From Mesorhizobium sp. B2-8-5 (GTDB lineage Bacteria > Pseudomonadota > Alphaproteobacteria > Rhizobiales > Rhizobiaceae), in NCBI RefSeq assembly GCF_006440675.2, contig NZ_CP083951.1, positions 1,054,001 to 1,118,000 of the forward strand: 64,000 nt of DNA, read 5' to 3'. The position numbers and the translations under genes were made by a program. Of this stretch, positions 1-64,000 are shown piece after piece. Position 1 is the first letter of the stretch, and the number at the start of each line of letters is the position of its first letter. The notes below the pieces were generated by a model that worked only from the letters and a program-made list of their open reading frames with translations, was not told the origin of the DNA and did no database searches.

Positions 1-2
1 TC

Positions 3-557
3 AGCGTCGTCACGATCGGTGAGCTTGAGCTGCCAACCGGCGAAATCGTCGCCTGCGATCCGCTCATCACCGGGCTAAGCCGGCCTGCTTTCAGCCGTAA
101 GGTGAAGCCGGGACGCTATCCGATCACGCTGTTTCAGGCGCAGGGCTGCATTGCTGCAGCGACCTTGCGGTTTGGCCCCGGCTTGCCGATGCGCTGGGAA
201 TTGGCGACCTTCGTTCCCGATCGCCCACCAGCCTATAATTCCGAATTTCTTGAATTTATCGTCGATGACGCGGTTGCGTCATTCATGGACAAGTCGGTTC
301 TGACACTGATGGCCGAGCCGGAGGAGCTCGACGATTATCTTGCCGACGTTGCGTGTTCTTTCGACAGGTTTGGCATGGATAATCCGATTGATGGGAATCC
401 GCTCAATGTCGCTATGTGCGACACTGGCTATGGCGACGGCGCGTATCGGTCCTTCTGGGGCCTGGACGCGGCCGGCGAACCACTTCTCCTGATAACCGAC
501 TTCGAAGTGCTCGAAAACGCCGATGGCCGTGAAAACAACCAGGTCACTGATGGCTAA
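3..557 (+). CDS. DUF4241-type protein, 5' end outside window
   Basis: The frame is open from the first bases of the window, so the start lies upstream and this is a partial gene. The product aligns along its length with the next gene: a LPTGEI.ACDPLIT segment, a KPGRYP segment, and a C-terminal GDG...SFWGLDAAG.P..L.TDF.VLENADGRE block. This pattern fits the DUF4241 family, whose biochemical role is unknown. An ATG in the final coding stretch (523) is one possible start for the next gene, so the two are tandem paralogues in one transcription unit. Compared with the neighbour it has diverged clearly, so the duplication is not recent. Confidence 0.7.
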   Translation, partial: SVVTIGELELPTGEIVACDPLITGLSRPAFSRKVKPGRYPITLFQAQGCIAAATLRFGPGLPMRWELATFVPDRPPAYNSEFLEFIVDDAVASFMDKSVLTLMAEPEELDDYLADVACSFDRFGMDNPIDGNPLNVAMCDTGYGDGAYRSFWGLDAAGEPLLLITDFEVLENADGRENNQVTDG

Positions 558-654
558 CGAAATCGCACCTATGATCGGATTTGCGGCCGGGTCGCCAGCC
601 TCGATCGCGAGCGGTCGGCTCCAACGGCTCGAACTCGGCCGGACGGTGCGCGGC

Positions 655-1386
655 ATGCGGCGGAGTTTCCGGCGCGGCATCGTGATGCTTGGCCTCTCCG
701 CGGCCATCCCGTCGCCGGCAATCGCCGCCGACTGGGATCCGGCGACGGCGAGCAGCAATTTCGGCATCTTTGCGCTCTCCGATGCGCAATTGGCGGAGCG
801 CAAGATCGCCGTCACGCCGATCGGCGAGCTGGAACTGCCGACCGGCGAGATCATCGCCTGCGATCCCCTGATCACGACCGACGACTGGCCGGCGCTGGCC
901 CGCAAGGTGAAGCCGGGGCGCTACCCGGTCATGCTGTTCGAGGCGCAGGGCCGCGTCGCCGCAGCATTCCTTCGCTTCCGTTCCGGCGTGCCGGTGCGCT
1001 GGGAGCTTGCCCTTCTGCCGGGACAGGACGTTTCGACGCTGAACGGCGACGAGATCTTCGGCTATCCCGTTGACGCCGGCCTCGGCTCGTTCATGGACAA
1101 GGCGGCGATGGCCCTGATGTCGGCGGCGCAGGACAAGCTCAAGCCGGATCAGAACTATTATGACGATGTGCTGGCGGCCGAGTTCGCGCCCAACCAGGAC
1201 CGGTTCGTCATGCACCATCCGGACGCCGGCAATCCGGTCAACGTCGCGATGTTCTGGAGCGGCTGGGGCGATGGCTTCTATCCGTCTTTCTGGGGACTGG
1301 ACGCCGCCGGCGACCCGGTCGTCCTGATGACCGATTTCGGCGTGCTCGAAAACGCCGACGGCCGAGAAGGCGACCAGGCCAAGTGA
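655..1386 (+). CDS. DUF4241-type secreted protein (tandem paralogue)
   Basis: Second copy of the DUF4241-like protein, with the same LPTGEIIACDPL and GDGFYPSFWGLDAAG segments as the gene before it. The frame is open back to ATGs at 523 and 550, which would overlap the upstream stop. I chose 655 because it gives a compact Sec-type signal peptide (two arginine pairs, a hydrophobic core, then SPAIA before ADWDP); 550 has slightly better ribosome-binding context and is a real alternative. The mature domain would be periplasmic or secreted. Its stop overlaps the next start by one base, indicating co-translation. Function is not known. Confidence 0.75.
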   Translation: MRRSFRRGIVMLGLSAAIPSPAIAADWDPATASSNFGIFALSDAQLAERKIAVTPIGELELPTGEIIACDPLITTDDWPALARKVKPGRYPVMLFEAQGRVAAAFLRFRSGVPVRWELALLPGQDVSTLNGDEIFGYPVDAGLGSFMDKAAMALMSAAQDKLKPDQNYYDDVLAAEFAPNQDRFVMHHPDAGNPVNVAMFWSGWGDGFYPSFWGLDAAGDPVVLMTDFGVLENADGREGDQAK

Positions 1387-1898
1387 TGACGAATGCCGCC
1401 TCGCCCATGGTCGGATTGATGGCCGGATCGCTGGTGCTGACGGCTGCGACTTCCGGCGCGCAGGCCGCCTGTCCGATCCAGCTCGCCGTCTATGGCGAGG
1501 CGCAGAGCGGCGCCGAGATCGACTTCACCCCGGCCGGCAGCTCGGCGACGATGACCAACGCCTTTCGCATGATCCTCGACAACAATGTCGTGCTCGACGG
1601 CATCGCGATGTGGACCGAAGGCAGCGCCGCGCGGCCGCATGGCTCGCTGATGTACAAATGCCCGACCGGCGACGTCACCGGCGAGGAGCTTGCCGCCTGC
1701 ACGGTCTGGGAAGGCGTCGTCTACAGCGCCGACGAGAAGGGCACGATCGGCCTGCTGCCGGCCGAAGGCGCCGACGCGCCGAAAAGCCTGATCTTTCCCG
1801 ATCTCGGGCCGTCGCTCGAAATGTCGGCCGCTTATGGCCCCGCCGGCTTCTCCAAAGTGCCGTGGGACATCTTCGTGCTGAAAGGCTGCCAGGAATGA
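1386..1898 (+). CDS. small secreted protein of unknown function
   Basis: About 170 residues with an N-terminal signal peptide (hydrophobic core followed by SGAQA before ACPIQ), so it is probably periplasmic. I do not recognise a domain. Four cysteines occur after the signal (ACPIQ, KCPTG, ACTVW, GCQE), which could form disulfides. The ATG at 1386 overlaps the preceding stop; a GTG at 1383 is in frame but less likely. The stop overlaps the ATG of the SDR gene. It sits between a DUF4241 paralogue and an oxidoreductase and is presumably cotranscribed with both. Confidence 0.7.
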   Translation: MTNAASPMVGLMAGSLVLTAATSGAQAACPIQLAVYGEAQSGAEIDFTPAGSSATMTNAFRMILDNNVVLDGIAMWTEGSAARPHGSLMYKCPTGDVTGEELAACTVWEGVVYSADEKGTIGLLPAEGADAPKSLIFPDLGPSLEMSAAYGPAGFSKVPWDIFVLKGCQE

Positions 1899-2650
1899 GC
1901 GTGGACAGGAAGACACTGCTGGTCACCGGCGGCAGCCGCGGCATCGGCGCGGCCATCTGCCGGCAGGCGAGTGAGGCTGGTTATCGCGTGGCTGTGAACT
2001 ACGTCTCCAACCAGTCGGCTGCCGATGTTCTTGTCGCCGAACTCAAAGCCGCTGGCGGCGACGCCTTCGCGGTCAAGGGCGATGTCGGCAACGAGGCCGA
2101 TGTCATCGCAATCTTCGAAGCCGTGGACCAGGCCTTTGGCCGGCTCGACGCTTTCGTCAACAATGCCGGCATCGTCGACGTCAAGGCGCGGGTCGACGAG
2201 ATGAGCATGGCGCGGCTGGAGCGCATGATGCGCATCAATGTCGTTGGTTCCTTCCTGTGCGTCCGCGAGGCGGTGAAGCGCATGTCGATGAGGCATGGCG
2301 GCAAGGGCGGCGCCATCGTCAACCTGTCCTCGGCGTCCGCGAGGCTCGGCTCGCCCGGCGAATTTGTTGACTATGCCGCCTCCAAGGGCGCGATCGACAC
2401 CATGACCATCGGGCTGGCGCGGGAAGTCGTGCTGGAAGGCATCCGCGTCAACGCGGTCAGCCCCGGCATCACCGAGACCGAAATCCACGCCTCGGGCGGC
2501 CAGCCAGACCGCGTGGCGCGGATGCAGGACGCGCTGCCGATGAAACGCGCGGGAACGGCGGATGAAGTCGCGAGCGCGGTTCTCTATCTTCTGTCGGACG
2601 CGGCCTCTTATATAACGGGCACGATCCTCAATGTGAGCGGCGGCCGCTAA
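1895..2650 (+). CDS. SDR family NAD(P)-dependent oxidoreductase
   Basis: A 251-residue classical short-chain dehydrogenase. The Rossmann glycine motif TGGSRGIG lies near residue 10, NNAG follows in the middle, and the catalytic Ser plus YAASK pair appears around residues 140-160, with the late VSPGI substrate-loop segment. It ends in a typical ILNVSGG tail. The substrate cannot be read from the sequence; FabG-like and sugar- or steroid-type enzymes share this signature. The ATG overlaps the stop of the preceding secreted protein, so it belongs to the same operon. The next gene is lpd, after a palindromic repeat. Confidence 0.9.
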
Positions 2651-2708
2651 AGCAATTCCAGGAAAAGTGCGTAGCGGTTTTCCGGTTCGAAATTGCGTAC
2701 AAGGAAAT
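2651..2708. repeat. palindromic intergenic repeat, family A copy 1
   Basis: Contains GCAATTCCAGGAAAAGTG, then GCGGTTTTCCG, then AATTGCG. The same order of blocks, on either strand, recurs near 11167, 13187, 18334, 38720 and 63136. The terminal GCAATTCC and GGAATTGC parts are inverted, so each copy can fold as a hairpin. This copy lies between the SDR gene and lpd. Confidence 0.75.
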
Positions 2709-2762
2709 AATCTGGAGTGGTTCCTATCCGAACCGCTCCGGCGCCAGGACAAGGAAAAAGAC

Positions 2763-4169
2763 ATGGCTTATGACGTCGTTATCATCGGATCGGGGCCTGG
2801 CGGCTATGTCTGCGCCATCAAGGCGGCGCAGCTCGGGCTGAAGACGGCGGTGGTCGAGAAGAACGCCACTTTCGGCGGCACCTGCCTCAACATCGGCTGC
2901 ATTCCGTCGAAGGCGCTGCTCTACGCCTCCGAGATGTTCGCCGAAGCCGGCCACGCCTTCGATACGCTGGGCGTCGAGATACCGGCGCCGAAGCTCAATC
3001 TGAAGAAGATGATGGCGCACAAGGACGCGACGGTCGCCTCCAACGTCAACGGCGTCGCCTTCTTGTTCAAGAAGAACAAGATCGATTCCTTCCGCGGCAC
3101 CGGCAAGGTGATTTCCGCCAGCAAGGTGTCGGTGACCGGCGAGGACGGCAAGGTCGAGGAGATCGAGACCAAGAACATCGTCATCGCCACCGGTTCGGAC
3201 GTCGCCGGCATTCCGGGCGTCAAGGTCGATTTCGACGAGAAGGCGGTCGTCTCCTCCACCGGCGCGCTGTCGCTGGCCAAGGTGCCAGCCACCCTGGTGG
3301 TGGTCGGCGGCGGCGTCATCGGGCTGGAGCTCGGCTCCGTCTGGGCAAGGCTCGGCGCCAAGGTCACGGTCGTCGAGTTCCTCGACACCATCCTCGGCGG
3401 CATGGACGGCGAGGTGTCGAAGCAGTTCCAGCGGCTGCTCTCCAAGCAAGGCTTCGAGTTCAAGCTCGGCGCCAAGGTCACGGGCGTCGCCAAGGCCAAG
3501 AAGGGCGCGACTGTCACCTTCGAACCGGTCAAGGGCGGCGCGGCGGAAACCATCGAGGCCGATGTCGTGCTGGTCGCCACCGGGCGGCGCCCCTATGCCG
3601 ACAGTCTCGGATTGAAGGAAGCCGGCGTCGAGCTCGACGAGCGCGGCCGGGTCAAGACCGATGGGCATCTCGGAACCAATGTGCCCGGCATCTATGCCAT
3701 CGGCGACGTCATCGCCGGACCGATGCTGGCGCACAAGGCCGAGGATGAAGGTGTGGCGGTCGCCGAGACCATCGCCGGGCAGGCCGGCCATGTGAACTAC
3801 GACGTCATCCCGAGCGTCGTCTACACCAGCCCGGAGATCGCTTCGGTCGGCAAGACCGAGGAAGAGCTGAAGAAGGCCGGCATCGACTACAAGGTCGGCA
3901 AATTCCCGTTCAGCGCCAATGGCCGCGCGCGCGCCATGCTGCATACCGACGGCTTCGTCAAGATCCTGGCCGACAAGGCAAGCGACCGCGTGCTCGGCGT
4001 CCATATCGTCGGCTTCGGCGCCGGCGAGATGATTCACGAAGCGGCGGTGCTGATGGAATTCGGCGGTTCGTCCGAAGATCTCGCCCGCACCTGCCACGCG
4101 CATCCGACGATGTCGGAAGCGGTGAAGGAAGCGGCTCTGGCGACGTTCTTCAAGCCGATTCATATCTGA
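2763..4169 (+). CDS. lpdA: dihydrolipoyl dehydrogenase (E3)
   Basis: A 468-residue flavoprotein that reoxidises dihydrolipoamide in the 2-oxoacid dehydrogenase complexes, passing electrons to NAD. The N-terminal FAD motif GSGPGG is at residues 9-14. The redox disulfide motif GGTCLNIGC has C41 and C46. An NAD-binding GGGVIGLE motif lies mid-protein, AIGDV follows, and the dimerisation domain carries HAHPT. Length is normal. I start at 2763, MAYDVVIIG, rather than at the longer upstream frame, because this places the FAD fold at the N-terminus. An SDR gene immediately upstream is common for rhizobial lpd next to sucAB; sucAB are not in this window. Confidence 0.95.
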
Positions 4170-4186
4170 TCGCCGAACACACATCG

Positions 4187-4223
4187 CTTCGTCATACGCG
4201 GGTCAAGACCGAGTATGACGAAG
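4187..4223. repeat. inverted repeat between convergent genes
   Basis: CTTCGTCATAC at 4187-4197 and GTATGACGAAG at 4213-4223 are perfect inverted arms around a short loop. It lies between the ends of lpd and the minus-strand Pro/Ala-rich gene, so it could act as a bidirectional terminator. It shares the CTTCGTCAT ends of the repeats at 5932 and 38011. Confidence 0.65.
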
Positions 4224-4241
4224 GCGTGGTTGCCAAAAACA

Positions 4242-4269
4242 AAACGGCCCGCCTGTTGGCGGGCCGTTT
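4242..4269 (-). terminator. Rho-independent terminator of the Pro/Ala-rich gene
   Basis: A 12-bp perfect stem (AAACGGCCCGCC / GGCGGGCCGTTT) with a four-base loop. On the minus strand it is followed by a T-rich run (TTTTGTTTTT). It lies just beyond the stop codon at 4289. Confidence 0.85.
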
Positions 4270-4288
4270 GTCGTTTGATGCCGTCCTA

Positions 4289-4603
4289 TTACTGAGCCGG
4301 TGCCGGTGCCGGAGCTGGCGCAGGGGCCGGCGCAGGGGCGGGTGCTGGTGTCGGAGCTGGCGCGGGAGCCGGGGCCGGCGCCGGCTCAGGGGCTGGAGCC
4401 GGCGTTGCAGGCGCCGGAGCCGGCGTGCTGGCGGCCGGCGGCTCAGCCGGGGCCGGCGCATGCTCGCCGCCGCTTCTGCCAAAGACATAATAGGCAACAA
4501 TGGCCAGGATAATAACAACTAGGGCGATCAGCCACCCGCTGCCGCCACCACCCGACTTGGGAGGCGTGCTCGAAGGGGTGAAGGGGTCGTTAGGGTTCGC
4601 CAT
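4289..4603 (-). CDS. small single-pass membrane protein with Pro/Ala-rich tail
   Basis: A 104-residue protein. A short polar N-terminus (MANPNDPFTPSS) is followed by one hydrophobic segment (WLIALVVIILAIVAYYVFG), and then the C-terminal half is almost entirely Ala-Pro dipeptides. It is probably an inner-membrane anchor with a stiff periplasmic extension. The start at 4603 is supported by an AAGGAGGA ribosome-binding site nine bases upstream; a longer frame begins at 4666 without one. The AP repeat is low-complexity and prone to length change. No function can be assigned. Confidence 0.8.
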   Translation of the reverse strand: MANPNDPFTPSSTPPKSGGGGSGWLIALVVIILAIVAYYVFGRSGGEHAPAPAEPPAASTPAPAPATPAPAPEPAPAPAPAPAPTPAPAPAPAPAPAPAPAPAQ

Positions 4604-4736
4604 GAAACGTGTCCTCCTTGGATGAAAGTCATCAAAATAACAGCCATCAACGCGCTGAGCCCGCATCGGGTTTCACGCGGACGGACGGAAAGCGCTGAAA
4701 AACCGGCGTTTTCAGGTCCGCCAGCCGCCAGACGAC

Positions 4737-5801
4737 TCAGTTGACGGCGGTAACACTATACCCTGCCTTGCGAAAATCCTCGACCAGTCCTTCCGGACCA
4801 GGCAGATGCATGGCGCCGACGGCCATGAAAACGTTGCCCTTGGCCAAAATCGGCCCCGCATGCGCCGCCATCACCTTGTTGCGGCTGGTGATCATGGTCT
4901 GCTCGAAGGCGGCATAGCCGGCCTTGTCGTCCGCCGTCTCCGGCAGCACGGCCCGGAAGAGCGGCCAGAACATGCCGACCTCGCCACGCTGGTAGAGCAC
5001 GATCATCGTCTCGTTGACGTCGTTCACCTTGTCGCCAAGCTTCATCGTCTCGACCAGGCTCTTCATATGGAATTCGAGCGGCAGCGAAGCCATGGCGCGC
5101 AACTGATCGACGGCGGTCTCGAGCCCTTCGATGTCTTTCCCCGAAGCCTTGGCGTCCGAGGCGAGCTTGACGTCCAGCACGGGTTCGCCGGCGCTCTGGC
5201 GCGCCACCTCGCAGGCCGGCAGCGCCATCATCGCCGACAGGATCCACGGCTTCATCTTGGCGACCGTCGCCGGCGGAATGCCGCGGGCGTCGAGCCCCTT
5301 GTCCAGCGCCGCCGCATCCTGCGGCGACAACAGCGACGACAGCGTGGTGTTGTCGGTGAACATCATCAGGCCGGGTTCGCTGGCCATGGCGGCCATCATC
5401 TTGGCCTTGTCGAGCGCGTCGGTGGTCTCGATGACTATCGTGCCGGCGCCGTCATAGGCCTTCTGCGCGGCGGCCGGCAGCGTGGTGACGCGCGTATCGG
5501 TCATGTGCATGGTGCCGAACAGATAGGATGGCTTTTCGCCCGGCTTCTCCAGCTTCCAAAGCAGGCCCTTGCCATTGGGAACGGCCGCCGCTTCGGTCTC
5601 GACCTTCTTGAAGGCGGCGGGGTCGTTCTTTTCCAGCGCGGTCAAAAGATCGGCGCCGGCGCAACTGGGCGCTTCGGCATGCGCCCGGCCGGCGATCAGC
5701 AGAACGACAATGAAAGACAGGAAAAACAGCAGGTTGAGCGCCGCAAGCAGCTTCAACGAGACAAGGGCCGCGCGGTCGGCGATGGCGATGACGCGTTTCA
5801 T
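4737..5801 (-). CDS. TraB/GumN family protein
   Basis: 354 residues. An N-terminal hydrophobic segment ends in GRAHA, a likely signal peptide or anchor. The family signature GTMHM occurs about residue 95, and the C-terminal VGAMHLPG...EGLVEDFRKAGYSV block is typical of TraB/GumN proteins. These are predicted metal-dependent proteases or hydrolases exported to the periplasm; the precise substrate is unknown. It is transcribed toward the Pro/Ala-rich gene, and xerC lies upstream on the same strand. Confidence 0.85.
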   Translation of the reverse strand: MKRVIAIADRAALVSLKLLAALNLLFFLSFIVVLLIAGRAHAEAPSCAGADLLTALEKNDPAAFKKVETEAAAVPNGKGLLWKLEKPGEKPSYLFGTMHMTDTRVTTLPAAAQKAYDGAGTIVIETTDALDKAKMMAAMASEPGLMMFTDNTTLSSLLSPQDAAALDKGLDARGIPPATVAKMKPWILSAMMALPACEVARQSAGEPVLDVKLASDAKASGKDIEGLETAVDQLRAMASLPLEFHMKSLVETMKLGDKVNDVNETMIVLYQRGEVGMFWPLFRAVLPETADDKAGYAAFEQTMITSRNKVMAAHAGPILAKGNVFMAVGAMHLPGPEGLVEDFRKAGYSVTAVN

Positions 5802-5931
5802 GGAGAAGCGTCTTAGCGCCGAAAAGCGGCAAAACGGTTAATTGGGTCGGAGAAATTGTCTTCGGTGCGGTGAGCTCTTTTGACGTTCGCTCGGGTTTTC
5901 GGAGAGAATGCTTTGGCCGCAACGCTTATCG

Positions 5932-5993
5932 CTTCGTCATTCCAGGGTCTGCGCGCGTCGCTTCGCTCCTTGCTCCGCCCTGGAATGACGAAG
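5932..5993. repeat. long palindromic repeat, family C copy 1
   Basis: Perfect 16-bp arms CTTCGTCATTCCAGGG (5932-5947) and its complement (5978-5993) flank a 30-bp centre containing GCGTCGCTTCGCTCCTTGCTC. The same centre, inverted, is present in the copy at 38011-38066. It lies between the TraB gene and xerC. Confidence 0.85.
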
Positions 5994-6025
5994 TCCGGAG
6001 GGCTTCGCGCCATCCCCCAGCGGCT

Positions 6026-6982
6026 TCACGCCCTTGGATGCGCCTTCTCGTAGATATCCAGCAGCCTTGCCGTGTCGACGCCGGTATAGATCTGGGTGGT
6101 CGACAGACTGGCGTGGCCGAGCAGTTCCTGGATGGTGCGCAGGTCGCCGCCGCGGCCGAGCAGATGGGTGGCGAAGGAGTGCCGCAAGGCATGCGGCGTC
6201 GCGGTGTCGGGCAGGTTGAGCGCCGAGCGCAGCCTGGCCATCTCGCGCTGGACGATGGCCGGGTTGAGCGGGCCGCCGCGTGCGCCGCGGAACAGCAGTT
6301 CCTTGGTATCGATGTGGAAGGGACAGAGCCGGCGGTATTCGATGACCGCCTTGCGGGCCACCGGCAGCACCGGCACCAGCCGCGTCTTGCCGCCCTTGCC
6401 GGTGACGCGCAGCACGGTGTCGGCTTCCGTCGCGAGATCGGCGCCGGTCAGGCCGAGCGCCTCGGAGATGCGCAGGCCGGAACCATAGAGCAGCGTCAGC
6501 ACGGCGGCATTGCGGGCGGCGATCCATGGCTCGTCCGCGAGCTGGCCTTCCATCGCCACCACTTGCTTGGCGTCGCTTGCCGTCAGCGGCTTGGGCAGCG
6601 ATTTCGGCTGGCGCGGCGCGCGCAGAGCAGCCGCGCCGGCGGCATTGACCAGGCCGCGCCGTTCGAGAAAGCGCAGCAGCGAGCGGATGCCGGCAAGGCC
6701 GCGGCCCAGCGTGCGCGCGCCAGCGCCTTCATTGCGGCGCTTGGCGAGGAAGCCGCGCAAATCGGCGGGGCGCAGGTCGGCGATGTCCGAGATGCCTGGA
6801 GAGCCGCCGCGATGTTCGGTCAAGAAATGCAGGAACTGGCGGGTGTCGCGCTCATAGGCCTCGACGGTCTCCGGCGACAGCCGCCGCTCATGCGCCAGCG
6901 TCTTCAGCCAGGTCTGGCGCGCCGCCTGGAGGTCGGGTTTGGCCGGGATGAGGAATTCCTGCATGGCGGCAGTTTCGGCCAT
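6026..6982 (-). CDS. xerC: tyrosine site-specific recombinase XerC
   Basis: 318 residues, normal for XerC/XerD, which resolve chromosome dimers at dif. The N-terminal SAM-like core-binding domain covers roughly residues 20-110. The catalytic domain shows GLRISEAL (Arg), TGKGGKTR (Lys), HALRHSFATHLL (His-x-x-Arg), LLGH (His) and TTQIYTGV (Tyr nucleophile). ATGs at 6982 and 6964 are both possible. No phage genes or attachment-site signs surround it, so the housekeeping role is preferred over an integrase. XerC rather than XerD is my best guess from overall resemblance. Confidence 0.85.
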   Translation of the reverse strand: MAETAAMQEFLIPAKPDLQAARQTWLKTLAHERRLSPETVEAYERDTRQFLHFLTEHRGGSPGISDIADLRPADLRGFLAKRRNEGAGARTLGRGLAGIRSLLRFLERRGLVNAAGAAALRAPRQPKSLPKPLTASDAKQVVAMEGQLADEPWIAARNAAVLTLLYGSGLRISEALGLTGADLATEADTVLRVTGKGGKTRLVPVLPVARKAVIEYRRLCPFHIDTKELLFRGARGGPLNPAIVQREMARLRSALNLPDTATPHALRHSFATHLLGRGGDLRTIQELLGHASLSTTQIYTGVDTARLLDIYEKAHPRA

Positions 6983-7062
6983 GCGGGTTAGGAAGCGGTG
7001 AAGAGGCGATCATTGAAATGATGGCCTCAGGGGGGTAGAGCAGGGCAAAGGAAGCGCCGCCG

Positions 7063-7662
7063 ATGTCGAAGCTCGAAAACCCCGTACAGATGGCCGTTAT
7101 CGGCGCCGCGCACGGCATCAAGGGCGAATTGCGGGTGAAGACCTTCACCGGGGACCCGCTGGCGCTGGCCGACTACGGTCCGCTTTATGCCAAGGATGGC
7201 CGCGCCTTCCAGATCCTGGACATCCGGCCGGCCGGCACGGTCGTGGTCGTGCGCTTCAAGGGCGTCGGTGACCGCAACGCCGCCGAGGCTTTGGCCGGCA
7301 CCGAGCTGTTCGTCGACCGCTCGGTGCTGCCCGACGACGGCGAGGAGGACGAGTTCTATCACGCCGACCTCATCGGTCTCGACGTCCGGGACGATACGGG
7401 CGTCATCGGCAAGGTCGTCGCCGTGCATAATTTCGGTGGCGGCGACATCCTCGACGTCACCCTTGCCGGCCGCAAGGGCGTACTGATCCCGTTCACGCAG
7501 GCCGCCGTGCCGCATGTTTCGATCGCCGACGGATTCGTGGAGGTCAACCCTCAGGCGGCGGGGCTGGTTGAAGACGAAGAAGACGGCGAAGCGCCCAGGG
7601 AAGTCGGCTTCGACCCGAAAGGCCGGCCGCGCGGACCGAAGGATGCCGGGGGCAACCGTTGA
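7063..7662 (+). CDS. rimM: ribosome maturation factor RimM
   Basis: 199 residues. The N-terminal RimM barrel starts [17 protein letters not shown]. The C-terminal PRC-barrel contains DLIGLDV...[14 protein letters not shown] and the LIPFT...P.V segment. RimM binds S19 and helps assemble the 30S head. A charged, glycine-rich tail ends in [12 protein letters not shown]. Its stop overlaps the TTG start of trmD, the conserved rimM-trmD translational coupling. Confidence 0.95.
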
Positions 7663-8360
7663 GCTTTGCCGCTTCGGTGCTGACGCTCTATCCGGAGATG
7701 TTCCCGGGCGCGCTCGGCCTGTCGCTGGCCGGCCGCGCGCTGGAGGCCGGCACCTGGTCGCTCGAGGCGATCCAGATCCGCGATTTCGCCAGCGACAGGC
7801 ACCGCACGGTCGACGACACGCCGGCCGGCGGCGGCGCCGGCATGGTGATGCGCGCCGACGTGCTGGCCAAGGCGATCGACCACGCCTCGCCGCCGGGCGA
7901 TGAGCGTCCAAGGCTGTTGATGAGCCCGCGTGGAAAACCACTGACGCAGGCGCGCGTGCGCGAACTGGCCGCCGGACCGGGCGCGGTAATCCTGTGCGGC
8001 CGTTTCGAGGGCGTCGACCAGCGGCTGATCGAGGCGCGGGGGCTGGAGGAAGTCTCGATCGGCGATTTCATCCTGTCGGGCGGCGAGCCGGCGGCGCTCG
8101 TGCTGCTCGACGCCGTGGTGCGGCTTTTGCCCGGCGTCATGGGCAATGCGGTGTCGGGCGAGGAAGAGAGTTTCGAGAACGGCCTGCTCGAGCATCCGCA
8201 TTACACGCGGCCGCAGGAATTCGAAGGCAGACCGATCCCTGACGTGCTGATCTCCGGCAACCACAAGAAGATAGCCGAATGGCGGCGCGCCGAGGCCGAG
8301 AAGCTCACACGGGAGCGTCGGCCGGATTTGCTGGGGGTGGTTCAGCCCTTGGTGAAATAG
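7659..8360 (+). CDS. trmD: tRNA (guanine-N1-)-methyltransferase TrmD
   Basis: 233-residue SPOUT-class methyltransferase that makes m1G37 in tRNA. Seen motifs are [16 protein letters not shown], the SAM-binding trefoil-knot segments [11 protein letters not shown] and [12 protein letters not shown], and the C-terminal HPHYTRP. The start is TTG within TTGA overlapping the rimM stop; no closer ATG fits. Its 3' end overlaps the convergent TauE/SafE gene by 19 bases. rplS, its usual operon partner, follows after that exporter. Confidence 0.95.
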
Positions 8361-9094
8361 TAAAAGGCGAGGAACAGGCCGACTGCGACGACGAAGCCGC
8401 GCACGAGGCCCTGCGGCACGCGCTTGGCGATCCAGACGCCGGCATAGCCGCCGAGCGCGCCGCCCGGGATCATGACGATCGCCTGCGGCCAGGCGACGAC
8501 GCCGCCCGAAACGAAGACCAGGATGGCGATGGCCGCGATGACCACGGCCAGCATGTTCTTCAGCGCGTTGAGCCGGTGGTAATCGCCGGCCTGGGTCAGG
8601 CCGAGCGTGGCCAGCATCATCACGCCCATGCCGGCGCCGAAGAAGCCGCCATAGATCGAGGTCACAAATTGCGCCAGCGACCCGGCGAACGAGCCGACCC
8701 TGGCTTCGGCGCCGGGCTTGGGCGCCGGTTTCAGCCATGGCCCGGCGGCGAACAGCGCGGTCGCGGCGATCAGCAGCCAGGGCACCAGCGCGCGGAAGGA
8801 CGGGTTGGAAAGCGCAAGCAGGATGAGCGAACCGACCAGCGCGCCGAAGGCCGAGATCACGCAGAGCAGCAGCGCCTGGCGCCAGAAATGCCTGATGTCG
8901 TCGATATAGGCCAGCGTCGAGGTGATGTAGCCTGGAAACTGCGTCACCGAGGAGGTGGCGTTGGCGACGATCGGCGGCACGCCGACCAGCGTCATGGCGC
9001 CGAAGGTTACGAAGGTGCCGCCGCCCGCGACGGCATTGACCGCACCGGAGACAAAACCCGAGAGAAAGAGCAAGGCGGCATCGAAAAAAGTCAT
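8342..9094 (-). CDS. TauE/SafE family membrane exporter
   Basis: About 250 residues, almost wholly hydrophobic, with seven or eight predicted transmembrane segments. The family features are an N-terminal GxxxGxxNAVAGGG segment and an internal repeat ([13 protein letters not shown]) in the second half. TauE/SafE proteins are proposed to move sulfite, sulfoacetate or other organic anions across the inner membrane; the substrate here is unknown. It is inserted on the minus strand between trmD and rplS, which are usually adjacent, and its end overlaps trmD. Confidence 0.9.
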
Positions 9095-9453
9095 TTTCCC
9101 CGCTTAGGAAGCTTACAAGCCGCGCGCAACCCGGCACGGCCGCGATAATGTGGGGCCATGGGGGCAAAAAATATGTCTCAAGGTCCTTTTTTGATGCATG
9201 AGGCCGTGCCGGAACCGCTCACACTTCCAGGCGACATGCATTAGGGCGTGACAAAGCGGCAAAATGCCTGTATGTGCCCGCCCGAACCGGAAGAACGATC
9301 TTTCGGACCCGTCAACAAGTGCGGTGTAGCCGTCCCTGCCCGATGTTCCCCGATACAATTTGGGGACTGGGGGCATAGCCGAGCGGTCATTGGAACTGCA
9401 AGGCGAGCGTTGGACGCTCTGACTGTCGGAAGAACAAGAAGTGGATATTTGAG
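9095..9453. other. intergenic region upstream of rplS
   Basis: 359 bases between divergent genes. It holds a degenerate family E palindrome at 9190-9245. Near 9370-9430 it holds the untranslated leader of rplS, including a stretch (CATAGCCGAGCGGTCA) that resembles a tRNA D-arm but has no matching anticodon or T arm. I see no convincing small gene. Promoters for rplS and the exporter must lie here, but I cannot place them with confidence. Confidence 0.5.
9190..9245. repeat. palindromic repeat, family E (degenerate copy)
   Basis: TTGATGCATG at the left and GCGACATGCATTAG at the right are inverted ends with a CCGCTCACACTT-like centre. A better-preserved copy is at 28197-28251. Confidence 0.55.
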
Positions 9454-9990
9454 ATGGATCTCATCCGTCAGCTCGAGGCCGAACAGGCCGCCAAGATCGA
9501 AGCCAAGCGCAAGCTGCCAGAATTCCAGCCGGGCGACACCGTGCGCGTCCAGGTGCGCGTCACCGAAGGCACCCGCACCCGCGTCCAGGCCTATGAGGGC
9601 GTCGTCATCGCCCGCGCCGGCTCGGGCTTCCAGGAGAATTTCACCGTCCGCAAGATTTCCTACGGCGAAGGCGTCGAGCGCGTTTTCCCGGTCTACTCGC
9701 CGATGGTCGAGGGCGTCGAGATCGTGCGCCGCGGCAAGGTTCGCCGCGCCAAGCTCTATTACCTGCGCGACCGTCGCGGCAAGTCGGCTCGCATTTCGGA
9801 AAACACCGGCGTGCGCGCCCGCAAGCTGAACGACGAAGAGCGTGATGCTTTGGCCGCCGAGCGCGCCCGCATCGAGGCCGAGAAGGTCGCGGCCGCCCAG
9901 GCGCTGGCCGCCGAGACGGCCGCCAAGGAAGCCGCCGAGAAGAAGGCCGCCGCTGAGGCTGCTTCGGCCGAGGCCGCCTCCGCCGAATAA
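9454..9990 (+). CDS. rplS: 50S ribosomal protein L19
   Basis: 178 residues. The first 125 or so match L19: [44 protein letters not shown], and the basic [23 protein letters not shown]. The remainder is an Ala/Glu/Lys-rich helical extension that is common in rhizobial L19 and absent from shorter homologues. L19 sits at the 30S-50S interface. A strong terminator follows directly. Confidence 0.96.
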
Positions 9991-10013
9991 GGTTTCGTCG
10001 AAACAGGTTTGGA

Positions 10014-10036
10014 AAGGCGGCTTCGGCCGCCTTTTT
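10014..10036 (+). terminator. Rho-independent terminator after rplS
   Basis: Stem AAGGCGGC / GCCGCCTT closed by a TTCG tetraloop, followed by a short T run. Confidence 0.9.
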
Positions 10037-10087
10037 CATTTTCACCGAGCCGTGATCGCCAGCCGCAGGAAAGTCGCCTCGCCATCG

Positions 10088-10117
10088 TTGACAACAAATT
10101 ATCTTGTACACTAAATA
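10088..10117 (+). promoter_or_regulatory. promoter and probable OhrR operator of ohr-ohrR
   Basis: A TTGACA -35 box (10088-10093) and a TAAATA -10 box (10112-10117) are separated by 18 bases. Between them lies an inverted repeat ACAA-N6-TTGT (10094-10107), the type of AT-rich palindrome bound by MarR/OhrR repressors. A second pair TTGTA/TACAA (10104-10108, 10124-10128) overlaps the -10. The placement would let OhrR block RNA polymerase. Assignment to OhrR is inference from position. Confidence 0.6.
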
Positions 10118-10145
10118 ATCGCATACAAATCAAATGGAGACAAAA

Positions 10146-10565
10146 ATGTCGGCACTTTACAGCACCCAGGCTCACGTCACCGGCGGCCGCAACGGTCACG
10201 GCGAGACGAGCGACGGCCTGCTCAAGGTCGATCTGGCGATGCCGAACGAACTCGGCGGCAAGGGCGGCGCCACCAATCCCGAACAGCTTTTCGCCGTCGG
10301 CTATGCCGCCTGCTTCGAGAGCGCGGTGCGCTTCGTCGCCCGCCAGCAGAACCTGCCGCTTGAGGACGCTTCGGTCACCTCCACGGTGAGCCTCTATCCG
10401 AACGACCAGGGCGGCTTCAGGCTCGGCGTTTCACTGGCGGCCGAGATCAAGGGACTTGATCAGGCGGGCGCAGAGGCGCTTGTATCCGAAGCGCACAAGA
10501 TCTGCCCCTATTCCAATGCCATCCGGGGCAATATCGACGTGGCGCTCTCGGCAAAGGCTGCATGA
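10146..10565 (+). CDS. ohr: organic hydroperoxide resistance peroxidase Ohr
   Basis: 139-residue OsmC/Ohr-superfamily thiol peroxidase that reduces organic hydroperoxides in the cytoplasm. Both catalytic cysteines are visible: C56 in YAACFESA and C120 in HKICPYSNAIRGN. The conserved HVTGGRNG opening is present. ATG 10146 is preferred over 10134 because GGAGA sits five bases upstream of it and the family begins here. The stop overlaps the ATG of ohrR. A promoter with an operator-like palindrome precedes it. Confidence 0.95.
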   Translation: MSALYSTQAHVTGGRNGHGETSDGLLKVDLAMPNELGGKGGATNPEQLFAVGYAACFESAVRFVARQQNLPLEDASVTSTVSLYPNDQGGFRLGVSLAAEIKGLDQAGAEALVSEAHKICPYSNAIRGNIDVALSAKAA

Positions 10566-11062
10566 CGACGAAAACCGAAATCATGACAAAGCAAGCTCCG
10601 GCGCAGAGCGCCGGGGCGCTCGAGGTGCCGCGCCTCGACCAGCAGCTCTGCTTCGCGCTCTATTCGGCAAGCGGGCTGATGACAAAGCTTTACCGGCCGC
10701 TGCTCGATCCGCTCGGCCTCACCTATCCGCAATATCTGGCGATGCTGGCGCTGTGGCGGCATTCGCCGAGCACGATCGGCGAGCTCGGCGCAGCACTTGG
10801 CCTCGATTCGGCGACATTGACGCCGCTGATCAAGCGGATGGAAGCCGGCGGCCTCGTCACCCGCCGGCGCGATAGCGCCGACGAACGCCGGGTGCTGGTC
10901 GAGCCGACAGCGAAGGGTCAGGCGCTGCGGGCGAAGATGAAAGACGTGCAGGAGGGACTGAGCTGCGGCATGCCGCTGGAGCGAGCCGAGCTCAAAGCCC
11001 TGCACGGCACGCTGACGCGACTGGTCGCCGGATTGCGCGAAGCTACGGCCGATCAGGACTGA
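10562..11062 (+). CDS. ohrR: MarR-family organic peroxide sensor OhrR
   Basis: 166 residues. The N-terminal LDQQLCFALYSAS segment carries the peroxide-sensing cysteine (C30 here), followed by the winged-helix region (YLAMLALW, TIGELGAALGLDSATLTPLIKRME, RRRDSADERRVLVEPT). OhrR represses ohr and is released when its cysteine is oxidised by organic hydroperoxides. It overlaps ohr by four bases, so repressor and target share one message and the repressor should be autoregulated. Further cysteine near SCGMPLERAEL may take part in disulfide formation. Confidence 0.93.
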   Translation: MTTKTEIMTKQAPAQSAGALEVPRLDQQLCFALYSASGLMTKLYRPLLDPLGLTYPQYLAMLALWRHSPSTIGELGAALGLDSATLTPLIKRMEAGGLVTRRRDSADERRVLVEPTAKGQALRAKMKDVQEGLSCGMPLERAELKALHGTLTRLVAGLREATADQD

Positions 11063-11166
11063 ACGCCGCAAAGGCTGTCCTCGAAACCATTCCCGAAGAG
11101 CATCGGATTGCGTGTTGGCCGGCCTGCTTCAGCGAGGACCGGCTTGCAAGGCGCATGCGGCTCTAT

Positions 11167-11228
11167 CTCTTTGTTTTTACGCAATTCCGAACGGAAAACC
11201 GCTTCACACTTTTCCTGGAATTGCTCTA
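11167..11228. repeat. palindromic intergenic repeat, family A copy 2
   Basis: TCTTTGTTTTTACGCAATTCCG, then ACGGAAAACCGC, then CACTTTTCCTGGAATTGCTC. The outer GCAATTCC/GGAATTGC arms are inverted. It precedes the ABC transporter binding-protein gene. Confidence 0.8.
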
Positions 11229-11293
11229 AAGTCGGCACCGGATTTTTCCTGGCCGCGAGATTGCAGCGCGGCCTGCACTTTCGGAGATTTGTC

Positions 11294-12091
11294 ATGACCA
11301 AGTCGAAACTGCTGCTGGCCGCCATGGTGGCCTGCCTTCTCGCGCCTGTCGCGGCGCTCGCCGACAATCTGCCCGATCTCGGCGGCAAAAAGGTCGTGGT
11401 GGTAACGGAAAACGCCTATCCGCCGCTGCAGTTCATCGACAAGAAGACCGGCAAGCAGATCGGCTGGGAATATGACGCGATGGACGAGATCGCCAAGCGG
11501 CTGAATTTCAAGGTCGAGTACCAGAACACCTCCTGGGACGCGATGATCCAGGCGGTTTCCGACAATCAGTACAACATCGGCATGACCGGCATCACCATCA
11601 AGGACGACCGCAAGGAGAAGGTCGACTTCTCCGACCCCTATATGCGCTCGGAGCAATTCATGCTGGTGCGCGGCGATGAAAGCCGCTTCACCGACGCCAA
11701 GACCTTCGGCGCCTTCAAGGACGGGCTGATCGGCGCCCAGCCGGGCACCACGCCTTTCTACACCGCCGTCTACAGCGTGCTCGACGGCAACGAGCAGAAC
11801 CCGCGGATAAAGCTGTTCGAGACGTTCGGCGCGACCGTGCAGGCGCTGAAGACGGGCGACGTCGACGTCGTGCTCACCGACGGCACCGCGGGCCAGGGCT
11901 ATGTCGATGCCTCCGAAGGCAAGCTGAAGCTGATCGGCGGGCCGCTCGGCACCGAGGATTTCGGCTTCATCTTCCCGAAGGGCTCGGACCTGGTGAAGCC
12001 TGTCAATGCCGCCATCGCCGCGCTCAAGGCGGACGGCACGTTCGATAAGCTCAACAAGAAATGGTTCCTCGATTACAAGATGGGGCAGTAG
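11294..12091 (+). CDS. amino-acid ABC transporter substrate-binding protein
   Basis: 265 residues. A signal peptide (MTKSKLLLAA...AALA before DNLPDL) exports it to the periplasm. The mature part is a family 3 solute-binding fold: VVVTENAYPPLQFID, WEYDAMDEIAKRLNFKVEY, MTGITIKDDRKEKVDFSDPY, and a late DVVLTDG..GQGYV. This class binds polar amino acids or opines. I start at 11294, not at the longer frame, because only this start gives the signal peptide. The permease follows after a repeat-filled gap; no ATPase gene is nearby. Confidence 0.92.
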   Translation: MTKSKLLLAAMVACLLAPVAALADNLPDLGGKKVVVVTENAYPPLQFIDKKTGKQIGWEYDAMDEIAKRLNFKVEYQNTSWDAMIQAVSDNQYNIGMTGITIKDDRKEKVDFSDPYMRSEQFMLVRGDESRFTDAKTFGAFKDGLIGAQPGTTPFYTAVYSVLDGNEQNPRIKLFETFGATVQALKTGDVDVVLTDGTAGQGYVDASEGKLKLIGGPLGTEDFGFIFPKGSDLVKPVNAAIAALKADGTFDKLNKKWFLDYKMGQ

Positions 12092-12120
12092 GCGCTGTTG
12101 TCGCGACGGCCGGCAAAGCT

Positions 12121-12312
12121 GCCAATCTCCCCCCTTGCGGGGGAGATGCCCGGCAGGGCAGAGGGGGGTGTGCAGGATCGCGACATTTCCGTTCTAAGCT
12201 TCTGCGAAGAGAATCCGGTCAGAGGCGGTGATCGCAACCAGTTGATAGGCCGGCGGGACAGCACCCCCCTCTGTCCTACCGGACATCTCCCCCGCAAGGG
12301 GGGAGATCGGCA
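12121..12312. repeat. facing pair of palindromic repeats, family B
   Basis: Two units of about 50 bp in opposite orientation: CTCCCCCCTTGCGGGGGAG with GATGCCCGGCAGGGCAGAGGGGGG (12126-12170), and its inverted counterpart (12262-12312). Each unit has its own hairpin, and the pair can also fold together. It separates the binding-protein and permease genes of one ABC transporter. Confidence 0.8.
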
Positions 12313-12351
12313 GCTCTTGCGAAGGCATCTATTCACCAGCGTTGGGAACTG

Positions 12352-13161
12352 ATGCCCGCCACCCCATCCGCCAAATCCGAATTCCCCTGGTGGCTGGCAG
12401 CCGCCCTCGCCCTTGCTTTGGCCGCCGCCCTCGCCATTGCCTCCAGCGACCTCTATGCGCAAGTCTTCGCCACCGTCGCTAAGGGCATCGGCATCACCAT
12501 CTTCGTCACCGCGGTCGCTTTCGCGCTGGCCTCCGCGCTTGGACTTGGCATTGCGCTAATGGCGCTGTCGGGGTCGCAATGGCTGCGGCAGATCGCGCGC
12601 TTCTATGTCGAGATCATCCGCGGCGTGCCGATCCTGGTGCTGTTGTTCTGGATCGCCTTTGCCGGCGCGCCGGCCTTCGTCGCCGCCTGGAACGCGTTGA
12701 CCGCGCCGCTGCAGAGCGCCGGCCTGATCGGCGAACTGCTGGTGCGCGACGTATCGCTGCTCTGGCGCGCCATCATGGCTTTGACCATCGGCTACTCGGC
12801 CTTCATCTCGGAAGTGTTCCGCGCCGGCATCCAGTCGGTCGAGAAGGGACAGATCGAAGCCGCGAAGGCGCTTGGGCTCAGCCGGGCGCAGCGCTTCCGG
12901 CTGATTGTGTTCCCGCAGGCGATCCGCATGATCCTGCCGCCGCTCGGCAACGATTTCGTCGCCATGGTCAAGGATTCCTCGCTGGTCTCGGTGCTCGGCG
13001 TCGCCGACATTACCCAGATCGGCAAGGTCTATGCCGCGGGCTCCTTCCGCTTCTTCGAGACCTATTCGATCGTCGCCTATATCTACCTTATCCTGACCGT
13101 CGGCCTGTCGCTGGCGCTGCGGGCGCTGGAACAGCGGCTGCGCCGGCAGCATCAGCAATAG
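12352..13161 (+). CDS. amino-acid ABC transporter permease (HisM type)
   Basis: 269 residues with five or six transmembrane segments. It carries the permease features EIIRGVPILVLLFW and the EAA loop (QIEAAKALGLSRAQRFRLIVFPQA), followed by LPPLGNDFVAMVKDSSLVSVLGV. These identify a polar-amino-acid permease that couples to an ATPase through the EAA loop. It would act with the binding protein upstream. Neither a second permease nor an ATPase gene is adjacent, so it probably homodimerises and uses an ATPase encoded elsewhere. Confidence 0.92.
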   Translation: MPATPSAKSEFPWWLAAALALALAAALAIASSDLYAQVFATVAKGIGITIFVTAVAFALASALGLGIALMALSGSQWLRQIARFYVEIIRGVPILVLLFWIAFAGAPAFVAAWNALTAPLQSAGLIGELLVRDVSLLWRAIMALTIGYSAFISEVFRAGIQSVEKGQIEAAKALGLSRAQRFRLIVFPQAIRMILPPLGNDFVAMVKDSSLVSVLGVADITQIGKVYAAGSFRFFETYSIVAYIYLILTVGLSLALRALEQRLRRQHQQ

Positions 13162-13186
13162 CGGGGGGCGCCAAAGTCCGCGCTAC

Positions 13187-13249
13187 CTCTTTGTTTCCGA
13201 CGCAATTCCGGGCGGAAAACCGGTTCCCACTTTTCCTGGAATTGCTCTA
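13187..13249. repeat. palindromic intergenic repeat, family A copy 3
   Basis: Same block order as the copy at 11167: CTCTTTGTTTCCGACGCAAT, GGCGGAAAACCGG, CACTTTTCCTGGAATTGCTC. Confidence 0.8.
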
Positions 13250-13284
13250 CCTTGGTCACATGCATCCGGCGGAGGAGACGTCCC

Positions 13285-13935
13285 ATGAATTTCGACAAGG
13301 CCAATGCGGCGCTGGACTCCGTCTATTCGGCCGACTCGCCGGAAGGGCTCGCCAAGGCCTATGCCGACTGGGCCGCGACCTATGACAGCGAGACCGCCTC
13401 GCTTGGCTATCTCCTGCCTTTCCTGATCACCGCCTGGGTGGCGCGGCACGTGCCGGCGGGCGAAGGTCCGCTGCTCGACGCCGGCTGCGGCACGGGCCTG
13501 TCGGGGCCGTCGCTCAAGGCTCTGGGCTATGGCGACATCGCCGGGCTCGACCTCTCCGACGACATGCTGAAGATCGCCGGCAGCCGCCAGGCCAATGGCA
13601 AGCCGGCCTATGGCGAGCTGAAGAAGACGATGCTCGGCGGTCCGCTGCCCTGGCCCGACCGGCATTTCCGCGCCTTCTTCTCGACCGGCGTCTTCACCAT
13701 CGGTCATGCCCCTGCCTCCGGCTTGCACGAACTGGTGCGCATCACCAGAAGCGGCGGCCACGCCATCTTCACCGTGCGCGACCAGGTTTTCGAGAGCGGC
13801 GGTTTTCAAACGGTGTTCGACGAGCTGACCCAGGCGAAGAGATGGCGGCTCGTAGAGCAAAGCCCGTGGTTCCGCTGCTACGCGATCGGCGACCCGGAAG
13901 CGCTGGTGAAGACGTTCGTGTTCGAGGTGGTTTGA
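13285..13935 (+). CDS. class I SAM-dependent methyltransferase
   Basis: 216 residues. SAM-binding motif I is LLDAGCGTGLSG, with an acidic GLDLSDDML segment after it and a proline-rich LPWPD before the post-motif helices. An N-terminal AYADWAATYD is typical of small-molecule methyltransferases of the UbiE/TPMT-like kind. ATG 13285 has a GGAGGAG ribosome-binding site ten bases upstream. The substrate is unknown. It stands alone between two repeat-containing gaps. Confidence 0.85.
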   Translation: MNFDKANAALDSVYSADSPEGLAKAYADWAATYDSETASLGYLLPFLITAWVARHVPAGEGPLLDAGCGTGLSGPSLKALGYGDIAGLDLSDDMLKIAGSRQANGKPAYGELKKTMLGGPLPWPDRHFRAFFSTGVFTIGHAPASGLHELVRITRSGGHAIFTVRDQVFESGGFQTVFDELTQAKRWRLVEQSPWFRCYAIGDPEALVKTFVFEVV

Positions 13936-14492
13936 GCCGTGAGCTCGCCGATCTTGCCTCCCTTCCTCTCCCTCCGGAGGGGGGAGAGGTGGCGCTGCGA
14001 AGCAGCGACGGAACGGGGGACGGCGGTCCTCAAATGCGCCGTCGCTAATAACTCGCCACCGGCCCCTATAAAGCCGAGGCAATGCTCGGTTTGAAATAAC
14101 AATGGCCGAGCCAAGTCGACCCCCACTCCGTCGAGCTTCGCTCGCCACCTCTCCCCCGATCGGCGGGGGAGAGGAAGGGCGCGCGCTCGCCGACCTTGGC
14201 GCTCTGCCTTTGCCCTCCGAAGGTGTGGGAATGTGAGGGCGAGGAACAAGGTCCCAGCCGCTAATTGCCGAAAAGCCAAAACATTGCTATCTACGCCGCC
14301 ATGGAAAAGCTTTTCAGCGATCCGGCCTACAAGGGTTTCGTGCTGCAGGACAGAAAGCGCCTGCCGTCGCGATTTGCCGCGCGGGTCTGCGGCGCGCTCA
14401 CCTGCCGACTTCGCCGGGCCGACTGATCGAAGTCGCTTGCCGGCCGAAGCCACGCCAGCTTTTCCTATTCTCATATCGACGGATTTACGCAC
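13936..14492. other. repeat-containing intergenic region before leuC
   Basis: 557 bases. It contains a facing pair of palindromic units (13961-14026 and 14119-14181), each built of a CCTCTCC..GGAGAGG hairpin plus a flanking GTGGCG or CTCGCCAC segment; these resemble family B in design but not in sequence. The last 200 bases should hold the leuC promoter and leader. A 41-codon frame at 14301-14426 has no ribosome-binding site and is not called. Confidence 0.6.
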
Positions 14493-15902
14493 ATGAGCGC
14501 ACCGCGCACCCTCTACGACAAGATCTTCGACGACCACACGGTCGACCGCCAGGACGACGGCACCTGCCTGCTCTATATCGACCGCCACCTTGTCCACGAA
14601 GTCACCAGCCCGCAGGCCTTCGAAGGCCTGCGCATGAGCGGCCGCAAGGTCCGCCATCCGGAAAAGACGCTGGCCGTGGTCGACCACAACGTGCCGACCT
14701 CGCCCGAGCGCAAGTTCGGCATCAAGAACGAGGAAAGCCGCATCCAGGTCGAGGCGCTGGCCAAGAACGCCAAGGATTTCGGCATCGAATATTATTCCGA
14801 GAACGATATCCGCCAAGGCATCGTCCACATCATCGGACCGGAACAGGGCTTCACGCTGCCCGGCATGACAATCGTCTGCGGCGACAGCCACACCTCCACG
14901 CACGGCGCTTTCGGCGCGCTGGCGCATGGCATCGGCACGTCGGAAGTCGAGCATGTGCTGGCCACCCAGACGCTGATCCAGCGCAAGGCCAAGAATATGC
15001 TGGTGCGCGTCGACGGCCAGTTGCCGGAAGGCGTCACCGCCAAGGACATCATCCTTGCCATCATCGGCGAGATCGGCACCGCCGGCGGCACCGGCTACGT
15101 CATCGAATATGCCGGCGAAGCGATCCGCTCGCTGTCGATGGAAGGCCGCATGACGATCTGCAACATGTCGATCGAGGGCGGCGCGCGGGCAGGCCTGATC
15201 GCGCCGGACGAGACGACCTTTGCCTATGTGAAGGACAAGCCGCGCGCGCCGAAGGGCGCTGCCTGGGATGCCGCGCTCGCCTATTGGAAGACGCTGCAGT
15301 CCGACGAGGGCGCACATTTCGACAAGGTCGTGGTGCTCGACGCGCAGAAACTGCCGCCGATCGTCTCCTGGGGCTCCTCGCCCGAGGACGTCGTCTCGGT
15401 GCAGGGAATCGTGCCCAATCCGCAAGAGATCGCGGACGAGAACAAGCGCACGTCGAAGATCCGCGCGCTCGACTATATGGGGCTGACGCCGGGGACCAAG
15501 ATCACCGACATAGCGCTCGACCGCGTCTTCATCGGCTCCTGCACCAACGGCCGCATCGAAGACCTGCGCGCCGCCGCCAAGGTGGTCGAGGGCAAGACCG
15601 TCAATCCGCGCGTCAATGCCATGATCGTGCCCGGCTCGGGCCTGGTCAAGGAACAAGCGGAGGCCGAGGGCCTCGACAAGATCTTCGTCGCCGCCGGCTT
15701 CGATTGGCGCGAGCCGGGCTGCTCGATGTGCCTGGCCATGAACGACGACCGGCTGAAGCCGCATGAACGCTGCGCCTCGACCTCGAACCGCAATTTCGAG
15801 GGCCGGCAGGGCTTCAAGGGCCGCACCCACCTGGTGTCGCCGGCCATGGCGGCGGCCGCCGCGATCGCCGGCCACTTTGTCGACATCCGCGACTGGAAGT
15901 AA
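14493..15902 (+). CDS. leuC: 3-isopropylmalate dehydratase large subunit
   Basis: 469 residues, normal for LeuC, which with LeuD isomerises 2- to 3-isopropylmalate in leucine synthesis. The 4Fe-4S cluster cysteines are seen in [14 protein letters not shown] and [11 protein letters not shown]. The aconitase-type segments [23 protein letters not shown] and [12 protein letters not shown] are intact. leuD is not adjacent in this window. A terminator follows 20 bases after the stop, so leuC ends its transcript here. Confidence 0.97.
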
Positions 15903-15923
15903 CAGCCGGCTGCGTCTCTCAAC

Positions 15924-15952
15924 AAAGGCCCGGGCAGGACGTCCGGGCCTTT
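15924..15952 (+). terminator. Rho-independent terminator after leuC
   Basis: Stem AAAGGCCCGG / CCGGGCCTTT with a nine-base loop and a T-containing 3' flank. The minus-strand gene ending at 15966 may also use it. Confidence 0.85.
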
Positions 15953-15965
15953 TGCTTTCAGCGCT

Positions 15966-16271
15966 CTATCTGCGAATGATCTCGTGAAACTCCTCGCGCC
16001 GGCCGGGCTCGTCGGCGGCGACGACCAAGGCCAACTGCCGCTCGTCGAAAATCCTGAACCATTCGTCCCACTCCACGAGCTCGTAGCCGCCGCTGTTGAT
16101 CGAACGCTCCGGGCGGTCGGTGTCTTCATAGGCCTGCTGCCCAAAAACCAGTCGCAGCATGGGCTGCGTTCCCGCCTCGGGCGAGACGTCGACGATGGCC
16201 GGGAAGCCGGCGCGCGCCGCCGCCCAGGAGCGGATTTCATCGTGGTTCGTCAAAGTGATCGTGCCGGCCAT
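15966..16271 (-). CDS. conserved small protein of unknown function
   Basis: 101 residues (MAGTITLTNHDEIRSWAAARAG onward). I chose 16271 because GGGAGA lies eight bases upstream; a frame extending to 16313 lacks this. The sequence is acidic, has no signal or membrane segment, and contains SINSGGYELVEWDEWFRIFDERQLALVVA, a compact alpha/beta pattern. The good ribosome-binding site and protein-like composition support a real gene. No function assigned. Confidence 0.75.
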   Translation of the reverse strand: MAGTITLTNHDEIRSWAAARAGFPAIVDVSPEAGTQPMLRLVFGQQAYEDTDRPERSINSGGYELVEWDEWFRIFDERQLALVVAADEPGRREEFHEIIRR

Positions 16272-16431
16272 CTCGATCGTCTCCCGTCTGGCGTCTCCTG
16301 TCTGGCCGGACAACGCCGCTCCGGCAGGCCGGTTCCGTGTGGCATGCGATGTGCTCGTCGGGGCTTAACCGCTTGTTTGGGCTTAGGTCCTAGTATCTCC
16401 CCCTGGGTAAGTTGGGGAAAGTCGCAGTCCT

Positions 16432-17628
16432 TTGGACACCGGTCTGCTCATAGCGCTGCTCAATCCGTCGATAGCGCTAGCGCTTGGCGCCGCGTTCCTC
16501 GTGCTGTTTTCCTATCAGCGTCATCGCCCGTATCTGGCTGCGCTCGGCGCGAGCTACTGCCTGTCGGCGCCGGGTTTCCTGCTGCAGTATTTCACGCTTC
16601 CGATCGGCGTGGCGCTGACCAAGCTGGCTTCCAACATCTGTTTCACGATCGCGGCCTGCTGCCTCTCCAGCGCGATCGTCGCGCGCTATGGGCGGCGCGT
16701 GCCCTATGTAGGCATCGGTATCGTGACCGGAGGCGGGCTCGCCGCTTTCATCTGGTTCATGTTCGTCGAGCCGGACCTCACCTGGCGCGTGCTCGTCATG
16801 AATTTCGGCTTTGGCGCGCTCAGCCTGCTGGTCGCCGCGGAACTGAGAACGGTGCGCAACAACGGTCCGACCGAGAAAATCCTGTTCGCGCTGTCGCTGC
16901 TTTCCGGGCTGAACTTCATCGCCCGCACGCTGATCGTCGTCATCGCGCATGGACCGTTCCTTGGCTATGACGGCTTCTACGGCTCGTCCTACTGGACGAC
17001 GGCGCTGCTTTCGCACGCGCTGTTGTCGCTGCTGATCGCGCTTAGCCTGTTCACGGCCGCGGCGCTCGACGTGATGAGGGCACTGAAGGCCGAGACCCAC
17101 ACGGATCCGCTCTCGGGCATCCTCAACCGCCGCGGCTTCGAGGAGCGGGCAACCGTGTTGCTCGACCAGTGCGGCAAGGCGGGGTTTCCCGTCGCCCTGG
17201 TGCTTGCCGATCTCGATCACTTCAAGGCGCTGAACGACCAACATGGGCATGAGGCCGGCGACCGGGTTATCGCCGATTTCGCCGCCAAGTTGCGTTCCGC
17301 CACCGGCGCACGCGGGGCCGCCGGCCGCATCGGCGGCGAAGAGTTCGCCGTGCTTTTGCCGCTCAGCGACCTGGGGGCGGCAAGGCTCTTCGCCGAAGCG
17401 ATCCGCGCTTTCTATTCGGCCGGCGCGATCGACGGGCTGCCGCCCGATACCAGGGTCACGGCCAGCTTCGGCGTTGCCGCGCGAAGCGGCAGGGAAGGCC
17501 TGGCGCCGCTGATGCGGCGCGCCGACGAGGCGCTCTACAAGGCCAAAAAGAACGGCCGCGACAGCGTGCGGCTTTCCTATGAGAGACCTGAAACCGCCTT
17601 CGCTGCCGAGCCGCTCGCCGTCGGCTGA
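16432..17628 (+). CDS. membrane-bound GGDEF diguanylate cyclase
   Basis: 398 residues. The N-terminal half has about six or seven hydrophobic segments (residues 1-215) forming a membrane sensor I cannot name. The C-terminal half is a GGDEF domain: DPLSGILNRRGFE, ADLDHFKALNDQHGHEAGD, and the active-site RIGGEEFAVLLP, so c-di-GMP synthesis is expected. The allosteric RxxD site that should lie upstream of GGEEF is absent (small residues stand there), suggesting no product feedback at that site. Start is TTG at 16432 with a weak ribosome-binding site, so the N-terminus is uncertain. Confidence 0.88.
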   Translation: MDTGLLIALLNPSIALALGAAFLVLFSYQRHRPYLAALGASYCLSAPGFLLQYFTLPIGVALTKLASNICFTIAACCLSSAIVARYGRRVPYVGIGIVTGGGLAAFIWFMFVEPDLTWRVLVMNFGFGALSLLVAAELRTVRNNGPTEKILFALSLLSGLNFIARTLIVVIAHGPFLGYDGFYGSSYWTTALLSHALLSLLIALSLFTAAALDVMRALKAETHTDPLSGILNRRGFEERATVLLDQCGKAGFPVALVLADLDHFKALNDQHGHEAGDRVIADFAAKLRSATGARGAAGRIGGEEFAVLLPLSDLGAARLFAEAIRAFYSAGAIDGLPPDTRVTASFGVAARSGREGLAPLMRRADEALYKAKKNGRDSVRLSYERPETAFAAEPLAVG

Positions 17629-17727
17629 TACATACAGGCCCGGCGGCGGCGGCATTCATGGCGGTTGTCGTCTATGACACCGGACGCGTGTCAGGCGCGC
17701 TGTGACGGCGCCAAACGCCGACGATCT

Positions 17728-18084
17728 TCAACGGCAAGGGCTGAGATTGGGCATCTCGCCGTCGGAAAGCCCGTACATATAGGAGCGGCCCTTCACCAGC
17801 ACCGGCGGCTGGTAGCAGCCGGGCGCGCCGGGTTCGTCCGCATCGTCATAGACGACATCCGGCTGGCCGGCGCTGGTGAATTCGGAAAGCTTTTTCGCAA
17901 GCTTGCCCTCGCCGACGACGATGCGCTTGTAGCCGGCGGCGCTGTCGATGACGAGATTGCCGAAGGAATCGGCATAGACACGGTCGTGATGGCGCAAGCC
18001 GGCTTCGGCCGGCGCGGCGATTGCCATGACAAACCCTGCCAGCGCCGCGGCCGCGAGGCTTGCCCGCACTGAATTCGAACGCAT
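17728..18084 (-). CDS. small secreted protein, likely CtrA-controlled
   Basis: 118 residues. A signal peptide (MRSNSVRASLAAAALAGFVMA...PAEA before GLRHHDRV) is followed by a short periplasmic domain. That domain contains two cysteines (GCYQPPVL and the final LSPCR), which could pair. I do not recognise the family. About 60 bases upstream of the start is a perfect TTAA-N7-TTAA box, see the separate entry. Role unknown; cell-envelope location is inferred. Confidence 0.75.
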   Translation of the reverse strand: MRSNSVRASLAAAALAGFVMAIAAPAEAGLRHHDRVYADSFGNLVIDSAAGYKRIVVGEGKLAKKLSEFTSAGQPDVVYDDADEPGAPGCYQPPVLVKGRSYMYGLSDGEMPNLSPCR

Positions 18085-18142
18085 GTCGCTCTCCCTTGAT
18101 CGGCGCGACAGATCGCGCCTGGAATCCGGTTCGAATCGGAAA

Positions 18143-18157
18143 TTAACTCTTTCTTAA
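18143..18157 (-). promoter_or_regulatory. putative CtrA binding site
   Basis: TTAA-CTCTTTC-TTAA matches the CtrA consensus TTAA-N7-TTAA exactly, with a flanking C. It lies 59 bases upstream of the start of the minus-strand secreted-protein gene at 18084. Binding is inferred from consensus alone. Confidence 0.6.
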
Positions 18158-18333
18158 CCTTTGTTAAGAGGCGGGAGGCCTTCGGCGCCGGTTCTTAGGG
18201 AACATGGTTAATTTCGAGGGCCGGCTTGCCAGGCAACAGGGCGGTCGCAGTGCCGATCTGACTTCAGGTCACCTTGATCTTGCAACGTCGCGTGGCTACA
18301 GCGGTCCACCGTTTCACAGTAACGGCAAGCGGC

Positions 18334-18420
18334 TATCTCTTTGTTTCGACGCAATTCCGGACGGAAGGCCACGGCGAACACGCCGAACCCAACCGTTCAC
18401 ACTTTTCCCGGAATTGCTGT
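18334..18420. repeat. palindromic intergenic repeat, family A copy 4 (expanded)
   Basis: Has the usual CTCTTTGTTTCGACGCAATT start and CACTTTTCCCGGAATTGCTG end. The centre is about 25 bases longer than in other copies (GGCCACGGCGAACACGCCGA inserted), and the insert is itself partly palindromic. Confidence 0.75.
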
Positions 18421-18447
18421 AGGGTGCCGCGCACGAAAGGGCAGCGT

Positions 18448-18948
18448 ATGAGCTTTGGCCACACGGTTCGGGTCTCGATCATCATCCCGCTGCTTCTCGC
18501 GGCCGCGGCCTGCGTACCGCAGGATGGCGCGCCCAAGTCGGCCGATGCCGCACCGCTGCCGGCTTCGCCTGCGCCGAACCAGCAGCCCGCCGCGCCAGCG
18601 GCGACGTCGATACCTGCGACGCCCCCAGTACCTGCGGCAGTGTCGGTCCCGACAGCGGCCAAGAGGCCCGCACCGCCAACCAAGATCATCACCGATCTTA
18701 CGACGCCGCGATCCGGCATCGGCACGGCCACGTACAGATGCGGCAATGGCGGCTTGATCACCATGCAGAATCTCGGCTCGTCGCTGCGCGTGGTCCGGCC
18801 GGATGGGACGACTGAGGATTTCGCCGCCTCGCCCGCCAACCAGAGCAGCCGCTACCAGGAAGCGGCGACGCATGACGCAATCGTGATCGACGGACGCGAG
18901 GCGCTGGTGATGAAGAGGGGATCCACCCCGCAGACTTGCAGAAGATAG
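18448..18948 (+). CDS. lipoprotein with MliC-like C-terminal domain
   Basis: 166 residues. A lipoprotein signal ends in LLAAAAC (lipobox), so the mature protein is lipid-anchored. A Pro/Ala/Ser-rich linker of about 60 residues follows. The C-terminal 75 residues (ATYRCGNGG.ITMQNLGSSLRV through the final TPQTCRR) have the spacing of the MliC/PliC lysozyme-inhibitor domain, with a Cys near each end. A role in protecting peptidoglycan from lysozyme is therefore possible. Start 18448 is the one that yields the lipoprotein signal. Confidence 0.75.
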   Translation: MSFGHTVRVSIIIPLLLAAAACVPQDGAPKSADAAPLPASPAPNQQPAAPAATSIPATPPVPAAVSVPTAAKRPAPPTKIITDLTTPRSGIGTATYRCGNGGLITMQNLGSSLRVVRPDGTTEDFAASPANQSSRYQEAATHDAIVIDGREALVMKRGSTPQTCRR

Positions 18949-19174
18949 CGCAGTTTGTTGCACTGCAGCGAACGCTGCGCCGACTTCTAAACAGCCGCTA
19001 ATCGATTGAAGCGCGCGGCCTCCAATTTGTCAGACTAAATGATGTTTCCAAAACGTTTTTCCGGCTTTGACGCGGTGCAAAAAGAGCATTAGAAACCGGC
19101 TGTCCGAAGCCATATATGAGGGCGGCAAACGCCGCATTCCCATCGCGGCTCCAGGATGCCGATCTGGGGGAGCC

Positions 19175-19597
19175 ATGAGCAAATCACCAGCCACCCGCGC
19201 AGTTGCCAGACGTGAACGGCCGCTCTCGCCGCATCTGACGGTCTACCGGCCGCCGATCACGATGACGATGTCGATCATCCATCGCATCACCGGCGGCGCG
19301 CTCTATTTCGGGACGCTGCTGGTGGCGGCGTGGCTGATCGCAGCTTCGAGCTCGCAGGCCGCCTTCGACTGGGTCAACTGGGCCTTCGGCTCCTGGCTCG
19401 GCCGGCTGGTTCTGTTCGGCTACACCTGGGCGCTGATGCACCACATGCTGGGCGGGCTGCGCCACCTTGTCTGGGACACCGGCGCGGGACTGGAAAAACA
19501 CACCGCGTCGAGGATCGCCTGGGCGACGCTCGCCGGTTCGATCGTGCTCACGCTGCTGATCTGGATCGCCGGCTATATGGCGCGGGGAGCTTTCTGA
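19175..19597 (+). CDS. sdhC: succinate dehydrogenase cytochrome b556 subunit
   Basis: 140 residues with three transmembrane helices, a membrane anchor of complex II. Signature segments are [25 protein letters not shown] (quinone-site Ser/Arg region) and [13 protein letters not shown], which includes the heme-ligand histidine. The start at 19175 has a GGGGGAG ribosome-binding site; the frame is open further upstream but without support. It overlaps sdhD by one base. Confidence 0.95.
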
Positions 19598-19992
19598 TGG
19601 CCGCCAACAATTCGGACATGCGCACGCCGCTGGCGAGAGTCCGCGGCCTCGGTTCGGCCCGCGAAGGCACCGGGCATTTCTGGCGGCAGCGGCTGACCGC
19701 CATCGCCAACATTCCTTTGATCCTGTTCTTCGTCGGCTTCCTGATCGCGATCAACGGCCATGACTACGCGGATGTGCGGGCGGCGCTTGCGAACCCGTTC
19801 GTGGTGGTCATGCTCGGGCTGGTGCTGATCTCGCCGCTTTACCACATGCGCATCGGCATGCAGGTGATCATCGAGGATTACGTGCATGGCGAAGGCCTGA
19901 GGTTGGCGCTGATCGCGCTCAACACCTTCTTCTGCGTGGCAGTCGGCGTCGCTTCGCTGTTTGCCCTGCTCAAACTCGCATTCGGAGGCTGA
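19597..19992 (+). CDS. sdhD: succinate dehydrogenase membrane anchor subunit
   Basis: 131 residues, three transmembrane helices. [22 protein letters not shown] supplies the second heme-ligand histidine and the quinone-site Asp-Tyr. The N-terminal [21 protein letters not shown] is typical of alphaproteobacterial SdhD. The ATG overlaps the sdhC stop (TGATG), and sdhA begins four bases after its stop. Confidence 0.95.
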
Positions 19993-19996
19993 CGTC

Positions 19997-21832
19997 TTGG
20001 CCAACGCAAATACAGCCAACACGGCTTCCGCCTACACTTTTGTCGACCATAAATTCGACGTCGTGATCGTTGGCGCCGGCGGCGCCGGCCTGCGTGCCAC
20101 GCTCGGCATGGCCGAGCAGGGGCTGCGCACCGCCTGCATCACCAAGGTGTTCCCGACGCGTTCGCACACTGTGGCCGCGCAAGGCGGCATCGCCGCTTCG
20201 CTGTCCAACATGGGGCCGGACTCCTGGCAGTGGCACATGTACGACACCGTCAAGGGCTCGGACTGGCTCGGCGATGTCGACGCCATGGAATACATGGTGC
20301 GCGAGGCGCCGGCCGCCGTCTACGAGCTCGAGCATTACGGCGTGCCGTTCTCGCGCACCGAGGAAGGCAAGATCTACCAGCGGCCGTTCGGCGGCCACAT
20401 GATGAACTATGGCGACGGTCCGCCGGTGCAGCGCACCTGTGCGGCCGCCGACCGCACCGGCCACGCCATCCTGCACACGCTCTACGGCCAGTCGCTGAAG
20501 AACAACGCCCAGTTCTTCATCGAGTATTTCGCGCTCGACCTGATCGTGGAGCCGGACGGCACCTGCACCGGCGTCGTCGCCTGGAACCTCGACGACGGCA
20601 CCATCCACCGCTTCTCGGCCAAGATGGTGGTGCTGGCGACCGGCGGCTATGGGCGAGCCTATTTCTCCGCCACCTCGGCGCATACCTGCACCGGCGACGG
20701 CGGCGGCATGGCAGCCAGAGCCGGTCTGCCGCTGCAGGACATGGAATTCGTGCAGTTCCATCCGACCGGCATCTACGGTGCCGGCTGCCTGATCACCGAA
20801 GGCGCGCGCGGCGAGGGCGGCTACCTCGTCAATTCCGAGGGCGAGCGCTTCATGGAGCGCTACGCGCCTTCGGCCAAGGACCTCGCCTCGCGCGACGTCG
20901 TCTCGCGCTGCATGACGCTGGAGATCCGCGAGGGCCGCGGCGTCGGCAAGAACAAGGACCACATCTTCCTGCATCTCGACCATCTCGATCCGGCCGTGCT
21001 GCACGAGCGGCTGCCGGGTATCTCGGAATCGGCCAAGATCTTTGCCGGCGTCGACCTCACCAAGGAGCCGATCCCGGTGCTGCCGACGGTCCACTACAAT
21101 ATGGGCGGCGTGCCGACCAATTACTGGGGCGAGGTGCTCAACCCGACGGCCGAGCATCCCGACCGGGTGTCGCCCGGCCTGATGGCCGTCGGCGAGGCCG
21201 GCTGCGCTTCGGTGCATGGTGCCAACCGGCTCGGCTCGAACTCGCTGATCGACCTCGTCGTGTTCGGCCGCGCGGCGGCCATCCGCGCCGGCCAGGTGAT
21301 CGACCGCAAGTCGGCGATCCCATCGCCCAACGAAGCTTCGGTCGAAAAGATCATGGAGCGCTTCGACAGGCTGCGCCACGCCAACGGCTCGACGCCGACG
21401 GCGGTGCTGCGCGAGAGAATGCAGCGCGCCATGCAGGAAGACGCCGCCGTGTTCCGCACGCAGGAATCGCTCGAGAACGGCTGCAAGCGGATTTCGGAAC
21501 TCTGGGGCGAACTCAAGGACATCAAGGTCACCGACCGCTCGATGATCTGGAATTCCGACCTCGTCGAGACGCTGGAACTGGAAAACCTGATGGCCAACGC
21601 CATCACCACGGTCTACGGCGCCGAGGCGCGCAAGGAGAGCCGCGGCGCGCACGCGCGCGAGGATTTCGACAAGCGCGACGACGCCAACTGGCGCAAGCAT
21701 ACGCTGGCTCATCTGAGCGAAGACGGCAAGGTGACGCTGACCTACCGGCCGGTGCACACCGAGCCGCTGCTGGCGGAAAAGGACGGCGGCATCAGCTTGG
21801 CCAAGATCGCGCCGAAGGCGCGGGTGTATTGA
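19997..21832 (+). CDS. sdhA: succinate dehydrogenase flavoprotein subunit
   Basis: 611 residues. The FAD-binding motif [13 protein letters not shown] is near residue 25, and the covalent-FAD histidine lies in [20 protein letters not shown] and the catalytic [10 protein letters not shown] region follow, with [19 protein letters not shown] later. It oxidises succinate to fumarate in the TCA cycle and respiratory chain. The start is TTG at 19997, as no ATG precedes the flavin domain. It is part of the sdhC-D-A-(DUF3052)-B unit. Confidence 0.97.
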
Positions 21833-21834
21833 CC

Positions 21835-22269
21835 ATGGCATTGGCGACCACGGGATATTCCGGCACGCCCCTTCCGGCCAAGCTCGGCCTGAGGGACGGC
21901 ATGGTCGCCGCCTTCATTGCGCTGCCTCCGGAGCTCGACGAGCTGACCGAGGCGGTGTCCTTTGCCGGCGTCGATCGGCTGTCCAAATGGTCGGCGATCT
22001 CGGGCCGCCGGAAATACGATGCCGTGCATGCCTTCACCCTGCAGCGCGCCGAGATCGAGGACGGCTTGGCCCATATCGAGACGGCGATCAAGCGCGACGG
22101 CATGGTCTGGGTTTCTTGGCCGAAGAAGGCATCGAAAGTGCCGACCGACGTCACCGAGGACGTCATCCGGTCGGAGGCGCTGAAACGCGACCTCGTCGAC
22201 GTCACGGTCGCTGCCGTGAACGAAATCTGGTCCGGGCTGAAGCTCGTCATCCGAAAGGACCGCAAGTAA
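21835..22269 (+). CDS. DUF3052 family protein inside the sdh operon
   Basis: 144 residues. The DUF3052 pattern is visible: an N-terminal [15 protein letters not shown], a middle segment where a short helix precedes [22 protein letters not shown], and a C-terminal [21 protein letters not shown]. The family has no known function. It starts two bases after the sdhA stop and ends with TAATG overlapping sdhB, so it is translated as part of the succinate dehydrogenase message. No signal peptide or membrane segment, so cytoplasmic. It might help assembly or flavinylation, but that is only suggested by position. Confidence 0.85.
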
Positions 22270-23048
22270 TGGTCGAACTCACGCTTCCCAGGAATTCGAA
22301 GGTCCAGCAAGGCAAGACCTGGCCGAAGCCGGAAGGCGCCACGAACCTGCGCGAATACCGCATCTACCGCTGGTCGCCGGACGACGACGAGAACCCGCGC
22401 ATGGACACCTATTTCGTCGACATGGACGATTGCGGGCCGATGGTTCTCGACGCGCTGTTGTGGATCAAGAACAAGATCGACCCGACGCTGACCTTGCGCC
22501 GCTCCTGCCGCGAAGGCATCTGCGGTTCCTGCGCCATGAATATCGACGGCTCGAACACGCTGGCCTGCACCAAGGGCGCCGAGGACATTTCGGGCGCCGT
22601 GAAGGTCTATCCGCTGCCGCACATGGCTGTGATCAAGGACCTGGTGCCTGACCTCACCAATTTCTATGCCCAGCACGCTTCGATCCAACCCTGGCTGCAG
22701 ACGGTCTCGCCGACGCCCGCCAAGGAATGGCTGCAGAGCCACGAGGACCGCGAGAAGCTCGACGGGCTCTACGAGTGCATCCTGTGCGCTTGCTGCTCGA
22801 CGTCGTGCCCGAGCTACTGGTGGAACGGCGATCGTTATCTCGGCCCGGCCACCTTGCTGCAGGCCTATCGCTGGCTGATCGATTCCCGCGACGAGGCGAC
22901 AGGCGAGCGGCTCGACAATCTCGAAGACCCGTTCCGGCTCTATCGCTGCCACACCATCATGAACTGCGCGCAGACCTGCCCGAAGGGGCTCAATCCCGCC
23001 AAGGCGATCGCGGAGATCAAGAAGATGATGGTGGAGAGAAGGGTTTAG
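22269..23048 (+). CDS. sdhB: succinate dehydrogenase iron-sulfur subunit
   Basis: 259 residues. Cysteine sets for three clusters are present: [13 protein letters not shown] plus LAC for 2Fe-2[13 protein letters not shown] for 4Fe-4S, and [17 protein letters not shown] for the 3Fe-4S side. It transfers electrons from SdhA to quinone at the SdhCD anchor. Its start overlaps the DUF3052 stop. The operon ends here and is followed by a facing pair of family B repeats. Confidence 0.97.
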
Positions 23049-23092
23049 CGCGCGAACTCGTTAGCGGTGCTTTGAAGGCAGCGATCCTTCGC

Positions 23093-23250
23093 GCCCCCCT
23101 CTGTCCTGCCGGACATCTCCCCCACAGGTGGGGAGATTGGCTGTCACCGCGGCTTTCGCCAATCGCTGCCGTCGAAGAATAAGCGCTGTTGACGAAGCTG
23201 CTGATCTCCCCCTTGTGGGGGAGATGTCCGGCAGGACAGAGGGGGGCGCT
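23093..23250. repeat. facing pair of palindromic repeats, family B
   Basis: Left unit 23093-23140 (CCCCCCTCTGTCCTGCCGGA then CATCTCCCCCACAGGTGGGGAGAT) and right unit 23203-23250 in inverse orientation. It is the same element pair as at 12121-12312, here after sdhB and before the YceH gene. It could terminate the sdh transcript. Confidence 0.8.
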
Positions 23251-23281
23251 GTCCCGCCGGCGCAAGAAAGGATTGCAGCCC

Positions 23282-23914
23282 ATGACCGATCTTCCGACCC
23301 TGTCCCCCGTCGAAGCCCGTGTCCTCGGCTCCCTGATCGAGAAGAAGGAGCTGACGCCGGATGTCTATCCGCTGACGCTCAACGGCGCGCACCAGGCGGC
23401 CAACCAGAAGACGGCGCGCGAGCCGGTCATGGCTCTGGAGCTCACCGAGATCCGGCGGGCGCTGAGCTCGCTCGAGCAGAAGGGCCTGGTGCGGCAGGCC
23501 TTCGCCTCGCGCGTCGAGCGCTACGAGCATCTGATGGCGCAGCGCTTTTCACTGACCACGCCGCAGATCGCGGTCATCGGCCTCTTGCTTCTGCGCGGCG
23601 CGCAGACGGCGCATGAGCTTCTGGCCCGCTCGGAGCGCATGGCGCGCTTCGCCTCGATCGAGGAGCTGCGCGACAATCTCGACCTGATGATCGGCCGCCG
23701 GCCGCCGCTGATCCAGCTGCTCGAACGCGCGCCCGGGCAGCGCGAGGAGCGCTATGTTCATCTGCTGAGTGGTCCGGTGGAAGCGGCAGCGGTGGCGGCG
23801 CCCTGGCAGGCGGCAGCGTCAGCTTCGGATAGCGATCTCGAAGCGCGCGTGAAAGCGCTCGAGGAAGAGGTCGCGGCATTGCGCACGAAGATCGACGCGC
23901 TGGGCGCCGGATAA
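23282..23914 (+). CDS. YceH family (DUF480) protein
   Basis: 210 residues. The start LSPVEARVLGSLIEKKELTPDVYPLTLNG is the DUF480/YceH signature: two winged-helix domains, the second around TPQIAVIGLLLLRGAQTAHEL, then a C-terminal coiled-coil (LEARVKALEEEVAALRTKID). The family fold implies nucleic-acid or protein binding, but its role is not established. ATG at 23282. Single gene, facing the minus-strand envelope operon. Confidence 0.9.
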   Translation: MTDLPTLSPVEARVLGSLIEKKELTPDVYPLTLNGAHQAANQKTAREPVMALELTEIRRALSSLEQKGLVRQAFASRVERYEHLMAQRFSLTTPQIAVIGLLLLRGAQTAHELLARSERMARFASIEELRDNLDLMIGRRPPLIQLLERAPGQREERYVHLLSGPVEAAAVAAPWQAAASASDSDLEARVKALEEEVAALRTKIDALGAG

Positions 23915-23926
23915 CAACCCGGCGTA

Positions 23927-24472
23927 TCACCTCCTGTTGTAGATGCCGCTGGCCTCGCCCGTAGGGTCGACGAGCTGCAGTTCCCCTTCATCCAATTGCC
24001 AGCTGAACGAAACCGGCTTCAGGTCTTCAGCGCCAAGTTTCCAGTTTCCGGTGAGGTCCGGCCGGCAGCCATTGAACGATTTGTAGGTTCCCGATCTCGG
24101 CGTAAGCACCAGCGTGGAACCGTCCACTCTTGCCGTGCCGGTCATAGACCTCAGCGACTGAACCTGACCGCAGCCTTCGACCAGCGAGGACTGAAACAGG
24201 CTGTATTCGGCACGCCCGCCGACGCCGAATGTGAAGGTGATGCTGCCGCCGCTGCCCGGCGCGCAATCGCCAAGCGGGTCGCAATACTGGCCGGTCGCGG
24301 CCGCAAAACTCCACTGGCCTACGAGCGCCACCGGTATCGGGCCGCGATGCGAGCGGGTCGTCGGCCCGATTCCCTGGCCGAAGCCGTCGGTGGCTGCCAA
24401 GGCCAACGATCCCGCCAGCGCAGCCAGGCCAACAAGCCTCGCCCGCCCCAAACGCGAAAGGCCGGTCAGCAT
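23927..24472 (-). CDS. secreted protein of unknown function
   Basis: 181 residues with a signal peptide (MLTGLSRLGRARLVGLAALAG then LALAATDGFGQG). The mature part has paired cysteines (QYCDPLGDCAPG, EGCGQ, NGCRPDL) and a beta-rich pattern with ITFTFGVGGRAEYSLFQSS, TGTARVDGSTLVLTPRSGTY and NWKLGAEDLKPVSF. I do not recognise the family. The start overlaps the end of the lipoprotein gene by seven bases, making it the last of a three-gene minus-strand operon. Confidence 0.75.
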   Translation of the reverse strand: MLTGLSRLGRARLVGLAALAGSLALAATDGFGQGIGPTTRSHRGPIPVALVGQWSFAAATGQYCDPLGDCAPGSGGSITFTFGVGGRAEYSLFQSSLVEGCGQVQSLRSMTGTARVDGSTLVLTPRSGTYKSFNGCRPDLTGNWKLGAEDLKPVSFSWQLDEGELQLVDPTGEASGIYNRR

Positions 24473-24879
24473 CCTTTGCTCGCCACAAGCTGTTTCAGAT
24501 AGGTGAGCCGGGTGGAGATGACCTGATTGGCGATGGCCATCTTGCCGGCAGGCGCCATGCCGCCATATTTCTTTGCCGCCGGGCGCGCGCCTTGAGCCGC
24601 CGCATAGTTCGCCGTCAGTTGACGCAATTCCGCGCAGGACATGCCGGCATATTTGGCCTGCTCCTGCGGTGTGATGACACCCGCCTGCGACGCGGCGGCG
24701 GAATCGGCGGCCGCCATGGTGCCGAGGCCGATCGCCGCCGAAAGCGGGTTCAACCTGCCGCCGCCGGCCATGGCGCCGACCGCGCCGATCGCAAGGCCGG
24801 CCCCCTGAGGGCTTGTGCAGCCGGCGAGAACGAAAAGACCGACAAGCGACGATATCGGAGAGACAGGTCTCGCGGTCAT
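24466..24879 (-). CDS. small lipoprotein of unknown function
   Basis: 137 residues. The lipobox LFVLAGC follows a short hydrophobic stretch. Then comes a glycine/alanine-rich segment (GLAIGAVGAMAGGGRLNPLSAAIGLG) that could insert in or lie on a membrane. The C-terminal half is helical and contains MSCAELRQLTANY and a final SKGC. Middle gene of the operon; start and stop both overlap its neighbours. Confidence 0.75.
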   Translation of the reverse strand: MTARPVSPISSLVGLFVLAGCTSPQGAGLAIGAVGAMAGGGRLNPLSAAIGLGTMAAADSAAASQAGVITPQEQAKYAGMSCAELRQLTANYAAAQGARPAAKKYGGMAPAGKMAIANQVISTRLTYLKQLVASKGC

Positions 24880-25028
24880 GGCCGGCGCTCGCCAAGGCGA
24901 GGCGGCAGTTTCAGGTCGCGATGGTCGGCTGCGCCTTTGCCGAGCGCGAGAGACAAAAGGTAGACGCGAGGATTGAAGCCGGCTGACGACAATTGAGACA
25001 GCGTCTTGAACAGTTGCAGGTGATACAT
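24876..25028 (-). CDS. 50-residue protein, first gene of envelope operon
   Basis: Starts MYHLQLFKTLSQLSSAGFNP and ends PRLGERRP. The start at 25028 has a strong AAGGGGG ribosome-binding site. The stop overlaps the ATG of the lipoprotein gene, which supports translation. It has no signal peptide and no recognised domain; it may be a leader peptide or a small partner of the two exported proteins. Confidence 0.5.
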   Translation of the reverse strand: MYHLQLFKTLSQLSSAGFNPRVYLLSLALGKGAADHRDLKLPPRLGERRP

Positions 25029-25275
25029 CGAACCCCCTTCGATCGTTTCCGAATGCGCTGCCGGCTTTGCCGAAGCGCGCCGCAAACTAGGCGAGGCCGG
25101 CGAGGGGCAGCTTGGACGAGGCGGCCCTTAAAGCGGCCAAAACGGCCCTGTATTGACGTTTCGGGAACCTCGGCGCATATCAGCGCGCCTCTGGAGCCGG
25201 TTCGTCCACAGCGGGAACCGGGCTCCAAAATTGGCGATGGTCCTGCGGGCCATCCGTCAGAGGCAGGGGGTGCCG

Positions 25276-26241
25276 ATGACTGCGGCAAGGGGGCCGTCGG
25301 CTTCGTTCAGGCTGGTCACGGACATGGTCCCGGAGCGGGATCGTGTCGAGGTCATGCGCGAGGTCTATGGCCGCACGGTGCTGAAGGTTGATCTCGATCC
25401 GCTCGACCCGACGCATGTCGATATGCGGGTGCGCGCGCTGCCGGGGCTGGGCATCGCTACGGGCACCTGCTCGGCATTCCGGGTCTATCATTCGACGACG
25501 CTGATCGACAGCGACGATCTTGTCCTGCTCGCGGCACTGGACGGCGCAAGCGTGATGAAGCATCGCGGCCGTGAGGAGCCGGTCGGCGGCGGCCACGCGC
25601 TGATGATGAGCGGTGAAGAAGTCGGCCTCAACGTCATCCAGCCGGGCGGCATCCGCTTCGTCAATATGAGCTTTTCCCTCAAACAGCTTTCGCCGCTGAT
25701 CGGCGATCCCGCGATCGCGCTGATGCGGCCGCTACCGACCGGCACCGGAGCGATGCGGCTGCTGATCGACTATGTCCATTCGGTCCAGGATGCGGGCGAC
25801 GGGCTCAGCCCGGAAGAGCTGCATGTGGCGGCAACGCATATCTTCGATCTGGCGGCGCTTGCCATCGGCGGGACGAGGGACGCGGTGGAAATCGCGCGCG
25901 GGCGCGGCGTACGAGTGGCGCGGCTGCGTGCCATCAAGGCAGACATCATCGCCAGAGGCGGCGACCTTTCGGCCGAGGATGTCGCCAGGCGTCACCGGCT
26001 TTCGACGCGCTATGTGCGCAAGTTGTTCGAAAGCGACGGCACGTCTTTGTCGGAGTTCATGCTGCGCCAGCGGCTGCTGCACGTGCATCGCATGCTCTGC
26101 GACCCGCGCAACGCCGGGCGCAGCATCACCGCGATCGCGTTCGAGGCCGGCTTCAACGACCTCTCCTATTTCAACCGGGCGTTCCGGCGCCGCTATGACG
26201 CGACGCCGTCGGATGTCCGTGCCGCCGCTCTCAAGGGTTGA
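25276..26241 (+). CDS. AraC-family transcriptional regulator
   Basis: 321 residues. The N-terminal 200 residues form a cupin-like sensor of the AraC-binding-2 type (RVYHSTTLIDSDDL, GHALMMSGEEVGLN). The C-terminal HTH_18 domain shows DVARRHRLSTRYVRKLFE and the second helix-turn-helix RSITAIAFEAGFNDLSYFNRAFRRRYDATPSDVR. A GAGGCAGGGGG ribosome-binding site favours ATG 25276 over the longer frame. The inducer and targets are unknown; OsmC is convergent. Confidence 0.9.
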   Translation: MTAARGPSASFRLVTDMVPERDRVEVMREVYGRTVLKVDLDPLDPTHVDMRVRALPGLGIATGTCSAFRVYHSTTLIDSDDLVLLAALDGASVMKHRGREEPVGGGHALMMSGEEVGLNVIQPGGIRFVNMSFSLKQLSPLIGDPAIALMRPLPTGTGAMRLLIDYVHSVQDAGDGLSPEELHVAATHIFDLAALAIGGTRDAVEIARGRGVRVARLRAIKADIIARGGDLSAEDVARRHRLSTRYVRKLFESDGTSLSEFMLRQRLLHVHRMLCDPRNAGRSITAIAFEAGFNDLSYFNRAFRRRYDATPSDVRAAALKG

Positions 26242-26268
26242 CTGCCGAGGGCGACGCCGTTTCCCGTC

Positions 26269-26694
26269 TCACCCCAATTTCGCGTCCAGCGACACTTTGA
26301 TCGCGCCCAGCGCCTTCGACACCGGGCATTCGGCCTTGGCCTTCTCGGCCAGCTCCTTGAATTTCGCCGCGTCGATGCCCGGCACCTTGCCGACCAGGGT
26401 GATGGCGCTGCCGGTGATGCCGGTGCCGGGCACCAGCGTCACGACCGCCTTGGCGTCGAGCTCGGTGGCCGGCGTGCCGTTCTCGGCCAAAAAATGCGAA
26501 AGCTGCATGGCGTAGCAGCCGGCATGGGCGGCGGCGATCAGCTCTTCCGGATTGGTGCCGGACTTGCCGCTCTCGTCCTCGAAACGAGCCTTGAACGAAT
26601 AGGGCGTGCCCTTCAAGGTGCCGCTCTGGGTGTCGAGCGTGCCCTTGCCCTCTTTCAAATTGCCTTTCCAGACGGCGTTTGCGGTGCGGTCCAT
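26269..26694 (-). CDS. osmC: OsmC family peroxiredoxin-like protein
   Basis: 141 residues. Thiol peroxidase of the OsmC branch, distinct from the Ohr at 10146: the two cysteines are C60 in AAHAGCYAMQLS and C123 in KAECPVSKALG. The N-terminal AVWKGNLKEGKG and GTNPEELIAAAHAGC segments are diagnostic. It detoxifies organic hydroperoxides and is often osmotically induced. AGGAGG-like sequence precedes ATG 26694. Confidence 0.92.
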   Translation of the reverse strand: MDRTANAVWKGNLKEGKGTLDTQSGTLKGTPYSFKARFEDESGKSGTNPEELIAAAHAGCYAMQLSHFLAENGTPATELDAKAVVTLVPGTGITGSAITLVGKVPGIDAAKFKELAEKAKAECPVSKALGAIKVSLDAKLG

Positions 26695-26907
26695 GAAGTC
26701 CTCCTGGTCTGTCGGGGTTCTCGCCGGCAGGCGCCGGCGTTCCCTGTGACTATAGCGCGAGCGGGCCGGAAGACCATCCATGGCCTCGTATGATTGAGGT
26801 CGCGCGACGCGCTTCGAAAATTCTCCAAAAAAGCGCGTGCAAAAATGTCGACTTCCCGTCTGCCCGACCGTCCTGCGGGCGGCCATTCGCGGCCGATGGA
26901 GGTTAAG

Positions 26908-27126
26908 ATGGACAATCTGTTTCTTGCGATTTGGGGACGGCCGGGGCGAAAAGGCCGGCGACTCGAAGAGTTCTGGCTGGATCCGCCGGCGCCCGGCTTC
27001 GGCCGGCTGGCGGCGGCCATCGCCATCATCGGCGTCGCGGCGTGCCTACTCGACCATGCGGCGACGGCAAGCAAGACCGACACCGTCGCCTCCTATAAAT
27101 CATCAACGAAAGGGAGCTCGAAATGA
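26908..27126 (+). CDS. small membrane protein, coupled to YciI gene
   Basis: 72 residues. A basic and aromatic N-terminus (MDNLFLAIWGRPGRKGRRLEE) is followed by one hydrophobic segment (LAAAIAIIGVAACLLDHAA) and a serine/lysine tail. GGAGG five bases before ATG 26908 fixes the start; longer frames are open upstream. Its stop overlaps the start of the YciI-like gene. Function unknown. Confidence 0.65.
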   Translation: MDNLFLAIWGRPGRKGRRLEEFWLDPPAPGFGRLAAAIAIIGVAACLLDHAATASKTDTVASYKSSTKGSSK

Positions 27127-27479
27127 AATATGTCCTGCTGGTCTATGGCGAGGAAAAGGACCTCTTCGCGCTTACCCCTGAGCGCGCGGCCAAGCTCGAT
27201 GCCGATTCGCTCGCCTATGACAGGGAGCTCGACCGGCAAGGCAAGCTGATCGTCGCGCAGGCGCTGCAACCGGTGAAGATGTCGAAGTCGCTCAGGCGGC
27301 GCCAAGGCAAACGGCTGCTGACCGACGGCCCCTTCGCCGAAACCAAGGAGCAATTGCTGGGTTTCCTCATGGTCGAGGCAGCGGATCTCGACGAAGCCCT
27401 GGCGATCGCCGACCGCGTTCCGCTGGCCGAGCTCGGCACCGTCGAGGTCAGGGCGATCTACGACATACCGGGGTCATAA
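27123..27479 (+). CDS. YCII-related (DGPF) protein
   Basis: 118 residues. The opening MKYVLLVYGEE and the LTDGPFAETKEQLLGFLMVEAADLDEALAIADRVP block are the DGPF/YCII signature. Such ferredoxin-like small proteins often accompany ECF sigma factors, but none is present here. Cytoplasmic; activity unknown. ATGA overlap with the preceding membrane protein. Confidence 0.85.
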   Translation: MKYVLLVYGEEKDLFALTPERAAKLDADSLAYDRELDRQGKLIVAQALQPVKMSKSLRRRQGKRLLTDGPFAETKEQLLGFLMVEAADLDEALAIADRVPLAELGTVEVRAIYDIPGS

Positions 27480-27618
27480 GCCTGGTATGGATCCGGCGCG
27501 GCTGGCGCTGTCCCTTGCGCGATCACATCTTCACGTTTCTTCACCTGTCGCAACCGTTGCGTGTTGAAGCAGGGCCGCACTTCTCTTATTGTCGCCGCGA
27601 TTTCGGGGGGAATTCGGC

Positions 27619-28149
27619 ATGCCTTTCCTGATCGCCATCCTCGGCCTGCTCGGAGCGGCCGCCATCTGGTGGTACCGGCTGAAATATATGAGCGACGCCG
27701 CGCGCGAGGTCGCCGATGTCGTCGGACGCGTCCAGGGCAACATCCGCCGCAAGAAATTGCGCAACCAGGCCGCGCTCTCGCCGCTGACGGCGATCGACGA
27801 TCCGGTGGTGGCGGCGGCGACGCTGATCACCGCGATCGTCTCGGAGCACGGCCCGGTCCTGCCGCAGCGCGAGGCGGTCATCCGCGAGGTGATCGCGCGG
27901 ATCGCCGAGAATGCGAAGAAGACCGACGAGGCGGTCGTCTACGCCAAATGGGCGGCTTCTCAGGTCGACGACACGACGCTCGTCATCGACAAGCTGGCGC
28001 CGTTCCTGCGCGAACGCCTCGATCCGCATGAGCGGGACGACCTGCTCAGGATGATGGACCGGGTCGCGCAGGGCGGCGGGCAGAGCCTCAAGATCGCCGA
28101 CCAGCGGATGCTGAGGTTGCGGCAGAAGCTGGGCTTTGAAGTGAACTAA
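27619..28149 (+). CDS. membrane-anchored TerB-like protein
   Basis: 176 residues. An N-terminal anchor (MPFLIAILGLLGAAAIWWYR) is followed by a helical, acidic domain with DDPVVAAATLITAIVSEHGPVLPQ and LRERLDPHERDDLLRMMDRV, the pattern of TerB-like helical bundles. The start at 27619 puts the membrane segment at the very N-terminus and has GGGGGAA upstream. TerB-type proteins occur in envelope-stress contexts; no partner is visible here. Confidence 0.8.
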   Translation: MPFLIAILGLLGAAAIWWYRLKYMSDAAREVADVVGRVQGNIRRKKLRNQAALSPLTAIDDPVVAAATLITAIVSEHGPVLPQREAVIREVIARIAENAKKTDEAVVYAKWAASQVDDTTLVIDKLAPFLRERLDPHERDDLLRMMDRVAQGGGQSLKIADQRMLRLRQKLGFEVN

Positions 28150-28251
28150 AACGCGTCGCGCTGAAGCGGATTCAGGCGACGCGCTTTAGGTCGTTGCTTG
28201 ATGCATGTCGTTGTCGCAAAACCGAGGTCACTTTTGCGCGACATGCATTAA
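28149..28251. repeat. two adjacent palindromes, including family E
   Basis: 28149-28188: AACGCGTCGC ... GCGACGCGCTTT, an inverted repeat right at the end of the TerB-like gene that could act as a terminator. 28197-28251: TTGATGCATGTCGTTGTCGC ... TTTTGCGCGACATGCATTAA, inverted arms, the better copy of family E (other copy 9190-9245). Confidence 0.75.
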
Positions 28252-28349
28252 GCCGAAGCTGCGGCGGCGGGATCGCCTGCCTCACAATTGGCCGAAACGC
28301 CTCTCGCCTCGTCATTCTATGTCGAAGGCCTACGCCAATCGGCAAACGC

Positions 28350-29624
28350 TCAGATCGCCTCGCCCTTCAACAGTCGTGGGGTTTCGCCGGTCAGCCCCGA
28401 AGCCTGGCGGATGAAGAATTCTTTCAGCCTCGGCATGCGCTCGACCAGCCCTAGGCCGAGATCGCGTACGGCGCGCAGCGGGCCGAGGTCGTTGGAGAAC
28501 AGCCGATTCAAAACGTCGGTGGTGACGCCCATCTGCAGCGTGTCGAAGCGGCGCCATTGCTGGTAGCGCTCGAGCACGTCGAGCGCGCCGATGTCCTGGC
28601 CGAGCCGGTCGGCCTCGACCACGACTTCGGCGAGCGCCGCGACATCCTTGAAGCCGAGATTGAGGCCCTGGCCGGCGATCGGGTGGATGCCGTGGGCGGC
28701 GTCGCCGGCCAGCGCGAAGCGCGGCGCGACGAAGGCGCGGGCGAGCGTCAGGCCGAGCGGCCAGGCGCGAGGCTTGTCGGCGACTCGGATCTCGCCGAGC
28801 TTCAGGCCGAAGCGCTGCTCCAGATCGTGCTCGAAGACGAACTCGTCGCCGTCGACCAGCGCCTTGGCATCTTGCGTGCGCTCCACCCAGACGATCGACG
28901 AACGGTTGGTGCCATCCTTGTCCGGCTTCAGCGGCAGCGTCGCGAACGGGCCGGCCGGCAGGAAATGCTCCTCGGCGCGGCCATTGTGCGGGCGCTCATG
29001 CGCCACCGTGCAGACGATGCCGGACTGGCCGTATTCCCATTTTACGGTCTTGATGCCGGCCATGTCGCGCAGCCTGGAGTTGACGCCGTCGGCGGCGACC
29101 AGCAGCCGCGCCTTCAGCGCGGCGCCGTCGGCCAGGTGCACGGTGATGCCGGCGCCGTTCACATCGAAGGCGCTGACCGCCATGCCTTCGATGATGTCGA
29201 TGCCGAGCTTTTCGGCGCGGCGGCGCAGCGCGCCGTTCAGGTCGCGGTTGGCGACCATGTGGGCGAAGGGCTCGCCGGGCGCCACCTCGCCGTCGAAGGT
29301 CAGGAACACCGGACGCACCGGGTCGGCGGCGCGCGAATCGGTGATGATCATTTCGGTGATCGCCTGCGCTTCCGGTGCGATCTCTTCCCAGACGCCGAGC
29401 TGCTCCAGCATGCGGTTGGCCGCCGCCGCTATGGCCGAGGCGCGGCCGTCGCGTTGCCAGACGCCGGCAGGGGCCGCGTCGACGACGGCGATGGCGAGGC
29501 CCGGCCGCGCCTGCTTCAGCGATACGGCCGCGGTGAGGCCGACATAGCCGGCGCCGGCGATGAGCACGTCCAGAGCCTCGCGCTTCCCATTGGCCCCTGC
29601 TCCGTCCGGCTTGCGGTCGACCAT
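28350..29624 (-). CDS. UbiH/UbiF/COQ6-type FAD monooxygenase
   Basis: 424 residues. FAD-binding GAGYVGL lies near residue 25, and an LLVAADGVNSRLRD segment of the DG motif is mid-protein. The GDAAHGIHPIAGQGLNLGFKD signature marks the ubiquinone-biosynthesis hydroxylase family. It probably hydroxylates the ring of a ubiquinone precursor at the membrane. Which ring position it attacks (UbiH, UbiF or UbiI/UbiL) cannot be read from sequence alone. Divergent from tesB. Confidence 0.88.
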   Translation of the reverse strand: MVDRKPDGAGANGKREALDVLIAGAGYVGLTAAVSLKQARPGLAIAVVDAAPAGVWQRDGRASAIAAAANRMLEQLGVWEEIAPEAQAITEMIITDSRAADPVRPVFLTFDGEVAPGEPFAHMVANRDLNGALRRRAEKLGIDIIEGMAVSAFDVNGAGITVHLADGAALKARLLVAADGVNSRLRDMAGIKTVKWEYGQSGIVCTVAHERPHNGRAEEHFLPAGPFATLPLKPDKDGTNRSSIVWVERTQDAKALVDGDEFVFEHDLEQRFGLKLGEIRVADKPRAWPLGLTLARAFVAPRFALAGDAAHGIHPIAGQGLNLGFKDVAALAEVVVEADRLGQDIGALDVLERYQQWRRFDTLQMGVTTDVLNRLFSNDLGPLRAVRDLGLGLVERMPRLKEFFIRQASGLTGETPRLLKGEAI

Positions 29625-29727
29625 GGCATCATCCTTTCACGGCTTCGGCCGGCCGCCGCTTGCGGCCTTGACTGCCCGCACGTCCTGTCCGAAACCGGCC
29701 ATGGCATATCCTCGAAGGATTTCAAAC

Positions 29728-30591
29728 ATGACAGCGGCCATGGACGAGCTTCTCGACATTCTCGACCTCGAACAGCTCGAACACAATCTGTATCGTGGTC
29801 GCAGCCCCAAGGTCGACTGGCAGCGCGTGTTCGGTGGCCAGACCATCGCCCAGGCGCTGGTCGCCGCGCAGCGCACCGTCGAGCCGGAGCGTCACGTGCA
29901 TTCGCTGCACGGTTATTTCATGCGGCCGGGCGACACCAAGCTGCCGATCGTCTACGAGGTCGACCGCATCCGCGACGGCGGCTCCTTCACCACGCGCCGG
30001 GTGGTGGCGATCCAGCATGGCCAGGCGATCTTCTCGCTGGAGGCGTCCTTCCAGCAGGACGAGGTCGGGCTCGAGCATCAGCTGCCGATGCCGCGCGACG
30101 TGCCGGCGCCCGACACGCTGCTCACACAACGCGAGCTGCTCGGCAAGTTCGGCGAGGCGGTGCCGGAAGGCATCAGGCGCTACTGGGAGCGCGACCGGCC
30201 GATCGAGATGAAGCCGGTGATGCTGAAGCACTACACGAGCCGCGAGAAGCTAGAGCCGCAGCAGAATATCTGGATCCGCACCACCGGCCCGGTGCCGGAA
30301 GACCGCGCCATTCAGGCGGCCGTGCTCGCCTATCTCTCCGACATGACGCTGCTCGACACCTCGACCTTCGCGCATGGCCGCGCCATTTTCGACCGCGACA
30401 TCCAGGCCGCCAGCCTCGACCACGCCATGTGGTTCCACCGCAGCCATTCGCTGGACGACTGGATCCTCTACAATCAGGACAGCCCGTCGACGCAAGGGTC
30501 GCGCGGCTTCACCCGCGGCTCGCTGTTCGCGCGGGATGGGACACTGATCGCCTCGGTCGCCCAGGAAGGCCTGATCCGGCTGAAACGCTGA
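29728..30591 (+). CDS. tesB: acyl-CoA thioesterase II
   Basis: 287 residues, normal for TesB, a double hot-dog thioesterase that hydrolyses acyl-CoA. Characteristic segments are YRGRSP, VFGGQTIAQALVAAQRTV, HSLHGYFMRPGD, FTTRRVVAIQHG, and in the second half YLSDMTLLDTS and LDHAMWFHR. ATG 29728 is used; 29740 is an in-frame alternative. Precedes glnK. Confidence 0.93.
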   Translation: MTAAMDELLDILDLEQLEHNLYRGRSPKVDWQRVFGGQTIAQALVAAQRTVEPERHVHSLHGYFMRPGDTKLPIVYEVDRIRDGGSFTTRRVVAIQHGQAIFSLEASFQQDEVGLEHQLPMPRDVPAPDTLLTQRELLGKFGEAVPEGIRRYWERDRPIEMKPVMLKHYTSREKLEPQQNIWIRTTGPVPEDRAIQAAVLAYLSDMTLLDTSTFAHGRAIFDRDIQAASLDHAMWFHRSHSLDDWILYNQDSPSTQGSRGFTRGSLFARDGTLIASVAQEGLIRLKR

Positions 30592-30740
30592 GCCGGCTTC
30601 AGGCAATTGCCTGGAATACGTGCATTTTCGATTTTTTGCCTATTTTATAAGCAGGCATGCTGCCATGCCCGTGCGCGAATGATGTGCACCGATTGCCCAT
30701 TCTCTTTGTTTACAACAGGTTAACACCCTGCTTCGGCAAT

Positions 30741-30756
30741 TGGCACGGAGCTTGAA
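30741..30756 (+). promoter_or_regulatory. probable sigma-54 promoter of glnK-amtB
   Basis: TTGGCACGGAGCTTGAA has the -24 TGGCAC element and a -12 TTG, with correct spacing. The -12 reads GA instead of the preferred GC, so one mismatch. It lies about 85 bases before the glnK start. Nitrogen-limitation control by NtrC would be expected from family knowledge. Confidence 0.6.
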
Positions 30757-30832
30757 TCCTGTCGGGCACTCTCCGGCTCCTCGGGATCGGTGAAGGTGTG
30801 CAAACGCGGGGGACCGCAACAGCAAAGGGTGA

Positions 30833-31177
<345 letters not shown>

Positions 31178-31208
31178 GCGGCGACCATCCATTCCAACGG
31201 AGAGTTCA

Positions 31209-32561
31209 ATGAATATTCCTTCCACCTTGAAGACGACGGGACGCGCGGCCGCTTCGCTCGCGCTCGTGGCCATGAGCACCGTCGCCGCCATCGCGCAGGA
31301 AGCCGCCCCGGCAGCCACCGCCGCGGCGCCCGCCGCGCCGGCGCCGGCGCTCGACACCGGCAACACCGCCTGGATGCTGACCTCGACGGCGCTGGTGCTG
31401 ATGATGACCATCCCCGGCCTGGCGCTGTTCTACGGCGGCATGGTGCGTAAGAAGAACGTGCTCGCCACCATCATGCAGAGCTTCGCCATCACCTGCCTGG
31501 TGACGGTGCTGTGGTTCATGTTCGGCTATTCGCTGGCCTTCACGACCAATGAATCCACCAGCTTGAATGCTTATATCGGCGGCTTCTCGCGGTTCTTCCA
31601 CCATGGCATCACCGTCTCGACGCTTTGGCTGCCGGGTGTCTCGAACATCCCCGAGTTCGTCTTCTCGATGTTCCAGATGACCTTCGCCATCATCACGCCG
31701 GCGCTGATCGCCGGCGCCTTCGCCGAGCGTATGAAATTCTCGGCGCTGCTAATCTTCATGGGCTTGTGGCTGGTCTTCGTCTATGCGCCGATCGCGCACT
31801 GGGTGTGGGGCGGCGGCTTCCTTGGCGCGGCCGGCGTGCTCGACTTCGCCGGCGGCACGGTCGTCCACATCAACGCCGGTGTCGCGGGCCTGGTCTGCGC
31901 GCTGGTTCTCGGAAAGCGCGAAGGCTACGGCACCACCAACATGGCGCCGCACAACCTGGTCTATTCCGTCATCGGCGCCTCGCTGCTGTGGGTCGGCTGG
32001 TTCGGCTTCAACGCCGGTTCGGAACTCGCCGCAGACGGCCTCGCGGGTGCTGCCATGATGAACACCCAGGTCGCCACCGCCGCCGCGGCGCTGGCCTGGA
32101 TGTTCGCCGAATGGATCGTCGCCAAGAAGCCTTCGGTTCTCGGCATCATCTCGGGCGCCGTCGCCGGCCTCGTCGCGGTGACGCCGGCTTCCGGCTTCGT
32201 CAACCCGACCGGCGCCTTCATCGTCGGCATCATCGCCGGCGTGGTCTGCTACCTCTCGGCGGTCAAGCTCAAGCATGCGCTCGGCTATGACGACTCGCTC
32301 GATGCCTTCGGCGTGCATGGCATCGGCGGTATCGTCGGCGCCCTGCTCACCGGCGCGCTGGCCGATCCGGCCATCAACGCCCTTGGCAAGGACGCTTCGG
32401 TGGGCAAGCAGCTCTACGGCATCGTCTTCACCATCCTGTGGACGGCGATCGCCACCTTCGTGATCCTCTACATCGTCAAGGCCCTGGTCGGCCTGCGTCC
32501 GTCGACCCAGGAAGAGGTGGAAGGCCTCGACGTCACCCAGCACGGCGAAGTGGTGCCGTAA
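31209..32561 (+). CDS. amtB: ammonium transporter AmtB
   Basis: 450 residues with a cleavable signal peptide (ending VAAIAQEAAP) and eleven transmembrane helices. It forms a trimeric ammonium channel. The pore histidines fall in VVHINAGVAGLV and GVHGIGGIVGALLTG, and the Amt signature DFAGGTVVHINAG is intact. Cotranscribed with glnK, 31 bases upstream. A terminator follows about 95 bases after the stop. Confidence 0.97.
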   Translation: MNIPSTLKTTGRAAASLALVAMSTVAAIAQEAAPAATAAAPAAPAPALDTGNTAWMLTSTALVLMMTIPGLALFYGGMVRKKNVLATIMQSFAITCLVTVLWFMFGYSLAFTTNESTSLNAYIGGFSRFFHHGITVSTLWLPGVSNIPEFVFSMFQMTFAIITPALIAGAFAERMKFSALLIFMGLWLVFVYAPIAHWVWGGGFLGAAGVLDFAGGTVVHINAGVAGLVCALVLGKREGYGTTNMAPHNLVYSVIGASLLWVGWFGFNAGSELAADGLAGAAMMNTQVATAAAALAWMFAEWIVAKKPSVLGIISGAVAGLVAVTPASGFVNPTGAFIVGIIAGVVCYLSAVKLKHALGYDDSLDAFGVHGIGGIVGALLTGALADPAINALGKDASVGKQLYGIVFTILWTAIATFVILYIVKALVGLRPSTQEEVEGLDVTQHGEVVP

Positions 32562-32656
32562 GGCCGTCTTCGTCAGGGGCCGGCGGATCCTCCTCCCGCC
32601 GGCCCGAATTCCTCCCAAGATCCCGTCGTGACGCTTCCCAAAGGGGCTCACGCCTT

Positions 32657-32689
32657 GAGGCCCGGAACAACCTTCCGGGCCTCTTTTTT
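32657..32689 (+). terminator. Rho-independent terminator after amtB
   Basis: Perfect 10-bp stem GAGGCCCGGA / TCCGGGCCTC, seven-base loop, and a run of six T. Confidence 0.92.
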
Positions 32690-32825
32690 GTTCGACGCCT
32701 GCCAGGCGAAGCTTCGATCACATTCACTTGATCGAGCCCATGTGAAACATCGACCCTCCAGATTCCGTAATGGGAAAGCGAGCGTCATCCAGGCGCCCGC
32801 CAAACAAGAGGGAAGGAACCAACTG

Positions 32826-33101
32826 ATGAACATCAAGAACATCTTCCTGGGAGCAATGGCTCTTTCGATGATCAGCGGCGTTGCACTTGCCGGTGCTCTC
32901 GATGAGCCGGCCAACATGGCCCCGTTCTTCACCGATTCCAGCATGAAGACGATGAAGTCCGAGGCTGACTTCAAAGCAGCCTGGGCGGCGATGCCCAAGG
33001 ACAAGCAGGACATGATGATGAAGGAATGCCAGGACGCGGCGATGAGCAAGCCTCACGCCGAGTTCTGCGGCAATCTGGTAACCTACGCTGGCAACAGGTG
33101 A
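32826..33101 (+). CDS. small periplasmic protein of unknown function
   Basis: 91 residues. A signal peptide (MNIKNIFLGAMALSMISGVALA) is followed by a short, methionine-rich helical domain (SSMKTMKSEADF, KDKQDMMMKECQDAAMSK) with two cysteines (KECQD, EFCGN) suited to one disulfide. GGAAGGAA ribosome-binding site upstream. Unrecognised family. It stands alone between the amtB terminator and ftsK. Confidence 0.8.
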   Translation: MNIKNIFLGAMALSMISGVALAGALDEPANMAPFFTDSSMKTMKSEADFKAAWAAMPKDKQDMMMKECQDAAMSKPHAEFCGNLVTYAGNR

Positions 33102-33216
33102 TTTGCGGCAGGTCGGGTCCGTTAGGGCCCGATCGCTTCGTCGTTTCAGGACACAGGGTGGCGGGCCGCGAGGCCTGCCATCTTTGTTCGAGCCGAGGCC
33201 CGGTAAAGGGCCATGG

Positions 33217-33231
33217 TTAATGCGGCCTTAA
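33217..33231 (+). promoter_or_regulatory. putative CtrA binding site upstream of ftsK
   Basis: TTAA-TGCGGCC-TTAA, a perfect TTAA-N7-TTAA, 80 bases before the ftsK start chosen here. CtrA controls division genes in alphaproteobacteria, which makes the position meaningful; occupancy is inferred. Confidence 0.7.
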
Positions 33232-33310
33232 CCTTCCCCCCGATAGTCTGGCGTTCGAATCTGCCGGAATGCGCCATGCGCCCGGCCAGGCAACGATCAC
33301 GGGGAAGAGC

Positions 33311-35980
33311 ATGCGTTCAGGCGCCTCAGCACCGCTCGCGCTGACCGATACGGGGCACGGCATCCAGGCATTCGCGCGGCGCCAGGTCGGGCGGCTGGTC
33401 GGCGCCGGGCTGTTCCTGTTCACCGCCTTCGGCATCGCGGCCTTGGCCACATGGAACGTCGCCGATCCGAGCTTCTCGCACGCCACCAGCAATGTCGTCA
33501 CCAACGCCATGGGTTATGCCGGCGCGGTGTTCTCCGACCTCGCCATGCAGTTCTTCGGCCTTGCCGCCGTCGCCGGGCTGGTGCCGGCGGTGATCTGGGG
33601 CTTCCTTTTGTTTTCCGCGCGCGGGGTCGACAAATTGCCGAAGCGCGGCTTCGCGTGGTTCGGCTTTGCGCTTCTCGCCGCGGCCATCGCCGGCTGCGTG
33701 ACGCCGCCAAACACCTGGCCGCTGCCCACCGGCCTCGGCGGCGTGTTCGGCGACATGGTGCTGAAAATCCCGGGCATCGCGGTCGGCGGTTATCCGAAAG
33801 GCCTGTTCGCCAGCATCATAGCGGTCATCCTCGCAGCGCCGATGTTGTGGCTGTTCGCCTACGGCTCGGCGCTGATCGCGCGCAAGAACGGCTTTGCCGT
33901 CATGGAGCGCGCCGCCCGGCCCGATCCGCGCGAGCAGGACGAGATGCTGTTCGACGAGGATGAGGACGAAGGCGACGAAGGAATACTGGCGCTCGGCGCC
34001 ATTACCCATTGGTGGCTGTCGTTCCGCGCCTTCCTGCATCTCCGCGCCGAGCGCCGCAGGCGGGAGCGCGACGAATTCGAACCGCCGATGGAGCCCAAGG
34101 CCAGCGCCTGGCGGCGCGCCGCCGAGCGGGTCGAATCGGCCGAGTTCGCCGAAGCCCGCATGAGCCCCGGCGGCCGCGCCCGCGTCGAGCCGGAATTCTT
34201 CGCCGCCATGGTCAATGACCGAAGCGTTTCAGTCGATCCGGCCGACCAGGATATCTTCGACGACGAACAGGACGAAGACGTCTACCTCGACGATTTCGAC
34301 GACGAAGCGCCCGCCCAGCGGCGCAGCGCAGGCGCCAAGGTGCAGAATTTCCGCTCCGATGCTGCCACCCGCGTCGCCGCGCCGGCGGCGCGACCGGTGC
34401 CGGGCGCGCGCGTCCAGCGCGAGGCGCAGACCTCGCTGATCGGTTCCGACATGTTCGAGATGCCGTCGCTGCATTTCCTGTCCGAGCCGAAGAACGTCGC
34501 CAAGGATCCAAGCCTGTCGAAGGACGCGCTGGAGCAGAACGCGCGCCTGCTCGAAGGCGTGCTGGAGGATTTCGGCGTCAAGGGCGAGATCATCCATGTC
34601 CGCCCCGGTCCCGTCGTCACGCTCTACGAGCTGGAGCCGGCGCCCGGCATCAAGTCCTCGCGCGTCATCGGCCTTTCCGACGATATCGCCCGCTCGATGA
34701 GCGCGATCGCCTGCCGCGTCGCCGTCGTGCCCGGCCGCAACGCCATCGGCATCGAGCTGCCCAACGCCAAGCGCGAGACGGTCTATCTCAGAGAGATCAT
34801 GGCCAGCCGCGATTTCGAGACGACCAAGGCGAAGCTCGCGCTGGCGCTGGGCAAGACCATCAATGGCGAGGCGGTCATCGTCGACATCGCCAAAATGCCG
34901 CACGTGCTGGTCGCCGGCACCACCGGCTCGGGCAAGTCGGTCGCCATCAACACCATGATCCTTTCGCTGCTCTACAGGCTGACGCCGCAGGAATGCCGGC
35001 TGATCATGATCGACCCGAAGATGCTCGAACTCTCGGTCTATGACGGCATCCCGCATCTGCTTACGCCGGTCGTCACCGATCCCAAGAAGGCTGTCGTCGC
35101 GCTGAAATGGACGGTGCGCGAGATGGAGGACCGCTATCGCAAGATGTCCAAGGTCGGCGTGCGCAACATCGACGGCTTCAACGCGCGCGTCCAACAGGCC
35201 GAGAAGAAGGGCGAAAAGATCTCGCGCACGGTGCAGACCGGCTTCGACCGCCAGACCGGCGAGGCGATCTACGAGACCGAGGATCTCGATCTCGAGCCGA
35301 TGCCCTATATCGTGGTCATCATCGACGAGATGGCCGACCTGATGATGGTGGCCGGCAAGGATATCGAGGGCGCGGTGCAGCGCCTGGCGCAGATGGCGCG
35401 CGCGGCCGGCATCCATGTCATCATGGCGACGCAGCGCCCGTCGGTCGACGTCATCACCGGTACCATCAAGGCCAATTTCCCGACCCGCATCTCCTTCCAG
35501 GTGACGTCGAAGATCGACAGCCGCACGATCCTCGGCGAGCAGGGCGCCGAGCAGCTGCTCGGCATGGGCGACATGCTCTACATGGCCGGCGGCGGCCGCA
35601 TCCAGCGCGTGCACGGCCCGTTCGTGTCGGACGACGAGGTCGAGAAGGTCGTCGGGCATCTGAAGCTGCAGGGCGTGCCGGAATATCTCGACGCCATCAC
35701 CGAGGATGACGAGGAAGACGACGAGGACGGTCCGTCGGGCAAGGGCGGCTCCGGCGGCGGCGGCAATTTCGAGGATTCCGACGATCCTTACGACCAGGCG
35801 GTTGCGGTGGTGCTGCGCGACGGCAAGGCCTCGACCAGCTACATCCAGCGCCGGCTCGGCATCGGCTACAACCGCGCCGCCTCGATCATCGAGAAGATGG
35901 AGAAGGAAGGCATTGTCGGCCCGGCCAACCATGCCGGCAAACGCGAAATACTGGTGCCAACCGAAGAGGACAAGTTCTAG
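33311..35980 (+). CDS. ftsK: DNA translocase FtsK
   Basis: 889 residues. Four N-terminal transmembrane segments anchor it at the septum. An acidic linker follows ([34 protein letters not shown]). The RecA-like motor has Walker A GTTGSGKS and Walker [13 protein letters not shown]. The C-terminal gamma winged helix has [21 protein letters not shown] for KOPS recognition. It pumps DNA and activates XerCD at dif; xerC is also in this window. ATG 33311 has GGGGAAG upstream; 33269 is in frame but less supported. A CtrA-type box precedes it. Confidence 0.95.
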
Positions 35981-35982
35981 GG

Positions 35983-36184
35983 TTTGTCGATATTCAGGTG
36001 AGGCCGGCCTGCAAATGGCGGCTTCCTGCGCTTCCGGTGCTCACGTACGAAAAGTACGCTCCGCTCCGGCCTTCGCCGGCCGAAGCTCTCATAAGTGTCT
36101 CCGCTCTATGAAGGCTACGGTCGGCGTAGGCCGGTTCTCGGAAGTCACCATTTTCGTCTCGGCCTGACCTGAATCTCGATAAAC
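35983..36184. repeat. long imperfect inverted repeat, family D copy 1
   Basis: Begins TTGTCGATATTCAGGTGAGG and ends CGGCCTGACCTGAATCTCGA, the ends being imperfect inverted copies. The interior shares GGCCTGCAAATGGCGG, GCGCTTCCGGTGCTCACGTA and AAAGTACGCTCCGCTCCGG with the copy at 45661. This copy carries about 55 extra bases (36071-36126). It directly follows the ftsK stop. The remainder of the gap, to 36358, is unremarkable. Confidence 0.8.
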
Positions 36185-36358
36185 CCTGGCCCGGCGAGAC
36201 GCCGAAACGGGTCAGCAAGCAACTTGAAATCACTTTGTGCGTTTGTGCGATGGGCTGTCGCCTGCGCATATCCGACGGACCTGTCGCGCACCCGCCAAAC
36301 TTAAGCCCTAGTGGGAGTCCAGAAACTGCGACGACACGAATCACAGGAAGCGACCGGC

Positions 36359-37027
36359 ATGAAGACCCAGACAGAATTCGCCATCACCCGCCGCCAGGTC
36401 CTCGGCCTCGGCCTGATGCTTGGCGGAGCCGCCGCTCTCAACCTCGTCCCGGGCTACCAGCTCGTGGCCGCGGCGCAGGCCGCCGTACCGCCGGCGGCGC
36501 AGAAGATCGCCGACCATTTCTCCTCGGTGAAGTCGATGAGCGGCGAGTTCGTCCAGTTCGGCCCGAAAGGCGAGCAGACCGGCGGCAAGTTCTTCCTCGA
36601 ACGCCCGGGCAAGATCCGCTTCAACTATGACGGCTCCTCGAACTTCCGCGTCATCTCCGACGGCAAGTCGGTGGTGATCCTCAACAAGAAGCTCAACACC
36701 TCCGACCTCTATCCGCTGTCGAAGACGCCGCTGAAGCTGCTGCTCGACGACCGGATCGATCTCTCCGGCGGGCGCGTCAAGGCCATCAAGGAAGAGGACG
36801 ACCTGACCACCATCAAGCTTTCCGACAAGTCGGTCTTCGGCAATGCGATGATCACCATGATGTTCGACCCGAAGACCTATGATCTGCGCCAGTGGACGAT
36901 CACCGATGCTCAAGGCAAGGACACCACGGTGATGATCTTCAACACCAAGGAAGGCGTCAGCTTCCCGCCGGACACGTTTGCCATCGACTATACCGCGAAC
37001 CGCGAGCTGAATACGAAAACCAGATAA
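36359..37027 (+). CDS. lolA: outer-membrane lipoprotein carrier LolA-like protein
   Basis: 222 residues. The N-terminus ITRRQVLGLGLMLGG resembles a twin-arginine signal, unusual for LolA, and cleavage would fall near AAAQAA. The mature domain has the LolA half-barrel features: KIADHFSSVKSMSGEFVQ, FFLERPGKIRFNYD, VVILNKKL, and KTPLKLLLDD. It carries lipoproteins through the periplasm. ftsK-lolA-xthA is a familiar alphaproteobacterial order. Confidence 0.9.
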   Translation: MKTQTEFAITRRQVLGLGLMLGGAAALNLVPGYQLVAAAQAAVPPAAQKIADHFSSVKSMSGEFVQFGPKGEQTGGKFFLERPGKIRFNYDGSSNFRVISDGKSVVILNKKLNTSDLYPLSKTPLKLLLDDRIDLSGGRVKAIKEEDDLTTIKLSDKSVFGNAMITMMFDPKTYDLRQWTITDAQGKDTTVMIFNTKEGVSFPPDTFAIDYTANRELNTKTR

Positions 37028-37029
37028 GC

Positions 37030-37080
37030 TCTTTCTCCCCGTTTACGAGGAGAGATGCCCGGCAGAGCAAAGAGGGGCAG
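37030..37080. repeat. single palindromic repeat, family B
   Basis: CTTTCTCCCCGTTTACGAGG, then AGAGATGCCCGGCAGAGCAA, then AGAGGGG: one diverged unit of family B after lolA. It lacks the facing partner seen at 12121 and 23093. Confidence 0.65.
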
Positions 37081-37168
37081 CGCTGACCCGGCCGTTGTCG
37101 CTTAGCTTGTTTTTGTCGCGCTTGGCTGGCACTAGTGCGGCGACTTTCGCCGTCCTGGATTCCGCCGC

Positions 37169-37975
37169 ATGCCCTTCACCATCGCCACCTGGAACATCAA
37201 CTCCGTGCGCCTGCGCATGCCGATCGTCGAGCGGCTCCTGAAAGAGCACGCGCCCGACGTGCTGTGCCTGCAGGAGACCAAGGTTCCCGACGAGCTGTTC
37301 CCGGAAAAAGCCTTCCGCAAGGCGGGCTACGAGCACATCCTGTTCCACGGCCAGAAGGGCTATCACGGCGTCGCCACCGTCGCCCGCCGTCCTATCGAGC
37401 TGGTCGAGAAGCGGCGGTTCTGCGAGATCGACGACAGCCGGCATCTGTCGGTCAGGGTGCAGGCTGGCGGCAAGTCGGTGCTGGTGCACAATTTCTACGT
37501 GCCGGCCGGCGGCGACGAGCCGGACCCGGAGATCAACCGCAAATTCAGGCACAAGCTCGATTTCGTCCATGAGATGAACGGCATGCCGGCGAGCCAGGAC
37601 GAGCTATCCGCGTCGATCCTGGTCGGCGACCTGAACATCGCGCCGCAGGAGCATGACGTCTGGTCGCACAAGCAATTGCTCAACGTCGTCAGCCATACGC
37701 CGGTCGAGACGACAAATTTCGAGGCAATGCGCGAGGCCGGCGGCTGGGTCGACCTGATGCGGCTCAACGTGCCCGCCGAGCAGAAACTCTACACCTGGTG
37801 GAGCTACCGCGCGAAGGACTGGGAAGCCTCCAACAGGGGGCGCAGGCTCGATCACGTGTGGTCGTCAGCCAATCTGGTGCCGAGCTTCACCGGCTACGAG
37901 ATCCTGCAGGCGGCGCGCGGCTGGGAGAAGCCGTCCGATCATGTGCCGGTTATTGCACGGTTCGACCTGGATTAG
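37169..37975 (+). CDS. xthA: exodeoxyribonuclease III
   Basis: 268 residues, an AP endonuclease/3'-5' exonuclease for base-excision repair. Catalytic segments are ATWNINSVR, LCLQETK (metal Glu), GDLNIAPQEHDV (Asp/Asn), TWWSYR, RLDHVWSS, and the terminal SDHVPV histidine. Length and order are those of the Mg-dependent Xth family. Follows lolA by about 140 bases. Confidence 0.95.
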   Translation: MPFTIATWNINSVRLRMPIVERLLKEHAPDVLCLQETKVPDELFPEKAFRKAGYEHILFHGQKGYHGVATVARRPIELVEKRRFCEIDDSRHLSVRVQAGGKSVLVHNFYVPAGGDEPDPEINRKFRHKLDFVHEMNGMPASQDELSASILVGDLNIAPQEHDVWSHKQLLNVVSHTPVETTNFEAMREAGGWVDLMRLNVPAEQKLYTWWSYRAKDWEASNRGRRLDHVWSSANLVPSFTGYEILQAARGWEKPSDHVPVIARFDLD

Positions 37976-38010
37976 CGTGGGACGGCGGGAGGGGCGCCTG
38001 CCTTTGCGGT

Positions 38011-38066
38011 CGTCATTCTAGGGCGGAGCAAGGAGCGAAGCGACGCGCGCAGACCCTAGAATGACG
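38011..38066. repeat. long palindromic repeat, family C copy 2
   Basis: CGTCATTCTAGGG (38011-38023) and CCCTAGAATGACG (38054-38066) flank the inverse of the centre seen in the copy at 5932-5993. It lies in the convergent gap between xthA and the cNMP-binding gene, where it may also stop transcription. Confidence 0.85.
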
Positions 38067-38093
38067 AAGGCGCTCTCTGGCCGACGCCTACCG

Positions 38094-38549
38094 CTAACCC
38101 GTAAACCGCGGCGCCAATTCCTCGATGCGGGCGATCATCTGCTGAAATTCCTCCAGGACGCGCGCGTGCAGTTGCACGGCGAGGTCCGGATACTCCTCCA
38201 GGATGCGGCGGAACATCTTGCGGCTCAGCCGGATCACCTCCGAATCGACCGCAGCGGAGGCGCTGGTCAGCCGGTTGGTGTCGGCGATCAGCGCCAGTTC
38301 GCTCAGCATGGTGCCCGGGCCTGCCGTACCGATCGGGACGCGTTCACCGCCCAGCTCCCGATAGAGTGCGATCAAGCCGCTGACTACAATGTAGGCAGAG
38401 TCAGCGACGTCGTCCTCGCGGTAGAGCTTATGATCGGCCTGGAGCACGGTGGTCTCGGCGCCGAAGGCGAGCAAGCGCAGCTGTTCCTGCGTGAAGCCCT
38501 GGAAAAGCTTCACGCTGGACAGGATTTGGATGTCGTCATCCAGCGCCAT
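38094..38549 (-). CDS. cyclic-nucleotide-binding domain protein
   Basis: 151 residues consisting of one CRP-type cNMP-binding domain: LFQGFTQEQLRLLAFGAE, ADSAYIVVSGLIALYR, GPGTMLSELALIADTNRLTSA (phosphate-binding cassette) and a closing helix. There is no DNA-binding domain, so it may act as a regulatory subunit or partner protein. In the cassette, the Arg that usually follows NR is replaced by Leu/Thr, so ligand binding is not certain. Downstream of the CenR-like regulator on the same strand; Brucella otpR is reported to have such a neighbour. Confidence 0.85.
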   Translation of the reverse strand: MALDDDIQILSSVKLFQGFTQEQLRLLAFGAETTVLQADHKLYREDDVADSAYIVVSGLIALYRELGGERVPIGTAGPGTMLSELALIADTNRLTSASAAVDSEVIRLSRKMFRRILEEYPDLAVQLHARVLEEFQQMIARIEELAPRFTG

Positions 38550-38719
38550 CCTAGCTGTGTCCCCGAGCGGTCAGTCCAGTCCCTCCTTTGGAGCGGCGCG
38601 CCCTCCTGGGCGCGCGAGAAACGCTCCACCGTGCATCGTGCGATGCGTGCAACGAGCCGATCCATCACCCTCCAGCACCAGGATCGCACCCGAAGCGGTC
38701 CCGCCCCGACCGCTCATTC

Positions 38720-38780
38720 CGTTTGTTTCGGCGCAATTCCGGACGGAAAACCGCCTCACACTTTTCCTGGAATTGCTCTA
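38720..38780. repeat. palindromic intergenic repeat, family A copy 5
   Basis: CCGTTTGTTTCGGCGCAATT, GGACGGAAAACCGC, CACTTTTCCTGGAATTGCTC. It lies between the response regulator and the cNMP-binding gene. Confidence 0.8.
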
Positions 38781-38792
38781 GATCATGAATGT

Positions 38793-39476
38793 TTAAGGAA
38801 CCAGCTTGTAGCCGCCGCTTTCTGTCACAAGAATTTCGGCATTGGAAGGATCGCGCTCGATCTTCTGGCGCAACCGGTAGACATGGGTCTCCAGCGTGTG
38901 CGTGGTGACGCCGGAATTGTAGCCCCAGACCTCTTCCAACAGCACGTCGCGCGTCACCACCTTCTGGTCGGCGCGGTAGAGATACTTGATGATCGAGGCT
39001 TCCTTCTCGGTCAGCCGCACCTTGGCGCCGCGCGGATCAATCAGCAGCTTCTGGCTGGGCTTGAACGTATAGGGGCCGACGGAGAAGGTCGCGTCCTCGC
39101 TCTGCTCATGCTGGCGAAGCTGGGCGCGGATGCGGGCTAACAGCACGGCGAAGCGGAAAGGCTTGGTCACATAATCGTTGGCGCCGGCCTCGAGACCCAG
39201 AATCGTGTCGGAATCGGTGTCATGGCCGGTCAGCATGATGATCGGCGCCTTGTAGCCGCCCTTGCGCAGGATTTTCACCGCCTCGCGGCCATCCATGTCG
39301 GGCAGGCCGACATCCATGATGAGCAGGTCGACGACGCCGCCGCGCGCCGCGGCAACGCCTTTTGCGGCGGTCGATTCCTGCTGGACGTCGAATTCTTCGT
39401 AGAGCGCCAGTTGCTCGACCAGGGTGGCGCGCAGGTCGTCGTCATCATCGACGATCAGGATGGTGCGTGATGTCAT
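38793..39476 (-). CDS. cenR: OmpR-family response regulator, CenR/OtpR-like
   Basis: 227 residues. The receiver domain starts RTILIVDDDDDLRATLVEQL and has phospho-acceptor D55 in LLIMDVGLPDMDG, Thr in IIMLTGHDTDSD and Lys in DYVTKPF. The C-terminal winged helix shows VRLTEKEASIIKYL and HTLETHVYRLRQKIE. Overall it closely resembles the conserved alphaproteobacterial CenR (Brucella OtpR), which controls cell-envelope and division functions. No histidine kinase is adjacent. The gene name rests on resemblance plus the cNMP-binding neighbour. Confidence 0.85.
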   Translation of the reverse strand: MTSRTILIVDDDDDLRATLVEQLALYEEFDVQQESTAAKGVAAARGGVVDLLIMDVGLPDMDGREAVKILRKGGYKAPIIMLTGHDTDSDTILGLEAGANDYVTKPFRFAVLLARIRAQLRQHEQSEDATFSVGPYTFKPSQKLLIDPRGAKVRLTEKEASIIKYLYRADQKVVTRDVLLEEVWGYNSGVTTHTLETHVYRLRQKIERDPSNAEILVTESGGYKLVP

Positions 39477-39572
39477 GGATCAATCCGTTGTTTTAAAAAG
39501 AATATTCAGTTGACCTCCCCCCATTTATGCGGAAGCTCACCGGCGCAACAGCCGATCACAGTGATTTGTTCC

Positions 39573-40228
<656 letters not shown>

Positions 40229-40251
40229 GCTCTCTTTCTATTGCCTACTGC

Positions 40252-40518
40252 CTAATCCCTACTGCTCTTTCCCGGTTTCTGCCAGCCCGTGCCGAGCAGG
40301 CCGATCTCGCGAAGCTCCCGGTCCATCGCCTTTGCCACATCCCGGCGCCCGGCGCCGATGTCGCGCAACTGGCTGCTGGAGAGGTCTTCGACTGACTCGT
40401 GGGGCAGTCGGGCGGCGACCCGGGCCTGGCGCAGCCAATCGCGTGCCGAACGCAGCCAAAGGGTTAGGCCGGAGGGGCGTTCCAGGGAGGTGCAGGACTT
40501 CAGGGCGATCTCAGACAT
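40252..40518 (-). CDS. DUF1127 family protein
   Basis: 88 residues. A helical N-terminal half (SGLTLWLRSARDWLRQARVAARLPH) leads into the DUF1127 core: LSSSQLRDIGAGRRDVAKAMDREL. DUF1127 proteins are small, basic, often stress-induced and in some rhizobia affect phosphate, carbon or RNA metabolism. The final residues (SSRD and the TAG stop) are encoded by degenerate inverted heptamer units. Divergent from a GcvA-like LysR regulator with about 130 bases between them. Confidence 0.85.
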   Translation of the reverse strand: MSEIALKSCTSLERPSGLTLWLRSARDWLRQARVAARLPHESVEDLSSSQLRDIGAGRRDVAKAMDRELREIGLLGTGWQKPGKSSRD

Positions 40519-40648
40519 GGCTCTATCCGTGTTCTCCGGATATCAAATCCGGTTTGATAGTGTTTCGATGAAGCCATCATGCCGGATTGAAAAACAAACG
40601 AGAAACGAGTAGTTCTTTTTCGATTATCAAGTTTTATTTGGAGATCTC

Positions 40649-41569
40649 ATGTCCAAGCTGCTGCCGGGAACGCGTGCGCTGCGGACGTTCGAAGCGGCCG
40701 CCAGGCATCTCAACTTCACCCGCGCCGCCGACGAGCTCGGCCTGACCCCGGCGGCGGTCAGCCACCAGATCAAGGAAATCGAGGATCAGCTCGACCTTGT
40801 GCTGTTCACGCGCACCAGCCGCACCATCCGGCTGACCGAGGCAGGCAGCGTGCTGCTGGAGGCCTCGGTCGATGCGCTCGACCTGTTGAACCGCGCCGTC
40901 AGCCGCGCCCGCAAGATGACGCGCGGCACGGCGCTGCTGAAGGTGACGCTCGACGCGCAGTTCGCGACGAAATGGCTGATGCGGCGGGTCGACGATTTCC
41001 GCAAGCAGAAGCCGGGCGTCGAGCTGCGTTTCGACATCACCTACGATGTACGGGATTTCGACCTTGACGACGTCGATGTCGGCATCCGCTTCGGCACCGG
41101 CAGATATCCGGGGCTCACCGCGCACCGGCTGTTCGAAAACATCATCATCCCGGTGTGCAGCCCGGCACTCCTTGCCTCGGGTCCGCCGCTGAAGGAGCCG
41201 CGCGATCTCTTCAACCATACGCTTGCGCATATCGAATGGTCGCGGCAGGGCGTGACATGGCCGAACTGGCGCATGTGGATGCAGGCGGCCGGCGTCGACG
41301 ATTTCGACGACAGCCGCACGCTGGTGTTCAGGTCCTCGACGGATGCCACGCAGGCGGCGCTCGACGGCAACGCGGTGGCGCTGGCCGATTTCGCCATGGT
41401 GGCAAACGACCTTTCGCAAGGGCGGCTGGTGCGCCCTTTCGAGCTCGGCATCAAGGTCGCGCCGGACTTCGCCTATTTCCTGGTCTACCCCGAGGCCGCG
41501 AAGGACGACGCGCGCATCGCCGCCTTCCGCGAATGGCTTACCGAGGAAGCGGCGAGGACGCCGACATAG
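40649..41569 (+). CDS. LysR-family regulator, GcvA-like
   Basis: 306 residues. The N-terminal helix-turn-helix reads LRTFEAAARHLNFTRAADELGLTPAAVSHQIKEIE, with the AVSHQIK recognition helix of the GcvA subgroup. The effector domain includes LKVTLDAQFATKWLMRR and the DVDVGIRFGTGRYPGL motif typical of the same subgroup. Direct targets are unknown; the divergent DUF1127 gene is the natural candidate. Confidence 0.9.
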   Translation: MSKLLPGTRALRTFEAAARHLNFTRAADELGLTPAAVSHQIKEIEDQLDLVLFTRTSRTIRLTEAGSVLLEASVDALDLLNRAVSRARKMTRGTALLKVTLDAQFATKWLMRRVDDFRKQKPGVELRFDITYDVRDFDLDDVDVGIRFGTGRYPGLTAHRLFENIIIPVCSPALLASGPPLKEPRDLFNHTLAHIEWSRQGVTWPNWRMWMQAAGVDDFDDSRTLVFRSSTDATQAALDGNAVALADFAMVANDLSQGRLVRPFELGIKVAPDFAYFLVYPEAAKDDARIAAFREWLTEEAARTPT

Positions 41570-41579
41570 ACTATTATGG

Positions 41580-42005
41580 TCAGCCCGCGGGGGCGGCGGG
41601 TGCGCCGAACCAGCCGATGACGGCGCCGATGATCAACATCACGCCCAGCCAGTGGCCGGCATCGATCAGTGTCAGGGCCCAGCCGAAGCCCTCGTAGCGG
41701 TGGTTGACGGTGAGCGTGGTGGCGATGAAGCCGAGCCAGAGCACGAAGCCGAACAGCAGTCCCGCGATCGGGTTGGGCTCGCCGCCGGTTATCGCGCCCA
41801 CCACCAGTGTCAGGACAAGCGCCATGATAAGCTCGGCGACGAAGCTGACGATGAAGGGAACGGCCGAGCGTTTCATGGTCGCGGGGTCGAGCTTGGCCGC
41901 CTTCAGCCAGGGCTTGCTCAAGCCCATGTACCAGGCGGCGCCGAACAACCATGCCACGACAGCGGCGGCGATCACCGCCAGCCAGTTCACGACCGAAAAA
42001 TCCAT
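41580..42005 (-). CDS. DUF1761 family membrane protein
   Basis: 141 residues, four hydrophobic segments. The opening MDFSVVNWLAVIAAAVVAWLFGAAWYM and the ending DAGHWLGVMLIIGAVIGWFG fit DUF1761, an inner-membrane family of unknown role. GGAGGGG upstream supports ATG 42005 over the longer frame. Its stop lies 11 bases from the end of the convergent LysR gene. Confidence 0.85.
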   Translation of the reverse strand: MDFSVVNWLAVIAAAVVAWLFGAAWYMGLSKPWLKAAKLDPATMKRSAVPFIVSFVAELIMALVLTLVVGAITGGEPNPIAGLLFGFVLWLGFIATTLTVNHRYEGFGWALTLIDAGHWLGVMLIIGAVIGWFGAPAAPAG

Positions 42006-42054
42006 GCTTTCCCCTCCAAGTCGATAGCGATGGAACGCTTGTTCGGCCATTCCG

Positions 42055-42711
42055 TCAAGCAAGGCGCCAGACAGTCGTGCGCTTGACCTCGGCGTCCTCC
42101 AGCACGCGCGTCACAGGAACCTGGTAAACGGCCAGCGATTCCAACCCGATGCTGGGGAGATAGGCGCGACCCGGATCGCCGACGAGGATCTCGGCGCCGC
42201 GCGCGTTCAGGGATTTGAACCAGGGCAGCAAGCTGTCGGCGAAAGCCTTGTCGTAGAAGACGTCGCCGGCAAGCACGACGTCCCAGCCATCGTCGGAGCC
42301 GACACAATTCGTACCGAGGATTTGCGCTTCGACGGCGTTGGCTTCGAGGTTGAGCGCGATCGCCGTCTCGCAAAACGGATCGATGTCGGCGGCGATCACC
42401 TTTGCCGCGCCGGCTTTCGCCGCCGCGATGGCAACGAGGCCGGAACCGGAAGCGAAGTCGAGCACCCGTTTGCCGCGCACGGTTCCGGGATGGTCGAGCA
42501 CATAGCGGGCGAGACCCTGGCCGCCGGCCCAGGCAAAGGCCCAGAAAGGCGGCGGCAGGCCGATCTCGGCCAGCTCCTCTTCGGTGCGCAGCCACAGATC
42601 ATGCGCCTCGTCGGCGAGGTGCAAAAGCACTTCCGGCACATGCGGCGGCGCCATCAGCGCCGTGTTGTCGAGGATGAATTTTTTCGCGCTCTTCGGTGTG
42701 AGCTTCGTCAC
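42055..42711 (-). CDS. class I SAM-dependent methyltransferase (PrmA-like)
   Basis: 218 residues. Motif I is VLDFASGSGLVAIAAAKAGA, followed by VIAADIDPF and the GDVFYDK segment after beta-4. Overall it resembles the protein-lysine methyltransferase/NNMT-like group (ETFB-KMT, PrmA relatives). The start is GTG at 42711, overlapping the EVE-gene stop (GTGA). Target not known, though a protein substrate is plausible. Confidence 0.85.
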   Translation of the reverse strand: MTKLTPKSAKKFILDNTALMAPPHVPEVLLHLADEAHDLWLRTEEELAEIGLPPPFWAFAWAGGQGLARYVLDHPGTVRGKRVLDFASGSGLVAIAAAKAGAAKVIAADIDPFCETAIALNLEANAVEAQILGTNCVGSDDGWDVVLAGDVFYDKAFADSLLPWFKSLNARGAEILVGDPGRAYLPSIGLESLAVYQVPVTRVLEDAEVKRTTVWRLA

Positions 42712-43133
42712 GGCGCCGGGTTGAGTTCGGCCATGCGGCAGACCTCTTTCCATTCGGCCAGCGTCACCGGCTGAACGGAAAGCCGGCCGAGCCGAACCAG
42801 CGCCATCTCGGCGAGCTTGGGATTGGCCTTGACCTGTTCCAGCGTCACCGGCTTCGGCACGTCCTTGTAAGCGCGGATGTCGACGCATTCCCAGCGCGGA
42901 TCGTCCGTCGTGGTGTCGGGATGGGCCAGCGCGCAGACCTCGGCGATGCCGACGATGTCGAGCCCCTCATTGGAATGATAGAAGAAGCCGAGATCGCCGA
43001 TCTGCATCGCCTTCATGTTGTTACGGGCGGCGTAGTTGCGCACGCCGTCCCACTGCGTGCCGGCCTTGCCCTTGGCCTTCAGCGCATCGAAGGAAAAGAC
43101 CGAGGGTTCGGACTTGAACAGCCAGTAGTTCAT
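42708..43133 (-). CDS. EVE domain protein
   Basis: 141 residues, one EVE/PUA-like fold: YWLFKSEPSVFSFDAL, TQWDGVRNYAARNNMKAM, GDLGFFYHSNEGLDIVGIAEV and the late DIRAYKDVPKPVTLEQVK. EVE domains recognise modified bases in RNA or DNA; the housekeeping bacterial version probably binds a modified nucleotide, but the ligand is undefined. It is cotranscribed with the methyltransferase downstream. Confidence 0.92.
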   Translation of the reverse strand: MNYWLFKSEPSVFSFDALKAKGKAGTQWDGVRNYAARNNMKAMQIGDLGFFYHSNEGLDIVGIAEVCALAHPDTTTDDPRWECVDIRAYKDVPKPVTLEQVKANPKLAEMALVRLGRLSVQPVTLAEWKEVCRMAELNPAP

Positions 43134-43226
43134 ATCGTTTGTCCCATCGCTTTGTCGCACCGCCACGCATGGCGTTCCCGTCTATGCTTACTCTCTCGCC
43201 ATCGCTGCGGCGAGAGCAGCGAAGGA

Positions 43227-43523
43227 TCATGCGCCGGCGGGCTTCTGGAAGACCCAGTTCCACGGACGGATCTGGACGCTTTCGAACAGGCCGGCCTTGG
43301 CGTAAGGATCGGCGGCGGCCAACGCTTGGGCATCAGCCATGTCCGGCGCCTCGATCATCACCAGGCTGCCGTCCGGCTTGCCGTCGGCGTCGAGGAAGGG
43401 GCCGGCAAAGGCAAGCCTGCCTTCGCTGATCAAGCCTTCCAGGAACGCCGCGTGCGCCGGCCGCGTATCGACACGCAGCTGCAGGCTGCCGGGCTTGTCC
43501 TTGCAAATCAACGCAAACAGCAT
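43227..43523 (-). CDS. YciI-like protein
   Basis: 98 residues: MLFALICKDKPGSLQLRVDTRPAH, the HAAFLEG...LAFAGPFLDADGKPDGS middle, and the ADPYAKAGLFESVQIRPWNWV ending are the YciI signature. The His-Asp pair of the putative active site is present. The family is suspected to have hydrolase or dehalogenase-like activity. It is 18 bases downstream of gpsA, the usual rhizobial order tsaD-gpsA-yciI-EVE. Confidence 0.92.
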   Translation of the reverse strand: MLFALICKDKPGSLQLRVDTRPAHAAFLEGLISEGRLAFAGPFLDADGKPDGSLVMIEAPDMADAQALAAADPYAKAGLFESVQIRPWNWVFQKPAGA

Positions 43524-43541
43524 TTTTCAACTCCGATGGGT

Positions 43542-44543
43542 TCAGATGTCGGTTTCGGTTTTGAGCGGGCGTGTCATCAGCGCGGTCACGGCTTGGCCGA
43601 TGGTTATCTTACCGTCGAGGATGGCGGCGACGGCGGAGATGATCGGGGCCTCGATGCCGCGCTCGGCGGCGATTCGGGCGGCAATGCCGGCCGTCGGCAC
43701 GCCTTCGGCCAGCGGCAGGCCGGCAAGCGGCTTGCCCTGGCCCAGCGCCAGGCCATAGGCAAAGTTGCGCGACTGCGATGACGAACAGGTGAGCAAGAGG
43801 TCGCCCAGGCCGGAAAGCCCCATCAGCGTTTCCGGCCTGGCACCGAAAGCGGCGCCGATGCGGCGCAATTCGACGAAGCCGCGCGTCACCATGGCGGCTT
43901 GGGCGCTGGCCCCAAGCCCGGCGCCGGTGACGGCGCCGGCGGCGATGGCAAAGACATTCTTCAGCGCGCCGCCGATCTCGACGCCGATCAGGTCGTCGCT
44001 GGAATAGCAGCGCAGGTTCTCCGCCGAGAAGCGCGCGGCGAGCTCCGCTGCAAGATCGCCTTCGCGAGCGGCAACCACGACTGCCGTCGGCAGGCCGCGC
44101 GCGACATCGCTGGCGAAGCTCGGACCGGACAGTGCCGCGACCGGATTGCCCGGCAGGCTTTCAGCGACGATCGCCGACAGCAGCGCGCCGGTGTCGCGCT
44201 CGATGCCCTTGGCGCAAAGCACCAGCGGCACGCCTGCGGGGACGTGGTTGCGTGCATCGGCCAGAACCGCGCGCAGCGACTGCGCCGGCGTCACGGCGAG
44301 CACGCAGTCGGCGCCGTCAAGCGCCGCGGCAATGTCGCTGGTGGCCGTGATGCCAGGCTCGATCCTGATGCCAGGCAGGTAGCGCGGGTTCTCGCCGCGC
44401 GCGATGGCGGCAACGGTTTCGGCGTCGCGCGCATAGAGCCGGACATCATGGCCGGCGCGCAGCATGGCCAGCGCCAGCGCCGTGCCCCAGGCGCCGCCGC
44501 CCAGCACCGAGACGCGCCAGCCGCTGGTGCTTTTCTTGGTCAT
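43542..44543 (-). CDS. gpsA: glycerol-3-phosphate dehydrogenase [NAD(P)+]
   Basis: 333 residues; reduces dihydroxyacetone phosphate for phospholipid synthesis. The NAD motif [12 protein letters not shown] is at the N-terminus, then [19 protein letters not shown] and the catalytic [16 protein letters not shown] with Lys, and [13 protein letters not shown] late. ATG 44543 overlaps the tsaD stop. Length is standard. Confidence 0.96.
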
Positions 44544-45643
44544 GCCTTGGCCCCGCGCCGGCCCGAGCCGACCAGGGGTGCCGAAACACTGTCGAGCGGC
44601 CAGCGCGAGCGCGGCACGAAATCGGCGGTGTTTTCGTCGGCGATGCCGGCGCGCAGCCGCTCGATGCCGGCCCAGGCGATCATCGCCGCATTGTCGGTGC
44701 AGAGCTTTTGCGGCGGCGCGACGAAGGCGAAGCCGGCTTGCGAACAAAGCGCTTCAAGCGTTGCCTTGATGGTGCGGTTGGCGGCGACGCCGCCGGCGAC
44801 GACCAGCGCCGGCTTCGCCTGGCCGGGGAATTCCTGGCGGAAGCGGGCAAGCGCGCGCGCCACACGGTCGCCCAATGCGTCGGCCACCGCCGCCTGGAAA
44901 GAGGCGCAGATATCGGCGACGTCCTTGTCGCTGAGCGGCGCGATGGCGGTCGCCGCCTGGCGCACCGCCGTCTTCAGGCCCGAGAAGGAGAAATCAGGCT
45001 GCGCAGAACCCTTCATCGGGCGCGGGAAGGCGAAGCGGCGGGGATCACCGTTGGCGGCGGCCTTCTCGACATTCGGCCCGCCGGGATAGGGCAGGCCGAG
45101 CATCTTGGCCGTCTTGTCGAAGGCTTCGCCCAACGCATCGTCGATGGTGGTCGCCCAGCGCTGGTAATCGCCGACGCCGCGCACCGCGACGATCTGGGTG
45201 TGGCCGCCGGAGACGAGCAGCAGCAGATAGGGGAAGTCGAGACCGTCGGTCAGCCGCGCCGTCAGCGCATGGCCTTCGAGGTGGTTGATGGCGATCAGCG
45301 GCTTGTTGGCGGCGGCGGCGATCGCCTTGGCGGTCATCAAGCCGACGATCAGCCCACCGACCAGACCCGGCCCCGCCGTCGCGGCAATCGCGTCGACCTC
45401 GTCGAGCGAGACCGACGAGTCGGCAAGTGCTGCCTCGATGATGCCGTCCAGCGCCTCGACATGGGCGCGCGCGGCAATCTCCGGCACGACACCGCCGAAG
45501 GCCGCATGCTCCTCGATCTGGCTGAGCACGATGTTGGACAGGATTTCGGGCGCGGAGCCGCCGTCCAGCGCCACCACACTGGCCGCCGTCTCGTCGCAAC
45601 TCGTCTCAATGCCCAGAACGCGGATCAATTGGTCGCTGTCCAC
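44540..45643 (-). CDS. tsaD: tRNA N6-adenosine threonylcarbamoyltransferase TsaD
   Basis: 367 residues, makes t6A37 in tRNA with TsaB/TsaE. Motifs: [21 protein letters not shown] (metal histidines), [12 protein letters not shown], and [14 protein letters not shown]-terminal PRSRWPLD. First gene of the minus-strand operon tsaD-gpsA-yciI-EVE-methyltransferase. Divergent from hemC, with a family D repeat between them. Confidence 0.96.
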
Positions 45644-45660
45644 AAAGATTGTGTCGCCGG

Positions 45661-45808
45661 AGGTCTGTCGATATTCAGGTGATGCCGGCCTGCAAATGGC
45701 GGGTTTCTGCGCTTCCGGTGCTCACGTACCCAAAAGTACGCTCCGCTCCGGTTCTCGAAACCCACCGTTTTCGGCTCGGCCTGACCTTGAATCTCGGCAG
45801 ACCTCGAG
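45661..45808. repeat. long imperfect inverted repeat, family D copy 2
   Basis: Starts AGGTCTGTCGATATTCAGG and ends TTGAATCTCGGCAGACCT, inverted ends with perfect outer bases. The interior matches the copy at 35983 (GGCCTGCAAATGGCGG, GCGCTTCCGGTGCTCACGTA, AGTACGCTCCGCTCCGG) but lacks its 55-base extra piece. It fills almost all of the divergent gap between tsaD and hemC. Confidence 0.85.
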
Positions 45809-45839
45809 TTCACTCGGGGGTTATCACGGACCGCGCGCC

Positions 45840-46763
45840 ATGCAAACTTTGAAAATCGGAACACGCGGCAGCCCGCTGGCGCTCGCCCAGGCGCATGAGA
45901 CGCGGGCGCGGCTGATGCAGGCGCATGGGCTGCCCGAGCAGGCATTCGAAGTAATGCCGATCTCGACCAGCGGCGACCGCATCCAGGACCGGCCGCTGTC
46001 GGAAGCCGGCGGCAAGGGCCTGTTCACCAAGGAAATCGAAGAAGCGCTGCTCGATGGCCGCATCGACATCGCCGTGCATTCGTCGAAGGACATGCCGACG
46101 GTGCTGCCCGTCGGATTGGAGCTTACCACTTTCCTGCCGCGCGAGGACGCGCGCGACGCCTTCATCGGCAAGAGGGTGAAGCGGATCGCCGACCTGCCGC
46201 ATGGCGCGATCGTCGGATCGTCATCGCTTCGCCGCCAGGCGCTGCTTCGCCGGATGCGGCCGGATTTCGAGGTGGTGATGTTCCGCGGCAATGTGCAGAC
46301 GCGGCTGCGCAAGCTGGACGAAGGCGTCGCCGAGGGCACCATCCTCGCCTATGCCGGGCTGAAGCGGCTCGGGCTCGAACATGTCGTCACCGACCTGATG
46401 CCGCTGGAGGCTTTCCCGCCGGCGCCGGGGCAAGGCGCGATCGGCATCGAAACCCGTATCGGCGACCGCGACGTCGAGAGAATGCTGGCGGCGATCCATC
46501 ACGTGCCGACCGGCCAGGCGCTGGCCTGCGAGCGCGCCTTCCTCGCCGCGCTCGACGGCTCGTGCCGCACGCCGATCGCCGGTCATGCGACGGTCTCGGG
46601 CGAGAAACTGTCCTTCGCCGGGCTGATCATCTCGCCCGACGGCACGGAATCGCATGAGGTCCGGCTGGACGGCGAGGCCGCGGACGCGGCGGAGATCGGC
46701 CTGGACGCCGCGCGGACGGTTCGCGCCAGGGCCGGTGCTAAATTCTTCGACGGCTGGGCCTGA
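45840..46763 (+). CDS. hemC: porphobilinogen deaminase
   Basis: 307 residues. [17 protein letters not shown] opens domain 1, SKDMPTVLP and [10 protein letters not shown] (Arg substrate contacts) follow, [13 protein letters not shown] comes next, and the dipyrromethane-cofactor cysteine lies in [13 protein letters not shown]. It polymerises porphobilinogen to hydroxymethylbilane in heme and cobalamin synthesis. hemD begins two bases after the stop. The promoter must overlap the family D repeat upstream. Confidence 0.97.
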
Positions 46764-46764
46764 C

Positions 46765-47478
46765 ATGGTCCGCGTCCTGGTGACGAGGCCGGAGCCCGGC
46801 GCGTCGCGCACGGGACGACGCCTCGAAACCTTGGGATTCCGGCCGATCCTGCTGCCATTGACCGAGACGAGGACATTGCCGGCCGAGGCGACCGTCGGCG
46901 CCGAGAGCGTCGCGGTCGCCGTCACCAGCGCCAATGCGGTGCGGCATGCGCCCGGGGCGCTGATCGCGGCGCTTGCGAGCCTGCCTTGCCACGCGGTTGG
47001 CAAAAGGACGGCCGAAGCCTGCCGCGCGGCGGGGTTCCTCTCCGTCACGGAAGGTCCGGGTGACGCCGAAGCGCTGGCCGACGCCATCGCCGGCGGCCTT
47101 GCCGGCAAGGCAATCGTTTATCTGTGCGGCCGCGTCCGCTTCCCGGTATTCGAGCGGCGGCTGGCGGCGGCGGCAGTGCATGTCCAGGCGATCGAGACCT
47201 ACGACACGACAGGTGTCGACTATGGCGATGCCGACGTGGTCGCCCGCCTGTCGCGCCAGCCGGTCGAGGCGGCGCTGCTCTATTCGGCCAAGGCCAGTGC
47301 CGCGCTGGTCGACCTGGCAACGCGGCCAGCCCTGCGGCATCTCTTTGGAAAAACAGAATTTTTAGCGCTTTCGGCGCGTGTCGCCGAGCCGCTGCAGGGG
47401 ATCGTCCGTCAACCGATCCGCATCGCATCCAAGCCCGAGGAAGATGCGCTGCTGGCGCTTTTGTCGCTGCCCGGCTGA
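46765..47478 (+). CDS. hemD: uroporphyrinogen-III synthase
   Basis: 237 residues. HemD is poorly conserved, but RVLVTRPEPGASRTGRRLETLGF, the TSANAVRH segment and LLYSAKASAALVDL match its two-lobed pattern. It cyclises hydroxymethylbilane with D-ring inversion. Position directly after hemC confirms it. ATG 46765. Confidence 0.92.
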   Translation: MVRVLVTRPEPGASRTGRRLETLGFRPILLPLTETRTLPAEATVGAESVAVAVTSANAVRHAPGALIAALASLPCHAVGKRTAEACRAAGFLSVTEGPGDAEALADAIAGGLAGKAIVYLCGRVRFPVFERRLAAAAVHVQAIETYDTTGVDYGDADVVARLSRQPVEAALLYSAKASAALVDLATRPALRHLFGKTEFLALSARVAEPLQGIVRQPIRIASKPEEDALLALLSLPG

Positions 47479-47584
47479 GCCACGTCATCACACCGCCCCC
47501 TTTTCACCGCTTGGTGATGTGCTAGAGCATCCTGACGCTCTGGACCCATTGATCCATCCTCAAGCCATTTTGCGGAGCCCAAGC

Positions 47585-49048
47585 ATGGTCAAGACGCCGA
47601 AGATGCGACATTCGAAGACCCGGCGCGAGCCGGTGACCATCGAACTCGAGCCCGGCGCCGTCTCGCGAATCACCGACGAGGATGCCGCCAAGGCCGAGGC
47701 CGAGGCCGCGCAGACCGACGAGGCGAAGGCGCAAGAGGCCGCCGCCGCTTCGCAGCCGGAGGCGCCGGAAGAGCCGATCCATGCCGAGCAGGCCGATATC
47801 GAGCCGTGGGAGCATAGCGACGCCGCGCAGGCGGCGGCCGACAGGCCCGAGGCCGGCAAGGACGAGCCGGAGGCGCCGTACCCCGGCGGTTCCGATGCGT
47901 CGAAGAGCCAGTCCAAGGGCTTCGAGTATAATTTTGAGGACGCCTCCGCGCCCGGCGCCGGCGCATCCACAGAGAAGCCAAGCGAGACACGGAGCGAGGA
48001 TCGCGTGCCGCAGCCTTCGCGCAAAACCGGCGTCAACGCCATCGCCGCGGGCGTCATCGGCGGCGTGATCGCGCTTGCCGGCGCCGGCCTGCTGCAGGCG
48101 GTCGGCATGCTTGGCGCGCCAGGCTCGGGCGGCGGATCCCTCGATGGCGTCAATGGCGAGATCGCTTCGCTGAAGAGCGAGATCGCGGCGCTGAAGGAAA
48201 GCGGCGACACGGGTGCGTCGGCCAAGGTCGACGGCCTTTCGTCGGCGCTCGACCAGGTCAAGGCCGATGTAGCGACGCTGAAATCCTCGGCCGGACAGAG
48301 CGGCGACGGCGCCGCGCTCAAGGCGCTCGGCGACAAGGTCGGCCAGATCGAGACGGCTGTCGCCGGCCTGCAGAAGAACGGCAGCGTGGCGCCCGTCGAT
48401 CTCGGGCCGCTCAACGAGAAGATCGCCGGGCTCGACGCGCTGGTGAAATCGACCGGCGACGCGGCCAAGGCCGAGGACGGCCGGGTCGCGGCGCTGGAAC
48501 AGTCCGTGTCGCAGCTTTCCGGCAAGGTCGAGGCGCAGGCCTCGCAGCCCAAGATCGCGCTGGCGATCGCGGCCTCGGCGCTGAAGTCGGCGCTCGATCG
48601 CGGCGCGCCATTCGCGACCGAGCTCGATACGTTCGCGGCGATCGCGCCGGATGCGCCGGAGCTCGCGGCGCTGCGCTCCTATGCCGAAAAGGGCGTGCCG
48701 ACCCGCGCCACCATCGCTTCGGAGGCCGATGCGGCCGCCAATGCCATGGTCGAGGCGGCGACACCGGTCGACCAGAATGCCGGCTTCTTCCAGAGCCTGG
48801 TGTCGAGCGCGGAATCGCTGGTCAAGGTACGGCCGGTGGGGACTATCGAAGGCAAGGGCGCGCCGGAAACCGTGGCCCGCATGGAAGTGGCGGTCAACCA
48901 GGGCGACTACGCCAAGGCGCTCGGCGAATACGATACGCTGCCCGACGCGGCGAAAGCGGCCGGCGCCGATTTTGCTGGCAAACTGAAGGCGCGGCTGGAC
49001 GTCGAAAAGCAGCTCGAAGCGCTGATTGCCGGCGCGACGAAGACGTGA
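47585..49048 (+). CDS. Mic60/mitofilin-like inner-membrane protein
   Basis: 487 residues. An N-terminal acidic Ala/Glu-rich region (residues 1-150, cytoplasmic) precedes one transmembrane segment (VNAIAAGVIGGVIALAGAGLLQAVGML). A long coiled-coil follows, with repeated LKSEIAALKES-type heptads and the spaced motifs LSSALDQVKADVATLKSS and LEQSVSQLSGKVEAQ. The C-terminal helical domain holds MEVAVNQGDYAKALGEYDTLPDAAK, the mitofilin signature. Alphaproteobacterial Mic60 homologues sit beside hemY and shape inner-membrane folds. Located between hemD and hemY as expected. Confidence 0.88.
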   Translation: MVKTPKMRHSKTRREPVTIELEPGAVSRITDEDAAKAEAEAAQTDEAKAQEAAAASQPEAPEEPIHAEQADIEPWEHSDAAQAAADRPEAGKDEPEAPYPGGSDASKSQSKGFEYNFEDASAPGAGASTEKPSETRSEDRVPQPSRKTGVNAIAAGVIGGVIALAGAGLLQAVGMLGAPGSGGGSLDGVNGEIASLKSEIAALKESGDTGASAKVDGLSSALDQVKADVATLKSSAGQSGDGAALKALGDKVGQIETAVAGLQKNGSVAPVDLGPLNEKIAGLDALVKSTGDAAKAEDGRVAALEQSVSQLSGKVEAQASQPKIALAIAASALKSALDRGAPFATELDTFAAIAPDAPELAALRSYAEKGVPTRATIASEADAAANAMVEAATPVDQNAGFFQSLVSSAESLVKVRPVGTIEGKGAPETVARMEVAVNQGDYAKALGEYDTLPDAAKAAGADFAGKLKARLDVEKQLEALIAGATKT

Positions 49049-49058
49049 GGACGACAAG

Positions 49059-50627
49059 ATGATCCGCCTCCTCGTCTTCCTCGCCGTCGTCTTCGCGCTG
49101 GGACTGGGCTTCGCCTGGCTGGCCGACCGCCCGGGCGACATGATCGTTACCTTCAACGGCTACCAGTACCAGATCACGCTGATGGTGGCGGCGGTGGCGA
49201 TCGTCGCCGTGGTCGCCGCGGTGATGATCGTCTGGTGGCTGATCAAGTCGCTGTGGAACAGCCCCTACACGATCTCGCGCTATTTCCGGGTGCGCCGCCG
49301 CGACCGCGGCTACCAGGCGCTGTCGACGGGCATGATCGCCGCCGGCGCCGGCGACGGCGCGCTGGCGCGCAAGAAGACCAAGGAGGCGGTGAAGCTGATC
49401 AACTCGGATCAGGAGCCGCTGATCAATCTGCTCGACGCCCAGGCCTCGCTGCTCGAAGGCGACCATAAAGGCGCGCGGGAAAAGTTCGAGCGCATGCTCG
49501 ACGATCCCGAGATGCGGCTGCTCGGCCTGCGCGGGCTCTATCTCGAGGCCGAGCGCCTCGGCGACCGCAATGCCGCGCGCCACTATGCTGGCCGTGCGGC
49601 GGCGGTTGCGCCGCAGCTTGCCTGGGCGGCGGAATCGACGCTCGAGGAGCTGACCGAACGCGGCGACTGGGACGGCGCGCTGAAGCTGGTCGAGGCGCAG
49701 AAATCGACAAGGCAGATCGAGCGCGACGCGGCCAACCGCCGCCGCGCCGTGCTGCTCACCGCCAAGGCGCAGGCGCTGGTCGACAGCGACCCGAACGCGG
49801 CCCGCACCGCGGCGCTCGAAGCCAACAAGCTGGCGCCGGATTTCGCGCCGGCGGCAGTGATCGCCGCCGATCTGGTTATCCGGCAAAACGACGTGCGCAA
49901 GGGCTCCAAGATACTGGAGGCCGCGTGGAAGGCTGAGCCGCATCCGGATATCGCCGAGCTCTACACCCATGCCAGGCCGGGCGATGCCGTGCTCGACCGC
50001 CTCAACCGGGCGAAGAAACTGCAGGAATTGAAGAAGAATCACGCCGAGTCGTCCATGACCGTGGCGCGGGCGGCGCTCGACGCGCAGGATTTCGCCACCG
50101 CGCGGCGCGAGGCGGAGGCCGCGATCCGCATGGATCGCCGCGAGGGCGCCTATCTGCTGCTCGCCGATATCGAGGAAGCCGAGACCGGCGACCAGGGCAA
50201 GGTGCGGCAGCTGCTGTCGAAGGCTGTGCGCGCCCCGCGCGATCCGGCCTGGGTGGCGGACGGCGTCATCTCCGAGCGCTGGGCGCCGGTGTCGCCGGTC
50301 ACCGGCAAGCTCGACGCCTTCACCTGGCGCGCGCCGATGGAACGGCTTGGCCAGCTGATCGACAGCGAGACGGACGTTGCGGTGCCGGCGATCACCGCTG
50401 CGCAGCCCGCCGCACCCGCTGAAAAGGCGATCGATATTGTTGCCGACGCGCCCGCCCAGAAGCCGGTGCCGGCGAATGGCGGCGAGAGGGACGCGGCCGT
50501 TGCGGAAGCCGTCAGCGAAGCTGAAACCACCGGACGGGGTTCGGAATTACCGCCTTTGCCGGACGATCCGGGTGTCGCGCCGGAAGAAGAAGCGGATAAA
50601 TCGCCGCGCCGGTTTCGTTTGTTCTGA
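49059..50627 (+). CDS. hemY: HemY family TPR membrane protein
   Basis: 522 residues. Two N-terminal transmembrane segments (MIRLLVFLAVVFALGLGFA and LMVAAVAIVAVVAAVMIVWWL) are followed by a TPR-like helical array with NSPYTISRYFRVRRRDRGYQALSTGMIAAGAGD, the PF07219 HemY_N signature. A Pro/Ala/Glu-rich tail ends in RRFRLF. Function is unsettled; association with heme synthesis comes from gene position and, in E. coli, from the hem operon. Starts ten bases after the Mic60-like gene. Confidence 0.92.
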   Translation: MIRLLVFLAVVFALGLGFAWLADRPGDMIVTFNGYQYQITLMVAAVAIVAVVAAVMIVWWLIKSLWNSPYTISRYFRVRRRDRGYQALSTGMIAAGAGDGALARKKTKEAVKLINSDQEPLINLLDAQASLLEGDHKGAREKFERMLDDPEMRLLGLRGLYLEAERLGDRNAARHYAGRAAAVAPQLAWAAESTLEELTERGDWDGALKLVEAQKSTRQIERDAANRRRAVLLTAKAQALVDSDPNAARTAALEANKLAPDFAPAAVIAADLVIRQNDVRKGSKILEAAWKAEPHPDIAELYTHARPGDAVLDRLNRAKKLQELKKNHAESSMTVARAALDAQDFATARREAEAAIRMDRREGAYLLLADIEEAETGDQGKVRQLLSKAVRAPRDPAWVADGVISERWAPVSPVTGKLDAFTWRAPMERLGQLIDSETDVAVPAITAAQPAAPAEKAIDIVADAPAQKPVPANGGERDAAVAEAVSEAETTGRGSELPPLPDDPGVAPEEEADKSPRRFRLF

Positions 50628-50660
50628 GGTCGGGTTTTGGTGGGCAGGGAAAAGGTGTCG

Positions 50661-51140
50661 ATGTTCGAGCGTGTGTTGTCCTTCCTGAGAGATCTGCCGG
50701 CTGCCGGCCATGCCAGGCCGAGCGCCGACGATCCGCGCGTCGCGGCCTCGGCGCTGCTCTACCATGTGATGAACGCCGACGGCGTGCGCCAGGACGTCGA
50801 ATGGGAGCGGTTCAAGGAGATCCTGGGCGAGACCTATTCGGTGAGCGGCGAGGAGCTCGACGCGCTGGCCGCGGCCGGCGAGCGCGCCGACAATGAGGCG
50901 ATAGACCTCTACGCCTTCACCAGCGTGCTCAAGCGCGATCTCGACGCCGAGGCGCGCAAGGCCTTCATCGGCCTGATGTGGGAAATCGTCTATGCCGACG
51001 GCGAGCTGCACGAGCTCGAGGACAACACGGTCTGGCGGGTCGCCGAGCTGATCGGCGTCGAGCGCCATGACCGCATCGAGGCGCGCCAAAAAGCGGCGGC
51101 CGAGGCGCCCGGCGCGCGGGGCAAATCGAGCGACGAATAA
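50661..51140 (+). CDS. TerB family protein
   Basis: 159 residues. Helical bundle with AASALLYHVMNADGVRQDVEWERFKEIL and a repeat-like IGLMWEIVYADGELHELEDNTVWRVAELIGV; the Asp/Glu-rich D-G-D/E loops are the TerB metal-site pattern. ATG 50661 has GGGAAAAGG upstream; GTG 50637 is in frame. Cytoplasmic. A related membrane-anchored TerB-like protein is at 27619. Likely cotranscribed with hemY. Confidence 0.88.
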   Translation: MFERVLSFLRDLPAAGHARPSADDPRVAASALLYHVMNADGVRQDVEWERFKEILGETYSVSGEELDALAAAGERADNEAIDLYAFTSVLKRDLDAEARKAFIGLMWEIVYADGELHELEDNTVWRVAELIGVERHDRIEARQKAAAEAPGARGKSSDE

Positions 51141-51158
51141 CAGGACCCTTCGCCTTCC

Positions 51159-51875
51159 ATGCCATCAAGACCGAGGCCGAGACCAAGAATCCTGATCGTG
51201 CTGCATCAGGAGAATTCGAGCCCCGGCCGCGTCGGCCACATGCTCCTGGAAGAAGGCTTCGATCTCGACATCCGCAGGCCGCCGCTCGGCGACGGGCTGC
51301 CCAGCACGCTGGACGATCATGCCGGCGCTGTGGTGTTCGGCGGGCCGATGAGCGCCAATGACGAGGACGAGTTCGTCCGCCGCGAGACCGACTGGCTGGA
51401 AATCCCGCTCAAGGAGAACCGGCCGTTCCTCGGCATATGCCTCGGCGCGCAGATGCTCGCCAACCATCTCGGCGGCAAGGTCGAGGGCCATGGCGAGGGC
51501 CTGGTCGAGATCGGCTGGTATCCGCTGAAGGCGACCGACGCCGGCAAGAAACTGCTGCACTGGCCGGAGATGGTCTACCAGTTCCACCGCGAAGGCTTTT
51601 CGCTGCCCAGGGAAGCGACGCTGCTGGCGACAGCGGAGACCTATCCCAACCAGGCTTTCCGCTATGGCGAGAATGCCTGGGGCATCCAGTTCCATGGCGA
51701 GCTGACCCGGGTGATGATGCAGCGCTGGGTGGTGCGCGGCGCGCATCGCTTCGAGCTGCCCGGCGCGCAGCCCGGCCGCGACCATCTCGGCGGCAGGCTG
51801 ATCTGGGACATGCATCTCAAGCGCTGGCTGAGCGAGTTTTTGGCGCTGATTTTTGGTAGGCCGGCCGCGGGGTAG
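51159..51875 (+). CDS. class I glutamine amidotransferase-like protein
   Basis: 238 residues. The GATase1 nucleophile is C94 in FLGICLGAQMLANHLGG, and a His appears in WGIQFHGELT, so a Cys-His-Glu triad is expected. No synthetase domain is fused, so it may hydrolyse gamma-glutamyl substrates (PuuD-like) or serve as a stand-alone amidotransferase. Follows the TerB gene by 18 bases. Confidence 0.88.
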   Translation: MPSRPRPRPRILIVLHQENSSPGRVGHMLLEEGFDLDIRRPPLGDGLPSTLDDHAGAVVFGGPMSANDEDEFVRRETDWLEIPLKENRPFLGICLGAQMLANHLGGKVEGHGEGLVEIGWYPLKATDAGKKLLHWPEMVYQFHREGFSLPREATLLATAETYPNQAFRYGENAWGIQFHGELTRVMMQRWVVRGAHRFELPGAQPGRDHLGGRLIWDMHLKRWLSEFLALIFGRPAAG

Positions 51876-51943
51876 AGCAAAACCGATTGCCCTGAACGGT
51901 CGAGCTTGACCCGAAGACGACTTACGCCTGCCGAGGCGCGCGC

Positions 51944-52942
51944 CTATCTGCTCGTTGCCTGCGAATCCCGAGCGGAAGGCAGGCTGGCCTCGAGGAAGCG
52001 GTGCCAGGCGCCGCCGAGAACCAGCGCGGTTTCGGCCTCACCGAATCCGGCCGGGAGAAGACCTTCCGACAGCTTCGCAAAATCGAGGTTCGATCTGAAC
52101 CAGGATGGCTGACCCGGAAAGCTCGCGGTCGCCTGGATCTCGCGGGTCCAGCGGCCTTCGCGCATCCAGCGCACGACGCTGTCGGGCTGGTCCTGGCAGA
52201 GATCCGAGCCGATGCCGAGATGATCCGCCCCCATGATCCCGGCCGCTTCGGCAGCCATCTTTCCGAACTGCTCCAGCGTGGTGTCCGAGCCGTTCGGGAG
52301 GTGCAGCGGATAGAGCGAAAGGCCGAGCAGCCCCTCCTTTGCGCGCAATGCCTGCAATAGGGCCCTGGAGACATTACGGTTGCTGTCGCGCAGCCAGCGC
52401 GGATTGGCGTGGCTGATGACCACCGGCCGCTCCGAGAGCGCGATCGTTTCCAGCGCGGTTCGCTCGCCCGCATGCGACAGATCGATAATCATGCCGAGCC
52501 GGTTCATCTCGGCGATGGCCTCGCGCCCCATCCGCGTCACACCGCTGTCCTCCTTCTCCATCCAGCCGCAGCCGAGCAGCGACTGGTTGTTGTAGGTGAG
52601 CTGCATGAAGCGGATGCCGAGATCGAAAAGCATCTCGATCAAGCCGATGTCGTCCTCGATCGGCATCGGGTTCTGCAGGCCAAGCAGGATCGCCGTCCGG
52701 TTCGTGGCCCGCGCCCGCTCGATGTCGCCGGCATCGCGCGCCAGAAGGATCAGGTCCTCATTGTCGCGAAGCCAAGTGCGCCAATCGACGAGGTGGCGCA
52801 CCGTCTCGCGAAAACCTTCGTGATAGCCGACCGTGGCGTGAACCGCGGTCAGCCCTCCCCGGCGCATCTCCTCGAAAATTTCGCGCGACCAGTTGCAGTA
52901 TTGCAGCCCGTCGATCAGCACTCCCGGCGCGTCGCTGGTCAT
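51944..52942 (-). CDS. M19 dipeptidase-like protein with altered metal site
   Basis: 332 residues with the M19 (renal dipeptidase) amidohydrolase fold: LGIRFMQLTYNNQS, IDLSHAGERTALETI, PVVISHANPRWLRDSNRN (two metal His retained) and MGADHLGIGSDL (Asp). The N-terminal HxD zinc pair, normally in DGHND, reads DGLQYCN here, so two ligands are missing. It may use one metal or have changed activity. ATGA overlap with the aldehyde dehydrogenase upstream means they are co-translated. Part of the divergent LysR/SABATH locus. Confidence 0.85.
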   Translation of the reverse strand: MTSDAPGVLIDGLQYCNWSREIFEEMRRGGLTAVHATVGYHEGFRETVRHLVDWRTWLRDNEDLILLARDAGDIERARATNRTAILLGLQNPMPIEDDIGLIEMLFDLGIRFMQLTYNNQSLLGCGWMEKEDSGVTRMGREAIAEMNRLGMIIDLSHAGERTALETIALSERPVVISHANPRWLRDSNRNVSRALLQALRAKEGLLGLSLYPLHLPNGSDTTLEQFGKMAAEAAGIMGADHLGIGSDLCQDQPDSVVRWMREGRWTREIQATASFPGQPSWFRSNLDFAKLSEGLLPAGFGEAETALVLGGAWHRFLEASLPSARDSQATSR

Positions 52943-54387
52943 TCGGCCACGCCCGCGTGGATGTAGGACGTCTTGACCTGCGTGTAGAACTCGACCGCGG
53001 CGCGGCCCTGCTCGCGCGGGCCGTAGCTGGAGGCGCGAACGCCGCCGAACGGCACGTGATAGTCGGTGCCGGCGGTGGCCAGGTTGACCATGACGCAGCC
53101 CGAGCGCGAGGCGTGGCGAAATTTCGTCGCGCGCGCCAGCGAGCGCGTGGCGATGCCGGCCGTCAGCCCGTAAGGCGTGTCGTTGGCCAGCAGGATCGCC
53201 TCGTCGAGATCGTCGGCGGCAATGACGCAGGTTATCGGCGCGAACATCTCCTCCTGGTTGATGCGCATGCGCGAGCGACCGTTGAGGAACACGGCCGGCG
53301 CCATGTAGTGGCCCCGATGCGCCAGGTCGAGCGCTTCGCCGCCGGTCACAAGCTCCGCTCCTTCGTTTATGCCGAGGGTCACATAGTCAAGATTGGCCGA
53401 GAGCTGCTCGGCGCTGACGACCGGCCCCATCTGGACGCCGGCCGCAAGCGCATGGCCGACCTTCAGAGCTTTGGTTTTCACCAGCAGCTTGTCGACGAAG
53501 GCGTCGTGGATCGGCCGATGGACGATCAGGCGGGATGCCGCCGTGCATTTCTGCCCGGTGCCGCCGAAGGCGCCGTTCACGGCAAGGTCGACGGCGCGGT
53601 CGAGGTCGGCATCGTCCATGATCACGAACGGATTCTTCGACCCCATTTCGAGCTGCAGCTTCACGAAGCGTGCGGCGGCCAGCGCCGCGATACCGGAACC
53701 GACGGCACCGGAGCCGGTGAAGCTCAACCCTTGTATGTCGGCTTTGGCGGCAAGTTCGCGGCCGATCGTCGATCCTGATCCCATGACCAGGCTGAACAGG
53801 CCTTTCGGGATCGCCTGCCGGCTGATGATCTCGGTCAGCGCCCAGGCGCTGGCCGGAGTGATGCTGGCCGGCTTCCAGACCACGGCATTGCCGAAGGCGA
53901 GCGCCGGCGCGATCTTCCAGGACGCGGTGGCGATGGGGAAATTCCACGGCGAAATGATCGCGACGACGCCGAGCGGTTCGCGCTCGATCAGAACGTCCAC
54001 GCCAGCCCTGACGGAATCGGCCGAGGAGCCGAGATTGCGCAAGGCTTCAGCCGCGAAATAGGTGAAGAACTGGCCGGCGCGATAGACCTCGCCGACGCCC
54101 TCGGGAAGGGTCTTGCCCTCCTCGCGCGAAAGCAGTTCGCCGAGCTCCTTCGAGCGCGCCATCAATTCGCGACCGATGGCGTCGAGAACGGCGGCTCTCG
54201 CTTCGAGCCCGGCCGCGGCCCATTCCCGTTGCGCGCTTTGCGCCGCCGCCACGGCGTCATGGACGTCGGACGGCCGCGCCTGGGCGAAGCGCCCGACGAT
54301 GTCGGTCACGTCGGAGGGATTGACGTCCTCGACCCAGTCGGCGCCGTCGCGCCATTCGCCTGCAACGAAGTTCTGACCGTTCAGCAT
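52939..54387 (-). CDS. NAD(P)-dependent aldehyde dehydrogenase
   Basis: 482 residues, standard ALDH. Segments: ISPWNFPIATASWKIAPALAFGN (coenzyme), FTGSGAVGSGI, catalytic Glu in LQLEMGSKNPF, catalytic Cys in GGTGQKCTAASR, and EEMFAPI. The GGTGQKCTAASR form is shared with alpha-ketoglutaric-semialdehyde and related dehydrogenases, which suggests an acidic or dicarboxylic semialdehyde substrate; this is only a hint. Transcribed away from the LysR gene, upstream of the M19-like gene. Confidence 0.93.
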   Translation of the reverse strand: MLNGQNFVAGEWRDGADWVEDVNPSDVTDIVGRFAQARPSDVHDAVAAAQSAQREWAAAGLEARAAVLDAIGRELMARSKELGELLSREEGKTLPEGVGEVYRAGQFFTYFAAEALRNLGSSADSVRAGVDVLIEREPLGVVAIISPWNFPIATASWKIAPALAFGNAVVWKPASITPASAWALTEIISRQAIPKGLFSLVMGSGSTIGRELAAKADIQGLSFTGSGAVGSGIAALAAARFVKLQLEMGSKNPFVIMDDADLDRAVDLAVNGAFGGTGQKCTAASRLIVHRPIHDAFVDKLLVKTKALKVGHALAAGVQMGPVVSAEQLSANLDYVTLGINEGAELVTGGEALDLAHRGHYMAPAVFLNGRSRMRINQEEMFAPITCVIAADDLDEAILLANDTPYGLTAGIATRSLARATKFRHASRSGCVMVNLATAGTDYHVPFGGVRASSYGPREQGRAAVEFYTQVKTSYIHAGVAE

Positions 54388-54487
54388 CTCGTTCGACCTA
54401 CATCAATTCGGTTGACAACGACCTAACCAATGCTGTGAACTTCAATCAAGCTCAATTTTTGGCACAAATGTTCAGGCAAGCTTAACA

Positions 54488-55396
54488 GTGACCAAAACCA
54501 TCAGCCTGACCGGCATGCGCAGCTTCGTCGCGGTCTGCGAGACCGGCGGCGTGCGCGCCGCCGCCGACCAGATCGGCCGTACCCCGTCAGCCGTGTCGAT
54601 GACCTTGAAGCAACTGGAAGACGATATCGGCGCGCCATTGTTCGAGAGCGAGCGCAAGGGCGCGCTTTCGCCGGTCGGCCGCATCGTGCTCGACGAGGCG
54701 CGCGCCATGATCGCGCATTACGACCGCGCCTGTCTGGCGATGACCAGCTATGCGGCGGACCGGCAGGGCCGCTGCGACGTTGCCAGCGTGCCTTCGGTCG
54801 CCGTGACCTTGCTGCCGCGCGCGATCGCCCAGCTTCGCGCCGAGGGCAGCCGGTTCGACATCCACGTCCGCGACAGCGATTCCAGCGCCATCGTCGACGC
54901 CGTCGAAAACGGCATGGTTGAAGTGGGCCTGTGCGTGCTCGCCACCAGGCGGCCGCAGCTCAGTTTCGAGCCGCTGTTCCACGAGCCGCTCGATTTCGTC
55001 TGCCCTGCCGATCATCCGCTGGCAAAATCCAAGCGCCCGCTGAAATGGACGCAGCTCGAGGGCGAGAGCTTCATCCGCAATGGCGCGGCCACGGCGCTGG
55101 GGCTTGCCGAGACCGAGGCGCTCGCCGCCGGCTCGAAACTCACCGCGACCAATGTGAGCTCCAACCTGGCGATGGTGGAGGCAGGGCTCGGCGTCACCAT
55201 CCTGCCCCGGCTCTGCCGCTGGAAAAGCGGCCATGACGTGCGCTTCGTTCCCCTTGCCGACCCGCGCTCGAGCCGGACCGTCGGCTGGATCGCCAAGGAA
55301 GGCCGCAACCTGCAGCCGGCGTCGCTGCGGTTCATCGAATGCATTCGCCTACAGACGCAGGCGAGCGAAGGAGAGTTCGGCTATGCGGCGGCATGA
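54488..55396 (+). CDS. LysR-family regulator of the SABATH locus
   Basis: 302 residues. Helix-turn-helix: MRSFVAVCETGGVRAAADQIGRTPSAVSMTLKQLE, giving the recognition helix SAVSMTLKQLE. The effector domain has SNLAMVEAGLGVTILPRL. Starts with GTG at 54488, 100 bases from the divergent ALDH start; that gap (with AAT-rich tracts and TTGACAACG near 54412) should hold both promoters. Its stop is 15 bases before the Ldh2-type gene, so it is likely autoregulated as first gene of the rightward operon. Confidence 0.92.
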   Translation: MTKTISLTGMRSFVAVCETGGVRAAADQIGRTPSAVSMTLKQLEDDIGAPLFESERKGALSPVGRIVLDEARAMIAHYDRACLAMTSYAADRQGRCDVASVPSVAVTLLPRAIAQLRAEGSRFDIHVRDSDSSAIVDAVENGMVEVGLCVLATRRPQLSFEPLFHEPLDFVCPADHPLAKSKRPLKWTQLEGESFIRNGAATALGLAETEALAAGSKLTATNVSSNLAMVEAGLGVTILPRLCRWKSGHDVRFVPLADPRSSRTVGWIAKEGRNLQPASLRFIECIRLQTQASEGEFGYAAA

Positions 55397-55411
55397 TTGG
55401 CGGATGACCGG

Positions 55412-56416
55412 ATGACGCGCCTGACGCAAGCCCGCATCGAGACGCTCGCCCGCACCGCGCTGCTGCGCCATGGCGCCAGCGAGGCGCAGGCCCGTGCGCT
55501 CGCCGCAGCCATCGCGGCAGCCGAACGCGACGGCCTGAAGTCGCATGGCCTGATGTACCTGCCGACCTATTGCGAGCATTTGATCTGCGGCAAGGTCCTG
55601 GGGCAGGCCGAGCCGCGCCTGACGCGTCCGGCTCCGTCGGTCGTCGCCGTCGATGCCGGCAACGGCTTTGCGCACGCGGCCATCGCCATCGGCCTGCCGC
55701 CGCTGATCGAGGCGGCGCGCTCGCAAGGCGTGGCGGCTTTGGCTATCCGCAATTCCTACAATTGCGGCGCGCTCGGCTATCACACCGAAAACATCGCCCG
55801 GGACGGCATGGTCGGTCTGGGCTTCACCAACGCGCCGGCCTCGATCGCGCCCTGGGGCGGCCGCAAGGCGGCGCTGGGCACCAACCCCTGGTCGCTGGCG
55901 GTCCCCGACGGGCACGGCGGCGCGCGCTTCGTCATCGACCAGAGCGCCAGCGTCGTCGCCAAGAGCGAGGTCATCAAGCGCGCCCGCGCCGGCGAGCCGA
56001 TCCCGCCCGGCTGGGCTTTCGACGCAAGCGGCGAGACGACCACCGACGCCGGCGAAGCGTTGAAGGGTACGATGGCGCCGGCGGGCGCCTACAAGGGCGT
56101 CGGCTCCGCCTTGCTGGTGGAGATATTTGCCGCGTGCCTGACGGGAGCCAATCCCGGGCTTGTCGCCAGCCCCTTCTCCGGCACGGCCGGAGGTCCGCCG
56201 GGAACCGGCCAGTTCTTCCTGGCGGTCTCGCCCGGAGCGACATCGGCCGGGGCATTCGCGGGGAATCTGGAAACCGTCGCCGGCGCCTTCACCGGCGATA
56301 CCAGGCTTCCGGGCACAAGGCGCTTCGGCGCGCGCGAACAGAACACCAAAGAGAGCATCGAGGTAGCGGCGGAAACGCTTGCCACCTTGGAAAAGCTCGC
56401 AGGGACCGCCGCATGA
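55412..56416 (+). CDS. Ldh2/malate-L-lactate dehydrogenase family oxidoreductase
   Basis: 334 residues. The Ldh2 fold is recognised by an N-terminal helical part (ERDGLKSHGLMYLPTY, with the SHG histidine), VDAGNGFAHAAIAIGLPPLI, RNSYNCGALGYHTENIARDGMVGLGFTNAPASIAPWGG and ALGTNPWSLAVP. Members reduce 2-oxoacids or cyclic imino acids (Delta1-pyrroline-2-carboxylate/piperideine-2-carboxylate) with NAD(P)H. Which of these applies is unknown. Start ATG 55412; stop overlaps the next gene's ATG. Confidence 0.9.
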   Translation: MTRLTQARIETLARTALLRHGASEAQARALAAAIAAAERDGLKSHGLMYLPTYCEHLICGKVLGQAEPRLTRPAPSVVAVDAGNGFAHAAIAIGLPPLIEAARSQGVAALAIRNSYNCGALGYHTENIARDGMVGLGFTNAPASIAPWGGRKAALGTNPWSLAVPDGHGGARFVIDQSASVVAKSEVIKRARAGEPIPPGWAFDASGETTTDAGEALKGTMAPAGAYKGVGSALLVEIFAACLTGANPGLVASPFSGTAGGPPGTGQFFLAVSPGATSAGAFAGNLETVAGAFTGDTRLPGTRRFGAREQNTKESIEVAAETLATLEKLAGTAA

Positions 56417-58068
56417 CGGCGATCGCGCTGCGCCCGCCGGAGGTCGTCATGCGCTTGCATCGGCTGGGCGCCGCGCATCCGACGCGGCTCAGTTTCCTGC
56501 GCCAGCTGATCCGCCGCGCCAGCAGGGAGAAATGGCGAGTGCGCAAACACCTGTTCGATCTCGACGACCAGGGATTCGGGCGCGCGGTCTATGCGGTCGA
56601 GACACCGGCAAGGACCTACAGCCTGGTCGCGTTCTCGACCCCGCTCGACGACGAGAAGCGGTCCGACCGGGTGATCGCGCAGGCCTGGGACACGAGCTAC
56701 GTGCTTTACGACGGATTGCCGGACGCCGCCGAAATCGCGCGGCTGGAGGCAAATGCGCCGCTGCAGGAGGCAGGCCGCTACACCAGAAGCGAACTGGTGC
56801 TGGCGCGCGCCAACAAAAGCGTGCGGCTGTTCGATGAAGTCGCCGTGGCACTGGCACAGGGACGACAGCCGGACGAGGAGCAGTTGCTCGGCGTCGGCTA
56901 TTTGCTGCGCACCACGGCGGTTTACGGCAATGGCAAGTTCGGCATCGCCGATCGCGACGAGATCGCAACACCGCCGGAGCTTGCGGGATCCTTCCAGGCG
57001 GAAATGCTCACGGTCTGGCTGATCCGATCCTTCACGCTCGATCTTGTCGACCACATCGCCTATCTCCGCAATCCGGCCGGCGCGGCAAGGCTGGCGCCGG
57101 ATTTGCGCCGAGCGCTCGGCGTGGGCAATGCAACGGGGCTCGGCATGGCGCCGTTTCTCGTGCGCCATCCGTTGTTGACGCATAGCTGGTTCCTGGCCCG
57201 CGAAACCGCGCTGGCGAGGGTGCGCGCCGAACCGCAAGCCGGCGCGCCGGAACGAGACGTTTTCTTGAAAGCGCTCGCCGACCTGCGGCAGCGCGTGGCT
57301 CGCTGGCATAGCAACGATGACCGCCAGGCCGCCGCGACCTTGTCGCTGGCCGCCGATCTCGACGCGCTGGCCGAAAACCTCGACCGGCTTCTGGCGCAGC
57401 CCTGCCCCTGGGATGCGATCTATCGCTTCGCGGAAGAAAAATTCTCGCTCGAGGGACAGGAGGCCTGCTTATCGCTGATCCTCGAGCCGCACGGTGCCCT
57501 GATTGACGATCTCGGCGACACGATGAAGGCCGACGAGACGCTCGGCCATGCCATTGACGGCACCATGAGCTGCGCCTCGCTTCGTCAGGCACTTCTCGCC
57601 TCCTATTCCTGGGCGGCCAAGGTCGACTTCGCTGAGCCGTCCGCCAACGCGCGTTTCTGGTATGTCTCGGCGGAGAAGCTCGAGCCCCGGCTCGGCGAAC
57701 GCTTCGAGGAGGACGGCGCCGAGCTCGAACAGCCTTTGGCCACCGCGCGCGACGCGCTCAGCCTGGCGGCCGCGCTGGCGCAGGAGCCACCCACGGCCAG
57801 TGTCGCGGACTTCCTGCTGCGCCTGCCCGAATGGCGCCACGCGGTGCGGCGCGCCCAGATCGTCGCCAGGTTTCCCTATGCCGAGATCCACGACAATCTG
57901 ATCGGCGCCGACTTGCGGCCCGTCGACATCTTGCGCGCGAAGCTCGCTTTCTTCGGCGCGCGCAGCTTCGATCCGCGCTCCGACCGCTGGCTGCGGATCG
58001 CGCTGTTCAGCGGCGAGCCCCTGATCGAGGATGTCGCCGCCATGGCTCCGGCAGGAGAGGCGGCGTGA
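56413..58068 (+). CDS. unrecognised 551-residue protein of the SABATH locus
   Basis: No family I can name. Cytoplasmic by composition, mostly helical, with conserved-looking segments RLSFLRQLIRRASREKWRVRKHLFDLDDQGFGRAVY, LLRTTAVYGNGKFGIADRD, DLVDHIAYLRNPAGAARLAPDLRRALGVGNATGLGMAPFLVRHPLLTHSW (split by dots in nature), and ANARFWYVSAEK. The ATG overlaps the Ldh2 stop and the stop overlaps the DUF3726 GTG, so it is translated in fixed ratio with both. It has a normal base composition for the region and no frameshift. It is a good candidate for a new enzyme or scaffold. Confidence 0.85.
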   Translation: MTAIALRPPEVVMRLHRLGAAHPTRLSFLRQLIRRASREKWRVRKHLFDLDDQGFGRAVYAVETPARTYSLVAFSTPLDDEKRSDRVIAQAWDTSYVLYDGLPDAAEIARLEANAPLQEAGRYTRSELVLARANKSVRLFDEVAVALAQGRQPDEEQLLGVGYLLRTTAVYGNGKFGIADRDEIATPPELAGSFQAEMLTVWLIRSFTLDLVDHIAYLRNPAGAARLAPDLRRALGVGNATGLGMAPFLVRHPLLTHSWFLARETALARVRAEPQAGAPERDVFLKALADLRQRVARWHSNDDRQAAATLSLAADLDALAENLDRLLAQPCPWDAIYRFAEEKFSLEGQEACLSLILEPHGALIDDLGDTMKADETLGHAIDGTMSCASLRQALLASYSWAAKVDFAEPSANARFWYVSAEKLEPRLGERFEEDGAELEQPLATARDALSLAAALAQEPPTASVADFLLRLPEWRHAVRRAQIVARFPYAEIHDNLIGADLRPVDILRAKLAFFGARSFDPRSDRWLRIALFSGEPLIEDVAAMAPAGEAA

Positions 58069-58643
58069 TCGACCTGTCGCTCAACGAGGTGGAAACGCTG
58101 AGCACCAAGGCGGCGCGGGGCGCCGGATTTTCATGGGGACTGGCCGAGGATATCGGCCGCGCGGCACGCCGGATCGCGGTCGAGGACGACAACTGGGGCT
58201 TGGCCATGCTGAGCCTTGCCAAAAACGCGCAGTCCTTCGCGGCGCCCGACCCTGCCCGCGCGGCGCGCTGGCGAAAAGGCGAGACGGACAAGCCGGCCGA
58301 AACGCCACTTTGCCCGATCCGAACCGCGGCTTTGCTGCTCGACGATCCGCTTCCAGCGAGCGCGCTGCCGCTGGCGATCATCGATGTCGGCCTGCCTGTC
58401 TGGCTCGACGCCATGCTGCGCCGCTCGGCCATGCGCATGGCGCGGCCCGTGGGGCCGGTGACACGCGCCGATGTCGTCATCGAACGCCGCCCCGAAATCG
58501 AGCAGCCGGCCTCGGGCCGGCGCGGCGCGATCGACGAGCGGACGCTTGCGGCGCTCAATTCCTTCGCCGCGAGAACCTATGTGCCGGAAAGCGAAGGGTC
58601 GCGTGTGCGTGGTGCCGGCGGCGGCCGGGTGGACGACGAATAA
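58065..58643 (+). CDS. DUF3726 family protein
   Basis: 192 residues. The opening LSLNEVETLSTKAARGAGFSWG..EDIGRAARRIA is the DUF3726 signature; the rest includes CPIRTAALLLDDPLP and LDAMLRRSAMRMARP. Function of the family is unknown. GTG start overlapping the stop of the 551-residue protein (GTGA) suggests the two form a complex. Ends 12 bases before the methyltransferase start. Confidence 0.8.
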   Translation: MIDLSLNEVETLSTKAARGAGFSWGLAEDIGRAARRIAVEDDNWGLAMLSLAKNAQSFAAPDPARAARWRKGETDKPAETPLCPIRTAALLLDDPLPASALPLAIIDVGLPVWLDAMLRRSAMRMARPVGPVTRADVVIERRPEIEQPASGRRGAIDERTLAALNSFAARTYVPESEGSRVRGAGGGRVDDE

Positions 58644-58655
58644 GGGGAGAAAAAA

Positions 58656-59762
58656 ATGAGCGCAGCCGACGGCCAGAAGATCGCCATGCGCGGAGCGGGT
58701 TATTACTCGGCCAACACCGTGGGCGCCAAATACGTCATCGACAAGGTCGGCGATCTCGTCGTCGAGGCCGTCGCCGGCATGCCCCGGCTGGCCGACGGCC
58801 AGCCATTCGCCATCGCCGATTTCGGCGCGGCCGATGGCGGCACATCGATGGACATGATGCGGCGGCTGGTCGGCGCCGTTCGGGAGAGGGAACCGGACCG
58901 GGCGATATCGATCACCTACACCGACCTGCCCCACAATGATTTCTCGACGCTGTTCCGGCTCAGCCAGGGACTGCTTGGCACCTCGACGGAGGTTCCGCTG
59001 GCCGAGACGCCCGGGCTCTACATCTTCGGCAGCGGCACCAGCTTCTATCGGCAGATCGTGCCGGACAATTCGCTCTCGTTCGGCTTTTCCGCCACGGCGA
59101 TGCACTGGATCAGCAAGCGGCCCTGCATGATCGCCGACCATGTCCAGGCTGTCGGCGCGACCGATGCCGAGCGCGCGCAGTTTCGCGCCCAGGGACTGCG
59201 CGACTGGGAGACGATCCTGCTGGCCAGGGCGCGCGAGCTCAGGTCGGGCGGCAGGCTGGCGCTGGCCAATTTCTGCGTCGACGAGGAAGGGCGCTATCTC
59301 GGACACACGACCAGGGTCGATATGTTCGACGGCTTCGCGCGCCATTGGCGCGACCTGGCTCAGGCGGGGCGGATCAGCGAGACGGAATATGTCAACGCGA
59401 CGTTCCAGCAATTCTACAAGACGCCGGGCGAGTTCGCGGCACCCTTCCGCGATCCCGCTTCGCCGGTGTCGCAGGCCGGACTGAGGCTGGAAAACATCTT
59501 CACCATGGTGACGCCGTGCCCCTATGCCGAAGCCTTCCGGGTCCATGGCAATGCGCAGACCTTCGCCAGGGCCTATGTGCCGACGCTCCGCTCCTGGTCG
59601 GAAACCGTCTTTGCCAACGCGCTCGACCCGTCGCGTCCCGCGGCCGATCGTTCCGCAATCGTCGACGCTCTTTACGGCGCGTACGAAGCCGATGTCGCGC
59701 GCGCCCCCGAAGGCCATCGGATGGACTACGTCCACTGCGTGACGGAGATCGTCAAAGGATAA
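58656..59762 (+). CDS. SABATH-family carboxyl methyltransferase
   Basis: 368 residues. Shows the order of SABATH enzymes (salicylate, jasmonate, indole-acetate methyltransferases): N-terminal YYSANTVGAKYVID, SAM motif DFGAADGGTS (55-64), DLPHNDFSTLF (90-100), FYRQIVPDNSLSFGFSA (130-146) and MHWISKRP with W151, the aromatic contact to the substrate carboxylate in plant homologues. The Gln of the plant N-terminal NSxxQ site is replaced (N20, A24), so the substrate pocket differs. Expected reaction: SAM-dependent methyl esterification of a small acid. GGGGAGAAAAAA precedes the ATG. Last gene of the operon. Confidence 0.85.
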   Translation: MSAADGQKIAMRGAGYYSANTVGAKYVIDKVGDLVVEAVAGMPRLADGQPFAIADFGAADGGTSMDMMRRLVGAVREREPDRAISITYTDLPHNDFSTLFRLSQGLLGTSTEVPLAETPGLYIFGSGTSFYRQIVPDNSLSFGFSATAMHWISKRPCMIADHVQAVGATDAERAQFRAQGLRDWETILLARARELRSGGRLALANFCVDEEGRYLGHTTRVDMFDGFARHWRDLAQAGRISETEYVNATFQQFYKTPGEFAAPFRDPASPVSQAGLRLENIFTMVTPCPYAEAFRVHGNAQTFARAYVPTLRSWSETVFANALDPSRPAADRSAIVDALYGAYEADVARAPEGHRMDYVHCVTEIVKG

Positions 59763-59876
59763 GTGTGCGCCCCGGCCTTGCGCCTGGTCTCGATCGTGGG
59801 ACGTCAAGGAGGCCACGCCGAACTTCGCGCCGCTCGGTATCAGGTGCTTGTGCGAAATCCCCGGGGTTAAAGAATT

Positions 59877-60143
59877 TCAAGGCACTGGTTCAGCGGTAAG
59901 TTCCTGTATTTTCCCGAGGAGATTTTTGACGAGCAGCTGGTAGACGCGCGTGAGTTCGTCCGGTGATAATTCAACTGTGATGTCGTACTTGCCGGAATAG
60001 TTCACCTGCAGATCGACGGTTCCGAACAGCGTCGTTGCACCATCGCGAATGTCGGTCGCCACGGCCATGTTCGCCAATGGCTGATCCAGCAGAATGACGC
60101 CTGGTTCTCCGGGATGATTGTGCGTCGTCGTGCGTATTTTCAC
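59877..60143 (-). CDS. small protein of unknown function
   Basis: 88 residues starting with GTG at 60143, supported by AGGAGGG six bases upstream. Has a predicted beta-rich core (GVILLDQPLANMAVATDIRDGATTLFGTVDLQVNYSG) and a helical end (DELTRVYQLLVKNLLGKIQEL). No membrane segment. Unrecognised. Divergent from the next small gene. Confidence 0.7.
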   Translation of the reverse strand: MKIRTTTHNHPGEPGVILLDQPLANMAVATDIRDGATTLFGTVDLQVNYSGKYDITVELSPDELTRVYQLLVKNLLGKIQELTAEPVP

Positions 60144-60277
60144 AACGTAACCCTCCTGTTAGGCCCTGCCCAAAATAGAAGCCATCCCCTCAAAACGCGA
60201 GGAACAAAAATGGATGGTATCGGCGCGGCCACGAATCTGTGTTATGCGCCGCCCGATCAATCAAAGGACGACACCCT

Positions 60278-60508
60278 GTGAACGAACTGACCGTGGCCGA
60301 GGCGACCGAAAGCATCTACGCCTCACTCCGAGCGGACAATGCCGACATCGACGCCCATATCGCGGCACTCAAGGCAGCGCTGACGCGAGAGGGGAAAAAA
60401 CAGGCGGTGTTCGATCCAACCAGGCTGGTGCAGAACAACCGCGCCGGCCGCAAGTTGATGCAGGCCTATTTTCGGCAGCGCGGCGTTAGCGTCAGCTTTT
60501 CGGAGTAG
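60278..60508 (+). CDS. small helical protein of unknown function
   Basis: 76 residues, GTG start at 60278 with AAAGGA upstream. Helical (VAEATESIYASLRADNADIDAHIAALKAAL) followed by a basic segment (QNNRAGRKLMQAYFRQRGVSVSF). The basic end could bind nucleic acid. Unrecognised; short gap to the MFS gene on the other strand. Confidence 0.65.
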   Translation: MNELTVAEATESIYASLRADNADIDAHIAALKAALTREGKKQAVFDPTRLVQNNRAGRKLMQAYFRQRGVSVSFSE

Positions 60509-60586
60509 AAGCTGCTCCTATCTCATTGAGCGACGGCGGCGCCTGATTGGCCCGAGCCCGGGCCAGCAGCCCAGATCAGAACTTTA

Positions 60587-61825
60587 TCAGTTGCGGCTGT
60601 TGAGGTGCTGTACCTGGCGCAGCGCCGGGAACAGATAGGCCCACAGCCCGGCGACGGCGATGGCGCCGATGCCGCCGATCACCACCGCGGGAACCGTGCC
60701 GATCAGCGCCGCCATCGTGCCGGCGCGGAATTCGCCGACCTCGTTGGAGGCGCCGACAAAGACCTGGTTGACGGCGTTGACGCGGCCGCGCACCTCGTCC
60801 GGTGTCCAGAGCTGGATCAGCGTCTCGCGGATATAGACGCTGAACATGTCGGTGGCGCCGAGCAGGGCGAGCGCCACGATCGACAGCCAGGTGATGGTCG
60901 AGACGCCGAACAGCACGGTGAAGGCGCCGAACAGAGCGACGAAGCCCAGCATGATCTTGCCGGCATGGTCGCGGATCGGATGGCCGGCAAGCCAGACGGC
61001 GACGCAGATGGCGCCGATGCCCGGCGCCGAGCGCAGCAGGCCGAGCCCCCAGGGGCCGAGCTCCAATATGTCGCGCGCATAGACCGGCAGCAGCGCCGAG
61101 GCGCCCGACAGAAGCACGGCGAAAAGGTCGAGCGAGATCGCGCCGAGCACGATCTTCTCGCCCCAGATATAGCCGAAGCCGGCAAACAGCGTCTGCATCG
61201 TCGGCTTGTCGGTGGCCGTCTGCTGGGCGGGCTTGGGGATGGTGAAGATGAGCGCGGCCGCGGCGAGCATCAGCACCGCGGCTGTAGCGTAGGCGACTTC
61301 CGCCGAAACGCCGTAGAGCAGGCCGCCGGCGACCGGGCCGACGATGGTTGCTGTCTGCCAGGCCGACGAGTTCCAGGCGATCGCGTTGGCGAAATCCTCC
61401 TGCGGCACGAGATTGGCGAACAGCGAGGAGGAGGCCGGGCCGTAGAAGGCGCGGGCGATGCCGAACATCACCAGCACGATGAAGATCGGCAGCGGGCTGG
61501 TCAGGCCGCGCAATGTCAGAAGCAGCAAGGCCAAGGCGCAGCCGGCCTCGACCAGAGTCGCCAGGGTCATGATGAGGCGGCGGCCGAAGCGGTCGGCGAC
61601 CACGCCGGTGACCAGAACCAGAAGCAGCGAAGGCAGGAACTGGACGATGCCGACAATGCCGAGGTCGAACGGGTCGCGGGTCAGGTCATAGACCTGCCAG
61701 CCGACGGCGACCGACACGATCATGGTGGCGAAGGTGGTGAGGAAGCGCGCCGTCCAATAGCTGAGGAACGGGCGGTGGCGGAAAGCAGCGTAGCGCTGCT
61801 CCGGCGATATTTGTTCTGCGGTCAT
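60587..61825 (-). CDS. MFS transporter (EntS/MFS_3-like exporter)
   Basis: 412 residues, about 12 transmembrane helices. It has the MFS motif A (GVVADRFGRR) and the MFS_3 traits of EntS-type exporters (RHRPFLSYWTARFLTTFATMIVSVAVGWQVYDLT at the N-terminus, FYGPASSSLFANLVPQEDF, ETLIQLWTPDEVRGRVNAVNQVFVGASNEVGEFRAG). Likely efflux of a small molecule; the substrate is not evident. Upstream gap holds nothing notable. Confidence 0.92.
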   Translation of the reverse strand: MTAEQISPEQRYAAFRHRPFLSYWTARFLTTFATMIVSVAVGWQVYDLTRDPFDLGIVGIVQFLPSLLLVLVTGVVADRFGRRLIMTLATLVEAGCALALLLLTLRGLTSPLPIFIVLVMFGIARAFYGPASSSLFANLVPQEDFANAIAWNSSAWQTATIVGPVAGGLLYGVSAEVAYATAAVLMLAAAALIFTIPKPAQQTATDKPTMQTLFAGFGYIWGEKIVLGAISLDLFAVLLSGASALLPVYARDILELGPWGLGLLRSAPGIGAICVAVWLAGHPIRDHAGKIMLGFVALFGAFTVLFGVSTITWLSIVALALLGATDMFSVYIRETLIQLWTPDEVRGRVNAVNQVFVGASNEVGEFRAGTMAALIGTVPAVVIGGIGAIAVAGLWAYLFPALRQVQHLNSRN

Positions 61826-61982
61826 GAAGGTAGGCCCCGTTTCGAAAACACTGGCCAGCGGGGCACTTCCCGAATGGGCGCTGTTCCGGCCAATGAAACT
61901 TAATAAAGTTCGCGGCGCATATGCTTCAAAATCGAGTTTGGATCAAGGGCTTTTGGACTTTTCAGCCGATTGCACGAGGAAG

Positions 61983-63113
61983 TTACCGCCTTAAAGCAGC
62001 CGAGATGGCCGCCAACCCGCCGCGCAACTCCGCTTCCTTCGGCCAGCCGAAGCCGAGGCGGAAGAAGCGTTTCGGCATCTCGAACCAGTGGCCGGGACCG
62101 ACATAGGTGCCATGCTCCTCCAGCAGCCTTGTGTAGAACTTGTCGAGGTCGAAGCCGGCATCGACGTTGAGCCGCGGGAAGCCGACGACACCACCTTGCG
62201 GCCGCACCCAGTCGACGAGAGGTTCGCCTTCGATCCAGGCCTGGACGATGTCGCGGCGCCTGGTCATTTCGGGGAGAAGCGAGGCGAGAAAGGCGTCACG
62301 GCGTTCGAGCGTGATGCGGGCGATCGCCTCGTCGATGACGCTGCCGCAGATGCCGATCTGCTCCTTGGCGGCGAGGAAGGTTTCCTGCAGCTCCGGATCG
62401 CGGGTGACCAGCCAGCCGATGCGGATGCCCGGAATGCCGAACGCCTTGGACAGCGAGCAGACGCTGATCGCGCTTGGGCTGAGCGAGGCCGCCGCCGGCA
62501 GGCGTTCGCCGTAGGAGAGGTCGCGATAGGTCTCGTCGACCAGCAGCCGGCACTTGTGATGTTCGGCGAGCGTAATCAACGCGTCGAGATCGGCGCGTGT
62601 CATCATCGTGCCGGTCGGGTTGTGCGGGCAGGTGACGCTGATCAGTTTCGTGTTCGGCCGCAGCTCTGCCTTCACAAGGTCGATGTCGACGGCAAAGCCC
62701 TGGTCGAAATCGAGATCGACATAGGAGATGGCGCAGCCGATCGCCTTCGGCGTCTCGATGTTGGTGGCGTAGTTCGGCCGCACGACCACGAGATGGTCGC
62801 TGGCCGAAAGCAGCGCGGTGGCGATGATGAACAGCGCGCCGGCCGCGCCCGCGGTCACAAGCACATCGTCGGGAGAAACGCCGTTGTCCTGCCCGGCGAT
62901 CAGCGCGCGCAAGTCCTTGTCGCCGCGATGCTCGCCATAGAACAAGGTGAGGTCGGGCAGCGCGAGGCCGATGTCGGACAGTTTCTGGTCGGCGATCGAG
63001 CTTTCGGAAAGGTTGTAACGGATGCGGCCGTAGCCGTATTCCTCCGGCGCTTCCTTCTCGATCACCATCCTGGCGTAGTTCATGGCTATGTTCCCCAGCG
63101 GTTGATCGTTCAT
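61983..63113 (-). CDS. class I/II pyridoxal-phosphate aminotransferase
   Basis: 376 residues. Aminotransferase fold with TAGAAGALFIIATALL (phosphate-binding turn), TCPHNPTGTMMTRADL (Asn), DETYRDLSY (Asp/Tyr) and the PLP lysine in SLSKAFGIPGIRIGW. The Arg for carboxylate binding appears near the C-terminus (RFFRLGFG). Resembles aspartate-type aminotransferases; amino-acid specificity is unknown. Confidence 0.92.
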   Translation of the reverse strand: MNDQPLGNIAMNYARMVIEKEAPEEYGYGRIRYNLSESSIADQKLSDIGLALPDLTLFYGEHRGDKDLRALIAGQDNGVSPDDVLVTAGAAGALFIIATALLSASDHLVVVRPNYATNIETPKAIGCAISYVDLDFDQGFAVDIDLVKAELRPNTKLISVTCPHNPTGTMMTRADLDALITLAEHHKCRLLVDETYRDLSYGERLPAAASLSPSAISVCSLSKAFGIPGIRIGWLVTRDPELQETFLAAKEQIGICGSVIDEAIARITLERRDAFLASLLPEMTRRRDIVQAWIEGEPLVDWVRPQGGVVGFPRLNVDAGFDLDKFYTRLLEEHGTYVGPGHWFEMPKRFFRLGFGWPKEAELRGGLAAISAALRR

Positions 63114-63135
63114 GGAAACGACAAACCGATCGTCC

Positions 63136-63180
63136 TGTTTGCAATTCCGGACGCTTCACGCTTTTCCTGGAATTGCTCTG
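63136..63180. repeat. palindromic intergenic repeat, family A copy 6 (short)
   Basis: CCTGTTTGCAATTCCGGACG then CTTCACGCTTTTCCTGGAATTGCTC. The central GAAAACCGC block is missing, so this is a deleted form. Just upstream of the aminotransferase gene. Confidence 0.7.
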
Positions 63181-63212
63181 GTCTCCGGCCGTATCCAAGC
63201 CATAAAAGCAGG

Positions 63213-63244
63213 AAGCCTGCCAAGGCGGATTCCTCGGCAGGCTT
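63213..63244 (-). terminator. hairpin terminator after the MucR-family gene
   Basis: AAGCCTGCCaAGG / CCTcGGCAGGCTT arms with a six-base loop, lying about 30 bases past the stop of the minus-strand MucR-family gene. The T-run is weak. Confidence 0.6.
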
Positions 63245-63273
63245 GCTTAAACCATTGGTGCAGGCGCGTTATT

Positions 63274-63735
63274 TCAGGCCGTCGCCTTGGCCTTCCTGCC
63301 CTTTGCGGGCTTCGCCGGCACCGGTTCCGCCTTGCGGCCGAGGCCGATCGACTTGGCGAGCTGCGAGCGCGACGCCGCATAGTTGGGCGCGACCATCGGG
63401 TAATCCACGGGGAGGCCCCATTTGGTGCGGTAGGCTTCGGGCGTCAGGCCGAAATGCACGCCGATATGGCGCTTCAGCGATTTGAACTTCTTCCCGTCCT
63501 CGAGGCAGATGATGTAATCCGGCGTCACCGAGCGCCTGGGATTGACGGCGGGAACCGGCGGGGGCGCCGCGGGCTCCGCCGGCCGGCTTATCCCGCCGAT
63601 CGAGGAGGCGACGCTGGCGATCAGTTCGCCCAGGCCCGAAGCAGGCAGGCGGTTTTTCGCGACATAAGCCGATACGATGTGAGCGGTGAGCTCGAGCAGG
63701 TCGACTTCCCTGGCTGTGCTGGTGTCCTCGTCCAC
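63274..63735 (-). CDS. MucR/Ros-family transcriptional regulator
   Basis: 153 residues. The N-terminal oligomerisation region reads LLELTAHIVSAYVAKNRLPASGLGELI. The zinc-finger region YIICLEDGKKFKSLKRHIGVHFGLTPEAYRTKWGLP gives C77-x2-D80-x9-H90-x3-H94. The second cysteine of the Ros C2H2 motif is therefore Asp, as reported for Mesorhizobium Ml proteins, some of which fold without zinc. The tail is basic and Lys/Ala/Pro-rich. MucR-family proteins bind T-rich DNA and silence symbiosis, envelope or virulence genes. The 265 bases upstream to the window end show AT-rich patches (around 63900-63955) suited to autoregulation. Confidence 0.92.
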   Translation of the reverse strand: MDEDTSTAREVDLLELTAHIVSAYVAKNRLPASGLGELIASVASSIGGISRPAEPAAPPPVPAVNPRRSVTPDYIICLEDGKKFKSLKRHIGVHFGLTPEAYRTKWGLPVDYPMVAPNYAASRSQLAKSIGLGRKAEPVPAKPAKGRKAKATA

Positions 63736-64000
63736 GTAGTCCCTCCATATTGCCGCAAGGCCGCGAAAACGCTGCGGTCTTCGCGGTGTGTAATGTCAAA
63801 GCGCCGCGAGCGTTGTTTTGCGAATCCGGAAAGGTGCTTGGCGCCGCAGGCCCGCGAATTCCTAGTCGGCAAATCTGCGCGACGCAATGATCTGTCGTGT
63901 CATTACACGCTGTTTTGAACAATTATACTGAAATGTAACAATATCAGACGATCAGCGCCTTGTCGCGCCATAGTCGAAATCCACCCGCGAAAGCGCGAGT

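What the first reader, a model, noticed from the sequence alone, without database searches (positions are those of the whole stretch)
51944..59762. Divergent LysR-centred locus with a SABATH methyltransferase, DUF3726, Ldh2, ALDH and M19-like protein
Seven genes in two divergent, translationally coupled units share one 100-base promoter region. Overlapping stops and starts (ATGA, ATGA, GTGA) link ALDH to the M19-like protein and Ldh2 to the 551-residue protein and DUF3726. No known pathway I can name combines these. Ldh2 reductases and semialdehyde-type ALDHs occur together in imino-acid and hydroxyproline breakdown, and an M19-type hydrolase plus a carboxyl methyltransferase would act on amides and acids. 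A pathway that handles an N-acyl or cyclic amino acid through a methyl ester is therefore conceivable. This combination is the best candidate in the window for an undescribed system.
Basis: partly seen in the sequence, partly recalled or inferred. Interest (0 to 1): 0.85.

Follow-up and report, generated by a model that had tools for sequence, protein, structure and literature searches.

The report
Betaine-breakdown operon carrying a methyltransferase
A soil bacterium carries a widely shared gene set that probably breaks down a methylated pyridine acid (most likely homarine, a common marine metabolite), with an added methyltransferase gene that may let it make that compound from the unmethylated acid before eating it.

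Summary
The seven genes are real and laid out as described. They are not unique to this strain. A core of an M19-like hydrolase, a 551-residue protein (P551) and DUF3726, often with ALDH, Ldh2 and LysR, recurs in Alphaproteobacteria (including Pelagibacteraceae) and some Gammaproteobacteria, often beside betaine-type importers. I read it as a catabolic operon for a methylated N-heterocyclic betaine, most likely homarine (N-methylpicolinate). A 2026 paper on homarine catabolism exists, but I saw only its citation, so identity with the published operon is inferred.

New here: the SABATH methyltransferase is an add-on tied to P551, which is in 41 of 42 genomes with a close SABATH homologue against 10 of 61 SABATH-negative controls. 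A DctP-type carboxylate receptor or TRAP gene lies within 1.5 kb of SABATH in 9 of 44 loci, against 0 of 89 P551 loci without SABATH nearby. Nearly all close SABATH sequences have lost the Gln of carboxyl-methylating relatives. I propose that it N-methylates picolinate to feed the pathway.

P551 has a confident AlphaFold model, no Pfam family and no PDB fold match; it is fused to DUF3726 in one plasmid, so the pair is probably one enzyme, perhaps the ring opener. No activity has been tested.

The parts
51944..52942 (-). M19-like amidohydrolase (332 aa); proposed de-formylation of an N-formyl-N-methyl intermediate
   Evidence: PF01244 1.2e-66; closest solved 2i5g 'amidohydrolase'; in 89 aligned rows the bridging Glu is Gln (89 of 89), no row has His or Asp at the HxD positions (one row gapped), and His157, His178, Asp247 are kept (89 of 89)
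52939..54387 (-). Aldehyde dehydrogenase (482 aa); proposed oxidation of the ring-opened semialdehyde
   Evidence: PF00171 6e-151; best NCBIfam model alpha-ketoglutaric semialdehyde dehydrogenase, 488 bits, below its cut-off of 770; 4-base overlap with the M19-like gene
54469..54487 (.). Candidate LysR operator TGTTCAG-N5-CTTAACA (imperfect inverted repeat)
   Evidence: Read. GTTCAG and AACAG are kept in all 13 aligned intergenic regions; the T before GTTCAG is C in L033, L038 and L040. The Methylocapsa row (L047) is a perfect 7+5+7 palindrome
54488..55396 (+). LysR-type regulator, divergent from ALDH/M19
   Evidence: PF03466 2.9e-37, PF00126 5e-17
55412..56416 (+). Ldh2-family reductase (334 aa); proposed reduction of the N-methyl imine/enamine to the N-methylamino acid
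   Evidence: PF02615 5.7e-87; best solved relative 1wtj, delta1-piperideine-2-carboxylate reductase, 9e-47
56413..58068 (+). P551: family without a Pfam model or PDB fold match; proposed first (ring-opening) enzyme with DUF3726
   Evidence: No Pfam family matched more than 3 of 80 members at E<=0.1; no convincing PDB sequence relative (best E 0.27); AlphaFold pLDDT 91.3, pTM 0.92; 0 of 128 Foldseek matches at E<=0.001; fused to DUF3726 in Mesorhizobium sp. 131-2-1
58065..58643 (+). DUF3726 protein (192 aa), probable partner subunit of P551
   Evidence: PF12525 2.6e-11; model pLDDT 90.2; top seven Foldseek hits are Ldh2-family proteins but not significant (best E 0.5); hhalign to the Ldh2 N-terminus E 3e-4 for one comparison, probability 39%
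58656..59762 (+). SABATH-family methyltransferase (368 aa); proposed N-methylation of a pyridine carboxylate such as picolinate
   Evidence: PF03492 5e-29; closest solved 5f2k fatty acid O-methyltransferase 1e-48, then plant SABATH enzymes; co-occurrence with P551 and adjacency to DctP/TRAP genes

Best explanation
The locus is a catabolic operon for a methylated N-heterocyclic betaine, most likely homarine (N-methylpicolinate), extended by an activating methyltransferase. SHOWN: the core M19-like + P551 + DUF3726, often with Ldh2, ALDH and LysR, is a conserved but patchily distributed unit; it often lies beside betaine importers; a close SABATH homologue was almost never found in a genome without P551; it repeatedly lies beside a DctP-type carboxylate receptor gene. 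INFERRED: SABATH N-methylates an imported or internally made pyridine carboxylate (picolinate) with S-adenosylmethionine, giving homarine. P551 with DUF3726 opens the pyridinium ring between C5 and C6. ALDH oxidises the resulting semialdehyde. The M19-like enzyme removes the N-formyl group. Ldh2 reduces the N-methyl imine to N-methylglutamate. A sarcosine-oxidase or N-methylglutamate-dehydrogenase type enzyme then releases glutamate and the methyl carbon. LysR senses the substrate or an intermediate and acts on the shared intergenic region.
For: Recurrence: P551 in 29 of 398 phylum genomes and 20 of 99 Mesorhizobium genomes (one of the 20 is a 29% paralogue, two are fragmentary). Of 112 P551 stretches M19 is near in 107, LysR 68, ALDH 67, Ldh2 60 (LysR and ALDH counts can include unrelated family members). 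Betaine importers (BCCT or ProX/ProW) in 43 of 112. Named examples: Ruegeria sp. TM1040 (LysR, ALDH, M19, BCCT, P551, DUF3726, Ldh2, beside sarcosine oxidase subunits); Phaeobacter inhibens DSM 17395 beside DMSP-demethylation genes. Sarcosine-oxidase-type subunits next to the cluster in L047 and L242 and within 5 kb in L243 (families checked for L047 only). SABATH dependence: 41 of 42 against 10 of 61, Fisher 5e-18; within family f17 13 of 13 against 7 of 20, p 2e-4. DctP or DctM match within 1.5 kb on the same strand: 9 of 44 SABATH loci against 0 of 89 P551 loci without SABATH in the stretch, p 3e-5; receptor plus DctM permease in three lineages (G016, f103, G611), receptor alone in f105. 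Two of these receptors are closest to 2hzk (deposited as SmoM; recalled as a 2-oxo-acid binder), with 7ug8 'Ketoacid-binding protein' also high. Ala replaces the SABATH Gln in 61 of 62 close sequences. A paper states that Mgd takes part in homarine catabolism and cites Ferrer-Gonzalez 2026.
Against: No substrate is shown. The homarine paper was not held, so its gene list could not be compared; the six-gene match to a 'homABCDER' operon is recalled, and that name was found in 0 papers. In f105 no DctM was matched and the next transporter gene downstream in L240 is an ABC-type permease. SABATH and betaine importers are not strictly exclusive: L258 has both, G016 has ProXW beside P551 and SABATH elsewhere. 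With tree-aware pairs the exclusion is not significant (3 supported pairs, median p 1). I recognised no oxygenase cofactor motif among P551's invariant residues.
Confidence: 0.45

Rival explanations
1. The core breaks down a different methylated betaine or cyclic imino acid (for example another N-methylpyridinium acid or an N-methylated proline-type osmolyte), and SABATH methylates the matching precursor.
For: Importer types are mixed: BCCT, ProXWV, PotABCD-like and branched-chain ABC importers. Diverged P551 paralogues occur with a dipeptidase but with an aminotransferase and SSADH instead (S. meliloti pSymB, 31% identity). Ldh2 is closest to a piperideine-2-carboxylate reductase.
Against: The main family keeps one core with 41 invariant P551 positions in 80 sequences. 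The homarine link comes from an independent paper, but only by citation.
Confidence: 0.27
2. SABATH is biosynthetic: it makes homarine as an osmolyte, and the operon recycles it.
For: Lone SABATH genes in many genomes that also carry P551, many of them in family f17 (unnamed, probably Rhodobacteraceae).
Against: In Mesorhizobium, Methylocapsa and others SABATH is co-directional in the catabolic operon. DctP receptors beside it suggest uptake of an acid. Co-transcription with the degrading enzymes would be futile.
Confidence: 0.12
3. SABATH makes a methyl ester of an acid intermediate or toxic acid; its link with P551 is through shared substrates.
For: Most characterised SABATH enzymes methylate carboxyl groups (established knowledge); the closest solved relative is a fatty acid O-methyltransferase.
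Against: The Gln of the carboxyl-methylating members is Ala in 61 of 62 close sequences (Pro in the other), while 3 of 4 distant bacterial relatives keep Gln. 89 mapped P551 loci have no SABATH in the stretch, although at least two of those genomes carry it elsewhere.
Confidence: 0.12

Closest known systems
Homarine catabolic pathway of environmental bacteria (Ferrer-Gonzalez et al. 2026, Nat Microbiol 11:1531; seen only as a citation)
   Same: Inferred: a core with one regulator, betaine importers nearby, N-methyl amino acid oxidation genes nearby in some, found in marine Alphaproteobacteria
   Different: Gene list not compared. Here the locus is in a rhizobial genus and carries a SABATH methyltransferase.
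Trigonelline degradation (TgnA/B ring-opening oxygenase; PMC8269262 passages; later steps recalled)
   Same: An N-methylpyridinium acid opened to an N-methylformamido semialdehyde, then ALDH and a hydrolase (recalled) would be the same logic
   Different: None of the seven genes was named as an oxygenase by Pfam or NCBIfam; P551 has no modelled family
SABATH methyltransferases (PF03492)
   Same: Pfam match 102 bits against cut-off 29.8; plant SAMT, LAMT and xanthine N-methyltransferases are relatives
   Different: Ala in place of the carboxylate-binding Gln in 61 of 62 close sequences; genomic link to P551 and DctP/TRAP genes
Renal/M19 dipeptidases (PF01244)
   Same: Pfam match 225 bits; two His and the Asp kept
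   Different: HxD motif and bridging Glu replaced; best solved match is 2i5g 'amidohydrolase', well ahead of the dipeptidases

Membership tests
Homarine catabolic operon | Same genes as the published operon | not testable with these tools
   Paper not held; name homABCDER in 0 papers of the library
Homarine catabolic operon | Betaine-type uptake genes linked to the core | tested here: inconclusive
   43 of 112 core stretches have BCCT or ProX/ProW, but not the window or Mesorhizobium loci L032-L046
Homarine catabolic operon | Growth on homarine lost in a core mutant | not testable with these tools
   Needs a bench test
SABATH methyltransferase | Methyltransf_7 domain above cut-off | tested here: met
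   102 bits, cut-off 29.8
SABATH carboxyl (O-) methyltransferase | Gln at the SAMT Gln25 position (role recalled) | tested here: not met
   Ala24 in the window protein and in 61 of 62 close sequences; position read by eye from the 1m6e alignment
M19 dipeptidase | HxD metal motif and bridging Glu (recalled) | tested here: not met
   No His or Asp at the HxD positions in any of 89 rows (one gapped); Gln for Glu in 89 of 89
Ldh2-family reductase | Ldh_2 domain above cut-off | tested here: met
   292 bits, cut-off 38.8
Ldh2 imino-acid reductase | Imine-reducing activity | not testable with these tools
   Only a resemblance: best solved relative 1wtj, 9e-47
Any modelled family for P551 | Pfam, NCBIfam or PDB match | tested here: not met

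The most novel reading that the evidence does not exclude
A SABATH-family enzyme activates a pyridine carboxylate (picolinate) by N-methylation to homarine so that it can be degraded by a ring-opening enzyme of a new fold (P551-DUF3726): a methylation-first route for pyridine breakdown that turns a marine osmolyte pathway into a soil pathway for an unmethylated acid.
Probability: 0.33. Interest if true: 0.82.

Novelty: new variant of a known kind. Interest (0 to 1): 0.62.

Why it matters
If right, it gives a sequence marker (P551-DUF3726) for breakdown of an abundant marine metabolite, assigns a likely role to a family with no Pfam model and no known fold, and predicts an unusual catabolic logic in which a compound is methylated first so that a betaine pathway can use it. 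It also suggests N-methylation as a role for a bacterial SABATH subfamily. Each point is testable with one enzyme or one knockout.

Tried and rejected
Methyl-ester pathway: not favoured (Gln lost; no SABATH in the stretch of 89 P551 loci).

SABATH and betaine importers as strict alternatives: the raw count is striking (0 of 23 against 43 of 89, p 4e-6), but it rests largely on Mesorhizobium copies (0 of 7 against 43 of 88 without them, p 0.015), fails with tree-aware pairs, and L258 has both. The TRAP-against-SABATH pairs on the tree were too few as well. I keep the SABATH-P551 co-occurrence and the direct SABATH-DctP adjacency. Those Fisher tests treat genomes or loci as independent, which they are not fully.

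Checking showed that in f105 only the DctP-type receptor gene is there and the next transporter gene in L240 is an ABC-type permease; I corrected this and lowered the novel-case odds slightly (0.35 to 0.33).

P551 fold: Foldseek on PDB gave nothing significant. DUF3726 as a truncated Ldh2: suggestive only. P551 against Ldh2: no relation. Pfam on 80 P551 members: only stray hits, down to E 0.0016.

Downstream N-methyl amino acid oxidase in the own genome: 22 hits to the L047 SoxA query, 6 of them long (39-62%), one with an in-frame TGA; too many paralogues to single one out. Control genomes for P551 were 20 SABATH-negative f17 genomes and 41 SABATH-negative order genomes with consecutive handles, not matched one to one by family. 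Left out of the 42: G500 and G1109 (SABATH in pieces with stops), 11 genomes with distant SABATH (P551 in 5 of 11) and one weak hit (G012, E 2.6e-4). The 44 SABATH loci include the two broken genes and two copies from G611; five of eight f105 SABATH genomes were not fetched. The printed neighbourhoods were cut.

Papers: DUF3726 in 0 papers; homarine + picolinic acid + methyltransferase in 0 papers; SABATH searches listed nothing relevant among the rows shown. These searches cover only the held open-licence library.
Full report
WHAT IS THERE. The window lies in a 6.46-Mb single-contig genome whose nearest named relatives at this locus are Mesorhizobium. The true start of Ldh2 is probably the ATG at 55412. 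P551 (56413-58068) has no Pfam or NCBIfam match above a cut-off.

IT IS A CONSERVED UNIT. P551 relatives occur in 29 of 398 genomes drawn from the phylum, in 95 confirmed candidates of a pattern-based scan of 84,980 species genomes, of which the best 80 were kept, in 20 of 99 Mesorhizobium genomes (one is a 29% paralogue, two are fragmentary) and in 168 of 72,556 plasmids (many at about 31%). I mapped the window's genes on 112 P551 stretches by tblastn: M19 in 107, LysR 68, ALDH 67, Ldh2 60, DUF3726 57. Some stretches are cut short and DUF3726 diverges (clustering found it in 75 stretches, plus 8 of a longer form); on the other hand LysR and ALDH hits can be unrelated family members. Ruegeria sp. 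TM1040 carries LysR, ALDH, 'membrane dipeptidase', BCCT transporter, P551 ('hypothetical protein'), DUF3726 and Ldh2 in one stretch beside sarcosine oxidase subunits. Phaeobacter inhibens DSM 17395 has LysR, ALDH, dipeptidase, P551 and DUF3726 beside DMSP demethylation genes.

WHAT THE NEIGHBOURS SAY. BCCT or ProX/ProW genes lie in 43 of 112 stretches, PotC plus PotD matches in 7. Sarcosine-oxidase-type subunits are next to the cluster in L047 (TIGR01373 and TIGR01372 above cut-off) and L242, within 5 kb in L243, and in TM1040. RidA-type proteins were matched in 16 of 112 stretches, several of them in loci from another class of the phylum (L133-L141, unnamed), where no Ldh2 was found nearby. 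This points to an imported betaine that yields an imine/enamine and then an N-methylamino acid. [quoted passage not shown] I could not read that paper. From memory its operon has six genes, homABCDE plus a regulator; the count fits Ldh2, ALDH, M19, P551, DUF3726 and LysR, but this is recollection. Homarine is reported as abundant in marine particles (PMC8269262 passages; a later correction, seen only as a listing, says the homarine standard was contaminated with picolinic acid and concentrations were overstated). It was drawn down quickly by R. pomeroyi (PMC12817926 passages), although PMC8269262 reports that R. pomeroyi grew on homarine less effectively than on trigonelline.

PROPOSED CHEMISTRY (inferred). 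Homarine is opened between C5 and C6 to an N-formyl-N-methylamino semialdehyde; ALDH makes the acid; the M19-like enzyme removes formyl; Ldh2 reduces the imine to N-methylglutamate. Supports: Ldh2's best solved relative is delta1-piperideine-2-carboxylate reductase; ALDH resembles 2-oxoglutarate-semialdehyde dehydrogenases (below cut-off); the M19-like family has lost the dipeptidase HxD and bridging Glu (Gln in 89 of 89) but keeps two His and the Asp, so it is not a classical dipeptidase. P551 and DUF3726 are left for ring opening. They overlap by four bases here and are one 814-residue protein on a plasmid of Mesorhizobium sp. 131-2-1, so they probably act together. P551 has 41 invariant positions in 80 sequences, an AlphaFold model at pLDDT 91.3, and 0 of 128 Foldseek matches at E<=0.001. 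DUF3726's top seven structural matches are Ldh2-family proteins, without significance (best E 0.5); a profile comparison aligns its N-terminus with that of Ldh2 (E 3e-4 for one comparison, probability 39%).

THE METHYLTRANSFERASE. Close SABATH homologues (E<1e-75; the next hits are at 1e-34 or weaker in f17 and 5e-38 in the order) were found in 4 of 398 phylum genomes, in 13 of 394 genomes of family f17 and in 28 of 397 genomes of the window's order: 42 different genomes in all. P551 is in 41 of 42; the miss, G870, is 71% complete, and the match in G837 is partial. In SABATH-negative controls it is in 10 of 61. Fisher p 5e-18 overall; 13 of 13 against 7 of 20 within f17, p 2e-4; 27 of 28 against 3 of 41 in the order, p 9e-15. 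Genomes with only distant SABATH have P551 in 5 of 11. In G500 SABATH is broken and P551 shows only a weak 51-residue match. So SABATH goes with P551, while P551 often occurs without SABATH: the mark of an add-on feeding module.

Beside SABATH, on the same strand within 1.5 kb, a DctP or DctM match lies in 9 of 44 loci outside Mesorhizobium (one copy dropped); near P551 without SABATH in the stretch in 0 of 89 (p 3e-5), with four such loci having one within 10 kb. Receptor plus DctM permease is seen in three lineages (G016: SABATH first; f103 and G611: transporter first), and the DctP receptor alone in f105 (L240, L242, L243), where L240 continues with an ABC-type permease. The two receptors that I compared match 2hzk best (deposited as SmoM; recalled as a 2-oxo-acid binder) and also 7ug8 'Ketoacid-binding protein'. 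In 61 of 61 SABATH sequences at 39% identity or more (near-copies and two broken genes included) Ala stands where salicylate methyltransferase has the carboxylate-binding Gln (role recalled; position read); the most diverged sequence still counted as close by E-value (L239, G517) has Pro; of the four distant ones three keep Gln and one is gapped (which row holds which letter is inferred from the tallies and the printed sequences). Some plant SABATH enzymes are N-methyltransferases (2eg5, 2efj, 6lyi listed). Hence the proposal that it N-methylates picolinate.

LIMITS. The window stretch has no DctP/TRAP or betaine importer match. On a 112-row P551 tree SABATH linkage changes at least 6 times (3 forced by supported branches), and the apparent exclusion of betaine importers cannot be tested independently. 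No activity has been measured.

REGULATION. The intergenic region keeps TTGAC, CTAA-CAAT and TTCAATCAAG elements and a GTTCAG...AACAG box (54469-54487 in the window) across 13 loci; it is a perfect palindrome, TGTTCAG-N5-CTGAACA, in Methylocapsa. This would suit a LysR site controlling both arms, but is untested.

VERDICT. A real, conserved catabolic operon, probably the known homarine pathway in a rhizobial genus, with a SABATH add-on whose proposed role (N-methylating picolinate) would be new. The P551-DUF3726 enzyme deserves biochemical work whatever the substrate.

Noticed in passing
L273 (S. meliloti pSymB, CP130050.1) 8944-19632; L274 (Variovorax plasmid) 8941-12437: A diverged P551 (about 31% identity) with a small hypothetical protein and a dipeptidase, in S. 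meliloti followed by an ABC importer, aminotransferase, SSADH and RidA: perhaps a sister system for another substrate.
   Followed up: partly
L275 7947-10391 (Mesorhizobium sp. 131-2-1 plasmid): P551 and DUF3726 are fused into one open frame of 814 residues, in a version of the cluster without SABATH in the stretch shown, within the same genus.
   Followed up: yes
G500:C61:33569-34436 and G500:C47:51925-52074: Broken SABATH gene and only a weak 51-residue P551 match in one genome, as if both were decaying together.
   Followed up: partly
L133-L141: Loci from another class of the phylum often have RidA-type proteins and no Ldh2 nearby, hinting that imine hydrolysis may replace imine reduction there.
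   Followed up: no
window 61983-63113 (-): Aminotransferase whose better NCBIfam models include guanitoxin GntC and capreomycidine synthase, all below cut-off; matched downstream in Mesorhizobium L035 and L037 but not part of the operon.
   Followed up: no
G000:C1:5816359-5819436: Sarcosine-oxidase alpha-like reading frame with one in-frame TGA, the closest own-genome match (62%) to the one beside the Methylocapsa cluster.
   Followed up: no
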